This document shows positions 1 to 64,000 of a stretch of 64,000 nt of DNA, in pieces. A model generated the notes under the pieces. The model worked only from the letters and a program-made list of their open reading frames with translations, did no database searches and had not been told where the DNA came from. A program made the translations under genes and the position numbers. This DNA is from Polytrichum commune (lineage: Eukaryota; Streptophyta; Polytrichopsida; Polytrichales; Polytrichaceae): assembly GCA_950295325.1 (NCBI GenBank), contig OX485806.1:4774001-4838000 (forward strand), in the 5' to 3' direction. The first letter of the stretch is position 1. Every line of letters starts with the position of its first letter.

Positions 1-1465
1 AGGTTGCCGGAGGTCCCCTCCCCGCATATACCCGCATCCAAGAGTTCATTGCCAAGGTTTGTATACTTGCCTTCGTCAATTCTCAATTTTTTTTCCTTTG
101 CTTTGTTTATTTCTTTCCTTCTTGTTTTCTCATGAAGTTTCAATTGCAGGTTGGGGCAGGTCGTTCCCGTGTGAACACCTCGACTACAACTCATAAGGGC
201 CTCGATTTGCTCTTCGCCGACATTCCCGAAAATTTGCCGGTGCCGAACATCTCCACCGATGTTCCTGCTTGAAACAAGCTCCATGAATCATACTATGAGT
301 GTCTTTTTGCATTTGCGAAATCTAACCTCTATGATCATGGTGTCCTTGTTCTTGCCCATTGTGCGAGTGCCAGTGTTTCTAGGAGTATTTTCGATTGGGC
401 ACACACTTATGACTTCTACGTCGCGGAAGATTGGTTTGGAATGAATGATTTAGACCTCCAATCTCCCGTTGTTCCCTCTGGAGTGGTAAGCAAGTCTCCC
501 TCTCTTCCCCTTCCGTATTGCTTATCATTTCAATTTCAATTCAATTTCAATTCCATTTCATTTCAATTCAATTTCATTTTCATTGTTGCAGACTCGGAAG
601 TTCAACATCAAAGTTCTTGTTCGTGTTAACTCCGTTCTTAGAGTGCGGGAGGAGGCCATACAAGAGTATGGTTACAACCTCCAACGAGATGGATGGTTGA
701 ATACCTTCACCGATGAGAAGAGCCAGACGATGCGCAGTGATGGGGTACCTTGGCGAGGTGCCCGTGAGAAGCATCCTGTTTTTTTTTTCATCCTTCTCGC
801 TACTCTCACCGACAAGAATGATGTTATTATGGACTGGCAGTGTGGTGTAGGTACGCCTTCTTTTTCAACTTCATCCTTACTTTGAATTTTCCATTATTTT
901 TCCTTGACTAGTTTTCATACTAACATTTTACCTCTCTTTGCTTTAGGTGGTTCGATTACAGCATGTCGCTCCCTTGAGCGGCATATTGTGGCCCTTGAGA
1001 GTGACCCCGTCATTTTCAATTCACTCCTACTCCCCATGCGCGATCCCCAGCCTGCGCGTATATCTCGCTCAGTTGCCGCACCGTCTACATCTATCTTTGA
1101 TCCTCCTCAAAAGATGACCAAGAGGGCATTCGGATTTCTTTGTGCGTAAGTTTGCTTTCTATATTTTGCCATGTTTGCTTTAATTTCAAATTCTCATTTT
1201 CTAGTGTCATCATGTTTCTAATCCTTTTGCTTGGGTGTTTAGAGAGCCAGCGGAGGTCGCAGTCATTCGTCGAGACATGTTTTCAAGTCCTCCGAAGCCG
1301 TTTGAGCTTCCCCCGTATGCTAGTGCAATGGCGGATTGTTTTGCGAAGGCGGAGTCCCCATCTCCTCCTCGCGTTCGTCATTTCTCGCGTGGAACACGAA
1401 ATCTTTTCTTGTTAGAAGCAAATGAGGGTGAGGAGAGTGATAGGGAATGTTCTCCAAGCCCTTAG
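1..1465 (+). pseudogene. Spliced amino-methyltransferase-like gene remnant (N4/N6 type, beta-class motif order)
   Basis: Five exons can be read: 1-56, 150-485, 592-850, 947-1145 and 1243-1465, all with GT-AG borders and compatible phases; the 5' end is outside the window. The joined frame holds LLFADIPEN (about nt 207-233), the place of a DPPY-like motif IV, and later VIMDWQCGVGGS across the exon 3/4 border, the place of the FxGxG SAM-binding motif I, followed by ACRSLERHIVALESD, typical of the motif I-II stretch of bacterial-type amino-methyltransferases. Motif IV before motif I is the beta-class order. The key residues are degenerate (no DPPY, no FxGxG), and a TGA at 270-272 interrupts exon 2 where a Trp would fit. 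The C-terminus is acidic and ends at a TAG at 1463-1465. I infer an inactive or neofunctionalised paralogue. It could instead be a plant gene family that only shares the Rossmann fold. Confidence 0.5.
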
Positions 1466-2452
1466 TTTATCATTTTGGTTTTGGAGATTATAACTCCGTT
1501 TGTTGTTGTTATCCGGCTTTAATAAAAGTTGTGTGTTGGTTTTATTTTTGATATCCGGCGCAAGTTTCATTCTTTCTTTCCATTATTTCATATTCATATG
1601 TCAACCCGCATTGCATTCTTTATTTTTTCTTCATCGTTCGGATCTCTTAACTTCTAGTCACAAAACAATCTAGCTCTCGGCTCTTAGTGTGAGATCTTAG
1701 TTATAGGGGGACCATACTTTCTATTAGTGTGGATGGTTTATTTTATGGTTGTGCACACTAATCACATTGGCCGTCTTCCAATCCCAATTGCTATATAGCA
1801 ATTGGAAGTTTTGTTTGGCACGCGAACATAACCTCGTCAAACTTTTTAAATTGAAATTCATGTTGTTCTCAAAGAGCCGGCACGTCACCTCAAAAATTTC
1901 CAAGAGGATTCTAAGGTTGGACTTGGGGGATTTGTCTTTGAGGTCTTTGGCTAAGCTAAGGACTGAATTGGAAGGCTGTTATGGTGCGACGGAGTTTTAT
2001 GGCATGTTCTTTGGATCATTTTACCCATATTGGACATGCCCGGCAGATAGGGTGTAGATGGCCCTAAACTAGAGTATATAGTTATTTTAACTAACTACCC
2101 ATTTTTGTAAGTCTTGAGGTTGGCTACATTTTGTTGACCAATAAAATATTTTGTGTATGGTATTTTGATTTCAATTTGGTGACGTCAGCCCTAATTTAAT
2201 ATGATACATTTGAAAACATATACTATAAGATGTTTGATAACAAATGCAATCTTCCACGCCTATAAGATCCGTTGGTTTCTCAAACAATTCTGGGTTATTA
2301 TGTCCACGGGAATGGGGGTACCTTTCCAAATATAGAATTCAAACTATCTCTAATTCCACGGAAATAGGCACTGCTTCTCCTAAAATTACCCAACAAAATC
2401 TAAATTTTCCGCTCTCCGCTCTCCGCTCTCCGCTCACATACTTGAGTTTCCC
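1466..2452. other. Non-coding spacer with two polyadenylation-like signals
   Basis: An AATAAA at 1521-1526 lies about 55 bases after the stop of the preceding gene and could be its polyadenylation signal. A second AATAAA lies near 2140. One open frame of about 100 codons (1749-2057) has no recognisable domain and I do not call it. Three direct copies of a 9-base CTCTCCGCT-like unit sit near 2409-2435. Nothing else is recognisable. Confidence 0.5.
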
Positions 2453-4231
2453 GGGTTGGTTCCCCTCCTATGAACTATAAGGTCCGGGGTGAGAGGAGCT
2501 AACCATTAGCATGGCGGTATGCGAATGGTTAGCGCTCGTAACCTTTGCTAGGAAATGAAAATTGGCAAGATGGTCAAGGAGGGCTAGCAAGGGTTGCGAC
2601 AATTAAGACCAAATTCGACTCGGGTCCTCCTACCATAGGAGTTCTTGTCAATTTGAACTTCAATTCTTTGCCATTATGACACATCATAATGTACCGCAAG
2701 CACACCGGCTTGCACCTCACATCTATCATGTGAGTTTCAAAGAAGGCGGCCTTCATAATGACATGCATTTCATCTATTTCACATGGTGTGAAATTTTGAC
2801 AAAAATCCAATGTCCCACATTGAAAGGTTACATGCATCGCGAACTCCTTCCTCTCATGCGGTTCGCCCTTTCCAAACCGCACCTTGGTGGGCTTGCCCGC
2901 TCTATCAATTGGCAAGCCCCAACTCCCTTGTGAGCTTTGGGCTCATGAAAGAGTCCGTTGCCTCTTTGTCAACTCATGAGACATATCTCCCATTCATTTG
3001 AGCCTCAAGGTACAAAAGACTTGGCCTCGGCTTAAGGCTACTAGCCTTGGCCACAATGCCATCGTCTTACATTTGGTCCTCCGCAACTTGGCTTGGCTTG
3101 GTCCGCAAAGCCAACTTCAAACATTTCGTGCGCGGGACAAATTGGTTTGGTGCCACAAAACCAATTTCTAATAGTTTGTCCGCAAAACAAACATGTTTTG
3201 CCTTGGTAGCACAAAGCCACCTTCCCACACTCCGTCCGCAACACAAACATGAATTGCCTTGGTAGGACAAACCCACCTCCCAACATTCCGTCCGCGGCAC
3301 AAGTATGATTTGCTTTGGAAGCATAAAGCCACCTTTCAACATTCCGTCCGCGGCTCCAACATGTTTTGCCTAAGTAAAATGGACCAAACCATTTGCACTC
3401 ATTTCTTTGGGACCTACTTTGGCTAAAGGCACTTGTGGTGATGTGCTGCCAAACTTCTCTTTGGGACCATCGGCTTCAATGCTCTTGCAAACTTGATGGT
3501 CCCCACCATGTCCTCAAGAAGCCTTGGGGACTTAAACAAGGCATCCACCACCCGCTTTTAAAACCCCACCTAGAAGGATGCATTTCTTAGAAAGCTCGTC
3601 CGTTTTAGGTGTATCCTTCATTTGTGCGTTTGAATAGCGCACATAGGCCTTAAGAGGCCCCGGGTGCCTCATTAGCACCAAGTTCATTTCAACATCCGAA
3701 CCTTCGAAGCATCTCGAATTGAAATTTCAATCCAACATTAATACCCTCCAAGGTTTTGGGTGCATTCGGTATTCTAGGCCCCAAATACTATTTGAGATTT
3801 GCGGGAGCCCTTTCAAAGGACACCTCCATTTTCCTCACCGAATCCACCCTCATACCCACGATTACCATTAAAATCAATGGTATGGTCAAACTCCATTTGC
3901 ACATGATCCTTGTTCCAATTTGAGCCTCACAACCTTTTGGAAACCCCGGGCTCACCATCACAACCCGTATTTTTGATAGCCATGTCTACCTCAAAGTGCT
4001 AGCTCAAATATTGGAACCCTGCTCTGATACCACGTGTCGCAACCCTTGCTAGCCCCCCCCTTGACCATCTTGCCAATTTTCAATTCTAGCAAAGGTTACG
4101 AGTCGCTAACCCTTCGCATACCGCCATGCTAATGGTTAGCTCCTCTAACCCCGGACCATTAGTTCATAGGAGGGGAACCAACCCTCCTACTTTGATTTCG
4201 GGACTCACCCCTTTAATCGGTAACCAACCCT
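2453..4231 (-). mobile_element. Chromovirus fragment flanked by inverted LTR ends
   Basis: The interior 2602-4034 is the reverse complement of the chromovirus internal region seen at about 31578-33010, including the initiator-Met-type primer binding site (its reverse complement at 4021-4032) and the minisatellite. To its right, 4035-4231 is the 3' end of the chromovirus LTR on the minus strand, as expected. To its left, 2453-2601 is the same LTR end but on the plus strand, ending in TTGCGACA fused to an internal point of the element. The piece therefore has about 150-bp terminal inverted repeats made of LTR ends. No open coding capacity remains. It probably formed by an aberrant insertion or a template switch, and it displaced most of the 5' LTR of element T. 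Confidence 0.7.
3050..3365 (-). repeat. Minisatellite inside chromovirus fragment (unit about 55 bp)
   Basis: About five imperfect units, each with a CCGCGGAC-type core followed by an AATGTTG/AAGGTGG block and a CCAAGGCAA block when read on the minus strand. This is the same array as at 32250-32560, in the opposite orientation. Confidence 0.65.
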
Positions 4232-4232
4232 T

Positions 4233-4389
4233 TTATATTCATATCATAAGGAGAAGAGAGGGATTATTAATTCGAGACCGAACATATTAATGAGGCACGG
4301 TAGTTCTCAAGCGAATATAAATTTACGTGATGTCTCACCATGAGTCTTCTTGAGCTAATTTGCAAGAGAACGACCCACGGGGTGCATCA
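4233..4389 (+). repeat. 5' LTR remnant of element T
   Basis: Near-identical to the last 157 bp of the right-hand LTR (18507-18663) and ends in CA. Its upstream part is missing; the sequence before 4233 belongs to a chromovirus LTR. Confidence 0.85.
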
Positions 4390-4392
4390 TTT

Positions 4393-4410
4393 TGGCGACC
4401 ATGCTGGGGA
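4393..4410 (+). promoter_or_regulatory. Primer binding site of element T
   Basis: TGGCGACCATGCTGGGGA begins three bases after the LTR end. The TGGCGAC...GGGGA form matches tRNA-primed sites of Tat/Ogre-type plant elements (tRNA-Arg-like, from memory). Element A uses a closely related TGGCGACCATG site. Confidence 0.75.
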
Positions 4411-4581
4411 TTCTTGCCATTAATGTGTCTCGGTGATTTAAGTGTGAAGTAGACGAAGGTGGAGGATCTTGGCGAATGCGTTAACTAAGCACGTGGAGAA
4501 TCGCGCCAAGAAGATCGGATAACCGTAACGTAAGATCTACGGAATGGAACTTGACACGTTCGTAAATGTTACGTCTTACTA

Positions 4582-5819
4582 GTGAGAATGTCAAATGAGA
4601 AGAAACTTACGAAAGACGACCGGGAGATACGTGACACTTTGAACGAGTTAAACTTCATTACTTTTTGTGAAGCAATTATCAAGGAAACCGAAACTCAAGA
4701 AAGGATCTTTCTAGCGGACTTGGAGGAGTCCCGACTTTATAAATTGTGGCAAGCAACGGGAGAAACTTCAAATGAACAACAAGTCCAATTGGAACATTAA
4801 ACCAAAAGAAACTAGAGCAAACAACCAAGAGGAACTAGTAGCGAATTGGCCATGGGAATATCCGAACTACATCAAAGAATCTAACCAAGAAGGAGAATGG
4901 ACTAGCACCAACCGATTTCTCGGATTAATCATATGTATGAACCGATTATACATCAACCAAGCGGTGAGATGTTTTGAAGAAAGGCGAATTAGTTTCACGT
5001 ACCGATCGGAGTTTGAAAGAAGAATCAACGAGTTACCCGAAGAGTTACAAGCTATCATTTTCTCGAAAGTGTGGAACAAAGGCAAGGATACATTGTGGGA
5101 GTGCATGCCGGGAACGACAAAACAAAGTGGGTACCGTTATAATCTAGAAGGGTTCTTTTACGACCTATACTACACACGAGTAATGGTACCGGCTACAATC
5201 AATGATTCCTTGGTTTGAAAATATCCATTGCCGCGATAACTTACGAGAAAGATTAGAAGAAGGATCCGAGGAGAAGCATTTAATCGGACCACTTGAAGCC
5301 TCACATGTCGAAAGATCGATTTTGAGAAAAATTGAGAGATCGAACGTGAAAGGAGTATACGTGATTGAAGACACTATAGAAGATATTGACACCAAAGGAA
5401 CCGAGAGTCATTGGCCTTGGGAATACCCAAAGTTTAGTGAAGACGAAAAGGTACTAACTCAATATGAAGGAGTAAAGAGGTTCCATGACTTGATGTGGAA
5501 CATGCACAAAGTTTACAAAACAAAAGCAACCAAGAACTTTATCAAGAAACGAATTGGATTTACTTATTGATCGGAGTTTGAGAGGAGAATCTACGAACTA
5601 CCGGAAGAACTACAAGCAAAGATATTCTCAAAGGTGTGGAATCACGGGAGAATTGGAATCGGAAAGCGGGCGAAAGGCGCCACAAGTCATAGAGGGTACC
5701 ACTACCCGCAAGAGGGACTATTATACAACTTGTACTTCGAAAGGGTGATGATAAAACTTTACAACAGACTAGAGAGGTTGGAAAATAGTGAGCGAGGGTT
5801 GATCAATTTTAACGAGTGA
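4582..5819 (+). pseudogene. Leader ORF upstream of gag with a tandemly duplicated domain
   Basis: Reading frames shift (frame changes near 4780 and 5210, TGA at 5568-5570) but the protein content is continuous. A domain of about 140 residues occurs twice. Copy 1 (about 4830-5215) and copy 2 (about 5410-5760) share WPWEYP, an R-I-x-F-TY motif, SEFERRI-ELPEELQA-IFSKVWN, and a closing LYYTRVM / LYFERVM. The TGA in copy 2 falls where copy 1 has an Arg codon, so CGA to TGA is likely. I do not recognise the family. Its place between PBS and gag means it would lie at the start of the genomic RNA. It is broken now, so any function was supplied by earlier copies. Confidence 0.6.
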
Positions 5820-5878
5820 AAATTTTAAGAATAGATTGGGGAAAAAGAGGAACATTTTATTGAGTCAAGAAACGATAG

Positions 5879-6130
5879 CGTGTCCTAAGAGTTGTACTAG
5901 CGAAAGGATGAGATAGATACACATAATTGAAGCCGGGAGGGCCGATTAGGGGTGATCTTGGGTCATGCTAAGTAGCGTTAACGTACGACAAAGAGGAAGA
6001 GAAAATGAAATTGAGTGTTTCCTAAGAACCGTACTAGCGAAAGGATGAATATAGGTGCACATAGTTGAAGCCGGGAGGGCCAACTAGGGTGATCTAAGAT
6101 CATGCTAAGTAGTGTTAATGTACGACGAAG
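5879..6130 (+). repeat. Two-copy direct repeat (period about 138 bp) before gag
   Basis: The block containing CCTAAGA..GTACTAGCGAAAGGATGA, GAAGCCGGGAGGGCC, GATCATGCTAAGTAG and GTACGAC.AAGAGGAAGA appears at about 5883-6010 and again at about 6021-6135. The second copy supplies the first codons of the gag ORF. Confidence 0.75.
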
Positions 6131-9100
6131 AGGAAGACACTAGGGAACGAAGCCGTTCGCCGCCATCTAGGAGAGAGGCCGAGGCCGAACGAAGACATAT
6201 TAACTGTATGCAACATGGAGTAAACCCCAATAGTGAAGAAGGAAGAGCCGAGAGGCAAAGAAAAGAGAGAGCGGAACGATACGAGAGACGAGAGAGGCAA
6301 AGAGCCGAAGGTCTTGAAGTATCTAGATCACCATCCCCACCACTAACAAATGATAATCTAGACCGACCATCACCTTACGAATACGAAAACATAAATAGAG
6401 AAGATCAAGGAGACACCGTTACTCCATTAGGGACATTTGAAACATACAATAGGGAGGGAATACCCCGGAATATTAATTTCGATCAAGACACACAAGAAAG
6501 CATAATAGAAAACGAAAATTCGACAACAACTCAAAGTGAGGAACCAACATCAAGACAAGTCAACCAAGCCTTTGAAGATTTTTTACAACAAGTAAGAACT
6601 AGTGAACAAGCGTTCAACTATAGGGTACCAATTAATAACACAACAAGTTCCGGAACAACAACATTAGGAACAAACCCCGGACATTCCGGAGGAGGAAGAG
6701 GAAGTGGAACTATAGCCATGTCGGGAGGAACACCACCCCCGCCTAGAAGAGGGAAGATACCTCTTCCCACTTATAAAGGAAAAGAAGATCCGGACACTTA
6801 CATACAAGAGTATGTCAATATATGTCATGCCAATCAAGAAGGAACCGATGCGGAGAAATTAAGATTGTTTCCGGTGACTCTCAAGAAAAAGGCACTAGAA
6901 TGGTACACTCAATTTCCCGCAAATCACTTTTTGAATTGGAACGATTTGAAGACAACTTTTATCCAACGATTCCGATCAACTAAATCGGAAGGGGAGATCA
7001 TCAACAACTTGTCACACGTAAAGCAAAAGAAAGATGAATCGGTGGAAGAATTCTATGAGCGAGTAATGGTAGCGGCGGCTAAGATTCAACCCGCACCGGG
7101 AGAACAAATTAGAAAAACTTGGTTCATAAATGGATTAAGAAAGGAATATGAGAAGTATGTAAACATCTTGCCAAGTGATACTTTGGAGGAAGCACTAGCT
7201 TCGGCACGAAAGATTGAGATGAGCAAGACAAAGAAAGAAAGAATGAGAGAAGAAGAATCAAGTGGAGATTCGAGTAGCGATTCCGATGATGAAAGAAGAA
7301 AGAAGAAAAAGGGAAAGGCTAAGAAAGCCGATATTACTAAGGATGATTTAAAGGCTCTTAAACGAGAGATAGAGGAACTGGCAATCGGTACTCGAAAGTT
7401 TAGAACGGGAGTCACTTGCCAGAAATGCCGGAACGAGGGTCATTATTCGAATGAATGCCAATTAAAGAATTGCACAAATTGCAATAGTACTACCCACAAT
7501 ACAAATGAATGTGTTTATGATGGAAGAAGGCGAGAAAGGAGATATGGAGTGAATCAAGTACAACCACAATTTAACAACAACCGGAGAAGGGCGGGAGCCG
7601 AACCTCCGAGATTTAGAGATGAAGATAGACCGCGGTTCGGGGAGAATCGGCGAGATATGAGATACCCCTATCAAGGGAGAGATAAGCAAAGGGATGAAGA
7701 ATACCCCTATCACGGGCAGGAATACCGAAGAGGAGATCGGTACCCGTATGACAATTACCGGAGGGAAGCGACATACCCCTACCGAAGCCAATACTACCCA
7801 AGGGAAGAAGCATACCCCTTTACAGGCGGCCCTAGAGGACCTGTTAATCACGGGAGATTGGAATACCCAAGAGATGTGATGGACAACAATGGCCAAAAAG
7901 CCGCGCCGAGAATCGGGTACACTGGCCTACCGCGACGGGAAGGCAACGCCGACGAGTGCTATTATTGTCATCAACAGGGTCATAGAAAGCCGGAGTGCTC
8001 ATTGTTTAGGAAACATCAAGATGAAGCGAATGAATACGCGAAGAAGCCCATGGTGGCGGCAAATGTAGTGACACCAAGTGTGTGTGTGATGACAAGAGCC
8101 CAAAGAGCGGCGAAAGAAAACTCTAAGGAAGAGAGTGAATTGGAAGATGAAGAAGATGATAGAAAGAGCAAAGACTCGGAGAATAGTGATAGTGATGATG
8201 AAAAGGATACTATAAAGGTTATGGATGAAGAAAGCGAAGAGCTTAGTGAGAATGAGAATGAGCCAAAGAATAGGCGAAAAGAACACGAGTCACAAGTGTT
8301 GCGGGATGCACCGGAGGACTCGGAGTGGAAGAAGAAGCGGGAGATACACCGCCAAGTAACGAATGAGATCAAGGAGATCCAACGGGAAGCGGGCGAAGAT
8401 CTTTTAGAGCCAGAAGATCTGGCCCCAAAGTACCGAAAATCCGCTAAGGGAGAAGCGATGAAAGAAGAACCCCGGACGAGGGTAGGACAAATTATTCGAA
8501 AAGTACTAGATTCGACTCAAGCAAATATCACAATAGGGCAACTCTTGGAGATAGCCCCTTATTGCAAAAGAAGGGTAATGGAAGCAATTTACATGAACGG
8601 GCGAGATGAGAGGGAAGTCCCTCAAACATATCTCGTAGCCACAAAAGATTTCGATGAAGAAATGCCGATGATCACGGTATGGACTAAGAATCGACGAATA
8701 CCAAATGTGTTATTAGATGGAGGATCGGGAGTAAACATTATTACGGACACTTTAATGAGGAAACTAGGAATAGAGAAACAACTTGAAGTGGCACCATTCA
8801 CAATCAAGATGGCGGATCAACGGAAAGTAACGCCACTTGGAATCATCAAGAATTTGAAAATCAATATTGGAGGGTTAACTTTTAAGATTACCGTGACGGT
8901 AATTAAGATGGAGAATCAAGAGAATAGCTACTCAATGTTACTCGGACGGCCATGGCTTAAGCAAGCACGTGCCAAGCACGATTGGGGAAAGAGTCAACTA
9001 ATTTTATATCAAAATGGAATAGATGTATGTATTGGTACAAATCGAAGACCGAAGCTTCCGGATTCATCAAGACCAATCAACATTGAAGGTTTTGATTGGG

Positions 9101-9768
9101 AAGCCGGATTAACCGATGAAGAAGAACAAGTAGTTTATCAAGCTTATCCAAGTTTACATTACATAGCGGATGTGGAACTTGATGGATTAAAGCAATTATA
9201 CGAAACCGAATGCAATATGATTATGACAAGCGTCGAAGGAAAAAAGATGAAGAATATCAACAAAAAGGGACCTAAAACAAAGGCCAAGAAAGAGGAAAGA
9301 CAAGTTCCTAAGCTCAAAGAAGGAACTACAAAACAAAAGGAAGACATGGGAGAGAAACCGGTTTATCCATCTCACTTTTATGAGATGAAGGAAGGAGAAC
9401 AAGCGATCGATCGAACACCGGCATCAGAAGCGGTTAAGGGAAAAACAATCGCGGGATGGACCGTCGAAGATGAAGATATGATAAAAGAAATTAACCTTGG
9501 GACAACGGAGGACCCCAAAATGGTACGAATAGGAAAGGAACTTGACCCTACCTATGAAAACCAAGTGATTGAGATACTAAGAGATTACAAGGATGTATTC
9601 GCATGGACGTATGAGGATATGAAAGGGATACCACCTCACATTTGTGAGCACAAGATAGAACTCAAACCAAACACGAAGCCGTTATCGAATGAATCCGAAT
9701 TATGCGGCGAAGGTGAAGGAAGAGATCGACAAATTGCTCAAGGCCGGATTCATATACCCGGTAGATAG
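6118..9768 (+). CDS. Element T gag-protease polyprotein
   Basis: Structural and protease part of the retrotransposon. The N-terminus is highly charged (Arg/Glu-rich, RSRSPP). A retrotransposon gag domain spans roughly residues 215-365 (PLPTYKGKEDPDTYIQEY to ASARKIE), then an acidic Ser/Asp stretch and a Lys-rich patch. Three CCHC zinc knuckles follow: CQKCRNEGHYSNEC (about 434), CTNCNSTTHNTNEC (about 452) and CYYCHQQGHRKPEC (about 614), separated by an Arg/Tyr-rich repeat region (RYPY/EYPY). The protease has LLDGGSGVN (about 865) and LLGRPWL (about 940), the DGG form usual in this plant group. The frame ends in the RT N-terminus: at about 9690 the reading moves to the +1 frame with apparent loss of a short conserved segment before MNPNYAAKV. 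I think this is a deletion, not programmed frameshifting. ATG 6118 is the first Met. Confidence 0.85.
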   Translation: MYDEEEDTRERSRSPPSRREAEAERRHINCMQHGVNPNSEEGRAERQRKERAERYERRERQRAEGLEVSRSPSPPLTNDNLDRPSPYEYENINREDQGDTVTPLGTFETYNREGIPRNINFDQDTQESIIENENSTTTQSEEPTSRQVNQAFEDFLQQVRTSEQAFNYRVPINNTTSSGTTTLGTNPGHSGGGRGSGTIAMSGGTPPPPRRGKIPLPTYKGKEDPDTYIQEYVNICHANQEGTDAEKLRLFPVTLKKKALEWYTQFPANHFLNWNDLKTTFIQRFRSTKSEGEIINNLSHVKQKKDESVEEFYERVMVAAAKIQPAPGEQIRKTWFINGLRKEYEKYVNILPSDTLEEALASARKIEMSKTKKERMREEESSGDSSSDSDDERRKKKKGKAKKADITKDDLKALKREIEELAIGTRKFRTGVTCQKCRNEGHYSNECQLKNCTNCNSTTHNTNECVYDGRRRERRYGVNQVQPQFNNNRRRAGAEPPRFRDEDRPRFGENRRDMRYPYQGRDKQRDEEYPYHGQEYRRGDRYPYDNYRREATYPYRSQYYPREEAYPFTGGPRGPVNHGRLEYPRDVMDNNGQKAAPRIGYTGLPRREGNADECYYCHQQGHRKPECSLFRKHQDEANEYAKKPMVAANVVTPSVCVMTRAQRAAKENSKEESELEDEEDDRKSKDSENSDSDDEKDTIKVMDEESEELSENENEPKNRRKEHESQVLRDAPEDSEWKKKREIHRQVTNEIKEIQREAGEDLLEPEDLAPKYRKSAKGEAMKEEPRTRVGQIIRKVLDSTQANITIGQLLEIAPYCKRRVMEAIYMNGRDEREVPQTYLVATKDFDEEMPMITVWTKNRRIPNVLLDGGSGVNIITDTLMRKLGIEKQLEVAPFTIKMADQRKVTPLGIIKNLKINIGGLTFKITVTVIKMENQENSYSMLLGRPWLKQARAKHDWGKSQLILYQNGIDVCIGTNRRPKLPDSSRPINIEGFDWEAGLTDEEEQVVYQAYPSLHYIADVELDGLKQLYETECNMIMTSVEGKKMKNINKKGPKTKAKKEERQVPKLKEGTTKQKEDMGEKPVYPSHFYEMKEGEQAIDRTPASEAVKGKTIAGWTVEDEDMIKEINLGTTEDPKMVRIGKELDPTYENQVIEILRDYKDVFAWTYEDMKGIPPHICEHKIELKPNTKPLSNESELCGEGEGRDRQIAQGRIHIPGR

Positions 9769-12700
9769 AGCGGAATGGCTTTCACCAATAGTGATAGTAC
9801 CAAAGAAAAATGGAAAGTTGAGAGTATGTGTAGATTATCGGAAACTCAACGGAGCAACAAAATCCGACCCATTTCCATTACCATTCACGGAGGAGATTCT
9901 TGAAACGGTAGCCGGACACGAGATGTTGTCACTACTAGACGGATTTAGTGGTTACAATCAAGTGAGGGTAGCACCGGAAGATCAACCGAAAACTTGTTTT
10001 ATTACGGAGTGGGGAGTTTATGCTACTAGAGTGATGTCATTTGGGCTTATGAGTGCGCCATCTACTTTTCAAAGGGGAGTGATGACGATTTTTGCGGAGT
10101 TTCTAAATGATTTTATGAAAGTATTTTTAGACGATTTTAGTATATATGGGACAAAGGCGGATCATATCAAGCACCTTAAGCTTTGTCTTCAACGATGTAG
10201 AGAGTGTGGGTTAAGTCTTAATCCGGAGAAGTGCATGATTTGTGTGACCTCGGGGAGATTACTTGGTCATGTGGTTTGCAAAGAGGGATTTTTGATAGAT
10301 CCCAAAAAAATCTCCGTGATTCAAAACTTACCACTACCAACAAATGTCAAGAGTTTACGAGCTTTCTTAGGCTCAGTAACATACCATAGGAGATTCATAT
10401 GGATGTTTGCACAAATTACGAGACCTCTTTATGCTCTCCTCAAAAAAGATGAAGCATTCGAATGGACGACAAATTGCCAACAAACATTTGAACTAGTCAA
10501 GAGACTTCTAACTACAACACCAATACTAATGGCTCCAAATTGGTCAATGGAATTCCATGTCCATTGTGATGCATCAAACATAGCCATTGGAGCGGTACTA
10601 GCGCAAAAGGTGAATGGAAATATTGACTCACCTATATATTACGCAAGCCGATTACTAAATCAAGCGGAGAAAAATTATAGTACAATGGAACGCGAAGCAT
10701 TAGCAATGGTATATTCGGTAAACAAATTCAGACACTACCTTTTGGCGAATCATTTCGTGTTTTATGTGGATCATCAAGCATTGTTATACTTGATATATAG
10801 ACCGATAATCTCGGGGAGAATCGCAAGATGGATGCTTCTTCTACAAGAATACGATTTTGAGATTGTGTATATGCCCGGGAGACGACACGTGATGGCGGAT
10901 CACCTCTCAAGAATCGATAATGGAGAACCACCCACCGGAGTAAACGATCAACTACCGGATGCCAACTTATTTTGTATGGAGGTACTAGAAGAGGAAGATG
11001 ATTACATGGAAGAAAATGGACAATCAAGTGAAGAAAATGAACAAGGAAAGGAAAATGTGACACCATGTCTTGAATGGTACATGGTATATACTCAACCAAC
11101 GGAGGATTGGAGGAAACCATTCAAAGAATATCTCAAGCATGGAAGATTGTTGACAATAGGAACAACGGAAGAAGAACAAACACGCATAAGGAGAGTGAGT
11201 GAACCTTACATGATGGATGGCGAAAAATTAATACGAATTTCTCCTAGTGGAGAATCAAAAACATGCATAGAGGGACAAATTATTGAGGATATCATTTCGG
11301 AAGCACATGAACAAGAAGGGCGACATCAAACGTTTGAGGACACATGGTTCACCATACTAAGCGGACCATATTGGTGGCCAACAAGAAAAAGAGACGTAGC
11401 GAGTTATTGCGGAGATTGTCCGGTTTGTTTACAACAAAATGAAGGAAGAGTACATGAACAAGAAAACGACACTTTGATATTAGATTCAAACACGGACGAA
11501 GAGTCAACCACGGAAGAAAATCAAGCAACAGATTGGAGAACGCCTTATTTTGAGTACTTGAGAAATGGACAAGTACGTGGAGAAAATATTTCAAATGAAA
11601 AACAACTTCAATGGGCAAACAAATGCAAGCGGTTCGTTCTGGATAGAGGAACCTTGATAAGATTACTACCCAACGGAGATACACGAATATGCGTTACACG
11701 GAGTCGAGGAGGAAAGCTAATAGCGGCAACACACAACGGAAAGGGAAAGCACTTAACCTTACCAATGACTAAACAATTAATATTCTTTAGTCCTTATCGG
11801 TGGCCAACAATTGACGAGGACATCAAATATCATGCGGAATACGAATGTGAAGAATGCATATTACAACTCGATGAGAAGCAAGAAGAGATGAATTTAAAAG
11901 GTAAACAAACGACTACATCAAAGGAGATCTCACCATCGGATTGGAGAAAACCTTACGTCGAATACTTATCATTCGGAGAAGTAACTAGCAACGATTTGAC
12001 CGGAGAAGAGAAGGAACGGATTGCGAATAGAAGCCAATTCTTCGCCATCATAGATGGCAAACTAATGAGACAATTTGTTGCCAACGAGATACCAAAGGAA
12101 TGCATATCGGAGAATCGGATACAAAGACTCTTAAAGGAACTTCATGAAAAACATCAAACATGTGAAGAAATGATAAGGGAAGCGTCACAAGGACCATATT
12201 GGTGGCCTACGATGACTCGCGACATTCAAAGTTTTATCAAACAAAACAAACAAGGAAATGGTACTTCAACAATGCGACAAAAGAATGGTTCAACCAAAAT
12301 AGATTGGAGAGTACCAATAATGGAATGTTTGAACAATGGAAAAACCGTGAATCAAAATCTATTGGAAGAGGAAAATGGAACTTACTTTATGGAAGAAGGA
12401 GAATTACGAAAGGGAGTAAATCAAGGAGAAAGCAAAATATGTATCGCGGAAGATCAAATCAAACATCTAATCAAAAGAGTGCATGAACAAAATGGTACTC
12501 ATCTTAACACACACGATACAATTCAACAAATTCTCAATGGGCCTTATTGGTGGCCTAATATAGCACAAGACGCAGAACATTATATCAATGGAGAATGTCC
12601 GAGATGTAAGAAGAAAGCAACAACTAAGATACAATGCGGAGCGTTTACCACCGATCCACAAGAGGATTGGACGACTCCATTTATTGACTACCTATCACAC

Positions 12701-13015
12701 GGGAGATTATCAACACCACTACATTACGAAGAAATACACTACAAAATGTTGGAATGTTATTCTATACAACCAAGGAGAAAAGAGACTTTGGATGAGAAAT
12801 TTACCAACAACGTGAAAACTACAAAAATTGAGAAACTATTTACTCAAGTGCTAACAAAAAGCGATAATTTCAAAAGGAGTGCACCTCAACTATATTTATC
12901 GAAGAACTCATATACGAGCACACTATATAATTATGATACAACCATCAACGACAACACATATGTACAAGTACAAGGTATTTTCAAAGCCAAAGATGGCAAA
13001 CATGCTAACCATTAA
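9689..13015 (+). CDS. Element T RT-RNase H followed by a tandem array of integrase zinc-binding-like modules
   Basis: Residues 1-290 are a Ty3 reverse transcriptase (LRVCVDYRKLN; catalytic FLDDFS near 147); about 290-420 is RNase H (HCDASNIAIGAVLA; NYSTMEREALAMVYS; DHLSR). In place of a full integrase come repeated modules of about 105-140 residues, each starting DWR.P...YL..G and closing with a PYWWPT-type motif and, in some, a CxxC pair. They begin at nt 11105, 11531, 11939, 12302 and 12665 (the last partial). Modules 1 and 4 keep CPVC / CPRC; module 2 keeps CEEC; module 3 has lost it. This matches the part of a normal integrase from just before the HHCC zinc domain to its end. No DDE core (no D..D..E, no HPQTNGQ-like motif) follows in any forward frame before 13364. 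The last 100 residues are unrecognised. The element would need an integrase in trans. Confidence 0.85.
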   Translation: MNPNYAAKVKEEIDKLLKAGFIYPVDRAEWLSPIVIVPKKNGKLRVCVDYRKLNGATKSDPFPLPFTEEILETVAGHEMLSLLDGFSGYNQVRVAPEDQPKTCFITEWGVYATRVMSFGLMSAPSTFQRGVMTIFAEFLNDFMKVFLDDFSIYGTKADHIKHLKLCLQRCRECGLSLNPEKCMICVTSGRLLGHVVCKEGFLIDPKKISVIQNLPLPTNVKSLRAFLGSVTYHRRFIWMFAQITRPLYALLKKDEAFEWTTNCQQTFELVKRLLTTTPILMAPNWSMEFHVHCDASNIAIGAVLAQKVNGNIDSPIYYASRLLNQAEKNYSTMEREALAMVYSVNKFRHYLLANHFVFYVDHQALLYLIYRPIISGRIARWMLLLQEYDFEIVYMPGRRHVMADHLSRIDNGEPPTGVNDQLPDANLFCMEVLEEEDDYMEENGQSSEENEQGKENVTPCLEWYMVYTQPTEDWRKPFKEYLKHGRLLTIGTTEEEQTRIRRVSEPYMMDGEKLIRISPSGESKTCIEGQIIEDIISEAHEQEGRHQTFEDTWFTILSGPYWWPTRKRDVASYCGDCPVCLQQNEGRVHEQENDTLILDSNTDEESTTEENQATDWRTPYFEYLRNGQVRGENISNEKQLQWANKCKRFVLDRGTLIRLLPNGDTRICVTRSRGGKLIAATHNGKGKHLTLPMTKQLIFFSPYRWPTIDEDIKYHAEYECEECILQLDEKQEEMNLKGKQTTTSKEISPSDWRKPYVEYLSFGEVTSNDLTGEEKERIANRSQFFAIIDGKLMRQFVANEIPKECISENRIQRLLKELHEKHQTCEEMIREASQGPYWWPTMTRDIQSFIKQNKQGNGTSTMRQKNGSTKIDWRVPIMECLNNGKTVNQNLLEEENGTYFMEEGELRKGVNQGESKICIAEDQIKHLIKRVHEQNGTHLNTHDTIQQILNGPYWWPNIAQDAEHYINGECPRCKKKATTKIQCGAFTTDPQEDWTTPFIDYLSHGRLSTPLHYEEIHYKMLECYSIQPRRKETLDEKFTNNVKTTKIEKLFTQVLTKSDNFKRSAPQLYLSKNSYTSTLYNYDTTINDNTYVQVQGIFKAKDGKHANH

Positions 13016-14320
13016 GTGGTTACGATACATGTGTGGCAATTGGAGCCTAATCTTCATAAGATTTGTAATTCAAAATTGGAACTTACATCCAGGCAATTCA
13101 TCCATCCAATCCACAAATACCAAGTTTACAAGGGAGCATTCAAGACTTACGAATGAGAATATTGAAGGGAATTATAATACAAATCAAACACCAAGAGAAA
13201 AGTTTCAACAACTTGGGAATATTAAATTAATTATCAACAAAAATATTCAAACAAATCAAGAACCCATTGTTACCACAGTTTTTTTTTATTCACACGACAA
13301 AAATTACATCCAATTTGGAATTTTAGTGGAGGGGTCCGCACAAGGCAGACCCCAAGAAAAGTGAGAACACTACACAATGTAGCGTTCTCTTTAAAATATA
13401 CCTGCACAAAAGAATTACCACAAGTCAGAATGAATCACCACGAGAAGAAATTACAGTAGAAGGGCAAAATGATCGAGGAGAACCGGCAGTTTGTTACAGA
13501 TATACCGGTTGAGTTTGAGAAATAACCGGTTGAAGTTCAAGACTGGAGGAAAATTGCCGACCATTTTAGAAGAATTTATAGAATATACCCAATTCAATAA
13601 AGGAAAACTGGAGGATGTCAACATGTAACCAGTTGGACTTGCAAGCACTAGGATCTCAACCGGCTATGCCCAAACATCTTCCCAATCACTGGAAGGGCAT
13701 AAAGGAAATACCTTTTATCATCCCATAAGTAAGGGGATGAAATATCATGGGGTCAAGAGGCTTACCTGGACCAACCAGCTGGAACTGCCAACAGACTACA
13801 AGAAAAGCAACAGAACCAACCAACTACATCATTACTAGGACTGAGCTAAGCAAGCCAGTAACAGAATCACATACGCTATTTAAGGGGGAACTAAACAGTT
13901 TTCGTCCTCTTTTCCACTTAATCAAAGTGAAGGTCAAGAAAGGTCTGCCTTGGTTGAAAGAACCCTGTGTTATGGTCGGAGTATGATAGAAGCCTTCTTC
14001 GGCTTAGCAACTGCGTCAAATTACCAATAGCTCTCAGATCACTTAGTTTAGTCTGTAGCACTTTCCAAGCACATAACAGATTTGCTGTCATAAATTTAGA
14101 ATATTTGGGTGATCCGCTGATAGTTAAGGATGATTGTGATCAACTGATAAGTAGTGCGAGCTTCGTTTACCGAACAGAAAACCAATGGTACTGAAAATGG
14201 CGAATCTTTGGCACAACATGAGTCTTCAATACAAAAAGAAACCACGTTCCAACAGGGGTCTTCGTTACATCAGTTCACCAAGGAGATTTTAACGTAGAGT
14301 TACCAACCATACAGATAGCA
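13016..14320 (+). other. Element T spacer between pol and the coiled-coil region
   Basis: An overlapping open frame (12879-13364) is rich in Asn/Thr/Ile and shows no integrase motif. Between 13500 and 13790 short sites of AACCGGTT type recur (near 13504, 13525, 13625, 13658 and 13770). Small frames at 13747-13986 and 13967-14194 have no recognisable domain. Confidence 0.45.
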
Positions 14321-16200
14321 GTGGATCGGCCCAGATCAGCACAATTAGACGATCAACATTCATACTTGTATTTGAATATTTTACAGGAGATATTAGACAG
14401 ATTTACACGCACCAGTTCTCACATTGAGAGAACTCTTCAGGAATGGTCCGATTCAACCGCACATAAGTTACTCGAAGCATTGCACAAACAACAAGATGGT
14501 ACTCATGAACACATCAGGGCAAGTGCCATCCAAGAAGCGGAACTGAAACTTGCGGAGATGAAGCTCCAGAATGAGCAGTTACACAAAACAATGGTGGCTT
14601 TACAGGAAAAGCACGTAAAGGAATTAGCAGAAAAACCACCCAACAAAAAGAGAAGAATTGAGCATCAATTGGAACACGCAAAAGTACCATTGGAACAAGT
14701 GGAGAAACCTTGTGAGAAAGAAAGAAAAGAAAAGAAAAGAAAAGAATATGAATTACATGCGAAGGGAGAGTCTTTCAAAAATCTGTCGGCCATGGCCAAG
14801 CCAATGCAGTTAAACATAAAGGAAGACGCTGATCTGCAGCTCAATACTACATAATTGGTACAGATCCTAGGCAAATACAACCACACTGGAAACTTGGATT
14901 CTAAAGTCATCTAAAGTCATTTTGATAGCCCCAGAGATAACAGAGGCTAATCCTGCCAAGAAGAGGAAATTCGACAATGGATCAGCAGATACTGGAGTGA
15001 TCGTAAAATTGAGAACAGAGCCGCAAATTTTATCGGCCATGGCCGAACCAATAAGAACGGTACTTACAAGCGCAGAGACCACCTCGACTGTAGATATTAC
15101 AGAGTTAGAACACATTTTAGAAACTTACAACGACACCAGCATTACTGGCTATAGACAATCTATTATCTTCTAAATCAATAGAAGAAATCTTGGACATATT
15201 CAGGCACACTAGTTATTCCATAGAGCAGCACCTGAAAGATTGGACCAATCTGCTATCCAAGGCACACCAAGAGGGTTTTCCTGAACATCAGGATCCTCAC
15301 AAGGCAACTATTATGCAATGACACACAGAGATTGCAGAAGAGAAACTACAAAGACAGCTTTTTCAGGAGAAATTGGAACTGGTAAATGAGCACCATCTGA
15401 CGGAGGTAAAGGCAATTCGCAACACATAACAGGGACACCTTCTCCAAATCAAGGACCTGCGCAGCACGTTACAGATCCACAAACAATCAGTTACACAAAT
15501 TTCCAATAACCTCAAACAAATCAAACAAACAGCTCATGCTTTCAAGGAAGAGGTTCGAAAATTTCTTCAACACACACACACACAGCAAAGCGGCACAACA
15601 GAAATGGCAGGCTCAAAAAGCACCTTACTGACAGCACTCGCCCAAGAGGAGAAACATCACCTTCATGCAGAATGCGAACGCCTCCAGATTCGGCACTGAA
15701 CTAGTAAACAGGTAGCAGCCGTCGCCAAACAACGAATGAATTCATTTTGGCAGATCCTCTCCGAACGCCGACACCTCACTACAACACAACTACATGCTCC
15801 AGCAGGAGATCAAATCCTCGAAAACCCAACTCACCATTTCACCCAGCACTTAGTCACAGACAACAGCATCGCCGAACTTGTTAAGCTTTCGAGTTATGGG
15901 TACAAAATAGTTCCGAAACAGGGGTGCAGATCTCACCACATAATTTATGGCACAGGGTCACTACAAAACTTAACCATACCCTTTGAACTCTCAAAGCCTA
16001 GATCCACAAGCAGCTGTGACGAATGGAATTCTGCTCCAAAAGAGTCAGTTACAGACACAACTCAGACCTTACTTCAGAATCAAAAAGAGGCACTTGAAGC
16101 CCAGTTACGGAAACTACAAGGACAGTACAAATCAACCACAATCAGAATCCAGGAAATGGAACTAGTGGCACAAAATCAAAAGAAGATTAGCCAAGGATAA
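14321..16200 (+). pseudogene. Element T downstream ORF: coiled-coil protein with internal duplication, broken
   Basis: Sense-strand coding sequence after pol. Segment 14321-14854 is open (177 codons): EILDRFTRTSSHIERTLQEW, then a long heptad-rich stretch and KKRR/KEKKRK basic patches that could act in nuclear import. From about 15160 the same order recurs: EEILDIFRHTSYSIEQHLKDW, then EIAEEKLQ and a coiled coil, interrupted by TGA near 15319 and TAA near 15427. LSAMAKP (about 14790) and LSAMAEP (about 15040) also correspond. A further helical segment, 15736-16200, ends at TAA 16198-16200. So the region is an ancient tandem duplication that is now decayed. I do not recognise a family. Extra ORFs between pol and the 3' LTR are known in Tat/Ogre-like elements. 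Confidence 0.55.
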
Positions 16201-16351
16201 ATGGGATACACATCGGGCCAGGAATTGAATCAACTTCAGACTAATTGCCTTCACATTAGGCAAGCACATTGGAAAATCTCAAAATGGAACTACAACAGAT
16301 TACCTTTGAGAGAGATGAACAGCAAAGCGATCCTGAGGGCAGGATCTCAAT

Positions 16352-16364
16352 CCGGGAGGGGAGT
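16352..16364 (+). promoter_or_regulatory. Candidate polypurine tract of element T
   Basis: A short purine run (GGGAGGGGAG) followed by TAAAA lies directly before TGTTGAG at 16369, a plausible LTR start. An alternative purine-rich stretch lies at 16450-16510. Confidence 0.4.
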
Positions 16365-16368
16365 AAAA

Positions 16369-18663
16369 TGTTGAGTAGCAACATTGTAGAGATAAAGGAA
16401 GTTATACACATCAACACTCAAACGGCACTTAAATCGACAAGCATGCAACTTGGGAGGAAGGATTCATGAAGAGGAAGGAGAGCAACACCGAAGAGGAACG
16501 CCGAAGGAAGCTCGGCCATGGAGTTCGACCACGGCAATAGGGCCCTTTGCCACGGCATTACGTACCTTACGCGCGGTATTAGGCGCCCTTACCCACGGTA
16601 GTAGGGTGCCGGCAGCTTACAAAGGAATTCTAGTGTTAATCAAAGGACTTTAAAGGGATATATATTAGGGGCATATTAAGGGGAGTATTAGGGATGTATT
16701 AGGAGTATATTAAGGATGAATTAAGAGGGTTATAAAAATATATTAGAATATAGGATTTTGAGCATGAAGGGATATCAAAGAGACATAATTATGTATTTAG
16801 GATTGCATTGAGGATGAATGAATATCCAATGAAGCATGATTATGGAATAGGTAGAATATAGGATTTTGAGGAAGCACGATGATGGAATATATGGGAAATT
16901 GAGTTATTAAACTCAAGGAGACATTATGAAGACATTAAGAGGAATATGGTACATTCTATTGGCATGATCATCAATCAATCAACATGAAGAATTGAGTGAT
17001 CTCCAAAAAGAGTTTAGAATGTAGCCACAACAAGGAGTTAGGGAAATCTTGGAATTATGAACATCAAGGTGACGAAACGGTTGTAACCGTTTAGGATAAG
17101 AATCATCTACATATATCAAAGATAGTAAGTATCTAGGAAAGTGGAAGTTAACAACCACTCTTAGTATAGATTTTGGATAGGAAGAAAAGACTATATAAGG
17201 GAAGCATTTTAGGAGACCTATACCTCATTTTCTACACAACGAAGTTATCTTAAATTTGAGTGTCAAGAATCACTTGAAGCTTTTGTAACTCTCCTCTCGA
17301 GGAACTTTTGCAATACAATTATCTTTTCTACAAATGCGTGTGATCTTTCTACCTCTCTCAATTTGAACTACGAGTCGTCAATGGTACTTTGTAGCTTAAG
17401 TGATTGAGCAACCGAGAGTAGAGTAGATTGAGTAGACTCTTTTGAGAAAGAACTCAAAAGATAGTGTGAGGGTGAGAACAAAGCGCTCAAGACAAATTGG
17501 AGAATCAATGGGACTTTGAGAGAGATTGAATTGAGAAAGCGATTGTCAAACTTGAGTGAATGAAACAAGATTATCTCTCAAAGCGGAACTTATCATTGAT
17601 CTCCTCAAAAGGGAATTATAAATATACATGTGATTGAATGATTGAAGAATTATATGCATGTTATGATTTAAGCAAAACAACTTAACAATTACAACTCCTT
17701 CAAAAGAGGAGGAGCTTATTATTGAAAACTACATAATTGACTTATAAGTATTATACATATTATACTACATATTGATTGTTGAACTTATGATTAATAAGAA
17801 TGATGAAGACATTAATTCATATCAAAGTTTGAATACATATGAATGAAGTAATATTGATATAAGATAATTTACTTACTACAATTGTTATTGAAACTTCTTA
17901 CTTTAAGATTCTTTGTGAGTTGTTGGATGTCATTACAATTTGAAGGATTATCTATTTAAGAGAAGATCTCTCTTCTCTTGAGCAAAACTCAAGAGAGATA
18001 GGTTTATCTTCTCGTCATCAAGAAACACTTTGTAGTAAAAGTGCTTATTCTCTTAAGATACTTTGTGAGTTGTTGGATGTCATTAACAATCAAAGAGGAG
18101 TTCTTACTCTTGAGTAAAACTCAAGAGAGTATAATTATTCTTGTTATTAAAACACTTTGAAGTTCAACGTGACATTGCAAAACAATTAATGAAGTGTTCA
18201 TGAACTTATAACTACTATATGCATAATTGTCAAGTTACAATATTATACGTAGTAACACTTGAGCTTAAAAAAGAAGACTCAAGAATATTATATCTTCTTC
18301 ATTATTATAAGATACTATCATTTATGTGATTGATGCTTATGAATTACGAGTCTTAAAGACTCATATGATTTATTGAAAACTATATTATTATCGAGGATAT
18401 TGTTACACCTCTTGAAGCTTTCTTTAAATCTAATGGTTCTTATTATCAATGATGCCTTACATTGAGAGTAAGAATTAAGATAATGAGATTGTGTTCACTC
18501 CAATAATTATATTCATATCATAAGGAGAAGAGAGGGATTATTAATTCGAGACCGAACATATTAATGAGGCACGGTAGTTCTGAAGCGAATATAAATTTAC
18601 GTGATGTCTCACCGTGAGTCTTCTTGAGCTAATTTGCAAGAGAACGACCCACGGGGTGTATCA
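16369..18663 (+). repeat. 3' LTR of element T (left border tentative)
   Basis: The right border is firm: the last 157 bp match the copy before the PBS and end TGTATCA. The left border at TGTTGAG (16369) is inferred from the purine tract; the 5' LTR is truncated, so it cannot be checked here. From about 16640 the sequence is AT-rich with many short internal repeats (CTTTGTGAGTTGTTGGATGTCATTA at about 17910 and 18060; AAACTCAAGAGAG). A GC-rich patch at 16490-16620 stands out against it. I see no gene in it. Confidence 0.6.
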
Positions 18664-21600
18664 GAATTTTCCGAGCTTGCTCCGAAGGTGTATGCCACTA
18701 GTTGTTTTGAGTAGGAATAATGTACGTGCAATTGGGGATCTAATACAGTCTTGACGGGATAGTCGTGGTAGGTTGATAGATCCGCCGTGTTTGGCAAGTA
18801 TGTGGTTAGTTAATCCATTATATATTCTTCCGAGTCTTCCTTTGTCATTGAGGGCGTTAATAAGTTGTTCACCTATACATGTGAGGTATGCATATTTTAG
18901 TGAAAAAACTTCTGTGCCGAACATATCTTGTGGTAGTTGTGTAACTGCATTGGACATACATTTCGGTAGTCCACATATATTCTTGTGTAGGGCGATTAGT
19001 CTTTTATCGAGTTTCTTAATGGCGGGGAGTGAGTATGGGATGGCGTAGAAACTATATGCGATGCCGGCTCTTATGACCGTATCAACCATTTGTATTTTTT
19101 GTTTCATAGTGGCTGGGCATGTAGTCAGTAGTTTGCATTGTTTAATTAGTTTAGTTGTTGTTATATGCGTTTGGGTTTTCCACTGTAGTGATGGGACTAG
19201 GTTGATTCCGAGATAGACGTACGGCTCGTGTTGACTTAGTATAGGTATGGGTTGATTTCTGAAGTTTATATTAGCGGTTTGTATGTGTGTTTTGAAGGCG
19301 TGGGGGTTTAATTTTGTTTGGTTGGGGCAGCCTGTGATTGCGCATTTTGGAATGCCAAGGTCCATTCCTGCCCATTCACAAAATTTGTTTAGTTTATTTA
19401 GTTGATGTTGGAGGGATGTCAAATTATTAGATATCGCAACAAGGTCATCTGCGTAGGCTGCAGAGCAGAGTTTTGTATTAGAGGTGTTAAAGGTGTACCC
19501 GTTGTTTCTTCTTTGTAACCATCTTAGAAGTGGTTCAAGAAATATGATAAAGAGATATGGGCTCAATGTGTCCTCTTGTATGGTGCCTCTTTGTATGGGT
19601 ATTGGTTGTGTTTTCTCGAAATATTCTCTAGTAAATGTGGTAGTAGATTGTGAATATATATTGCCTACTAGGGCTACTGCATCTTGTGGGTAGCCTAAGT
19701 CTTTCATAATGGCGAGGAGCCTGGCGTGGTCAATGGAGCCGAAGGCATTTTTGAAGTCGATATACAATATATATGTCTTGGGTGGTAAGTCTTGCGTCTT
19801 CTAATGCTGCTATGGGGGTTTGTAGCTGTCGGGCGGTGCATCGTTCAGCTCGGAATCCTTCTTGGTTGTCATGTAGGATTTGGTATTTTTCACCATATGT
19901 GGATAGGATACTTGTAAATGTGCTAGTAAATAATTTATATATTGAGTTGGCGAGTGCGATTGGTCTGTGGTTGATTAGATGGTGGGGGTTTCCTTTTTTG
20001 TATAGGAGTATTGTGGTGCTTGTTTTTCATGATTCAAGAATTTGTTTTTGTTTATAGCAGTGAGTGAAGAATGATAGGAGAAGTTTGTGGAATCTTGATG
20101 GCATATTTTTCAATATGTCATTAGGTATTTTGTCGGGTCCGGGGGTTTTTCCATTTGCTAGGTTTTTAAGGCACATGCCATATGTTTCTTGGTTTAGATA
20201 TGAGTGTAGGGGAGTCAATGCCTCTCCTTTTTTTTCGAGGGCATATCCATTCAAGTCGTGCCACGGGTATTGTCGGACTCCGCATATGCATTGTTGTGGG
20301 TGGTCGGGTTGGTAGTGATAGGTTGGGACAGTTGGCCTATTGCTGATTGATTGTTGGGCATGTATTTCTTGTGCGATGTCTGTTGGGCTTGTAAGGATAT
20401 TATTGTATCTGTCTATGAGGCAATTTAATGGGGGGGGGGTGTCAGTATTTTTAAAAACTTTTCTGTTTATTATTTTTGGTCTTTTATCATAAAGTTGTTG
20501 GTATTTGGCTATGGCTTTTTTAATTTGCTTGGTGGTGTATTCGGTTGTGATTTTGCGGGCTTTGTATTTAGCTTCTTTGGCGATTTTGGCTAATTCATCT
20601 ATCCATGAGTCGTGTGGGAGAGAGGGATTTGGCGGTGGGGGTATGCTAGTATGATTGTGATTGTTTATTCCTTGGGTGATGATGGGGTGGGTGCGCCAGT
20701 TCGGATTGTTTTTTGTTGTGTAAATTACCTTTCGGATGAGGTGGTATGTAGATAGGTGTGCTTTCCAACTTTTTTGGGGTTTCTTTGGGAGATAGCCCCC
20801 TTGGTTGGCAGTTCTGTTTGGTAGTGTGGGGATGGGTGCGGCACTGCGTGTTTCTAAGATGGTGGCGGTGATGTTGTCGGTGATGGCATTTAGTGAGTTA
20901 CAAGCCATTTGCCATTGGTCATCTGTCAAGTAGTTGTGTTGTAGGAGTAATATGAGTTCGTCTATTTGGTTTGAATTTCTTTCGAAGAATTTAATGTGAA
21001 AATCTTCTATTTTCTCCTTTGGAATGGGGTTAAGTATTCTAGGAGGCGGTTCTGGCGTTGTGATTGGTGCTTTAGCGATTAGTGTGTTTGGGGGGATTAT
21101 TAGTTGTATGGGCAAATGATCCGAGTTGAGTGGGGTGTTTTGGTTTGTAGTTGAGGTGTATTGGTTGTTATTGGGGGTTTTGATGAAGAAACCATCTATT
21201 AGACTGTTTTGTGTGTAGTTGTATCCTCCTTGTCTGGAGAATGTTGTGTTTGTTGGGACATATGTCAATTCGAGGCCCGTTGTAAAGGTTCTCCATAGGT
21301 AGTCCTCCATTTGTGGTGGTGTGGTTTGTTGGTTGTTTTGTCTTCCTATTAAGGCGATGTCTCTGTTAAAGTCTCCACATAAAATATATGTATGGTTAGG
21401 GTGGGTATTTATGTGGTTAGTTATGGTATTTTGAATGGTGGAAATGAGAGGTATGTTCTCCTCATGAGAGGGCATGTATATGTTAATTAAGAGCCAGGGT
21501 TGTAGGGGTTGGTTGGTTATGCATGTTATTTGGAGGAACGGGGATATGTCTGCGGGAGTGGGAATTTTAGAAATGTTTCATGGGAACGCATGTTTGTTAT

Positions 21601-22027
21601 GGATAAATAAGAGGAGGCCTCCTCTGTATCCTCTATAAGTCATTCTTTGTCGTGTTATTCTCGTGATGTTATGCATATTGTTAAAGAAGAGTTTATATTG
21701 GGGGAATAGCCTTTGTATATGTTTTGTGGATTTTGTGGCGGATAGTTTGGGTTCTTGTATGGTGATGATCGATGGGGGTTCTTGGGTTGCCGTAATTAGG
21801 TCTTGTAAACATGGCATAGCAGTGTTGAGTGAGGAGGCATTCCAAGTAATGGCATATGATTCTAGGCTTGTTAATGGAGTTGGTCTAGGTGGCGGTGATG
21901 GATTGGGGATAGGTGGGGGATTGGGGTGCGTGTCAACGACGCTACCGTGTGAGCGGTGGGACGCGAGCGGTGAGCGGTGAGCAGAAAATCTGCTCACGGT
22001 GAGCAGAAAAAAGTCAACGCTTTCCAA
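18664..22027 (-). pseudogene. LINE-1: APE-type non-LTR retrotransposon ORF, 3' truncated
   Basis: Reads right to left. An endonuclease/exonuclease/phosphatase domain starts with ITWNASSLN and IITIQEPKL (about 21860-21740), continues LLLFIHNKHAF, LLINIYMPSHEEN, ILCGDFNRD (about 21370) and LNSDHLPI (about 21110). The reverse transcriptase follows: GKTPGPDKIPNDIL, GFRAERCTARQLQTPIAA, YIDFKNAFGSIDH, and catalytic YADDL near 19450. Damage is light: TGA at 21578-21580, TGA at 20027-20029 (both where Trp fits) and a one-base shift near 19768. The ORF stops at 18664 where the LTR of element T begins, so the C-terminus is missing. It is a close relative of LINE-2 at 44851-46996, which shows what the missing C-terminus looked like. 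A perfect hairpin (9-bp stem) lies at 21977-21997. Confidence 0.85.
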
Positions 22028-22560
22028 TTATAGTAATAAAAGTTCCAAATTTAGAAAATATAAATAGAAAATTTGTGGGACCTCTTTTTTTAGTAAAAAT
22101 AATGGACCTATTTCCGTGCAAATTTTGAGGGCTTTCAGGACAGAGACTTGGTTTTAGGGTGCCTTTCAGAGAGACTAGTTCACATGATTTACTTAAACCA
22201 GGGAACTTTTGGCTGTCCATATTATGGTGAGAGCCGGATAATCATAGGCTATGGTCACAACGTAAGAGAAAATTCTAAGTCAAAAAATTCAAGCATTCAA
22301 GCATTGAAGCGAAGTAGCTAAACTCATACCATTCAATAACATCTAAAGCTACTGTTGGAAGGAGAGACCCATAAATATTTAGAAACCTTTATAGATATTT
22401 AAAAACGAATACAATTCACATCATGTAGATAATGATAGGTCTGATATATCGGCGATATTTTCGGAAAACGTGCACTCATACTATAGTATACTCAACGCAA
22501 TAATACTTAGCGACAACTTATAAATAAGGGGGGGCAGCCTAGCTCCTATAGGTATCCACG
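22028..22560. other. Spacer between LINE-1 and the Mutator-like element
   Basis: AT-rich, no open frame of note. The presumed start of LINE-1 and the presumed 3' end of the Mutator-like element both lie here. I could not find a matching terminal inverted repeat by eye. Confidence 0.4.
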
Positions 22561-25500
22561 CTAAGGTCCCACATGCTTCATGATGCCACTTTCGAGGAGG
22601 TGCTTCACTTCATTGAAACTAAGGCTCGGAGCATGGATGAAAGTGTTTTGGTATTGATCCAAGTTGCAGGTCACACGGAAGATGAAGTACAAGTGCTTGC
22701 AGTTCACCCAAGGGCGCCGCTTCCCAAGTGCTCTTGCTGACATCTCCACGAAATCCGGGCACGTGCACGACGGGAAGGTGCTAATAGTGATACGGTACTC
22801 TTCAACCTTAGCCTTCTTTCGGGACTGGAACAGAATGATGCACCCGATCCCTGGGTGAGGTATCATTGTGACGGAGGTGATTTGTCTGTCGACGTTGAGG
22901 GCTGACTCCCACTTGTTGCGTTGTTGGACGCATGGACCGTTGTTACTGCGTCGGATCTTCTTTCCAAACCTCAGCGTAGGGTATTGATCGGCTTGGGTCG
23001 GGGTAGGGAGTTCGGCCATGGATGAGGCAACATTGGAGGAGTTGCCGAAGAGTCTTCTGGGTGACACATCTTGACGCTGCTGAAGTTGGAATCCCCCTTC
23101 TTCAAGGGCCAGAACCTCCTGGAGAGTGAGGTTTGTCCCAGTGAGGACAGGCCAGACGTCCGGGACATCCGGACGGTGCTGCACCCACTTCCTCCTAGTG
23201 CCTTTGACACATCTCTCAATGTCGTCGTTGCAGAAGAAGAACTGTGTCAAGAATTCCTTGTTCTTCTTGTAGTCGTGCATGTAGCCGGTGTACGTAGGAG
23301 CTGGAGTACTTTTACCATGCCGAACGATCTTCTGGGTGCACTTGGTCTTTGTGCGAGCTTGCATGGCGAAGCAGGCCTTGGCGGAAGTCTTGGGCAGTCT
23401 AGAAATGTGCCACTTGGAGACATCGCAGTGGGTCTCCTGAATGTTATTGACGTGGGTGACCCGTTGTGGAATCGATTTCTCGGGTGATTGTGCTAGGGGC
23501 AGGTCTGATGGTGTGGAGGAATCAGTACGTGCCTTGGTTGACCTAGTGCTCACTCGTGGATGAGAGAAACTGACCTTGTCGGGTCTATGTGAATCTTGAT
23601 CAAAACCAGGGGGCATATCAAGTTTGCGCTTGGTGGTGCCAAAGACCTCCTCTCCTTCGAGTTGCGGTTTGCGGGTGCACCAATGCTCTGCTCCAGGCAT
23701 GTGCTCGAGGGCTGCAACAATTCTCTTGACGTCACCGGATCGTTGTGCAGCACGAAGGCGGAGTTCTTCTTTTCCTGGGCCAGTACCAGAGCGATCACCC
23801 TTCAAGTAGGTGTAGTAGTTCGTACATTGCATGAACGCCCTCACGAAATCATCCACGGTCGCAACATACAGATCAGAGCCACGGTTTCCAGACTGCTGAA
23901 GCCATTTGTTATGGACTGTCTCGGAGAGGTTGCAAGATGGCATCTCTGCCAACTCAGAATCTGTGAAATTCTGAGAGAAGTAAATAAAATTTAGTGAGTA
24001 CGCTTTGCACAAAAACAAACCAAAAGCCTAAACTGGCACCAAAAAGAAAAAGAAAAACCCAAAAAACCCAAAAAAGAACCCAAAAAAAAGTTGACACCAA
24101 AAAGCGAAATAGAAAGTGGGTGGGTACTCACTAGTTGCATGAAACCACCCCATTGACGGTAACGAAAGTGCCAGAATGCAAGCCATGTATCAAGGTCCTT
24201 GATTCCTTCCTCGGATGCAGCTCCAGAGGAAAGCCACCATGCCCGGATGGCAAGATAACGGGACTCGGACTGCTCGGGAGTCTTGGCATCCTTGTACTGC
24301 TTGCATAACAACTTGTGTTGATGTTGGAGGTCGGGCTTGATGTGGGTGGTGGTGTGGCGTTCCATAGACACCGTCCAATGCAATAATCATGTCCTCTCGC
24401 GAGACTCCATAGGAACCTTGGGATCACTACTGCCATAGATAATCCTAACTGCATTCCAATTGGCTTGTGCACTGTCCGCCATGAACCCTTTGAAGTTAAC
24501 TTTAGCAATGCCATGTCTGTGCATAACTTCATTGAGCCCATGCCAAAGAAGGCTCTACGCCGTGACGTCCTCAGACTGCATATCACATATTGCAATAGTC
24601 ATAACCCGGCAGTAGGCCGAGTCATAGACATGGCAAGCCATGGTTGTCCACCCCTTGACACGCTTGACATGGTCAAACATGACCCAAGCATCCTGCAAAT
24701 CACCGTGTGGTTGCATTCTCCTGACAAGGTCAACTCCAGAGCCAGGGCCCACCTCGGACATCTTGAACACATAGACTTTCTCCAACAACTTTCCTTGGCC
24801 TGGGAATTTGTTTTCTTGCGCATAGGGCCAATTGCTATGACCTCTGAGTCCGGTGATGCTGTCAATGATCCCCCCTCGCCCAATGCGCTTGAAGGAAGTG
24901 ACAGTGTTTCGAATACTCGGGGTGCTGAGGTGTTGGTACCTGTCCATGACAAACTTCATGGACTCGAGGTCCATAACTTTATTGGGATCAGATCCCGTGC
25001 GTAGAAGATACTTGGCCAGGAACTCTTTACTTGCAGCCAATGCAATGGCAGAGTTGGTGGCGGTGGGAGTCCTCTCAACCTCTCTACCAATGAGATCATG
25101 AATTTCGACCTTAGACTCTCTACAGACACCTTGCGAAACGGGGTGATGGTGATGACCCATATGGATGCATGCACGGGTCATGTCACCTTTGCCAAGAACA
25201 TAGTACATCTTAGCTTGGCAAGTATCAAGACAGTAGGGTGGTGTCTTACAGACCTTACAAACGAGAGATGACCCAGCTGGGGGATCAGCTCCTGCGGAGA
25301 AGGGTGAGGCGGTACAGCCTTCCCATTCGGTCTCGTTGACGGTAGTGGCCCGATTGGGGCGGTTGAGGTAATCACAACCCTCGTTATTACAACGTAGATG
25401 GCCAACACAACATGAAAACCGGAAGGTCAAGCTGAGATCATTGGTAATGTTAGACGTCTTTGTCCTACACCAAGCATGACCGTCGAAACGCTTGTCCATT

Positions 25501-26240
25501 CCGAACATGAGTCTAGCATGGGAATGGGGAGCATCAGCTCCGAGAGGAGGGAACTCAAAGATGACGTCGCCGTCAAAAACAGAAGGGAGGAAGTCAACCT
25601 TCTCAAGCCTAACAGATTCATAATCAATACTCTTGAGGATGTTCTTGGACCCTGGTCGGGTTGCAAGCAACTTCAAGTGGTGGACAACACTGGGACGATC
25701 TATAGACACACCTGGGTGAACTGGGGGTCTGGAAGTAGATGGTTGACTTACGGTAGGCGAGTGTGGAATCCTGGGAGGATTGATGAAGGGCTGATCCTGC
25801 GATGGAGGTGGGGTAAGTGAGGCAAAGTCAGAGGCAGGTGGCACATCATCATCAGAGTCATCGCTGAGATAGGTAACCTCTTGGATGCCGGGCTCCTTCT
25901 TGACCGTCGCCAGAAGAGGAGCCTGCGTGGTGGAGGTGAGGGACACGCCTGGTGTTAGCAACACAGTAGTGGTGGCCATCTCAGACTCGGTGACGCCTAT
26001 GGCCTTGTACTTTGCAGGGAGCAAGAACCAAACTCTACCATCGTCAATGCGAAAGGACATCTGAAGGACAGTGTGACTCAAGTCACCGTTGTCATTAAAG
26101 ACCTCTTCCTCGACATGAATTGAGTCTGGGTGGAATCTAAATCTCAAACTAAGGAATGACTCTGTGACTTTGGCTAGACCATCATCTCCTAGAGGGATCA
26201 TAAGGGGGATGGAATGGTGCAGTGCTCTGATGGTGGCCAT
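22561..26240 (-). pseudogene. Mutator-like (MULE) transposase with SWIM zinc finger, two exons, two nonsense codons
   Basis: Exon 1 is 26240-24132 and exon 2 is 23970-22561, separated by a 161-bp GT-AG intron (23971-24131) in phase 0. The start is taken at ATG 26240-26238, about 70 bp after a TATA box. The N-terminal half has a Cys/His-rich block (CCVGHLRC, CKVCKTPPYC, CIHMGHHHH, about residues 265-385). A DDE-like region follows: WVMFDH (first Asp), FMADSAQANWNAV (second Asp), LLHW and an IRAWW segment. Exon 2 ends with a SWIM finger, CTCPDF...NCKH (near 22740). Two in-frame stops break exon 1: TAG at about 24555 (CAG to TAG fits) and TGA at about 24390 (Cys or Trp expected). SWIM-plus-DDE is the Mutator superfamily layout, but I do not know this subfamily. 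Terminal repeats were not found. Confidence 0.7.
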
Positions 26241-26308
26241 TGTAGAAGGAATGTAAATGCGAGTCGGCCAAACGGGCAATGGACTTAAGCTGAGCAGAAA
26301 GTGGGTTG

Positions 26309-26316
26309 TGTATATA
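26309..26316 (-). promoter_or_regulatory. TATA box of the Mutator-like transposase
   Basis: CTATATAC on the minus strand, about 70 bp upstream of the ATG at 26240. Confidence 0.4.
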
Positions 26317-26645
26317 GTGATGTGATGAGCAGGCCATGGCAAGAGGGAATATGTGAAAGACGGTGGAGACTTGGATTAGTAGTGGAATAATAAGCCGACT
26401 CATGATAGCAACATGATTAAGAACTGAAAATGCACTGCAGCAATTACTTAAGTTAGTCATGATCATATGCCAATCCAATGTAGATATATTAAGAAAAAAC
26501 ATGAGGTTGAATGCCGAGTGCCGTAATTATAAATACACCAGAGACCACGTGAACCATTTAGTGGATGTAAGGGACATTATAATATATATAGGCAAATATA
26601 TAGGGCATGTAGGATAACATTGTACTACAATAAAGCTATATCAAA

Positions 26646-26870
26646 CTAATCCCACCCCAAGCCTAGCCTTAACCCTCCCTGGCCTCACTAATTGAACCTG
26701 AAAAGAGCGTATCGTGGCCGAGACTAGGAATTCCAGACATCAAAATCAAAATCTATCACTTACTAATCCCACCCAAGCCTAGCCTAAACCCTCTCTGGCC
26801 TCACTGATTGAACCTGAAAAGAGCGTATCGGGGCCGAGACTAGGAATTCCATGATAGTAGCTATGCAATA
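26646..26870. repeat. Two-copy tandem repeat (period 117 bp)
   Basis: CTAATCCCACCC..AAGCCTAGCC and GAACCTGAAAAGAGCGTATCG.GGCCGAGACTAGGAATTCC occur at about 26646-26745 and about 26763-26855. The core GTATCGGGGCCGAGAC reappears in reverse complement near 29012. Confidence 0.8.
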
Positions 26871-26903
26871 ATAAATTCTAAACACTAGAATGCTACATTC
26901 TGA

Positions 26904-27350
26904 TTAGCGACGAAGACGCTTATGGGGACCTTTGCCATTTTTGTCACCGTCATGTTTATGACAATGGTCAATCCCTAAACTATGAACTGCAGTGCATCCT
27001 TCGCAACCCAGTCCTTGACCTTTGGGACGTGGGGCACTCCTTAATAGAGATCTAGAGTAAGTGCCCGGTTTAATAATCCCTACTCTAGAATAGGCATGAG
27101 TCTGTAAAGTAGACTTGTCCTCTATCAGCATTGCAACATCCTCTTGCGAAGGTGGAGTCCGTGCATGTGGACTCTGAACCATGACCGCCGGAGTAACTGA
27201 GCAGTCATGTGGGACGATCGCCGGAGTCAACTGAGCAATCTTCATGTTGTTGACGTCTGCAGAACCATCGATGGACAACGTGGCGTGAATTTGAGATGAA
27301 CTAGGGGCACCTAAAGGAGCAAGGCTTGGGAGACTTGAGTCAGTACCCAT
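26904..27350 (-). CDS. Small companion ORF next to the transposase, Cys/His motif and basic C-terminus
   Basis: 149 codons from ATG 27350-27348, preceded by a TATA-like TATATAATAC at 27401-27410 (about 55 bp), which favours this start over an upstream Met at 27416. The protein is Ser/Pro/Thr-rich and ends with CEGCTAVHSLGIDHCHKH followed by KGPHKRLRR, so a small zinc site and a nuclear-type basic tail are possible. It lies head to tail with the transposase, the arrangement of two-gene Mutator elements, so it may be a second gene of that element. It has no recognised homologue. Confidence 0.45.
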   Translation of the reverse strand: MGTDSSLPSLAPLGAPSSSQIHATLSIDGSADVNNMKIAQLTPAIVPHDCSVTPAVMVQSPHARTPPSQEDVAMLIEDKSTLQTHAYSRVGIIKPGTYSRSLLRSAPRPKGQGLGCEGCTAVHSLGIDHCHKHDGDKNGKGPHKRLRR

Positions 27351-27400
27351 TGGAGAAGAATATGATGAGATGACATGAAGGAATGGGTACAAGTAATCGG

Positions 27401-27410
27401 GTATTATATA
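27401..27410 (-). promoter_or_regulatory. TATA-like box of the companion ORF
   Basis: TATATAATAC on the minus strand, about 55 bp before ATG 27350. Confidence 0.35.
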
Positions 27411-27416
27411 CACCAA

Positions 27417-27789
27417 GGGTAGACACCAATACCCGAATATTTGACAACTTGTTAGATCAATACATAGTCAATATTTATTTATGGAAATGTTGGACAACTT
27501 GTTTCATGTAGGAATAGAATGTAAGACAACAATAGTCAATCCTTTAGCACCACCAAAAATCTGACATGGCAAGATTGGAATATGTAAAAGAGGTTTTAGC
27601 GGCGCCTTTTGTAGTGTATTAATGCAGTGTGGATTAACCGAGGGATTATTTAAGAAGCCTCAGATTAATTATCTAAAACCAATGTGAACATAATTATCCA
27701 AAATGTGAACATAATGATGGCGCAAAGATGTAAATTATGACAGACATGACAATGATATATAGGAACTGTTTGCTTCGGTATTGTTAGAG
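27417..27789. other. Intergenic stretch without recognisable features
   Basis: AT-rich; ACAACTTGTT-type words recur near 27450 and 27495. No gene seen. Confidence 0.4.
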
Positions 27790-28507
27790 ATGAACACTAG
27801 GTCGAGAGCGAGAGCAGATCGAGAAGTTAGAAGGAATATTGAAAAACAGAGGCGTATTGAGAGAAGGCAAAGGTTCGAATCACGAGAGAGCATAGGGACG
27901 CCGTACAACTTGCGGACAACAATGGGTAGACGAGGGCTTAATTCTGCTAGGGGCACAGGTAGAGGTTCCAAAGGAGAAAAAATGTTTGATGTCTCAGCGG
28001 TAGCTCCCATCGTTTTATTTCTTGTATCGGAGGAAGAGAACCAAGTTGACAAAGGGGGCAGTGAGGTGTTGATTATCTGCAAGCCTAATGCCATTTTTTT
28101 TATGTGTATTCACGGTAATTAGAATAGTTGACAAACATTAACTTCCATCGGCTCCTTTATATCGTATTTTATCTTTGGTGTGGGATTGTGAATTGGGTTT
28201 GGGTTGGGCATTTGGAACAGCGACTTACGCAGACAGAGCTTCAACCTGGGGCAGCCTCAAGTGCCTCCACATCATATGAGAGTGAGGAACAGGTTTGTAA
28301 AGATTGGACTCAATTGGTGACTTGTAGGGCCATTGGTGTAGGGTTAGGTTTCTTTGCAAAGCTAACGTTGTCCGAGGCCAACTTCATAGCTAATGAGCAA
28401 AGGATATATACACTTGACAGAGCCTAGGAGAATTTGATCGCGGCGCTGATGTGGGTGATCTTCGAGAAGCCAACATGGACAATGAAGAGCAACACTTTGG
28501 GGAAGAG
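27790..28507 (+). CDS. Cryptic gene with three small phase-0 exons (5' part), unknown function
   Basis: Exons 27790-28065 (92 codons from ATG), 28221-28292 (24 codons) and 28421-28507 (29 codons) are bounded by AG acceptors (GGAACAG, TTGACAG) and GT donors (GTGTTG, GTTTGT, GTAGGT), all in phase 0 with no stop. The first exon is strongly basic (RSRARADREVRRNIEKQRRIERR), then RTTMGRRG; later exons are acidic or polar (ASTSYESEEQ, GEFDRGADVGDLREANM, EEQHFGEE). The frame leaves through a donor at 28508 into repetitive DNA, so the 3' part is missing or lies beyond the repeats. It may be the start of a host gene or of another transposon ORF. No domain is recognised. Confidence 0.4.
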
Positions 28508-28559
28508 GTAGGTTGTCCCACCCATAAATAATTGAATGTAAATTTTTCGTGTGAATTGA

Positions 28560-29232
28560 AATATTATGGAACCTATACTCGGAACCTATATTCTGGAACC
28601 TATACTCGGCGAACGTGAGGGTGAAGGGGAGGGTTGAGGGTGAGGAGGTGAGGAGGAGGGTTGAGGGTTGAGCTTGAGGGTGCGGGAGAACGGCTTTAGG
28701 GATGGCGGACTATGAGGTTGACTTGGGGTTGAGGGAATCTGGCTCGGGGGTTAGGACTTGATATGTGACTCAATTTGATGTGAGGCTCAATGTGGGAGAG
28801 GGGTCTAATATGTTAGTGAGTTTGATATCACTATGAGGTTCACTTGGGGTTGAGGGAATCTGGTTCGGGTGTTAGGACTTGATATGTGACTGAATTTGAT
28901 TTGATTCACATTGTGGGTGAGGGAAGAGGGGATTTTGGTAGGGGGTAGAAGTGTCAGATTTTGATATTTCTAAAAATCTGAAATTGAAATGTGGGAGTCA
29001 TAAAAGGTGTCTCGGCCCCGATACACCTTTTTGGGGGTCTAATATGTTAGTGAGTTTGATATTACTATGAGGTTGACTTGGGGTTGAGGGAATCTGGTTC
29101 GGGGGTTAGGACTTGATATGTGATTGAATTTGATGTAATGCTAAGCGTGGATGAGGGAGGAGGGGATTCTGGTAGGGGGTAGAAGTGTCAAATTTTGAAT
29201 TTTCTAAAAACCTGAAATTGAGTGTCTAATAT
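28560..29232 (+). repeat. G-rich tandem repeat tract
   Basis: Two short direct repeats of GGAACCTATACTCGG near 28568-28608, then a GGGTTGAGGGTGAG-type simple tract (about 28615-28690), then three copies of a longer unit containing TATGAGGTT.ACTTGGGGTTGAGGGAATCTGG (about 28709, 28831 and 29066). The last two copies also share GTCTAATATGTTAGTGAG and GGTAGGGGGTAGAAGTGTCA. A TCTCGGCCCCGATAC word links it to the repeats at 26646-26870. Confidence 0.75.
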
Positions 29233-30147
29233 GTTACGAGTGCTAACCATTCGCATTCCGCCATGCTAATGATTAGCTCCTCCTACCCCGGACCTTATAT
29301 TTCATAGGAGGGAACCAACCCTCCTACTTTGCTTTCGGGACTCACCCCTTAATCGGTAACCCATTCCTAGATGTGGACTTCCATCCATGGGAAGTCCAAT
29401 CCCATGTTGATCATCGCATTGCCGGAGCAACACTACAACAACCCGAACCATACTAGGCAACTATGGCCTCACAATAGGCCAAAGCCCATGGAGGCCTTGC
29501 CGTTCGGCCTCGGGTGGGTGAGGCCACACCACCTCACCCATATAAGCCTCTAGGACTCTACGCGGGGCCCCTACCCCACCGTCAACCAACCTCTTGTCTC
29601 TCCACCAAGAGTTGGGGCCAAGTGGACACTTTCCTTTAGCTGCTGGGCCTAGAACCCCCCAGCAGCTTCAGACCATCATAACTTCCTTGTATGATGTCTG
29701 ATCATAACAACCAACCACTCCATGTTCATCTACGCTTCACGTAGATGCCGATGGACTCCTCACTTGCCCCATTCGGGCAAGTATTGAGGACGTTATGCCT
29801 GTCTGAACTTTGGCAGTCCCGGGAATCACTCCCAGGCACTGCTGCACCAGGGCGCTGTCCGGGACAGCGCCCCACTCAAATGGCCATAACTCCTAGCTCC
29901 CACCTCCGCTTGAGGTGGTCTTGAGCATTCTAGAATCACCACGCCATGAGCTACGCATAGCTCATGGCCTTACCCTCCTGCCTCCTAGTCTCCGTGGGTG
30001 GGAGGCGTTCCCAACGCCCGGGGCCCTCACCCACACTAGGATCACTTGGGCCCTCTCACCAACGGCGCCACAAGTCCCGGGTGTCACTCCGGGGTCCCCT
30101 TTGTGCCCATGGTGTTTCGGGCACTCCTCATGGAGAGGTGCGCGACA
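29233..30147 (-). repeat. Truncated chromovirus LTR
   Basis: Same LTR family as 41005-41978 in minus orientation. The right end is intact (ending GCGCGACA) and is followed by GTACT; the left end starts at GTTACGAG, about 60 bp short of the expected TGTCGCAACC terminus. Open frames inside LTRs of this family are shadows of their palindromes. Confidence 0.85.
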
Positions 30148-30605
30148 GTACTCCTGCAGTGACATCCCCTCCTATTGAGCTACGAGGTGTGGAACGCAGC
30201 GACACCCCATCTAGTGAGTCGTCCATGCCTTCATTATTTGGGACAGTACCAGTCGGTCTATTCAGGTCATCTTGGCTTCCAGTTGGGATATGACCAGTTG
30301 GAACATTACCAGCTAAGAGGTGATGGTCCACAATATTGTTGGTTTGGACATTTCTCTCTGGATTATTTGCATATGATTTGCTACCAGCATGATTCCTTCC
30401 AAGTTCTTTGGTAGTATCATGTTCATCAGCGATCAATATTTGGACGTCCAACTCCTCTTTCGTCATGCCATGTTCCGGTAGTGGCAATTTAGGGATAGTC
30501 ATAGTGGCTACCGGAAGTAATTCCCGGTTCTGATACAAATAATCTGTCCTCTTCTTCGTCCGTCAACCCATTTTGCCAATCATACATGAGTAGGACTTGA
30601 GGCCG
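30148..30605 (-). pseudogene. Protease-RT linker fragment of element A
   Basis: Trapped between two LTRs in opposite orientation. On the minus strand it reads YDWQNGLTDEEEDRLF, matching the FDWEAGLTDEEE that follows the protease in element T, then a frame change into a long open linker (EHGMTKEELDVQI...). I infer it is the continuation of the element A gag-protease frame that ends at about 37440, separated by insertion of the chromovirus 30606-37438. Confidence 0.5.
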
Positions 30606-31577
30606 TGTCGCGCACCTCTCCATGAGGAGTGCCCGAAACACCATGGGCACAAGGGGGACCCCGGAGTGACACCCGGGACTTGTGGCGCCGTTGGTGAGAG
30701 GGCCCAAGTGATCCTAGTGTGCGTGAGGGCCCCGGGCGTTGGGAACGCCTCCCACCCACGAAGACTAGGAGGCACAAGGGTAAAGCCATGAGTTATGCGT
30801 AGCTCATGGCGTGGTGATTCTAGAATGCTCAAGAACACCTCAATCGGAGGTGTGAGCTAGGAGTTATGGCCATTTGAGTGGGGCGCTGTCCCGGGACAGC
30901 GCCCTGGTACAGCAGTGCCTGGGAGTGATTCCCGGGACTGCAAAGGTTCAAACAGGCATAACTTCCCCAATACTTGCCCGAATGGGGCAAGTGAGGAGTC
31001 CATCGGCATCTACGTGAAGCGTAGATGAACATGGAGTGGTTGGTTGTTATGATCAGACATCATACAAGGAAGTTATGATGGTCTGAAGCTGCTGGGGGGT
31101 TCTAGGCCCAGCAGCTAAAGGAAAATGTCCACTTGGCCCCAACTCTTGGTAGAGAGACAAGAGTTTGGTTGACGGTGGGGTAGGGGCCCCGCGTGAAGTC
31201 CTAGAGGCTTATATGGGTGAGGTGGTGTGGCCTCACCCACCCGAGGCCGAACGGCAAGGCCTCCATGGGCTTTGGCCTATTGTGAGGCCATAGTTGCCTA
31301 GTATGGTTCGGGTTGTTGTAGTGTTGCTCCGGCAACGCGATGATCAACATACGATTGGACTTCCATGGATGGAAGTCCACATTGGGGAAATGGGTTACCG
31401 ATTAAGGGGTGAGTCCCGAAAGCAAAGTAGGAGGGTTGGTTCCCTCCTATGAACTATTGGTCCGGGGTAAGAGGAGCTATCCATTAGCATGGCGGAATGC
31501 GAAGGGTTAGCGCTCGTAACCTTTGCTAGAAACGAAAATTGGCAAGATTGTTAAGGGACCTAGCAAGGGTTGCGACA
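30606..31577 (+). repeat. 5' LTR of the chromovirus, rich in perfect hairpins
   Basis: 972 bp, TGTCGCGC...TTGCGACA. Inverted repeats able to fold back: 30785-30810, 30881-30904 (a 24-bp perfect palindrome), 30972-30992, 31007-31027, 31087-31116 and 31357-31378. A TTATATGGG at about 31209 could be a TATA element. Confidence 0.9.
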
Positions 31578-31579
31578 CT

Positions 31580-31591
31580 TGGTATCAGAGC
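31580..31591 (+). promoter_or_regulatory. Primer binding site, initiator tRNA-Met type
   Basis: TGGTATCAGAGC two bases after the LTR end; complementary to the 3' end of plant initiator tRNA-Met, the usual primer of chromoviruses. Confidence 0.85.
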
Positions 31592-33035
31592 AGGGTTCCA
31601 AGTTTTGAGCTCGCACTTTGAGAGAAACATGGGTATCAAAAATGCGGGTTATGATGGTGAGCCCGGGGTTTCCAAAAGGTTGTGAGGCTCAAATTGGAAC
31701 AAGGATCATGTGCAAGTAGAATTTGACCATACCATTGGTTCTAATGACAATGGTGGGCATGATGGTGGATTTGGTAAGGAAAATGGAGGAGTGCTTTGAA
31801 AAGGGCTCCCGCAAACGTCAAAAAACATTTGGGGCCTGGAATACCGAAAGCACCCAAAACCTTGGAGGGCATAAATGTTGGATTGAAATTCCAATTTGAA
31901 ATGCTTGGAAGGTATTGATGTTGGAATGAATTTGGTGCTAATGAGGCACCCGGGGCCTCTTAAGGCCTATGTGCGCTATTCAAACGCACAAATGAAGGAT
32001 ACACCTAAAACGGACGAGCTTTCTAAGAAATGCATCCTTTTAGGTGGGGTTTTAAAAGCGGGTGGTGGATGCCTTGTTTAAGTCCCTAAGGCTTCTTGAG
32101 GACATGGTGGGGACCATCAAGTTTGCAAGAGCATTGAAGCCGATGGTCCCAAAGAGAAGTTTGGCGGCGCATCACCACAAGTGGCTTTAGCCAAAGTAGG
32201 TCCCAAAGAAATGAGTGCAAATTGTTTGGTCCATTTTACTTAGGCAAAACATGTTGGTGCCGCGGACGGAATGTTGAAAGGTGGCTTTATGCTTCCAAAG
32301 CAAATCATACTTGTGCCGCGGACGGAATGTTGGGAGGTGGGTTTGTCCTACCAAGGCAATTCATGTTCGTGCCGCGGACGGAGTGTGGGAAGGTGGCTTT
32401 GTGCTACCAAGGCAAAACATGTTTGTTTTGCGGACAAACTATTAGAAATTGGTTTTGTGGCACCAAACCAATTTGTCCCGCGGACAAAATGTTTAAAGTT
32501 GGCTTTGCGGACCAAGCCAAGCCAAGTTGCCGAGGACCGAATGTAAGACGATGGCATTGTGGGCAAGGCTAGAAGCCTTAAGCCAAGGCCAAATCTTTTG
32601 TACCTTGAGGCTCAATGAATGGAAGAAATGTCTCATGTGTTGACAAAGAGGCTACCACTCCTTCTTGAGCCCAAAATTCACAAGGAAGTTGGGGCTTGCC
32701 GATTGATAGAGAAAGCAAGCCCACCAAGGTGCGGTTTGGAAAGGATGAACCGCATGAGACAAAGGAGGCCGCGATGCATGTAACCTTTCAATGTGGGACA
32801 TTGGATTTTTGTCAAAATTTCACACCATGTGAAATAGATGAAATGCATGTCATTGTGAAGGCCGCCTACTTTGAAACTCACATGATATATATGAGGTGCA
32901 AGCCGGTGAGCTTGCGGTGCATTATGATGGGTCATAATGGCAAAGAATTGAAGTTCAAATTGACAAGGACTCCTATGGTAGGAGGACCCAAGTTGAATTT
33001 GGTCTTAATGAACCAAATGAAAAATAGAAAACATA
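31592..33035 (+). pseudogene. Chromovirus gag/protease remnant
   Basis: Most of gag is gone. Segment 31592-32220 has no clear coding. The minisatellite 32250-32560 interrupts it. From about 32696 to 33010 one frame keeps a protease-tail trace (VTFQCGTLDFCQNF, PCEIDEMHVIVKA, KELKFKLTRTP), the region where intact chromoviruses have the second half of protease. A second copy of this region lies at 2602-4034. Confidence 0.5.
32250..32560 (+). repeat. Minisatellite in the chromovirus internal region (unit about 55 bp, ~5 units)
   Basis: Units carry TGCCGCGGACGGAATGTTG, AGGTGG.TTT.TGCT and CCAAGGCAA.TCATGTT. Later units diverge (TTTGCGGACAAAC, CCCGCGGACAAAATG). Open in more than one frame, but I see no protein signature. 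Confidence 0.75.
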
Positions 33036-35876
33036 ATGGTCGTGGTTCAATTGGAACAACTCCAAGGAATGTATGGGGAGGCTAGGAAAGATGGGCCTCC
33101 TCCAAACCACATTGGTGGGATGTTGGTGAGATACAAGGATGTATTCACCAATGTGTTGCCCAAAAACAATTACCGCCAAGAAGTGAAAAATAACTTTGCT
33201 CAACGAGAGATTGAGTTCTTGAGGTATGTGGTGACAAAGGAAGTTGGTGGACGAACATGAAAAATGTCAAGGCAATCCAAGAAGAGAATTGGCCCTTGAC
33301 TCAAGACAAGGGCTTAGGTCATTTGTTGGCCTAGCCAACTACTACCACCACTTCATTCATGGTTTTTCTAAGGTTGCTAGAACCTTAGTCAACATGTTGG
33401 AAAAAATGGCTATCCCAAGAGTGGGATGAGCCTTGTCACCAAGCCTTTGGGGAGCTCAAGAGTAAGTTCTCTTCACAACATGTGGTTAAGTTTCCGGGTT
33501 TTCATGAGCATGTTGAGGTGCACATGAAGGCGAAGGACTTCACCATTGGCGGATGTTGATCCAAGATGGATAACCATTGCTTATAGGAGCATTAAACTCC
33601 ATAGTTGTAGAAGCTTGTCCAACTTGTGCAAGAAATGGCTATCCCAAGAGTGGGATGAGCCTTGCCACCAAGTCTTTGAGGAGCTTAAGACCAAGTTCCT
33701 CTTTACCACCTGTGTTCAAGTTCGCGGAGCTTGAAAAAACTTTTTGAGGTGCATACGGGGGGCGAGTGACTTTACCATTGGCGGATGTTAATGCAAGATG
33801 GATGGCCATTGCATATGAGAGCATGAAGCTCGATGGTTGTCCGACTTGTGAAAGAAATGGCTATCCCAAGAGTGGGACTAGCCTTGTCACCAAGTCTTTG
33901 GGAAGCTTAAGAGCAAGTTCTCTTCACCGCCCGTGCTCAAGTTCATGGAGTTTGACAAACCTTTTGAGGTGCATACGGGGGCGACTAACTTTGCCAATGA
34001 TGGATTGTTAATGTAAGATGGATGGCCTTTGCATATGGGGGCTTGAGGCTCGATGGTTGTCAAAGAAGACAACCAACTCATGACAAAGAACTTTTTGCCG
34101 TAGTGCATTGCTTGAAGATGTGGCGACACTAGTTGGGGTCGCACAAAGTAAAGGTCTACAAGGACAATGTGTCCTAAAAGTATTTTGACATACAAGCGCA
34201 AGTGAGCGCCAAGTCATTGCGTTGGCATGATAGCTTGGCGCTTATGAAGGTGGATTTGGTCCACAAACCGGACCGTGGAAATGTGGTGCCGGATGCGCTA
34301 AGTAGACGGGAAGAGTTCCAAGCAATGAGAACCATCCAAACCTTGTGGCTAATGTGTGCCGGCGAAGGAAACTTGTGATGCAAGATACGGGAGGGGTAAA
34401 TTTACTACCCCAAAGCACAAATGTTTTTAGGTGAGCTTTGCAAGAGCAAGGTGCTCAAAGAGGTTAAGTTGGTGAACGGATTGTTCAAGTGTAAACAAAG
34501 TCGGGTGTATGTGCCACAAGGCAAGTTGAGGCTATCGGTTTTGAAGGAAGAATGTGATAGTCCTATTGCCGGCCATAGAGGAGAGAAAAAAAGCCGCCAT
34601 AGAATGGTGTCATGGGGGTACCATTGGCGGTGCATAAAGAAGGATATAACCCACTTTGTGAAGGCTTGGATGAAGTGCCAAGTGAACCGACCCTCTTACC
34701 AAAAGCAAGGCGGTTTCTTGCAACCGTTGCCTATCCCGTCGGGGCCATGGCATAGTATGTGCATGGACTTGATCACAAGTTTGTCGGAGTCACATGGGTA
34801 TGATGCCATCTTGTTGATGGTAGAGCGGTTTGCCAAGTTGGCACACATGGTGCCAATTGTGGGAACCGCCACCGCGTTGGAGACCGCATAGCCTTTTCTC
34901 AAAGGATGGTTGAGGCACCACGGGTTGCCAAGAGTGATTGTGTGGGATCAAGATCCAAAGTTCACAAGTGCATTTTCAATGCAATTCTCTAAGGAGGTCG
35001 GATGAAACTAAGGTTTACCATGGCCTTGGATTCCCAAATGAATGGGAAAGCGGAGCATGTGAATGAAGTCTTGAAGCAATACTTGAGGAACTTGGTGGGG
35101 GCGGACCAAGGAGATTGGGCGGTCTATGTGGGTCGAGCGGAGTGTAATTGCAATGTAGCCACGCACTTGGCTACCAAGGGGTGGTTTTTCGTGGTGGCTT
35201 ATGGAGTGGATGCGCTCCAACCTATTAACCTAGCTCTCGAGGGGGCACATTCAACACTAGAGTTCAACCAAGATGGTGAGGACTTGGCCAAGGATGGTAA
35301 ACAAGTCTTGGAGATGACCAAGTTGTTGGTGGAGAAAGCCCGAAGGTGCTACGGAGTGCAAATCAATGCCCGAAGACGCGAAGTGGAGTATGAGGTGGGC
35401 CAATAAGGTGTTGTTGAATGTGGACAACTTCACCTTGCCCAAAGGCCTTACTTCAAAAGTTCATGTCCAAAATTGGAGCTTCGTTTTCCATTGTGGAACA
35501 AGTGTTCAAGGACATGTATAAGTTGGAATTACCGCCGGAGATCAAAGTGCATCCGACATTTCATGTCTCATTACGAAAGTCATTTTAGGACGACACCTTG
35601 TGGCCCGATCACAAGCAAGTGATTAGGCCACGTCCCGACCTTGTGGAGGTCATTTGGAACATGAGGTAGGAGGGCACCCTCAAGTGTAGGAAGCCCAAGT
35701 GAAAATGAAAAAATGTACAAAAGAGTACTTGGTGAAATGGTGAGGATACCATGAAAAAAAAAACCGCTTGGGTGGCGGCAAGAGACATGGTGAACACCAA
35801 TGAATTGGTGAAGCACTTTGAAGAAACTAAGGCTAAGGATTCCAATAAAATAAAGCGTAGGCATTGATGAGGACAT
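33036..35876 (+). pseudogene. Chromovirus pol remnant: RT deleted, RNase H piece, integrase, chromodomain-like end
   Basis: RT keeps its edge (RYKDVFTNVLP) and thumb (RSFVGLANYYHHFIHGFSKVA, about 33305-33375) but the palm with the YxDD motif is absent. From 34421: integrase zinc domain (GHRGEKKSR, CQVNRPSYQK), first catalytic Asp (MDLITSLSESHGYDAI), second Asp (VWDQDPKFTSAF, about 34945) and Glu region (QMNGKAEHVNEVLKQYL). Stops lie at about 34890, 35003 and 35404. The tail reads YLVKW.GYHEKKTAWV.ARDM, a chromodomain-like stretch with an internal stop (about 35700-35800). Cannot be functional. Confidence 0.75.
33400..34070 (+). repeat. Segment triplicated in tandem within chromovirus pol (period about 215-230 bp)
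   Basis: AAATGGCTATCCCAAGAGTGGGA recurs at about 33405, 33633 and 33856, each followed by GCCTTG.CACCAAG.CTTTG, AGCTTAAGA.CAAGTTC, TTGAGGTGCA and TGGCGGATGTTGAT or a variant. It corresponds to the RT thumb/RNase H border. Confidence 0.8.
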
Positions 35877-36681
35877 CAATCTCCTTTAGTGGGGGAGAGA
35901 CGCTAGTAGCACACTTAGCTTCGAGGTTAATTATGCCACAACATGAACTTGTTCTTTGGCTTGAGGGAATAAAGTCCAAACTTTAGTGGTGCAAAGAGAA
36001 AAGTATGAGATGAGGTCCTAGTCTTGTACTTGTGCTTGGTTAATGGAAGAGGGGGAATAGACATGCCAAACTAGGTTGGGTAAGCCGAGTAATTGGGGGC
36101 CATGGCTAGGAGGGGCCTTGGATAAAACCAAGAAACTTCTTAGTTGTGGGCTTGTCCGGGCGGGGACAAGGTGATGGCGTGTGCTCATAAAAGTGCTACC
36201 CGCGAGCTAACGAGAGTTGGCGCATGGGAGTCATGAACCCATGTCTCGAAAGAGCAAAGTGGGAACCGAGTCGGGCGGGACTTGGCATCACCCCCGTGCG
36301 ATCGAGGCGTGGCTTAACAATGGAAAGCCATCTCGGAGTTGCAACCGAGACAACTTAGTGGAAGCGTTGAGGTCTCGCCTAGATGTGTCACGTTAGGCTA
36401 GTGGAGCCTAACGGGGGAGGCCCCAAAGGAGGGGCAACCCATGTGAGTCCCGAAGTAGGTGGGTCTAGTATAGGTTAGGTCTTTGGATGAGAGATCCAAA
36501 GTCGCTAACGGACCACCTAGGAACGACACCTTTGGGACTATGCCAAATTTGAAGATGCATTGTGGGGGTCGCGCCCTAAGGTAAACACAATGCCCCACCA
36601 TAGAGGATGGCAACTTGAGAATTGGTGTGCCGACTACGAGTATAGTCGATGAGGGCATCGACTCCGTTTGGTGGGGGTGAG
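35877..36681 (+). other. Chromovirus 3' untranslated region and purine tract
   Basis: No coding sequence. The GTGGGGGTGAG at 36671-36681 directly before the LTR is the likely polypurine tract. Confidence 0.55.
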
Positions 36682-37438
36682 TGTCGCGCACCTCTCCATG
36701 AGGAGTGCCCGAAACACCATGGGCACAAGGGGGACCCCGGAGTGACACCCGGGACTTGTGGCGCCGTTGGTGAGAGGGCCCAAGTGATCCTAGTGTGGGT
36801 GAGGGCCCCGGGCGTTGGGAACGCCTCCCACCCACGAAGACTAGGAGGCACAAGGGTAAAGCCATGAGTTATGCGTAGCTCATGGCGTGGTGATTCTAGA
36901 ATGCTCAAGAACACCTCAATCGGAGGTGTGAGCTAGGAGTTATGGCCATTTGAGTGGGGCGCTGTCCCGGGACAGCGCCCTGGTACAGCAGTGCCTGGGA
37001 GTGATTCCCGGGACTGCAAAGGTTCAAACAGGCATAACTTCCTCAATACTTGCCCGAATGGGGCAAGTGAGGAGTCCATCGGCATCTACGTGAAGCGTAG
37101 ATGAACATGGAGTGGTTGGTTGTTATGATCAGACATCATACAAGGAAGTTATGATGGTCTGAAGCTGCTGGGGGGGTTCTAGGCCCAGCAGCTAAAGGAA
37201 AATGTCCACTTGGCCCCAACTCTTGGTAGAGAGACAAGAGTTTGGTTGACGGTGGGGTAGGGGCCCCGCGTGAAGTCCTAGAGGCTTATATGGGTGAGGT
37301 GGTGTGGCCTCACCCACCCGAGGCCGAACGGCAAGGCCTCCATGGGCTTTGGCCTATTGTGAGGCCATAGTTGCCTAGTATGGTTCGGGTTGTTGTAGTG
37401 TTGCTCCGGCAACGCGATGATCAACATACGATTGGACT
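36682..37438 (+). repeat. 3' LTR of the chromovirus, truncated
   Basis: Matches 30606-31362 with three differences by eye, then stops at ATTGGACT, inside the palindrome GGACTTCCATGGATGGAAGTCC of the full LTR. The next 11 bp read GGGGGGTGTCC, consistent with element A protease-linker DNA on the minus strand. Confidence 0.85.
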
Positions 37439-37449
37439 GGGGGGTGTCC

Positions 37450-38423
37450 TGTCGCAACCCTTGCTAGGTCCCTTAATAATCTTGCCAATTTTCAATTCTA
37501 GCAAAGGTTACGAGTCGCTAACCCTTCGCATTCCGCCATGCTAATGGATAGCTCCTCTTACCCCGGACCAATAGTTCATAGGAGGGAACCAACCCTCCTA
37601 CTTTGCTTTCGGGACTCACCCCTTAATCGGTAACCCATTTCCCCAATGTGGACTTCCATCCATGGAAGTCCAATCCTATGTTGATCATCGCGTTGCCGGA
37701 GCAACACTACAACAACCCGAACCATACTAGGCAACTATGGCCTCACAATAGGCCAAAGCCCATGGAGGCCTTGCCGTTCGGCCTCGGGTGGGTGAGGCCA
37801 CACCACCTCACCCATATAAGCCTGTAAGACTTCACGCGGGGCCCCTACCCCACCGTCAACCAACCTCTTGTCTCTCTACCAAGAGTTGGGGCCAAGTGGA
37901 CATTTTCCCTTTAGCTGCTGGGCCTAGAACCCCCCCAGCAGCTTCAGACCATCATAACTTCCTTGTATGATGTCTGATCATAACAACCAACCACTCCATG
38001 TTCATCTACGCTTCACGTAGATGCCGATGGACTCCTCACTTGCTCCATTTGAGCAAGTCTTGAGGAAGTTATGCCTGTTTGAACCTTGGCAGTCCCGGAA
38101 TCACTCCCAGGCACTGCTGTACCAGGGCGCTGTCCCGGGACAGCGCCCCACTCAAATGGCCATAACTCCTAGCTCACACCTCCGCTTGAGGTGTTCTTGA
38201 GCTTTCTAGAATCACCACGCCATGAGCTACGCATAACTCATGGCCTTACCCTTGTGCCTCCTAATCTTCGTGGGTGGGAGGCGTTCCCAACGCCCGGGGC
38301 CCTCACCCACACTAGGATCACTTGGGCCCTCTCACCAACGGCGCCACAAGTCCCGGGTGTCACTCCGGGGTCCCCCTTGTGCCCATGGTGTTTCGGGCAC
38401 TCCTCATGGAGAGGTGCGCGACA
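37450..38423 (-). repeat. Solo chromovirus LTR with TSD TGTCC, inside element A
   Basis: 974 bp, complete TGTCGCAACC...GCGCGACA. TGTCC occurs at 37445-37449 and again at 38424-38428, an exact 5-bp target duplication. It breaks the element A frame just downstream of the protease. Confidence 0.92.
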
Positions 38424-41400
38424 TGTCCCCTGGTAGTTTCCGATTCACCTTCACACGTCTACTCCCCATCAATCCTTGGATTACTAGCTGGTCACCTTCC
38501 CAATCATGTACCACCTTGGCATTTACCAACCACGGTCTGCCCAACAATATGGAGTAATCTGGGGTATCGTTATGTGATGCCAAACTCATTACAGAAAATG
38601 TGACTTGATAAGGCATACCTTCCACTTCAATATTGATGTTCTCCAATAGTCCCACTGGCATTGTGGTGCTCTGATCAGCCATCTTGATGTTGTAGGTGGC
38701 TACTTTTGGTTTGGGCAATCCCAAATGCTTCCTCAAGGTGTCGGTGAGGATGTTCACACCAGCTCCTCCGTCAATTAGGACGTCTGAAATATATTTGTTT
38801 GCAATTTTGATGGTGATAACTGGCATGGTGTAGTCTACTGCAACGGCACCAACCATGCTGGTTGGGGTCGTGGATGCCTGAGTTGGTGTTGTTTTTGGAA
38901 TCCAGGATGGGACAGCTTGCCTCATGATAAAATCTTTCAACCCTGGTGCTAACTGTAATAATTGACCTAAGGTTAATGTGAACCGACTTTCCAATACCTG
39001 ATTTGTAATCAAGGCAAAGGACGCATCCAAATTTTCCGGACCTCCTTCACCCGCCTCGTAGTTTACAGTGTCCAACACACTGGGTTCCAGCCGGTCTTGA
39101 CTGTCAGGATTTATGTTTGGTGATCCAACCCACTCGGTGGAGAAATTATGTTGCTCTCCTTCGTCCAACTGGAACCGTACACGTTTTTGCTCCGTCTTCT
39201 TGGCTAGTTCTTGTTTTTCCAACTCTTGAAGACGTTGGACCTCCTCGATGCACCCATGCCTCAACTCCTCCTCCTGTCTCCATTCATCGTGACCTTTACC
39301 CTTCAACGGTTCTTTCTCGCGGAACGCCACTTCTTCCGGTACCAACCTTGCTTTGCTTCTGGTTACTACAGCAACCACAGTGGCTGTAGTCACGTCCGGT
39401 CTTGGGGATGGTTGGTCTTGGTCCGTTCGTTTGTGTTGCCCAAACTGTTGGCGAGCTTGCTCTCCGGACGGACATTGGAATGCTAAATGTTCAACACTAC
39501 CACATATGAAACAGAATTTTGGTCTATTAATTGGTCTGGGTGGTGGCCACCTATTCCTGTTTTGGTCGTCTTGGTTGTACCAAGGCCTGACTTGTTCTGT
39601 CCCCACAGCATGTACGGTAGCTTGTGAAGGCCTCTTCATGTTGGGTCGGTAGTTTGCACTTTGCGGGTTACCCCAACAATTTTCCGCTTTATGCCCTCTT
39701 CCACCACAACATGAGCACAACGGATCCAAATCTTTTTGTCTCATGTGTTGGCTCGTATTACCCGAGCTGGTAGTTTCTATTGGTTGCACCCCCACCCTCC
39801 AAGGAATTCGATTTCCTTCTGCGTCAAAAACACTTTCTTCACAAGCCATTGCCGATTCTTTTGAACTGATCAATGTTTTCTTGGCCATACCAGCTGTGGC
39901 TACTCGTAGGTAATCTGGTAGGCCTGCCCTAAAACATGTGTTTAACCATTCATCATCTGGACGGTACGTCAGGCAATTCGCTAGTTTGATCAACCGTTCG
40001 TAATATGCTTCCACGTCCTCTGTGTCTCTCATTTTTAAGGCCCTCAACGCCATATATGCCTGCATGTCTGTCTGCACCTTTCTATACCTCCTAGCAAATG
40101 CATCCAACAGCTGATCCAAAGTACAATGTGGGTGACTATCAGTATAATTTTCACTCCACTCTGACGCATTCTCCCGCAAGGAATATGTAAATAAATTAAT
40201 CAATGCCTCATCATCCGTCTCCCCCATTGTATATGCCCATTTTTTGAAAGTACGGACGTGTGAGTCTGGGTCCGATTTGGGGTCATATATCGGGAGTGGT
40301 AGCTTGATCCCTGACTTACTAGGACTGACCCTCGCTGGAGGAGCTATTGGTGCTGGCGGGGGTCCTGGTGGGTAGTATCCTGGCCATGGCCAAGGTGTCA
40401 TGGTCGGAGTTGTCTCTTCCTTCCTCTGTCTTGATGCCCTCCTTGTTGACCTTCGTCTCCTGGATTCTATTACTGGTTCATCGTCCTCATTGTCGTCTGT
40501 GTCATCACTTCCTCCCCCTCCTGGGGGCCCTGGAGGTGCTCCTCCTGGAGGACCACCTGGGTAACCTGCACTTGGAGAGGGACTACGCCGGGACGTTCGA
40601 TGTGGGGGTCGGTGTGGTAACTGACCACCTCGTATTGGGGTATGTGATGCATAATCCCCTACCGGTCCCCCCGTTGTTGGATGGAACTGGGAGACGGTGA
40701 CCAAAGGTGGTACCCATGTGGACGTTCGTGGTTGATGCGTGCTCGATACTGGAGTTCTTGTTGTCCTGGGGTCATAATCATAGGCCAGAAGACCACTCGT
40801 TACAGTGTGGATGGTTGGTGTTTGTGTCGCTGGTCTATCGATGTGTGATGGGTATCCATTATGGTTCCACTGTCCCTGGGGCTCTTGGGGATGTGTGTGT
40901 TCAATTCTTCCCAATTGCCCTGTCATATCGTTGAAACTAATCCCTCCCACTGCTCATGTGTACCCAATTGCTTCATTTATGGCAATGTGACGAGTGTGAC
41001 CTGTTGTCGCACACCTCTCCATGAGGAGTGCCCGAAACACCATGGGCACAAGGGGGACCCCGGAGTGACACCCGGGACTTGTGGCGCCATTGGTGAGAGG
41101 GCCCAAGTGATCCTAGTGTGCGTGAGGGCCCCGGGCGTTGGTAACGCCTCCCACCCACGAAGACTAGGAGGCACAAGGGTAAGGCCATGAGCTATGCGTA
41201 GCTCATGGCGTGGTGATTCTAGAAAGCTCAAGAACACCTCAATCGGAGGTGTGACCTAGGAGTTATGGCCATTTGAGTGGGGCGCTGTCCTGGGACAGCG
41301 CCCTGGTACAGCAGTGCCTGGGAGTGATTCCCGGGACTGCCAAGGTTCAAACAGGCATAACTTCCTCACGACTTGCTCAAATGGGGCAAGTGAGGAGTCC

Positions 41401-43225
41401 ATCGGTATCTACGTGAAGCGTAGATGAGGATGGAGTGGTTGGTTCTTATGATCAGACATCATACAAGGAAGTTATGATGGTCTGAAGCTGCTAGGGGGTT
41501 CTAGGCCCAGCAGCTAAAGGAAAGTGTCCACTTGGCCCCAACTCTTGGTAGAGAGACAAGAGGTTGGTTGACGGTGGGGTAGGGGCCCCGTGTGAAGTCC
41601 TAGAGGCTTATATGGGTGAGGTGGTGTGGCCTCACCCACCCGAGGCCAAATGGCACGGCCTCCATGGGCATTGGCCCAATGTGAGGCCATAGTTGCCTAG
41701 TATGGTTCGGGTTGTTGTAGTGTTGCTCCGGCAACGCGATGATCAACATAGGATTGGACTTCCATGGATGGAAGTCCACATCCAAGAAATGGGTTACCGA
41801 TTAAGAGGTGAGTCCCGAAACCAAAGTAGGAGGGTTGGTTCCTTCCTATGAACTATAAGGTCCGGGGTAGGAGGAGCTAACCATTAGCATGGCGGAATGC
41901 GAATGGTTAGCGCTCATAACCTTTGCTAGAATTGAAAATTGGCAAGATTATCAAGGGGGGCTAGCAAGGGTTGCGACACCTGTGCGACCAACTGGTACGT
42001 CATGAAGCAGTGCTGTCTGGCGATCAATCATGTTTGGTTGAGCTTCATGTCTTGGAAGGTTGGTGTGGTTGGCAGCCCCCCATCCTTGACTATAGGTGCC
42101 AAGAGGTTGGACAACTGAATGAACTGTTTGGGCCGACGTTACTACCAGCTCCCTTGGTGGTAAAATAATACTTTGTGATTGGACAGGTAGAACACTATGT
42201 GTGAGGTAATCTTGTTGTTGCTGAGAGTATGAACTCGGTTGTCTATTTGCAACAAGTTGGGAAATTTGTGCCGACTGGGTAGTACATTGCCTACTGCGGT
42301 GCAACGTGCTGTGCCAATGCCGACACGGACGTTGGCTCCGCTGTTCGGTTGTTGGTGGCAACCTAGACAAATGCTCTGCACTAGGCTGGTTGTCCAGAGT
42401 AACTTGTGAGAACAAATCCACAATACCCACGTCATTGTTGAAAGGCGGGGCTGCATGGCGTGGAACGTCCCATGGGCTTGGTGAGACACCCCATGACCGT
42501 GGAATGTTTGGTGTGGTTGGTCGCCAACCTTCCATATTGCATGTTGGAGTGGGCCTCCATGGCATGGGTGATTCAGGACGTGCGATACTAGTTGGAATAT
42601 CAGGCGAAACATCTTCCAGTGGAGATGAAACTTCTACCATTGGAGATAATTCCGGTTGTCGTTCTCTCCTTATAAATGTGACACGTCTTCGGACAGGTGG
42701 TTGATGTTGGTTAACATTTGGGCTGAACGCCTCATAAGTAACAGCCTCATCAGTTGCCCATGGTATTCCCTGGCCCGTTGGAATGTCCTGGTCCATGGAT
42801 CCTATGGGACGTCCAAACTGGGACGTGACGTGATTTCGGGATGGCACAAAATCAGGAAACTCTTGTCGTAAATGCTCCAGCAAGTCACTAGACGTTCCAA
42901 ACCCTGGTGGGTCAGATTGTTGTACATGGTCTTCTTGAAGAGATGTTAAGCCGTCTGGTCCAGCAGGTAAGTCTTCACCTATGACGGGTGACGGAGGTCG
43001 GGCGTCCCCACTCCACCGGCCGTACATATGATGATTCCCATAATTTTCATACTCTGGAAACAATGCCCTATGCATGGCATCTACCTGTTGGGTGGTTTCC
43101 CTTGAGTTACTTTGGCTAATTGGCCTCTCCGGTTCTGAATCACTCGCAGATGAGATGTGCGGATCCGTCTGAAGCTCCAAAGCCCTCTGTCTGGTCATGC
43201 TTCTAGTTTGTACACGTGCCATCAC
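38424..43225 (-). pseudogene. Element A gag-protease polyprotein, interrupted by a solo LTR and one stop
   Basis: Begins at ATG 43225 (MARVQTRSMTRQRALELQ). N-terminal part 43225-41979; then the solo LTR 41005-41978; then 41004-38424 in the same frame once the LTR and one target copy are discounted. One TGA at 40956-40954 follows the insertion point (CGA to TGA would fit). The gag core (PLPIYDPKSDPDSHVRTF ... ASEWSENY) is at about 40300-39850. Two zinc knuckles follow, CSCCGGRGHKAENC and CFICGSVEHLAFQC, then the protease with VLIDGGAGVN (about 38790) and LLGRPWL (about 38550). It is Pro/Arg-rich between N-terminus and gag core. The frame is cut by the LTR at 38423. Confidence 0.85.
41005..41978 (+). 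repeat. Solo chromovirus LTR with TSD CCTGT, inside element A gag
   Basis: 974 bp, TGTCGCACAC...TTGCGACA. CCTGT at 41000-41004 and 41979-41983 is an exact 5-bp target duplication. Carries the same hairpin set as the other copies, with some stems now mismatched (GTCCTGGGAC near 41288). Confidence 0.93.
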
Positions 43226-43607
43226 AATTACCTAAAATTTGATCGTGCTAGATCTAGGTGCATACACACTAGTATGTGGCTCTGCCTCCAGCTTGACTTA
43301 CACTTGCAGTGGCAAGTTACCCTTGGACGTCTTCGGACTGAGTAGATCTGGTTGAGTGGCCACAGTCTGTCCACCAACTCGTTTGGTTGTTGGAATCTTT
43401 GCTGCACCCTCCTGTCCTAGATGTACTTCCACGCCCCAAGTGGTTTTTGCCCCTTGCTGCAAGTAAATCACAACCCAACTATTTCGCCAGCCTACACCAA
43501 CTGTATTCCTTGTTCCAGATCTAGATCTATTGGACTATCACCCTAACCCTAAAATTCAAGAGAGAGCAAATGAGATAGAGTTGCGTTACCATTGCATGGT
43601 CGCCAAA
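43226..43607 (-). other. Element A leader and primer binding site
   Basis: Untranslated leader between the 5' LTR and gag. Just inside the LTR border the minus strand reads TTTGGCGACCATGCAATGG (43589-43607), a primer-site candidate sharing TGGCGACCATG with element T. Confidence 0.65.
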
Positions 43608-44850
43608 TGTTAATGGATTTTCGCACTCCTTCCTTGCTCCATTAACTAGTTCGCCACTAGTCACGTCCAAGCCTTGCATAAACACCTCCCCAGTTAGTTC
43701 CTCATCCCTGGACATCTCCTTTGACGTACAATCCCCTACAAATTCCGTTTAAGGCTTGAAACATGCCCTGGACACTACCTACCAGCTCACGTTTTTGGCC
43801 CAATCAGCCAACTTACAAGGTCGTTTCCACAATATAAGCTTGGATCTGCCATCTCTAACCTCCTACCAACCTACAGTATAGTTTTCGGGCCATTCTGACC
43901 ACTTTCATATTTTCGACCAGCTCACGTTTTTAGTCAGATCCGGCCACTTCTGGAGGTGATTTTCGCAAACCGAGTCCGGATCTGACCTCTCTAACCTTCT
44001 ACCCACTTTTGGTGCATTTCTTAGGTCATTCTAACTACTTGCTCTGGACGTCCTCCCATAAGCGTCACGTCCGTGCATACCCACCTTTTCTACTTTCGAA
44101 TGCATTCCTTGGAACTACATTACAAGTTGTCCAATGCACATTCTCAATAACACATTCAACTCCTCTGTCTTGTCAACACTAAGACTATCCTAGCTTCCAA
44201 GAAGGGTAGTGATAGGAAAACACCCACAATGAATCTACTCATCAAATCTCTCTTTCAACACTTTATTGCTTGTTTTTCTAGGATTGTGGTTTTATTCTGA
44301 CTGCAATACACTTCCAGATTGCCACCCGTCCAAATCTAAAAACTCACAAACATACATATCTTCTCTAAGGGTCTAAGTCCTCTCCGCATATGTGTACTAA
44401 GAGAGCCAAAAGGCTCTAGGACCATCCTTATATACTTAAAAACAACTATCATTAGGTGGATCAACTTGGTACATTGCCATCATGTCAACACACTGCAACT
44501 AGCTGTCCTGACGCGTTCCTGTCCTCTGTCCAGTTCATGACCAGCTGGCACACTGGGGTCATAAAAAACAATCAACTAGTAAAAGACTCCCAATGCCATT
44601 TTAATAACTTTGGACCTACAAGTCATTTCCTGATTACCTAAGTTACTAACCCCAAACACTTACTACTACTTAATAGACCATTTAGTACTAAAATACTAAA
44701 AACCAACTAGTGGACGTTCTAACAATTTTGCATCAAGGGCAAATTTGACGTCAACTAGTAAACTAGCATTTTTTTTGCCCTTTTGACAATTTGTGACCAA
44801 CTAGTCAATTTTTGACAACTTAAAACACAGTGCTAAATTCTACCTTAACA
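43608..44850 (-). repeat. 5' LTR of element A
   Basis: 1243 bp on the minus strand, from TGTTAAGG at 44850 to CATTAACA at 43608, short matching inverted termini. TATATAAG on the minus strand at about 44427-44436 is a likely TATA box. Upstream of it (44573-44805) CAACTAGT occurs four times. A two-copy tandem block containing ACCAGCTCACGTTTTT lies at about 43780 and 43918 (period 138 bp). The element sits in LINE-2; the other target copy is not in the window. Confidence 0.8.
44427..44436 (-). promoter_or_regulatory. TATA box in element A LTR
   Basis: GTATATAAGG on the minus strand, about 415 bp from the LTR start. Confidence 0.5.
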
Positions 44851-46996
44851 TTGTGTGTCCGGGTATGGTCCGGTATGGGGTGAGTAGTTTTGGTACCAAT
44901 TAATGTCCGGTGTGACTAATATTGTGATGTTGTTTGAGTCGGTTTTAGCTGCTAGTCTTGCCCAGTGTATTGCTTGTTGGATTGTTTCTTCATTATGTGG
45001 GTGTGCATACCCAATTCCGTTCCATTTATATTGGAAGGCAATACCTAGTGATCCAAAAACTTTGTCTCTTGCAAATGGGGAGTAAAATTTAGTGATATGT
45101 ATAGAGCATGTTACTGGTGAGGAGAAGTATGAGTGTGTGATGTTGAATGTTTTGGTGATGGAGTCAAGAAGATTTTTTGGTAGAGTGTGTTGTGATATTT
45201 TTAGTGGGTCTTTTTTTGGTTTTTTAGAGTTATATATTTGGTAGAGCCATACTACTTCTGTTTCAAATGATTGTGGGGGAGGTACTAGAGCGTGTGTGTT
45301 ATATTTTTCTGTGTTATATTGTTGCCAGAGTCATTTTAGTCTTGTAGTTGGGATGGTAATGAGGTGTCGTCCAGTGTCTTCGTATATATGTATTAATTCG
45401 TTTTGTATGTGTATCGTGCTTTCTGTAGTGGCAATATTTTTTTCTGGGTTACATTCTATTACTGATATTTGAGTGTATGGTATTATCGTAGATGGTGGTA
45501 TAAATATTGGATCTTTGGTTTGTATGGGGGCTAGGTGTGTTTGTACGATATTTTTATAGTAGTTGTGTTGTTGTCTTGTGTAGTATTCTTTTAGTAATTT
45601 GATGTTGTGTTCGATTACCGGAGGTTGGTTTAGTGGAAAGAGTTCGCATTGTGGTAGCCATTTGTTATATGTGGTGTTATTTTGGAGTAACTATTGGTAT
45701 AGGTATGTGTTGATTTTTTTTGTTATTTTATACTTATCTTTGGTTTCGTTTGATTTGTGGTTCAATATAATGTGGATGGAGAATCTGAGAGGGTTATTTG
45801 TTATGTTGGGGGGTTGTTGTGGTAGCGGTATGTGTAAGGGGTTTTCTTGCATTCTAGGTGTTAGTTCTCTATTTTCTGATATATACTTTGTTTTAAGTGT
45901 ACGGGCTTGTAGATGTCTGTTACATGGGTTTGTGCAGTTTTGGTTGCAACTTTGTTGGCAAAAAAGTTGCTCTGCTATACGTAGTGCAATTTTTTCAAGT
46001 TTTGTCGGTGTTTTATAGTATATTTGGAAGTCTTTTGGGGACATTAAGTTTGTGCCATTAGGGAGGGAGATGTGTTTTACTTTATGTATGTTGTGGGTTA
46101 GAAGTTTATAAAGTAGTTTTAGGGATAGCTCGGGGTTTAGTTGTGGAAGTTCGGCTGTGGCTTGTGTTCTCCATTTTTATTCTAGTTCTGTTGTGTGGAG
46201 TTGGAAGTTTGCTTCTATGCTTTTGAGGTGGGCTCCTCTTTCTTTTTTCATTAGAAATAACGTTCGTGTTGTAGGTGATCTTATACAATCTTGGTATTTG
46301 ATTATTTGTATGTCCTCTGCCCCCCCGTGTTTGGCTAGTATATGTTGTATGAGCCCTTTGTATATTATTTCTAATCTTCCGGGGTCGTTCAGTGCGTTTC
46401 TAAGTTGTTCGCTAATACATCTTAGATAGGCATTTTTTAATGAGAATGCTTCTAGTCCAAATAGGTCATGTGGTAGTTGGGTTATTATATTTGCTGTGCA
46501 TTTAGGTAGTCCGCAGATTATTTTTTGGATTCCAATTATTTTTTTGTCTAATTTTTTTATAGTTGGTAATGAGTATGGAATTGCGTAGAAGCTATAGGCT
46601 ATACCCGCTCTGATGACGGTGTCGACTGTGCTTATTTTTTGTTTGATTAGAGCTGGGCATTTTGTTAGTTTTTTGCATTGGTTTATTATTTTGGCCAACG
46701 TGATGTGTGTTTGGAGCTTCCATTTTAGTGACGGTACTAGTTGTATACCTAAGTAGACGTAGGGTTCGTTTTGGTGTAGGATAGGTAGTGGTTGGTTCCT
46801 GTAGTTGATGTTTTGGGCTTGGATTTTGGCTTTAAATGTTTCCGGTTTTGTTTTTGATTTATTTGGGCATCCTGTGATGGCACATTTTGGCACTCCTAAA
46901 TCCATTCCGGCCCAATCACAGTATTTGTTTAGTTTACTTAGTTGTGTTTGTATCGATTGAAGATTGCTTGTGATAGCGGCCAAATCGTCTGCGTAT
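44851..46996 (-). pseudogene. LINE-2: C-terminal half of a LINE ORF, from RT YADD to an unusual C-terminal domain
   Basis: Starts exactly at the catalytic YADDL (46996-46980), cut by the LTR of element M, and runs leftward in one frame with three stops (46177-46179, 45691-45693, 45331-45333). Shares with LINE-1 the stretches NKYCDWAGMDLGVPKCAITG, YVYLGI.LVPSL, VDTVIRAGIAYSFYAIPYSLP and CGLPKC. Beyond that comes a Cys/His segment (CQQSCNQNCTNPCNRH, about 45930), then a final domain (45196-44851) with SPFARDKVFGSLG, YKWNGIGYAHPH, IHWARLAA and ILVTPDINWY. This last part resembles the order seen in Dam/PCIF1-type amino-methyltransferases, but no catalytic NPPY is present. Element A interrupts the ORF at 44850. 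Confidence 0.8.
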
Positions 46997-47777
46997 TGTC
47001 ACGTGAGGTGACATCGGGGGCTAAGTCACGTCAATTTAGGAGTAAATGGACTCCACTAGGAGTCCATGTGTGTTGGGATGAGTAACGGACTCCATTGGGA
47101 GTCCTAGTTAGTTGTTCATCCACTCCATGGATGAACTCCACATAAGATTGGGGTTGTATGGAGAGGAAGGCCTCTTGACTTGCCATTGTTGTCAAGTCAA
47201 GTCTTGTGAGTGTGTTTTGAGAGAGAGAGCTTGTTGTTGCTTTCTCATGGCTATGGTGAAGTAGATTATGAGTAAAGCCTTTGCATTCTTTCTCCACCAC
47301 TTGCACTCTTGGATTCTCCCTTCGTGGAGTGAGAGATAGCTTGACTCTTGTGTGTGAATTTTAGAGTTTCTTAAGCTTTGTAAGGAGACATTTTAGTTTC
47401 TTAAGCTTGGAGAGAGAAACCCTCATACTTGACAACAATTGTTCAAATTTTTCATTCTTGGTTGTATTTCTGAGTCAGAATGGCCCAGTGTTGAGAGCAA
47501 ATGAGTGATACAAGTGTTTGAAAGCTTAGTTTGTCATTTCTTGCAACCCTCAAGAAGATTTTGAGAGAAATCTTCCCATTTTTCTTTTGTTGTCTCTTTG
47601 TGTTTTCTTCAAGTGTTGATGGTTGAATCTTGAGATTCCATTTGGTCTCAAGATTCTCAAGTCACATCATTCTTGCTTGCAATTTGTAAAAGCAAAGTTT
47701 AATTTTTTAAGTTTACAAACAAACACAAACCAAACTTAAAATTCGATTTTTTAATTTTTTAATTTTTTAATTTTTTT

Positions 47778-48000
47778 TTTGGAGCTCCGGAGCTCCACGG
47801 ACACTCTTGGAGCTCCTGGAGCTCCTGGAGCTCCCATTCTGAACCGAAGGCGGCAAAATCCCGGGCCGGGGCCGGAACAATCCCGGGCCGGGGGCGGCGC
47901 CAGCCGGGCCCCGCGGCAGGTGTCAGCGGGCCGGGCCGGGGGCGGGCGGGCGGCAACCTGGCCCAGGTGGCGGGCGGCGCCAGCCTGGCCCCCCTTCCCC
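47778..48000 (+). repeat. GC-rich block with GGAGCTCCT repeats
   Basis: Several GGAGCTCCT/GGAGCTC units (47780-47835), then runs of CCGGGCCGGGG and GGGCGGGCGGC. It stands out sharply from AT-rich sequence on both sides. Confidence 0.75.
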
Positions 48001-48028
48001 CTTTTGCAGGTAATTAATTTCCCCTTTA

Positions 48029-48178
48029 GTTAATTAATTCCATAATTAGATTAAGTTAATTAAGTTAATTAGATTAAGTTAATTAAGTTAATTAAGTTAA
48101 TTAATTTAGGATAATTAAGTTAATTAGATTAAGTTAATTAGATTAAGTTAATTAAGTTAATTAAGTTAATTAATTTTT
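48029..48178 (+). repeat. TTAATTAAG tandem array
   Basis: Around ten 9-bp TTAATTAAG units and a 14-bp variant with TTAGATTAAG. Each unit contains the palindrome TTAATTAA. Confidence 0.85.
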
Positions 48179-48748
48179 TGTTTTATTTAATTTTAATTTT
48201 AATTTTTAAATAAACCGGATTTTTTTAATTTTTTAATTTTTAATTTTTAATTTTTTTACTTTCACTTTCAAATTTGGCATTTCATTGTCACAAACTTTGA
48301 GGCACAAATTTGGGGGCATACTAGCTCCGATTGAAGTGAAATTTGAGCCTATTTTGTGTGAAATTTGCCAAGGAATCCAATGGTGTAATTGGATTTTTGA
48401 TTGGAAGTCAAAATCATTGCTGAAATTGCTAATTTCAACGCTGATTTTTGTTTTTGGGAGCAAATTAACTCCGATTGGAGTGAAATTTGAGCCTAATTTG
48501 TGTGAAATCTTCCTAGGAGTCCATTGGTGCACTTAGTTTGTTGATTGGAGTTCATAATCACCTTGGAAATGAGCCTTTTCAACGCTGATTTTTCATTTTA
48601 ATTACCAATCTCAAACCTTTGCACAATTTTGGAATTCTGGGGGCATAAACACTTGGCATTTGGCAAGGGATTGCCATTTAGATAGCCCGCAACAGGTGCA
48701 GGTTGCCATTACCTTGTAGATAGTTGCAGGTACTCAAGTGATTATTTT

Positions 48749-51700
48749 ATGGTGCAAACTAGGAGCCGATATTATCGATCCCCATCACCAGATTACTTGG
48801 AGGACGTGCATACCACAAATCTTGAGCCAGAGGTAGATACCAACGAGGCTTTTGAGCCTATTTCGGCGTTGGACACTACCAGTAGGCTTCGGATTTGGAG
48901 TGTCGGCACGTTCGACGAAATGGAGGACGATCGCCACAATTCAGTGCGTGATCGGTTCTCAGGTCGAGCTGGGGGAATTTCCTTGCCCGATTGGAAACTC
49001 CGGTTTCGTACCTGGATTAAGGAGAAACGCCAAAGGTCTTCCAATTTCAATGATTGGTATGCCTTTGAACTTCTGCCTCAACATTTGGAGTATGAGGCAC
49101 TCCAAACTTACGAACGATGGACGGAGGGTCATCAGCGACAACTTCGGGAGGTGGAGCAGTATTGGGAGGCCCGGGTTGAACTTATTTCAGCCCTTAAAGA
49201 TGGGGCGATTGCCACCTTAGCTCCACCCACCTTAAAGGAGGAGGATCCACCGGAGGAGTCTGAGGACCAAGAACTGGCATTTGGGCCACTGGTGGCTGGC
49301 AGTAGCACGGCTACCCTTTCACGGATGGCACGTGCTACACAGGCAGCATTGACGGCTGTTGGTCCACCACCTCCATTTAATCCCCTTACTGAATTTGTCG
49401 CACATTTGGAAGTGGAGTATGGTGGGTTTCGGCGAGACCAGATGCAGCGCATCCAGGATTTCCGCCGAGAGAAGGATGATACTCCACGGACCATGTATAC
49501 GCGACTCGCGCGATTTGCTGTGGAGTCGGGAGGTGTTTTTGCTGAGAGTCAGCTTGTTAAAATATTTTTGTCTAAGATTGACAAGCGGCTACTTGAGTTG
49601 GCATCACCTCGGATTATCCTCGACTACGAGGGCCGAGCTACGCTTGCACAAGCGTTTGCCGTGGTTGAGAAATGTGATCGGGCTCTTTGCCAACATGATG
49701 CCACGGATATGGTATCTTGGATGACAGAGAGTCCGAAACCAAGAAGAATTGTCACAGCTACTAGTAGTTTAGCTGAGACTCAACTCGTCAAGGAGCAAAA
49801 GATTTTGCATTGTTGGGGTTGTGGAGAAGTTGGTCATTCGAAGAATGATCCCAATTGTCCTAAGAAGAAGAAAACTCAGCCTTTGGGAAAATTAAAACAA
49901 AAGATGGAACCAGTAAGGGCAGGGGACAATTCTAAGAAGAGACAATTGAAATGTAGCCATTGTGGTGGCACTAATCACGATGTGGATCATTGTTTCCTAC
50001 TTCATCCTGAGATGCGGCCTGCCAGTTATGTCACTGGAAAGTCTCCAAGGGAGCAGAGTCTTGAGACTAAGGTGGCAGAGCTTGAGCAAAAACTCAAATC
50101 TTCTGCATCTTTTGCTCAAATTTCTGAGCCGCATGTGGGTGGTGGCACCTCGGGTTCGGACATGTATATGTTTGGAGCAGCTGGAGAGGTGGTGGCGGCG
50201 GCTTCTACTCGCTCACAAACATTGGCAGATGCGGTGGCTTCCACGAGTGGTGGTAGTAACGAGGTGCTACATCCTCGCCATGCCGGACCAGCTGATCAAA
50301 TTGGTCAAGCACGTTTACCTCTTTCATTTGGATTGGTAGACACCACTGTTGTTGGGGCTAAAAACCCTGTACCTTTGAGAGATGGGGATTCCATCTCGAA
50401 GGATGTTACGCAGGCATTGGCATATAAAATTCTCCATATGCCAATTTTCTCGGGTTCGGAATTTATGGCTTCGGATTTCAAGCCTGCTACAGTTTTTCAT
50501 TTAGCTGGGAGAATGTTAGAAGATAAGGCGGATTTGCCATCCCTTCAAGTATCCCAAGCTGTGGTTGACGTACCTGTGGCTGAGGAGGTGGAGGACTTAG
50601 CCAATTTGCGAGCGAGTCTTGCGGATGCGGCGATCATTGCTTTTGGTAAGCAAACTGATATTCCTCCAGCATCAATTTCAGCAGTGGATACGTTGTTTGC
50701 GAATTATTCGTCCGGAGCGGCATATCTTGCAGACATTTCTGCAAGGCCTGCTCGCGAACGGCATAATTTGCAACCAGGAGTTGTACGGCTGATAAACGAC
50801 AAATCTTTGTTTGTCGTTTCACGTACGGATATGCCCACTATCCGTGCTACACCACTGAGAGTTATGATGGATTCCGGTGCTCAACCGGTTATAATTGGCA
50901 AAGGACTTGCTGATAGTCTTGGATTGACGCCAGCAAGCTTGGATCCTTGTCCATTTACTATTGTGACTTCAGTAGGGGGCACTGAACGTGCAACAGGTTA
51001 CACCAAGGCACCTCTACGTTTGATTTTTCATGTGGGGGCAGGGCCTACTTACACTCATTTGTCAATGAAGTGTGTTGTTACTAATGCTACCAACTATGAT
51101 ATACTTGTTGGTCAGCAAGCTCTTTACCCACTTGGCTTTGGTTTGGATAATTGGACGGAAGAGGCATGGATTAGACCGGGATGGTCCACTGGAGATGGCA
51201 GGAAGGTATTTATTCCCGTCACATTTGCAGCCACTGCTATGACTATGGTTGCGGAGGCAATGTTTGGTTGCAGCGGTTCAGTTGCAGATTTGCCTTGTGC
51301 TCCAGTTTTATTGGAGGAAACAATGGACTACACTTGTAATGCGGCACAACAACAATTTTTACCATCTTTTCAAATTCCTGCTCGACATTTCAAGGATCCA
51401 CCTCCACCATGGCGAACTCCTAAGGAGTTATCCAACCATGGTCGACACATTGTAGCGGATTTGGAGCTTGGAGAGGCACCTCCAACTTTATCCTCATTTT
51501 CTTTTGCTCAACCCATTCGTTGGCAACCATCACCTGAAGGTATTGTCCTTGTGGAGATCTTTGGAGGCATTGGCACAGGTTTGGCGGCAGTGTTGGAAAC
51601 TGGAATTACAGTTTGGCGATATATTCATGTGGACAATGGGTATGCAGCCAACAGAGCCGTCCGACACCACATCCAACAATTGTTGTTGAGATACCCCGCA

Positions 51701-52846
51701 CAATTGTCAGCCTCTGCCATTCATGGATGTTGTGGTCAACTTCCTCAAGATGTCACTATGATTAGTGATGAGGATTTGAGAAGGTTGGGCCACGTAGATT
51801 TGATTCTTGCAGGATGGCCTTGTCAAGGCCATTCGCGGGCAAGAACTGGCCAGGGATTGGATGATCCTAGGTCTAGTTTGTTTGCGGATTTGACGCGATT
51901 GACGCAATGGTGGTTTACCCACCAATCAACTCCGCCAGGGTACATTTTCGAAAATGTACCATTATTGGGTGATACCCGGCACAAAGTGGTGAAGGATGGT
52001 GAGTACATTCACCAAATTCTGGGTACTCCAACATTTTTGGATGCTGCATCTTTGGGATCCTTTGCTCATCGGCCTCGTTGGTTTTGGACCAACTTGGTAA
52101 CACCTCGGGTGCTTTCAGCGGCGATTGCCCGCATTCCCCGCCTTATGGATCGCAAAGTGGATGACATTTTAGATGATCATCGTGTTTCCTTGGTAGTTAC
52201 CAAGGATGACACCTTGCCATTTGCATTAATTAATAAGGTGGGCATTCCAAGAGGTGCACTACCTACTTTTGTGACATATCCACAGTCTTTTGCATTTCGA
52301 TCTCGTGGACCTGACATTGTTTGGGATTCAAAAACCCAAACTTATGAGGAGCCTACGGCAGATGAGCGGGAACGCGCCATGGGTTTTCTTACAGGTACCA
52401 CGGCTGCTCACGGGCTTCAGGAAGGTCAGAGACGTTTCCTATTGGGGCAAGCTATGGATCTTAATAGCATTGTGTGGATAATTGGAATTTGTCTTGCTGC
52501 TCAACAACGTATGGATGACCAATTGCTTACTCTGAGGGCAGAGAACAATGGTCAGGGGGCAATGGAGCCGCAATCCAAGGATCACATTGAGGTCAATGAC
52601 ACCGAGGGATTATTTCCTTTGAAACTTCATGTTGCGGAAGAGCTTCGAGCCCAACGTGTTTTTTCGGCTTTGGCCCAAGAATTTGGGAAGTTGGAGGCCC
52701 ATAAAATGTTTCCACTTCTATTTCTTGGTGATACTTCATATGTGGGTAGCTATTTAGCTACACAAACTGATTGTAGTGGAGAGAATACGCATTTGGATTC
52801 AAGTGCAGATGATGGGGGCAAAGGAGTTGCCCTCTCCACGGACTAG
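48749..52846 (+). CDS. Element M gag-protease-DNA methyltransferase polyprotein
   Basis: 1365 codons from ATG 48749 to TAG 52844-52846. Gag-like helical region at about residues 200-330; zinc knuckles CWGCGEVGHSKNDPNC (about 355, one residue longer than usual) and CSHCGGTNHDVDHC (about 402); aspartic protease with MMDSGAQPVI (about 706). Residues about 930-1250 are a cytosine-C5 DNA methyltransferase: motif I EIFGGIGTG (F938), motif IV GWPCQGHSR with the catalytic Cys1025, motif VI FENV (E1068), motif VIII-like AHRPRWFWTN (1106 on), motif IX-like RERAMGF, and motif X-like LLGQAMDLNSIVWI (about 1233). Motif I context and AHRPRWFW resemble DNMT3/DRM enzymes. Every catalytic motif is present. 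In the cell it would act on DNA, perhaps the element's own cDNA. Methyltransferase-bearing retrotransposons have been reported in charophyte algae and dinoflagellates (from memory). Confidence 0.9.
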   Translation: MVQTRSRYYRSPSPDYLEDVHTTNLEPEVDTNEAFEPISALDTTSRLRIWSVGTFDEMEDDRHNSVRDRFSGRAGGISLPDWKLRFRTWIKEKRQRSSNFNDWYAFELLPQHLEYEALQTYERWTEGHQRQLREVEQYWEARVELISALKDGAIATLAPPTLKEEDPPEESEDQELAFGPLVAGSSTATLSRMARATQAALTAVGPPPPFNPLTEFVAHLEVEYGGFRRDQMQRIQDFRREKDDTPRTMYTRLARFAVESGGVFAESQLVKIFLSKIDKRLLELASPRIILDYEGRATLAQAFAVVEKCDRALCQHDATDMVSWMTESPKPRRIVTATSSLAETQLVKEQKILHCWGCGEVGHSKNDPNCPKKKKTQPLGKLKQKMEPVRAGDNSKKRQLKCSHCGGTNHDVDHCFLLHPEMRPASYVTGKSPREQSLETKVAELEQKLKSSASFAQISEPHVGGGTSGSDMYMFGAAGEVVAAASTRSQTLADAVASTSGGSNEVLHPRHAGPADQIGQARLPLSFGLVDTTVVGAKNPVPLRDGDSISKDVTQALAYKILHMPIFSGSEFMASDFKPATVFHLAGRMLEDKADLPSLQVSQAVVDVPVAEEVEDLANLRASLADAAIIAFGKQTDIPPASISAVDTLFANYSSGAAYLADISARPARERHNLQPGVVRLINDKSLFVVSRTDMPTIRATPLRVMMDSGAQPVIIGKGLADSLGLTPASLDPCPFTIVTSVGGTERATGYTKAPLRLIFHVGAGPTYTHLSMKCVVTNATNYDILVGQQALYPLGFGLDNWTEEAWIRPGWSTGDGRKVFIPVTFAATAMTMVAEAMFGCSGSVADLPCAPVLLEETMDYTCNAAQQQFLPSFQIPARHFKDPPPPWRTPKELSNHGRHIVADLELGEAPPTLSSFSFAQPIRWQPSPEGIVLVEIFGGIGTGLAAVLETGITVWRYIHVDNGYAANRAVRHHIQQLLLRYPAQLSASAIHGCCGQLPQDVTMISDEDLRRLGHVDLILAGWPCQGHSRARTGQGLDDPRSSLFADLTRLTQWWFTHQSTPPGYIFENVPLLGDTRHKVVKDGEYIHQILGTPTFLDAASLGSFAHRPRWFWTNLVTPRVLSAAIARIPRLMDRKVDDILDDHRVSLVVTKDDTLPFALINKVGIPRGALPTFVTYPQSFAFRSRGPDIVWDSKTQTYEEPTADERERAMGFLTGTTAAHGLQEGQRRFLLGQAMDLNSIVWIIGICLAAQQRMDDQLLTLRAENNGQGAMEPQSKDHIEVNDTEGLFPLKLHVAEELRAQRVFSALAQEFGKLEAHKMFPLLFLGDTSYVGSYLATQTDCSGENTHLDSSADDGGKGVALSTD

Positions 52847-52852
52847 CAATCA
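52844..52852 (+). promoter_or_regulatory. Stop codon in readthrough context (UAG CAAUCA)
   Basis: The gag-protease-methyltransferase frame ends TAG CAATCA, which fits the CARYYA rule for leaky UAG (as in tobamovirus replicase). Pol continues in the same frame with no ATG at its start, so readthrough is the simplest way to express it. Confidence 0.65.
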
Positions 52853-55630
52853 CAGGCTGTGCTGGCACCAATTGGCAATCCTTCTATGAAGAAGGAAACC
52901 ACGGAGTTTGACGATTGGCCAATTGAAGTGGGGCCAAAGCTTACTGGTGCCGAAGCACGAAAGGTACGGGCATTTATTCGCTCTTACCGTAATTGTTTTG
53001 CCTTTAGTCTTCATGATCTTGAAGGATATAAAGGTAAATCTGTTCGTATTCAACTCGAGGACGACCACCCTATTTTCAGACGGCCATACAGACTTAGTAC
53101 CTCTGAAAGGTTGGGTGTTCAAACTCGATGTCAAGAGTTATTGGCAGCGGAATTGATTGAACTCTCCAATGGAGAGTATGCTTGTGCCACGGTTATGCCG
53201 TCAAAGAAGGATATCTTTGGCAACTGGACGGAAAAACGGATGTGTGGTGATTATCGTCCAGTCAACCGCAAGACCAAGTCGGATCGATATCCAATGCCGA
53301 TGCCGGAGGAGTTGTTTGATGCACTAGGATTTTCTAGAATCTTCAGCACTTTGGATTTGAGGTCTGGTTATCACCAATTACCTTTGTTGTTGGGTGATCG
53401 GGTGAAGACCGCATTTTGGGGAATTGATAAAGATGGCAAGGATCAACTTTATCATTGGAAATTTCTGCCATTTGGTCTCAAGAATGCACCAGCTGAATTT
53501 CAGCGGGTGATGGACCAATTATTGGCTGGTTTGCCGTTTGCTAGATGTTACATTGATGATGTTATCATCTTTAGTAATAGTCCACATGATCATGTGAGGC
53601 ATTTGCAAGCGGTATTTGAACGACTTCAACGGTGGGGACTCCGTTTACATCATGGAAAATGTAAGTTTTTTCATGATCAATTGCCCTATTTAGGCCACAT
53701 GATTGTTCCTGGCGGTCTTGGTGTGCAACAGGCGAAGGTGGATGCTTTGCACAAAATTCCCGCACCTAGTGATGTACCACGGCTTCGTGCATTTCTAGGA
53801 TTGGCAAATTATTATAGGAAGTTTGTCAAAAACTTTAGTTTGATTGCCAAACTTCTTACCATTCTCACGGGGAAAGACCAACCATGGATTTGGAGTAGGG
53901 AACAACAACAAGCATTTGATACATTGAAGCAGAGGCTCGGTTCAGCGCCAGTGCTTCGACGCCCGGATGTGTCTAGAGCTTTTCAATTGCACACGGATTG
54001 GAGTGCAGTGGGATTGGAAGCGGTATTGACACAGAAAGATGAAGAGGGAAAGGAATATGTGGTGGCTTATGCATCTAGAAGCAATAATAGTGCTGAATCT
54101 AATTATTCTTCTTATGAAGGCGAGGCCTTGGCGGCCGTTTGGGCCATTGCACATTTTCGACCTTATTTGTATGGGCAAAAGTTTACTTTGGTGACTGATC
54201 ATCAGCCTTTAAAATGGCTTATGGAATCAGATAAGCTCACCGGGAAACTTGCTAGGTGGGCATTGTTACTTCAGGAATATGATTTTGAAGTTGTTCACCG
54301 AGCAGGAATTGCCAACTTGGATGCAGACGGATTGTCTCGCAATCCAAGTCCTTCAGATGAGGATTTAACTGGAGCCAGGTGGCATAGAGATTGTGATCGT
54401 GAGGCAGTGCCGGGTTGGCATGCTGCCACATATCTCACAATGATGTCGGGATTGGCTGCTGAGATCCTTGTAGAAGAACAGGATGAGGAGGTTGATAAAT
54501 CTCTCGTTGTTAGTGATGTGTGGGAAGACCAGGCGGTCTTGTACAAACTTCAACAAGGGATATTTCCTCTTGGACTATCTGCTATGGAGCGAGATAGAGT
54601 TAGTCACCGGATAACAAGGTTTCGTTGGGCAAACAACTTGTTATTTCGTGTGTGGCCGAACGGAACGAGGCGCATCGTTCCAAGGCCAGATCAAAGAGCT
54701 TCTTTGGTACGGCAAGTGCACGAGGAGCTTGGACATTTTGGAGTGCGAAGGACGCACTCTATGTTGCGCAACCAATATTGGTGGACTGGTATGTATCAAC
54801 AGGTTGCCACTTATGTTTCTCGGTGTGAAGTATGTGACCGGGTCAGGTCAAGTTTTAATACTTTGTCACCTCAACTTCAGCCTTTACCTATTATGGGCTT
54901 GGGATATCGTTGGTCTTTGGATTTTGCCGGACCGCTTACTATCACTCCACGTGGTTCCAAATATGTGCTTGTAATGGTGGAGCATTTTAGTAAGTGGATT
55001 GAACTCGTGGCTCTTCCCCAAAATTCCTCAGAATTGGCGGCTATGGCATTTCTTGATCGAGTTTTGGCACGGTTTGGAGCACCTGCAGAGGTGTTGACGG
55101 ATCAAGGGAGAGAATTCCTTGGATCTTTCGAGGCTTTGTGTACCAAGGCTTTGATTGATCATCGGACAACTTCCAAAGATCACCCTGAGGCAGATGGCTT
55201 AGCTGAACGAGTTGTTCAGACAGTTAAGCGCGGTTTGCGGAAGTATGGACTGCTTCATGGCAACCATCGCGATTGGGACTTGATGTTACCATGGATAGCA
55301 ATGGGTTATCGTTTCAGCAGGCAAACATCTTTGGCATCCTATAGTCCTTACCAACTCTTGTATGGACGGGAACCAATTTTACCTAGCTCGGTGCGAGAGA
55401 AATTGGCTCCCGTGGTAAACTTGGATGATCGAGATGTTTGGGCTCAATGTCTTCATGACCGAGCAGCGTTCTTCCAAAAGGCCATGCCTATGGCTATGGA
55501 GAACTTAAATATTGCTCAACATCGTGATACATTACGGTATGCCCGGATCCGCAGTGGAGCTTATCGACCTCAGGTTCGTAGATTTTCCAAGGGGGATTAT
55601 GTTTACTTGCAACGGGAGGCGCCTATGTGA
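52847..55630 (+). CDS. Element M RT-RNase H-integrase (readthrough product)
   Basis: In frame with the upstream ORF across one UAG; counted from the codon after it, about 927 codons. RT: KRMCGDYRPVNRKT, LDLRSGYHQ, FLPFGLKNAPAEFQ, catalytic YIDD at about 235. RNase H: LHTDWSAVGLEAVL, YSSYEGEALAAVWA, TDHQPLKWL, DADGLSR. Integrase: zinc domain HEELGHFGVRRTH and CEVCDRV, then LDFAGPL, LTDQGREF, and ADGLAERVVQ carrying the catalytic Asp, Asp, Glu. The frame ends at TGA 55628-55630, which belongs to the next LTR (TGTGAGG). The C-terminal GPY/F-type domain is lost, cut after KGDYVYLQREAP. The first in-frame ATG is 27 bases or more into the frame. Confidence 0.9.
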   Translation, partial: QSQAVLAPIGNPSMKKETTEFDDWPIEVGPKLTGAEARKVRAFIRSYRNCFAFSLHDLEGYKGKSVRIQLEDDHPIFRRPYRLSTSERLGVQTRCQELLAAELIELSNGEYACATVMPSKKDIFGNWTEKRMCGDYRPVNRKTKSDRYPMPMPEELFDALGFSRIFSTLDLRSGYHQLPLLLGDRVKTAFWGIDKDGKDQLYHWKFLPFGLKNAPAEFQRVMDQLLAGLPFARCYIDDVIIFSNSPHDHVRHLQAVFERLQRWGLRLHHGKCKFFHDQLPYLGHMIVPGGLGVQQAKVDALHKIPAPSDVPRLRAFLGLANYYRKFVKNFSLIAKLLTILTGKDQPWIWSREQQQAFDTLKQRLGSAPVLRRPDVSRAFQLHTDWSAVGLEAVLTQKDEEGKEYVVAYASRSNNSAESNYSSYEGEALAAVWAIAHFRPYLYGQKFTLVTDHQPLKWLMESDKLTGKLARWALLLQEYDFEVVHRAGIANLDADGLSRNPSPSDEDLTGARWHRDCDREAVPGWHAATYLTMMSGLAAEILVEEQDEEVDKSLVVSDVWEDQAVLYKLQQGIFPLGLSAMERDRVSHRITRFRWANNLLFRVWPNGTRRIVPRPDQRASLVRQVHEELGHFGVRRTHSMLRNQYWWTGMYQQVATYVSRCEVCDRVRSSFNTLSPQLQPLPIMGLGYRWSLDFAGPLTITPRGSKYVLVMVEHFSKWIELVALPQNSSELAAMAFLDRVLARFGAPAEVLTDQGREFLGSFEALCTKALIDHRTTSKDHPEADGLAERVVQTVKRGLRKYGLLHGNHRDWDLMLPWIAMGYRFSRQTSLASYSPYQLLYGREPILPSSVREKLAPVVNLDDRDVWAQCLHDRAAFFQKAMPMAMENLNIAQHRDTLRYARIRSGAYRPQVRRFSKGDYVYLQREAPM

Positions 55631-57078
55631 GGCCAAACCCCCCACCCTTAAGCGTCCGTAGTCCGAGTAGTGGGTTTGGGCTCACATTCCTCCGCGGTAT
55701 TGGATTTGGACTTGGATGAGTCCATAGTGCAAGGTTCACCCTTCAAGTGGTTTTGGATTTAACTAGCTCCTTCATAAACCCAGGTCCTTCATAAACCCAG
55801 CTCTTTACTTTCTAACTAAACAAACCCAGCTCCTTCATAAACCCAGCTCCTTCATGAACCCACAACTTTGTAGTTGTAATCCCCAACTACCTCACTAATT
55901 ATTCAAGCCCTTAACTAATCTTCCTACCTAATTTCCCTAATTCTACTAACAACCCCTTTCTAATCACACAATTCTTCTCTAATCCTAAAATCCTAAAATC
56001 CTAGAGAGGAGAGGGGGAGAGAGAATTTCCTAACTTCACTAAGACTAACTAATCCACACAAGTATATTTTTGCACTCATCACAACATCAAGTGCTCAACT
56101 CTTAAACATGGAACTTGCAACCACGTGTATTCAAAACATGAACTTTAAGTACCACAAATTGGAATCATGAATTAACTTTAAAATCCTTCACGTCAACACT
56201 AATTCTACCAAGAGGTCAAGCCCTCTTCAAGGCTAACAAGCCTTGGCTCTCAAACTAAAAACTAAGCACACACATGTGCTCCAATATGGCTTCCCACACC
56301 CACACTTATAACTCGTGGGGTGCCTTGGAGCACAAAGGAAAGAGAGAGTGAGTGAGGGAAGAATGAGGGATTATATAGTAAGCTTGAGGGGGTGAGCACC
56401 CTCAAGGCTCACGATAAGCCCTTGAGATTTCCTCCTACTTAGTAGGCGCCAATCCTATCTTCTAAGCCTTCCTCCCTCAAATGATCAACAAGGATCCTAA
56501 TTCGAACATTTAACTAGCCTTGGCTTTCTACCTACCACACTTTACCAAACTTGGGATGCTTCAACCCAAACTTAGCCTCCTTCGCTTTCCGCCGCCATAA
56601 CTTTCTCCCCTTACTTTCCCAAATCGTCGCTCACCACTTAATTCAAACCACGATGCTTAACTCGTGATTTGATTGGTGCTTTGAGAATTTGCTTATCCTC
56701 CACCTTGCGTTCTTCCTTGGACCTTCCCCATTAAGTGGCCATGATGAGGTGGTCCACTTGTGCGCTCCATGTGATCCTCCATTCATCCCAATTCGAATGC
56801 ACTTGCCTCTTGAGTCACTTTGGTTGTCTCCATCCATTTGTACTAGCCTACTCACTAACTATTCAATCCAAGTTCTCCTTACCTATCCTCATTCACTCAA
56901 ATCCTTCCGAAGGTAAAAACACAATAACAACTCACATCCTAGCCTCTTACAACATGGTACTTCTAAGACTAACATTTCACTCTTTTTATATTTTTGTGAA
57001 GTAACATGCTACTTCAAAGTGCATCAACTAACGTTTCAAGGGTCTAAGACTAAATGTGGGCACCCTTTTGGGCTCACA
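55626..57078 (+). repeat. LTR with TGTGAG...CTCACA termini
   Basis: 1453 bp bounded by TGTGAGGCC and GGGCTCACA, matching inverted termini. It truncates element M. Contains short tandem units of CCTTCATAAACCCAGCTC (about 55768-55860). A plus-strand TTATATAGTAAG lies at about 56373 and a minus-strand TATAAAAAG at about 56980. Orientation is uncertain: a primer-site-like sequence follows it on the plus strand, yet the adjacent gag-pol is on the minus strand. Confidence 0.65.
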
Positions 57079-57081
57079 TAA

Positions 57082-57099
57082 TCGGCGACCATCGGGGGA
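57082..57099 (+). promoter_or_regulatory. Primer-binding-site-like sequence next to the LTR
   Basis: TCGGCGACCATCGGGGGA, a relative of the TGGCGACCAT...GGGGA site of element T. If real, it marks the LTR as the 5' LTR of a plus-strand element, in conflict with the neighbouring minus-strand pol. Confidence 0.35.
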
Positions 57100-57139
57100 T
57101 GAATCCAAACATCTCTTGCTCCAAGGGTAAGTTGCCTAG

Positions 57140-60100
57140 TCAAGCTCGGTACTCCTTACATCTACTTCCCGATGTACGGGTAGGAAAAAGCTCACCATTC
57201 AACGTTTCCAATTGAATTGAATTATTAGGAAAGACCTCATAGACAAGGTAAGGTCCTAACCATACCGCATTGAATTTCGCCGGAAATTCAAGCTTTCGTG
57301 CGTCTTGAATCATGACCATCATTCCCGGTGTTAGGGCCCTTCTCTTATGTCGTTTGTCGAAAGTAATCTTTCTCCTTCTTTGGATTGCCTCAATATGTTG
57401 AGCCGCCATTCTCCTCCCTTCGTCAAGTGCTTCCAAATCGGTTAGTCGATTTCGTAAGGATTGACTTTCGGTAAGTCTCGTACTCACGGCCACCCTAAGT
57501 GACTCGACTTCATATTGGATTGGTAGTGTCGCTTCAAGACCATAGACTAAGGAAAATGGTGTAGCACGCGTAGTTACCTTATAGGTTGTACGGTATGCCC
57601 AAAGTGCCGCCGTTAGTTTTGTATCCCAATCCCGCTTCGAGTCTATAACCGTCTTGCGTAGTATACTCACCAAAATTCCGTTAACCCTTTCCGTTTGTCC
57701 ATTGGTTTGTGGGTGGTAGGGAGTAGTCTTCCGGTGATCAATTTTAAATTTCTCTGTCATCTCTCGAATCAAGTCATTCAAAAAGTGAGTACCCCTATCG
57801 CTTACTAGGATCTTCGGCACCCCGAACCGCGAAATTATGTTTTCGTACATAAATGTTGCCGCGTGTTCCGCCGTGTCGGTCTTCACCGCTTTGGCTTCCG
57901 CCCACTTGGTGAGGTACTCGGTTGCCACCACAATATATTTCATTCCTTTTGAAGATTGGGGATGGACCTCACCCACATAGTCGATGCCCCATTTTTCGAA
58001 AGGAATTAAGGGTAATGATACATGTAAAGGCATCTCCATTCTAAGGTCGTCTCGGGCATACCGTTGGCAAGCGTCGCATTTCCTTACATAGTCATGGGCG
58101 TCCTTAAATAGTGTAGGCCAAAAGTAGCCCGCTCTAAGTATTTTTTGCCCGGTGAGTTGACCCGAGAAGTGACCGCCGCAAGCGCTATCGTGGCAAGCGA
58201 TTAAAATCGCTTCAACCTCCGTTTTTGACACGCATCGTCGTAAAATACCATCGGACCCCCTTCTAAACAACCTATGGCCCACTACAACAAATTGCCTACT
58301 ATTTACCCTCACCTTCCTTCTCTCTTCTTTTGTCCACTCTTTGGGCAACTTGTGGGTTGTTAGAAATTTCACTATGCCCGCATACCACTCCGGTGTAGAA
58401 GTGACCACAAAGAGGCTATCATCTACTAACATATCATTTACCGGATTTTTTCCTATCTCCTCCGACAACCTAGACAAGTGGTCCGCTTGTAAATGCATAC
58501 GACCCGGTTTATATTCCACCGTGTAGTCGAATTCTTCTAATAACAAAACCCACCTAGCTAACCTACCACTTAACTCCGCCTTGTTAATTAGATACTTGAT
58601 AGCCATGTGGTCAACAAAAAATACAACCGGGTTGCACATGAGGTAATGCCTAAACTTTTTAACGGAAAACACCATGGCTAGGCACTCCCTCTCCGTTGTA
58701 GAGTAGTTTCTTTCGGCGGGGGTCAATTGCTTACTCGCATAAGCTATAGGTTGATCCTTCTCTTTTTCTCCCGTTGCTTGACAAAGCGCACTCCCTATTG
58801 CCACATTACTAGCATCACAATAGACGTGAAAAGGTTTACCCCAATTGGGTGGTATCAACACCGGATAGGTGCTCAACCTATCCCGCAATTCCTCAAAGGC
58901 TTTTTGACAAGCATCCGTCCACTCGAATTTGACATCCTTTTTGAGCAAATGGGTAATGGGCACCGCTATCTTTGAAAAATTAGGAATAAGTTCCCGGTAC
59001 CATCCCACATATCCTAACAACTTAGAGATCCCCTTGGAATTGGTTGGAGTTGCCAAGTCGCTTATGGCCGCAATCTTATCCGGATCGGGTTCTCTACCTT
59101 TCTCACTAACAACATAACCCAACAACACTCCCTTATTCACTCCCAAAAATGTCTTATCCGGGTTCAATGCTAACCTCATCTTCCTACACCTAACCAATGC
59201 CTCCCTAACACAATGTAGGTGATCATCCACATTACTTTGTGTGCTAAAATCGTCCACAAAGACGGTCATGGATTTGAACAACAAGTCGGTGAAGATATAC
59301 ATTACTAATCGTTGGAAAGTAGCCGGGGCATTACATAACCCAAATGGCATCACTACCCACACAAAAGTACCCCAAGGTGTAGTAAAAACCGTTTTATGGA
59401 TATCTTGGAGGGCTATGGAAATTTGATTATAACCCGCATACCCATCCATAAAGGTATATCGCGAATGACCTCCAACCTCCTCAAGCAACAAGGTGATAAA
59501 AGGTAAGGGGAAGTGATCCTTTTGTGTGCACGAATTCAATTTCCTATAGTCGACACAAACCCTTAATTTCCCATTTTTTTTCTTTACTAAGACCATAGGA
59601 GAAACCCAATCCGTGATTTCCACCGGCTTGATAAACCCGGCCTTCAATAACCTTTCCAATTCCGCTTTCACCAACAATTGCAATTGAGGATTCATCCTCC
59701 TCTCCTTTTGTCTAATTGGCCTTGCCCCCGGAATTAAAGGAATCCGGTGCTCTACCATTTCCCTAGGAATTCCCTTAAGCTCATCGTAGGACCATGCAAA
59801 AGTATCACTAAACTCATCCACCAAATTGCTATACTCCCTAACCTCTTTCTCCCCCAATTTGGAGCCCATCTTCATTTGTCGGGTTTTTCCATTCTTTAAT
59901 TTCACATCCACGTACCGCCAATCCGCTTCCGACACATGTGCTTGTTCCTCTTTGTTCCGATACCAATCGGAAGGCACATTGGGGTAATCTTTCACATCTT
60001 GACCTACAACTATCCCCGTAGACGTGGTCTTGAAATGTAAAGGCTCCTCCAATTTCGATGACTCAATAATCACATCCTCCTCTTGAGTCCCATCTACATG

Positions 60101-63100
60101 AATTAAACTAACCTCACCCTCTTCCACGTCATCTACCCAAGGTGTTAACCCACCGCTAACCCACTCTTCCTCGGTGAGCACCTCACATGGCTCCAACAAT
60201 GAGCCCTCTCCTAAACTAACACTAGGAAATTCACTCCCTAAGCCTACTTGGTGAAATGTAACCATTACATCAACCTCGGACTCGGGGTACTCCCTTAGCC
60301 ATTGGGCATAATCCCCATTATCCCCATAATTGTAAAAATTAGGACCTAGACTTCCCGAGCCCGAATCTATAACAACCCTTTGACCTTCGGGATGGACGAC
60401 TCCCACCAATGCCTTGCCAATCTCATTCTCGTTTAAGTCATCAATTTCCTTCTCCAATGGCAAATACATCTCCTTCTTCATCCATCCTTCTAATGAACCA
60501 ATGGACACTATGACCCTATTACCCTCCGGACCATAAGTGATGGATGGTTTAGGTCCACCCCAATTGACCATAGCATTCGCCATCCGCAACCAAGGCCTAC
60601 CTAGCAAAATGGGGAAGGTGTCCTTGTTGGAGTGCATTTTAATGACATGGAAGGTGACCAAGTACTCCTCACCTCCCGTAGTCATTCTACAATCCTTGAT
60701 CATCCCCAAAGGCGTAGTCGAACTTTGATTTGCCATATTTATGACCAAAGGTGAAGGCCCCGTGAGTCCAAGTCCCAATTTTTTCATAGTATCCTCCGGT
60801 AGTATATTTAGACTACTCCCTCCGTCGACTAGCACATTAGGAACCACCTTATCTACTATAACAACTTCTATTTCTATAGCTTTCACGTCTCTTCCACCTT
60901 GTGATTGGATCCTAGCGGCTATTTTAGCTTTCACCTTCCTCATCCTCTTGTGTACCGGCATTCCCTCCTTTAATGTTTTCCTTGCCGTGGGTGAAATTTC
61001 CAATAGTTGGCCGAAAGTAATATCCGCCTTGAGTGTACTAAGGTCCGCCCACAAGTCGTACCCGGTAGATCTTTCCACCTTAGAATTACCCACTACGTCG
61101 AATTCGTCTACGGGAACCCCCGGTCCTTCCCATTCACCCACATCGCTATTATCCAAGTCATGTACCGCATTAGTCCTCTCCCTATCTTGTAAAATTATAT
61201 TTTCCCTCTCCACATCCTTAGTAGCTCTTCTAGCTACCCTATCCAACTCGGAGAGATTAATCTCTTCATCCGAAGAGTAATTTCCTTGCTCTCCTATTCC
61301 TACCTCCAACGGGGCATCCCCTCTCCTAGCCCTAGTAGTTACCGCTAGCGCAGGTGCTTCTTCAACCACACCCTGACCCTTCACTAACTCATATGTAATA
61401 GCATTGGTGTGAGCAGGCCATTGACTTTGCTCCTCTCCAATTCTCGTTGGGAGAGGAAGCATGTCATCACATGTGGCCTCCAACACTCCATCCATGAACC
61501 TAACATCTTGGGAGTTAGATGGTCCCGGATCCGTTGGAGGCGCTTGTCTCCCGTTACTACCATTAGGTGGAACTCCTTGTCTATTTTGTATTGGAATGTA
61601 ACCGGTTGTAGTTTGCAAGCCCGCCGGTGGATGAAAAGTTTGCCTAGCATTACTATGGTCATAGTATAAGTTAGGTGGCCTAAGTTCATTGGCCGGTACT
61701 CCTTGTGGCCTAGCACCTCGCATATTATCCCTTGCTTGTTGTTGTGGATTAGCCACCGGGTAAGGGACATTAATTATTTTGTCCGGTTGGCGACACGTAT
61801 CCGAGGGATGACTTCCTCCACAATTGCTACAATTAAACTCTTGACCTTCGGACCAACATTGTCCTTGAGCGTGCCACCTTCCACAAAAGGGATGAAATTC
61901 CTTCTTCTCTAAATTTTGGCCACCTTGCCCTCTAGGTTGTGGTCCTCTATTGCTTCCATTTCCATAGTGAGGTGGCGCTTGACCTCGTTGATTTTGTTGA
62001 GGTGGGTTACCGTTTCCTCTTTGGTCACGGTTTTGTCCACTTCTACAAAATTGACGCGTGTGGCCCGGTTGGCCACATTGGACACACCATAATCCGGAAG
62101 AATGCCTACCCGACTCAACCGGGGGTGGAGGCCCCGGTTGTTGACTCCGGATCATTAATGACATTTGATCCGTGAGGCTTTGCATTTGTTTTATCATAGC
62201 CTCTTGGAATCCTAGTTGGCTAGCACCTAGTCTTCTCTCAACCTCCTCCAAGTGTGGATCCGTTCTAGGGGCCGGTAGTGCCAAAAGAGGTGCCGGTTCC
62301 CTAACCGCTAAAGGTCGGGGACCGGTGTCCACAATGGCATATGGAATTTGGTTCTCATACTTAGCGGGTTCTACCGCTACCACCCTAGGGCGTATGGGGA
62401 TGAATTGTGGGATCAATTCATCCTCCCTTCTCCATAGCCTTTCGTGATCTTTATCCAAGTTTTCAATATCTCTAGCCGCACGCTTGGCATCCGCCAAGGT
62501 CAAGGGATTCCTTTCTAGAACACCCCTAATAGTTCCGGACTTAAAAAACCCTTGAATGAAAAATTGCTTTAGCGTGTCGTCGTTGAGCATGGTACCCACA
62601 AATCTAGTGCACACTAAATCAAACCTCCTAATGTAAGCCGAAATTTCTTCCTCCCTTCCTTGCTTCAATGACGACAATGCCCTTAATGCGGTACTTTGAC
62701 CCACTTCCGGCCTAAATTCGTTAAGAAACTCCCTTTGTAATTGTTCCCATCCCCTAAAATGTCCCTCGGCATGATCCCGATACCATTCATAGGCTTCCCC
62801 CTCTAGAGTGGTAGGAAACCACACTAACCAATAACCCGGGTCGGTTATGAGGAAGCTAGCCAACCGTTCGATATACCGTTCCATGTGCCGAGAGGGGTCC
62901 TCATCCTTGGTCCCATAAAATTTAGGGAGATGAGATGGCATATCCATCGCCGCTAAATTTTGTGGAACCACAATTGGTAGGCCTCTTGGCCTAACCAATG
63001 GGTCTATTGGAGGTATAGGAGGTATGGGCGGAATTGGGGGTATGGGTGGTGGATCCATCCCCCGTTCCTCGGCCATGGTGACCGGTGAACTATTCAACAA

Positions 63101-63379
63101 TCCCCTATCAACTTCTACCGGGAATTCTTCTCTAAGTGTGTAATTTTCCGAAGAAGTTTCACCACTCAATTTGGAGGGAGTGATCTCCTCTTCAAGTTGA
63201 GCTCCAAGTTCTAAGGTGTCTAGAATTGACCTAGTCCTAGGTTCGACGTTCAAACAACTCTCTATTCTAACATTGTCTTGTTCTAATCTATCACTGATTT
63301 TAGAGGACCGCCTCTTTCGAGTAGATTTCTCTAGTCCTACTATCAAACTTGGTTTTTGTGAGCGAGTCCTACCTTGCAT
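57140..63379 (-). CDS. Element C intact Ty3/gypsy gag-pol polyprotein (2079 codons)
   Basis: One uninterrupted frame from ATG 63379 to TAG near 57140. N-terminus basic, then a Pro repeat (PPIPPIPPIPPIPPID, about residue 112). Gag at about 140-310 (HLPKFYGTKDEDPSRHMERY; EAYEWYRDHAEGHFRGW). Zinc knuckles CVQCGQPGHTRQFC (about 432) and CSNCGGSHPSDTC. Protease VLVDGGSSLN (about 847) and LLGRPWL. RT with LRVCVDYRKLN and catalytic FVDDFS (about 1372). RNase H CDASNVAIGSAL, NYSTTERECLAMVFS, QADHLSRL. Integrase zinc domain CHDSACGGHFSGQ and CDACQRY, core IDYVGE, SDRGTHF, TNGQTERV (D, D, E at about 1798, 1858 and 1893). The C-terminal GPYLVYEV is present. RT type and DGG protease suggest the Athila/Tat side of Ty3. 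The absence of any stop suggests a recent insertion. Confidence 0.92.
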   Translation of the reverse strand: MQGRTRSQKPSLIVGLEKSTRKRRSSKISDRLEQDNVRIESCLNVEPRTRSILDTLELGAQLEEEITPSKLSGETSSENYTLREEFPVEVDRGLLNSSPVTMAEERGMDPPPIPPIPPIPPIPPIDPLVRPRGLPIVVPQNLAAMDMPSHLPKFYGTKDEDPSRHMERYIERLASFLITDPGYWLVWFPTTLEGEAYEWYRDHAEGHFRGWEQLQREFLNEFRPEVGQSTALRALSSLKQGREEEISAYIRRFDLVCTRFVGTMLNDDTLKQFFIQGFFKSGTIRGVLERNPLTLADAKRAARDIENLDKDHERLWRREDELIPQFIPIRPRVVAVEPAKYENQIPYAIVDTGPRPLAVREPAPLLALPAPRTDPHLEEVERRLGASQLGFQEAMIKQMQSLTDQMSLMIRSQQPGPPPPVESGRHSSGLWCVQCGQPGHTRQFCRSGQNRDQRGNGNPPQQNQRGQAPPHYGNGSNRGPQPRGQGGQNLEKKEFHPFCGRWHAQGQCWSEGQEFNCSNCGGSHPSDTCRQPDKIINVPYPVANPQQQARDNMRGARPQGVPANELRPPNLYYDHSNARQTFHPPAGLQTTTGYIPIQNRQGVPPNGSNGRQAPPTDPGPSNSQDVRFMDGVLEATCDDMLPLPTRIGEEQSQWPAHTNAITYELVKGQGVVEEAPALAVTTRARRGDAPLEVGIGEQGNYSSDEEINLSELDRVARRATKDVERENIILQDRERTNAVHDLDNSDVGEWEGPGVPVDEFDVVGNSKVERSTGYDLWADLSTLKADITFGQLLEISPTARKTLKEGMPVHKRMRKVKAKIAARIQSQGGRDVKAIEIEVVIVDKVVPNVLVDGGSSLNILPEDTMKKLGLGLTGPSPLVINMANQSSTTPLGMIKDCRMTTGGEEYLVTFHVIKMHSNKDTFPILLGRPWLRMANAMVNWGGPKPSITYGPEGNRVIVSIGSLEGWMKKEMYLPLEKEIDDLNENEIGKALVGVVHPEGQRVVIDSGSGSLGPNFYNYGDNGDYAQWLREYPESEVDVMVTFHQVGLGSEFPSVSLGEGSLLEPCEVLTEEEWVSGGLTPWVDDVEEGEVSLIHVDGTQEEDVIIESSKLEEPLHFKTTSTGIVVGQDVKDYPNVPSDWYRNKEEQAHVSEADWRYVDVKLKNGKTRQMKMGSKLGEKEVREYSNLVDEFSDTFAWSYDELKGIPREMVEHRIPLIPGARPIRQKERRMNPQLQLLVKAELERLLKAGFIKPVEITDWVSPMVLVKKKNGKLRVCVDYRKLNSCTQKDHFPLPFITLLLEEVGGHSRYTFMDGYAGYNQISIALQDIHKTVFTTPWGTFVWVVMPFGLCNAPATFQRLVMYIFTDLLFKSMTVFVDDFSTQSNVDDHLHCVREALVRCRKMRLALNPDKTFLGVNKGVLLGYVVSEKGREPDPDKIAAISDLATPTNSKGISKLLGYVGWYRELIPNFSKIAVPITHLLKKDVKFEWTDACQKAFEELRDRLSTYPVLIPPNWGKPFHVYCDASNVAIGSALCQATGEKEKDQPIAYASKQLTPAERNYSTTERECLAMVFSVKKFRHYLMCNPVVFFVDHMAIKYLINKAELSGRLARWVLLLEEFDYTVEYKPGRMHLQADHLSRLSEEIGKNPVNDMLVDDSLFVVTSTPEWYAGIVKFLTTHKLPKEWTKEERRKVRVNSRQFVVVGHRLFRRGSDGILRRCVSKTEVEAILIACHDSACGGHFSGQLTGQKILRAGYFWPTLFKDAHDYVRKCDACQRYARDDLRMEMPLHVSLPLIPFEKWGIDYVGEVHPQSSKGMKYIVVATEYLTKWAEAKAVKTDTAEHAATFMYENIISRFGVPKILVSDRGTHFLNDLIREMTEKFKIDHRKTTPYHPQTNGQTERVNGILVSILRKTVIDSKRDWDTKLTAALWAYRTTYKVTTRATPFSLVYGLEATLPIQYEVESLRVAVSTRLTESQSLRNRLTDLEALDEGRRMAAQHIEAIQRRRKITFDKRHKRRALTPGMMVMIQDARKLEFPAKFNAVWLGPYLVYEVFPNNSIQLETLNGELFPTRTSGSRCKEYRA

Positions 63380-64000
63380 TCCATAAGAATCGATCGACCC
63401 TCACTTGACCACACATAATCCTAGCAATTCCCCTCTTAATATTTTCACTTGTCTTGGTGTGGTTATAATTTTTTTTAGGAGGTGAGGAAAAGAACCTGCA
63501 AGCCCACTTAGGTGAAAGAATCCCAATAGGGGATAGGCATGTTCATGTTAATTTTTTGGTTAAGTCGGAGCATCACCTCCGCACCTTCCCGCAAATTAAC
63601 ACTCACCACAATACCGATTGTGAGGGGGTGACCTTCCGAGTAGATTATGTTAAAAGTCGAGGCTTCACCCTTCAACTTCTCACACCATCCACAATTCGGG
63701 AATTACCCTCTACAACGGATAACAACAATCACGAGTACAAAAGGCATTCCTTAATTAGTTAATGAGTTCACTTTGAAGAAATAAACATACCTTGAGCAAT
63801 CGCATCCCCCTGTGAGTTAACACTCCCCTCAATCGTGACTCAATGTAACAACACCATAAACTTTGTGAAATATTAATTTAATCTAGAGCATGAAATGACA
63901 ACTCCCAAAACTTTGAGACTCACCCCGAGGTGAGTGTCAAAGTTCAATGTCCTAAGGTGAATTTACCCTCTAATGTTTTAATGAGCTACTCGGTTATAGG
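63380..64000 (-). other. Leader of element C, running out of the window
   Basis: Upstream of gag on the minus strand; no LTR border or primer site was found before the window end. A plus-strand frame at 63556-63762 has no domain. Confidence 0.4.

What the first reader, a model, noticed from the sequence alone, without database searches (positions are those of the whole stretch)
51539..52500. Complete cytosine-C5 DNA methyltransferase inside a Ty3/gypsy gag-protease ORF
Motifs I (F938GGIG), IV (PC1025Q), VI (E1068NV), VIII-like, IX-like and X-like occur in order and in frame between protease and reverse transcriptase of element M. A retroelement encoding its own methyltransferase could methylate its cDNA or daughter copies, altering its silencing or its target choice. 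Related cases are known in charophytes and dinoflagellates (from memory); placement between protease and RT ahead of a leaky stop may be new.
Basis: partly seen in the sequence, partly recalled or inferred. Interest (0 to 1): 0.88.

Follow-up and report, generated by a model that had tools for sequence, protein, structure and literature searches.

The report
Plant retroelement carrying own DNA methyltransferase
A jumping element in a land-plant genome carries a conserved DNA-methylating enzyme between its coat/protease part and its copying enzymes, a land-plant variant of something so far described in an alga and in dinoflagellates.

Summary
Confirmed. Window 51533-52498 encodes a complete C5-cytosine methyltransferase (MTase), in frame between protease and reverse transcriptase of a Ty3/gypsy element. 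Its nearest solved relatives are DNMT3A/3B. It is no one-off chimera: 114 scored copies, two diverged subfamilies with the same order in the same genome, relatives in Marchantia, Calypogeia and Sphagnum. The MTase is under purifying selection (Ka/Ks about 0.13 between subfamilies, Ks near saturation). ORF1 ends after the MTase at UAG-CARYYA, the TMV-type readthrough context, in 20 of 20 copies and in the other subfamilies. So the MTase should be made at Gag level and RT-integrase only by readthrough. Two copies read to the 3' end show A-coding-B-A-B split repeats, TG...CA ends, 4-bp target duplications and a PHD finger. Closest known: KnitGypsy-Dnmt3 of Klebsormidium (PMC5890265), same repeat layout but MTase in the Pol ORF. 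A new variant of a known kind. Activity and role untested; methylation of the element's own cDNA is the likeliest role.

The parts
46997..47432 (+). A1, left terminal repeat of the element (starts TGTCACGTGAGG)
   Evidence: 18 of 20 fetched copies and the window have this left end; matches A2 near the 3' end of two other copies at 97.7-98.2%
47433..48748 (+). 5' leader with a TTAATTAA-rich tandem repeat around 48010-48208
   Evidence: repeat family D1; alignment to other copies often broken here
48749..52846 (+). ORF1: Gag with zinc-knuckle-like motifs - protease - linker - MTase - linker, 1365 aa, stop TAG at 52844-52846
   Evidence: zinc knuckle only 0.68 in Pfam, otherwise by eye; frames of 1386 aa (stop to stop) in many copies
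50702..51199 (+). aspartic protease region (MDSGAQ at 50867)
   Evidence: Pfam PF13650 7.6e-4 and PF13975 1e-3, both below their curated cut-off; conserved across relatives
51533..52498 (+). DNMT3-like C5-cytosine methyltransferase domain, motifs I to X in linear order
   Evidence: PF00145 8e-10; PDB profile best DNMT3A 8.8e-22; motif positions
52844..52852 (+). UAG-CAAUCA, type I (TMV-like) readthrough context, in frame with ORF2
   Evidence: 20 of 20 copies; 12 of 13 loci of two other subfamilies; motif described in PMC3542737 (passage)
52847..55627 (+). ORF2: RT - RNaseH - H2C2 - integrase; cut short by a nested element at about 55625
   Evidence: Pfam; two other copies run on into a PHD finger; open frames of 1047 aa in many RT copies
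55625..64000 (-). nested minus-strand gypsy element without MTase hit, inserted into element M; not part of M
   Evidence: LTRs at about 55624-57078 and L031:288-1739, 99.2% identical; M resumes at L031:1740; Pfam

Best explanation
This is one copy of an old, recently active Ty3/gypsy-type family in a land plant that has kept a DNMT3-like cytosine methyltransferase as a regular module of its Gag-protease ORF. SHOWN by sequence: domain, position, copy number, selection; split-repeat ends in the two copies read to the 3' end. INFERRED: translation stops at the UAG most of the time, giving Gag-PR-MTase, so the MTase is made at the level of Gag and packed into the particle; occasional readthrough of UAG-CARYYA adds RT-RNaseH-integrase-PHD. 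INFERRED: inside the particle or the pre-integration complex the MTase methylates the element's own double-stranded cDNA before or at integration, so that new copies arrive already methylated. This would make them look like resident heterochromatic DNA, either masking them from surveillance of unmethylated DNA or silencing them at once and so limiting harm to the host. The PHD finger on the integrase probably helps pick the chromatin site. My odds: an integral, selected DNMT3-like module 0.93; readthrough expression 0.85; cDNA methylation as the main role 0.45.
For: PF00145 and the DNMT3A/3B ranking. Copies: 114 scored of 588 candidates, 58 of the 114 without a stop in the 358-aa query stretch (counted by hand). 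RT copies: 84 of 105 have a listed MTase upstream on the same strand, 81 of them within 2 kb, and 6 more are found in the Pfam list (matched by hand). Selection: MTase Ka/Ks 0.13 between subfamilies 1 and 2, 0.16-0.34 within subfamily 2; MTase identity keeps pace with protease while linkers decay (P0002: 77% and 78% against 50-52%). PCQ of motif IV kept in 20 of 20 copies (L009-L028). Readthrough context kept across three subfamilies whose flanks differ. Recent activity: A1 against A2 of the same copy 99.5% in 2 of 2. SymbioDIRS-Dnmt3 enzymes methylate CG de novo in yeast (PMC5890265, passages).
Against: No activity, expression or methylome data. KnitGypsy-Dnmt3, the nearest published relative, showed no activity in yeast (called inconclusive there, as DNMT3B was also inactive). 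Within subfamily 1 the pooled Ka/Ks of the MTase is 0.48, weaker constraint than RT at 0.24, with a single pair at 0.98. Of 20 copies, 2 lack the string ENV and 4 lack GQAMDL of motif X, although all 20 were picked from rows without a stop. 56 of 114 copies have a stop inside. CpG observed/expected of the element (0.68) does not differ from the window (0.66), so it leaves no mark of its own. 15 of 105 RT copies have no MTase in either capped list; not resolved.
Confidence: 0.62

Rival explanations
1. The MTase acts as a self-limiting brake: it methylates the element's new copies mainly so that they are silenced at once, keeping the load on the host low.
For: A host-benefit version is raised in PMC5890265 (Discussion read); the genome carries many copies and the domain is under selection.
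Against: Selection for restraint acting on an element is weak in theory; nothing here separates it from masking.
Confidence: 0.2
2. The MTase modifies RNA or serves as a nucleic-acid binding part of Gag, not as a DNA methylase.
For: It is encoded in the Gag ORF; an RNA role is suggested in PMC5890265 for the LINE type.
Against: Profile is nearer to DNMT3 (8.8e-22) than to the tRNA enzyme DNMT2 (best 1.4e-8); motif IV with Cys found in 64 of 70 family rows by a simple pattern, 4 of the other 6 not matched by the pattern at all.
Confidence: 0.12
3. The domain helps choose or prepare the target site, methylating chromatin at the integration site together with the PHD finger.
For: The two copies read to the 3' end carry a PHD finger at the end of the integrase ORF (PF00628 2.4e-11 and 7.6e-12).
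Against: If the stop works as inferred, MTase and PHD are on different translation products in most molecules; insertion-site preference was not measured.
Confidence: 0.15
4. A chance capture of a host or bacterial MTase in one lineage, now decaying.
For: 56 of 114 copies have a stop inside.
Against: Same order in three subfamilies and in liverwort and Sphagnum relatives; Ka/Ks about 0.13 between subfamilies.
Confidence: 0.03

Closest known systems
KnitGypsy-Dnmt3 (Klebsormidium nitens, charophyte; PMC5890265)
   Same: Gypsy element with a Dnmt3-type, unrearranged MTase under purifying selection; repeats laid out as in DIRS elements although the domains are gypsy (section 9 and legend of Fig. 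4 read).
   Different: There the MTase is said to be in the Pol polyprotein ORF; here it ends ORF1 (gag-PR-MTase) before a UAG-CARYYA stop. Land plant, not alga. PHD finger here (that paper's text on it not seen). Direct sequence comparison not possible: no Klebsormidium protein was named among the hits.
SymbioDIRS-Dnmt3 and SymbioLINE-Dnmt (dinoflagellates; PMC5890265)
   Same: Retroelements encoding cytosine MTases; the DIRS type has A-coding-B-A-B repeats (passages).
   Different: Tyrosine recombinase (DIRS) or LINE; here an rve integrase, with 4-bp target duplication in the two copies with both ends.
DNMT3A/DNMT3B
   Same: Best-matching solved structures; motifs I to X in order.
   Different: No PWWP or ADD domain found by Pfam; PCQ in motif IV where DNMT3A reads PCN; about 16 more residues in the aligned stretch from motif I to just past motif IV (102 against 86).
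Plant DRM methyltransferases
   Same: Next best PDB match after DNMT3 in the profile search; a DRM-like host exon exists in this genome (L045; DRM identity recalled, not searched).
   Different: DRM is circularly permuted (recalled; PMC5890265 calls DRM rearranged); the element's domain is not.
TMV-type (type I) readthrough cassette
   Same: UAG followed by CARYYA (PMC3542737, passage).
   Different: Here between MTase and RT of a retroelement; readthrough not measured.

Membership tests
C5-cytosine methyltransferase, DNMT3 branch | Motifs I, IV (PC), VI (ENV), VIII, IX, X in linear order | tested here: met
   motif names recalled
C5-cytosine methyltransferase, DNMT3 branch | Closer to DNMT3 than to DNMT1/CMT, DRM, DNMT2 or bacterial enzymes | tested here: met
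   PDB profile ranking of 56 sequences, none named DNMT1 or CMT; against solved structures only, no tree with reference DNMTs
C5-cytosine methyltransferase, DNMT3 branch | De novo methylation of DNA | not testable with these tools
   needs enzyme assay
Ty3/gypsy retrotransposon | PR-RT-RNaseH-integrase order with rve integrase | tested here: met
   DDE-type motifs located, residue roles recalled
Ty3/gypsy retrotransposon | Pair of ordinary flanking LTRs | tested here: not met
   A1 at left, B1-A2-B2 at right in the 2 copies read to the 3' end; no B hit beside any of the 18 left ends in L010 and L012-L028, nor in the window
Ty3/gypsy retrotransposon | TG...CA ends and short target duplication | tested here: met
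   ACAA (L017/L029) and CATC (L025/L030), 2 of 2 copies with both ends (read by eye)
DIRS elements | Split direct repeats A-coding-B-A-B | tested here: met
   2 of 2 copies read to the 3' end
DIRS elements | Tyrosine recombinase instead of DDE integrase | tested here: not met
   Pfam finds rve and no tyrosine recombinase
KnitGypsy-Dnmt3 | Dnmt3 in a gypsy element with DIRS-like repeats | tested here: met
KnitGypsy-Dnmt3 | MTase within the Pol polyprotein ORF | tested here: not met
   MTase is in ORF1, stop before RT; a relative, P0027, has all in one 2352-aa ORF
KnitGypsy-Dnmt3 | Common descent with the Klebsormidium copies | not testable with these tools
   no Klebsormidium protein among the named hits listed
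Type I readthrough signal | UAG-CARYYA and an in-frame downstream ORF | tested here: met
Type I readthrough signal | Measured readthrough product | not testable with these tools
   needs reporter or ribosome profiling

The most novel reading that the evidence does not exclude
An ancient, land-plant-wide lineage of DDE-integrase gypsy elements with split-repeat ends that packs a DNMT3-like enzyme at Gag stoichiometry, premethylates its own cDNA in the particle, and regenerates both termini from an internal copy of the joined ends (B1-GC-A2, containing the palindrome GACAGCTGTC), possibly by way of a circular DNA that the integrase opens at that junction.
Probability: 0.25. Interest if true: 0.85.

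Novelty: new variant of a known kind. Interest (0 to 1): 0.62.

Why it matters
Cytosine methylation is the host's main silencing mark on transposons. An element lineage that has kept a DNA methylase across moss and liverwort hosts (vertical descent likely, transfer not excluded), and apparently makes it at Gag level, must gain from it. Marchantia, a bench model, holds relatives, so the question 'why would a transposon methylate DNA' becomes directly testable in a genetically tractable plant. The split-repeat ends with a DDE integrase also pose a replication problem that the ordinary LTR scheme does not solve.

Tried and rejected
Structure prediction of the MTase (alignment A2) was asked 11 times and never started, the queue being full; so no fold comparison was made. 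Viral contigs: 6 stretches matched a pattern, none encodes a relative. CpG depletion gave no contrast: element 0.68, neighbouring gypsy 0.77, window 0.66. The pattern TAG-CARYYA alone is not rare (2 in the window, 3.05 expected); only its place at the stop and its upkeep across subfamilies speak for it. One search read the MTase query in a wrong frame; its stop contexts are void and were redone. Searches translated L029 in wrong frames; one search is the right one. A tree with DNMT1, CMT, DRM and bacterial references was not made: reference sequences were not at hand, and the named hits of the three protein searches were family members. The tree has relatives only and warns of long branches (P0027, P0141, P0172, P0071, P0167, P0012). 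Host species: not named by any tool; plant by its DRM-like exon (identity recalled) and by its relatives; seven large contigs (lengths) made me think of Polytrichaceae mosses, recalled and untested; one paper search on that gave nothing decisive. Papers: PMC5890265 abstract, sections 9 and 11 and passages; PMC12344493, PMC6453930, PMC3542737, PMC10952607 passages; PMC9985172, PMC12885004 and PMC9841425 searched for terms without a match; all others seen as listings. Supplementary files were not open to me, so bryophyte elements may stand in a supplement.

Sampling limits: the 20 copies L009-L028 are 20 of 114, taken from the first 37 rows of a list ranked by likeness to the window's MTase, 19 on the plus strand, all from rows without a stop in that stretch; this favours low Ka and intact motifs in the MTase. 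L002-L008 are mostly the same copies as L009-L014 and are not counted again. In one search rows with under 90% cover of a region were dropped (20 or 21 of 21 used). The 13 loci L032-L044 were picked by hand from the 123 rows, mostly for long open frames; several are 99-100% alike, so they are not 13 independent events. The 42 proteins are all 33 plus 9 picked by hand. All genome lists are capped.
Full report
OBSERVATION. ORF1 of element M runs from the ATG at 48749 to the TAG at 52844-52846 and holds Gag, zinc-knuckle-like motifs (by eye; Pfam only 0.68), an aspartic protease and a cytosine-C5 methyltransferase; ORF2, in the same frame, starts right after the stop and holds RT, RNaseH and an rve integrase. 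PF00145 scores 39.1 bits, E 8e-10. The motif blocks lie at 51554-52465 in linear order. The neighbouring minus-strand gypsy element in the same window has gag, protease, RT, RNaseH and integrase but no MTase hit, which serves as a control.

WHICH METHYLTRANSFERASE. With the single sequence the first 29 of 47 solved-structure hits are all DNMT3A, 3B or 3C (best E 1.3e-7), then HaeIII, a DRM-type chain and HhaI at 0.001 or weaker. A profile of 17 relatives gives DNMT3A 8.8e-22, DNMT3B 1e-19, 4onj 1.4e-12 (labelled 'DNA methyltransferase'; that it is a DRM is recalled) and DRM2 9.4e-9, tRNA cytosine-38 enzymes/DNMT2 1.4e-8 and 2.3e-8, HhaI 5.7e-6; none of the 56 matches is named DNMT1 or CMT. The order of motifs is not rearranged, unlike DRM. 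This places it in the DNMT3 branch by similarity; no tree with reference enzymes could be made.

COPIES. The window's own genome (407.8 Mb, 64 contigs) holds 114 scored matches to the MTase out of 588 first-look candidates, down to 85% identity, 58 of 114 with no stop inside (hand count). Of 105 scored RT matches, 84 have a listed MTase upstream on the same strand within 15 kb, 81 of them within 2 kb; 6 further ones appear in the PF00145 list (matched by hand); 15 remain without a listed partner, and since all lists are capped this is not evidence of absence.

SUBFAMILIES AND RELATIVES. The same genome has at least two more MTase-bearing subfamilies: subfamily 2 (12 loci, L032-L038 and L040-L044, MTase 62.5-65% identical in protein) and subfamily 3 (L039, 45%). 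Protein searches give relatives in Marchantia polymorpha (42-50%), Calypogeia fissa and Sphagnum, and many unnamed proteins. In one search, 35 of 35 proteins with both domains (of 42 shown) have protease before MTase, and 9 of 9 with both have MTase before RT. In the 70-row tree the window's subfamily and subfamily 2 fall in one well-supported clade, subfamily 3 in another with the liverwort and Sphagnum rows, so the diversity looks older than the host species. A horizontal route is not excluded.

SELECTION. Between subfamilies 1 and 2 the MTase has Ka 0.26-0.28 against Ks about 2.1 or saturated, Ka/Ks about 0.13; between subfamilies 2 and 3 it is 0.19; within subfamily 2 it is 0.16-0.34; RT gives 0.04-0.07 between subfamilies 1 and 2. 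Ks near saturation makes the first value rough, but pN 0.22-0.23 against pS 0.70-0.76 is plain. Among 21 near copies of subfamily 1 the pooled value is 0.48, against 0.87 and 0.76 for the linkers on either side, 0.37 for protease and 0.24 for RT; copies were chosen by MTase likeness and without stops there, which biases this. PCQ is intact in 20 of 20, FGGIG in 20, ENV in 18, GQAMDL in 16 (L009-L028). Across relatives the MTase keeps pace with the protease while linkers decay (P0002: 77, 78, 52 and 50%; Marchantia P0018: MTase 50%, protease 41%, Gag N-part 24%).

THE STOP. TAG is followed by CAATCA in 18, CAACCA in 1 and CAATTA in 1 of 20 copies. Subfamily 2 has TAG CAATTA in 10 and CAGTTA in 1 of 12 loci; the twelfth, L035, meets a TAA earlier, out of frame with RT; subfamily 3 has TAG CAGCCA. 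Each of these TAG contexts fits CARYYA, changes fall on the R and Y positions, and the bases before and after differ between subfamilies. RT is in frame with the MTase ORF in 12 of 13 loci (not L035). CARYYA after UAG is the efficient plant-virus readthrough motif (PMC3542737, passage). The pattern as such is common. Consequence, inferred: the MTase is part of the abundant Gag product.

ENDS. 18 of 20 fetched copies and the window have the same left end, TGTCACGTGAGG, at the start of a 436-bp repeat A. The fetched stretch of L009 begins inside A, and that of L011 inside ORF1, so these two show no left end. Two copies were read to the right end: both show B1 (105-107 bp), a GC dinucleotide, A2, then B2. 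No B hit lies beside any of the 18 left ends. The outer ends read TG...CA and are flanked by 4-bp duplications, ACAA and CATC, read by eye. A1 and A2 of one copy are 99.5% identical in both, which speaks for recent movement. This is the DIRS-like layout that PMC5890265 reports for KnitGypsy-Dnmt3 in one sentence of a figure legend. The integrase being of the DDE kind, an inner copy of the joined ends would supply the sequences lost at both RNA ends; circle opening at the B-A junction is my inference.

PHD FINGER AND NESTED INSERTION. In the two copies read to the 3' end ORF2 runs on into a PHD finger (PF00628 2.4e-11 in L029, 7.6e-12 in L030); many RT copies have the matching open frame of 1047 aa. 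In the window copy a minus-strand gypsy with 99.2% identical LTRs sits at about 55625, and M resumes at L031:1740, beyond the window. The stop at 55628-55630 therefore belongs to the insert. The window copy is interrupted; I described both parts and did not join them.

COMPARISON. Works like: a retroelement-borne DNMT3, as in PMC5890265. Membership: it meets KnitGypsy-Dnmt3 on enzyme type, superfamily and repeat layout, and differs in having the MTase in ORF1 ahead of a readthrough stop. That paper does not name Marchantia or moss in its main text and mentions 'bryophyte' once, for host sequences. PMC12344493 mentions DNMT3 members in retrotransposons, 'LTR Copia and DIRS', in streptophytes and dinoflagellates, citing it. 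Searches for bryophyte, PHD-bearing or readthrough cases showed none in their listings; supplements and most subscription journals were out of reach.

VERDICT. Real, conserved, not a chimera; a new variant of a known kind. Function open, testable in Marchantia.

Noticed in passing
L029:867-1513 and L030:836-1481; left end window 46997-47432: Gypsy element with rve (DDE) integrase but DIRS-like A-coding-B-A-B split repeats, TG...CA ends and 4-bp target duplications; B1 and A2 are joined by GC inside the palindrome GACAGCTGTC.
   Followed up: partly
window 55625-64000 and L031:288-1739: A minus-strand gypsy element (2061 aa translated without MTase hit) is nested in element M; its two LTRs are 99.2% identical.
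   Followed up: partly
window 46177-46998 (minus): Element M appears to be inserted in an ORF with a YADD motif, which looks like a LINE-type reverse transcriptase; not tested by Pfam.
   Followed up: no
P0027 and P0141: Distant relatives carry WECQ instead of WPCQ in motif IV, Cys kept; P0027 has gag-PR-MTase-RT-RH-INT in one 2352-aa ORF with no stop between.
   Followed up: partly
P0037: A close relative (74%) is filed in NCBI as a DNA cytosine methyltransferase of a Candidatus Obscuribacterales bacterium; probably plant retroelement DNA in a metagenome bin.
   Followed up: no
L045 (own genome C2:4702800-4704800): A DRM-like host exon (motifs I and IV, preceded in another frame of the same stretch by text that looks like the DRM N-half); DRM identity from memory.
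   Followed up: partly
window 48010-48208: TTAATTAA-rich tandem repeat in the element's 5' leader, where alignments between copies tend to break.
   Followed up: no
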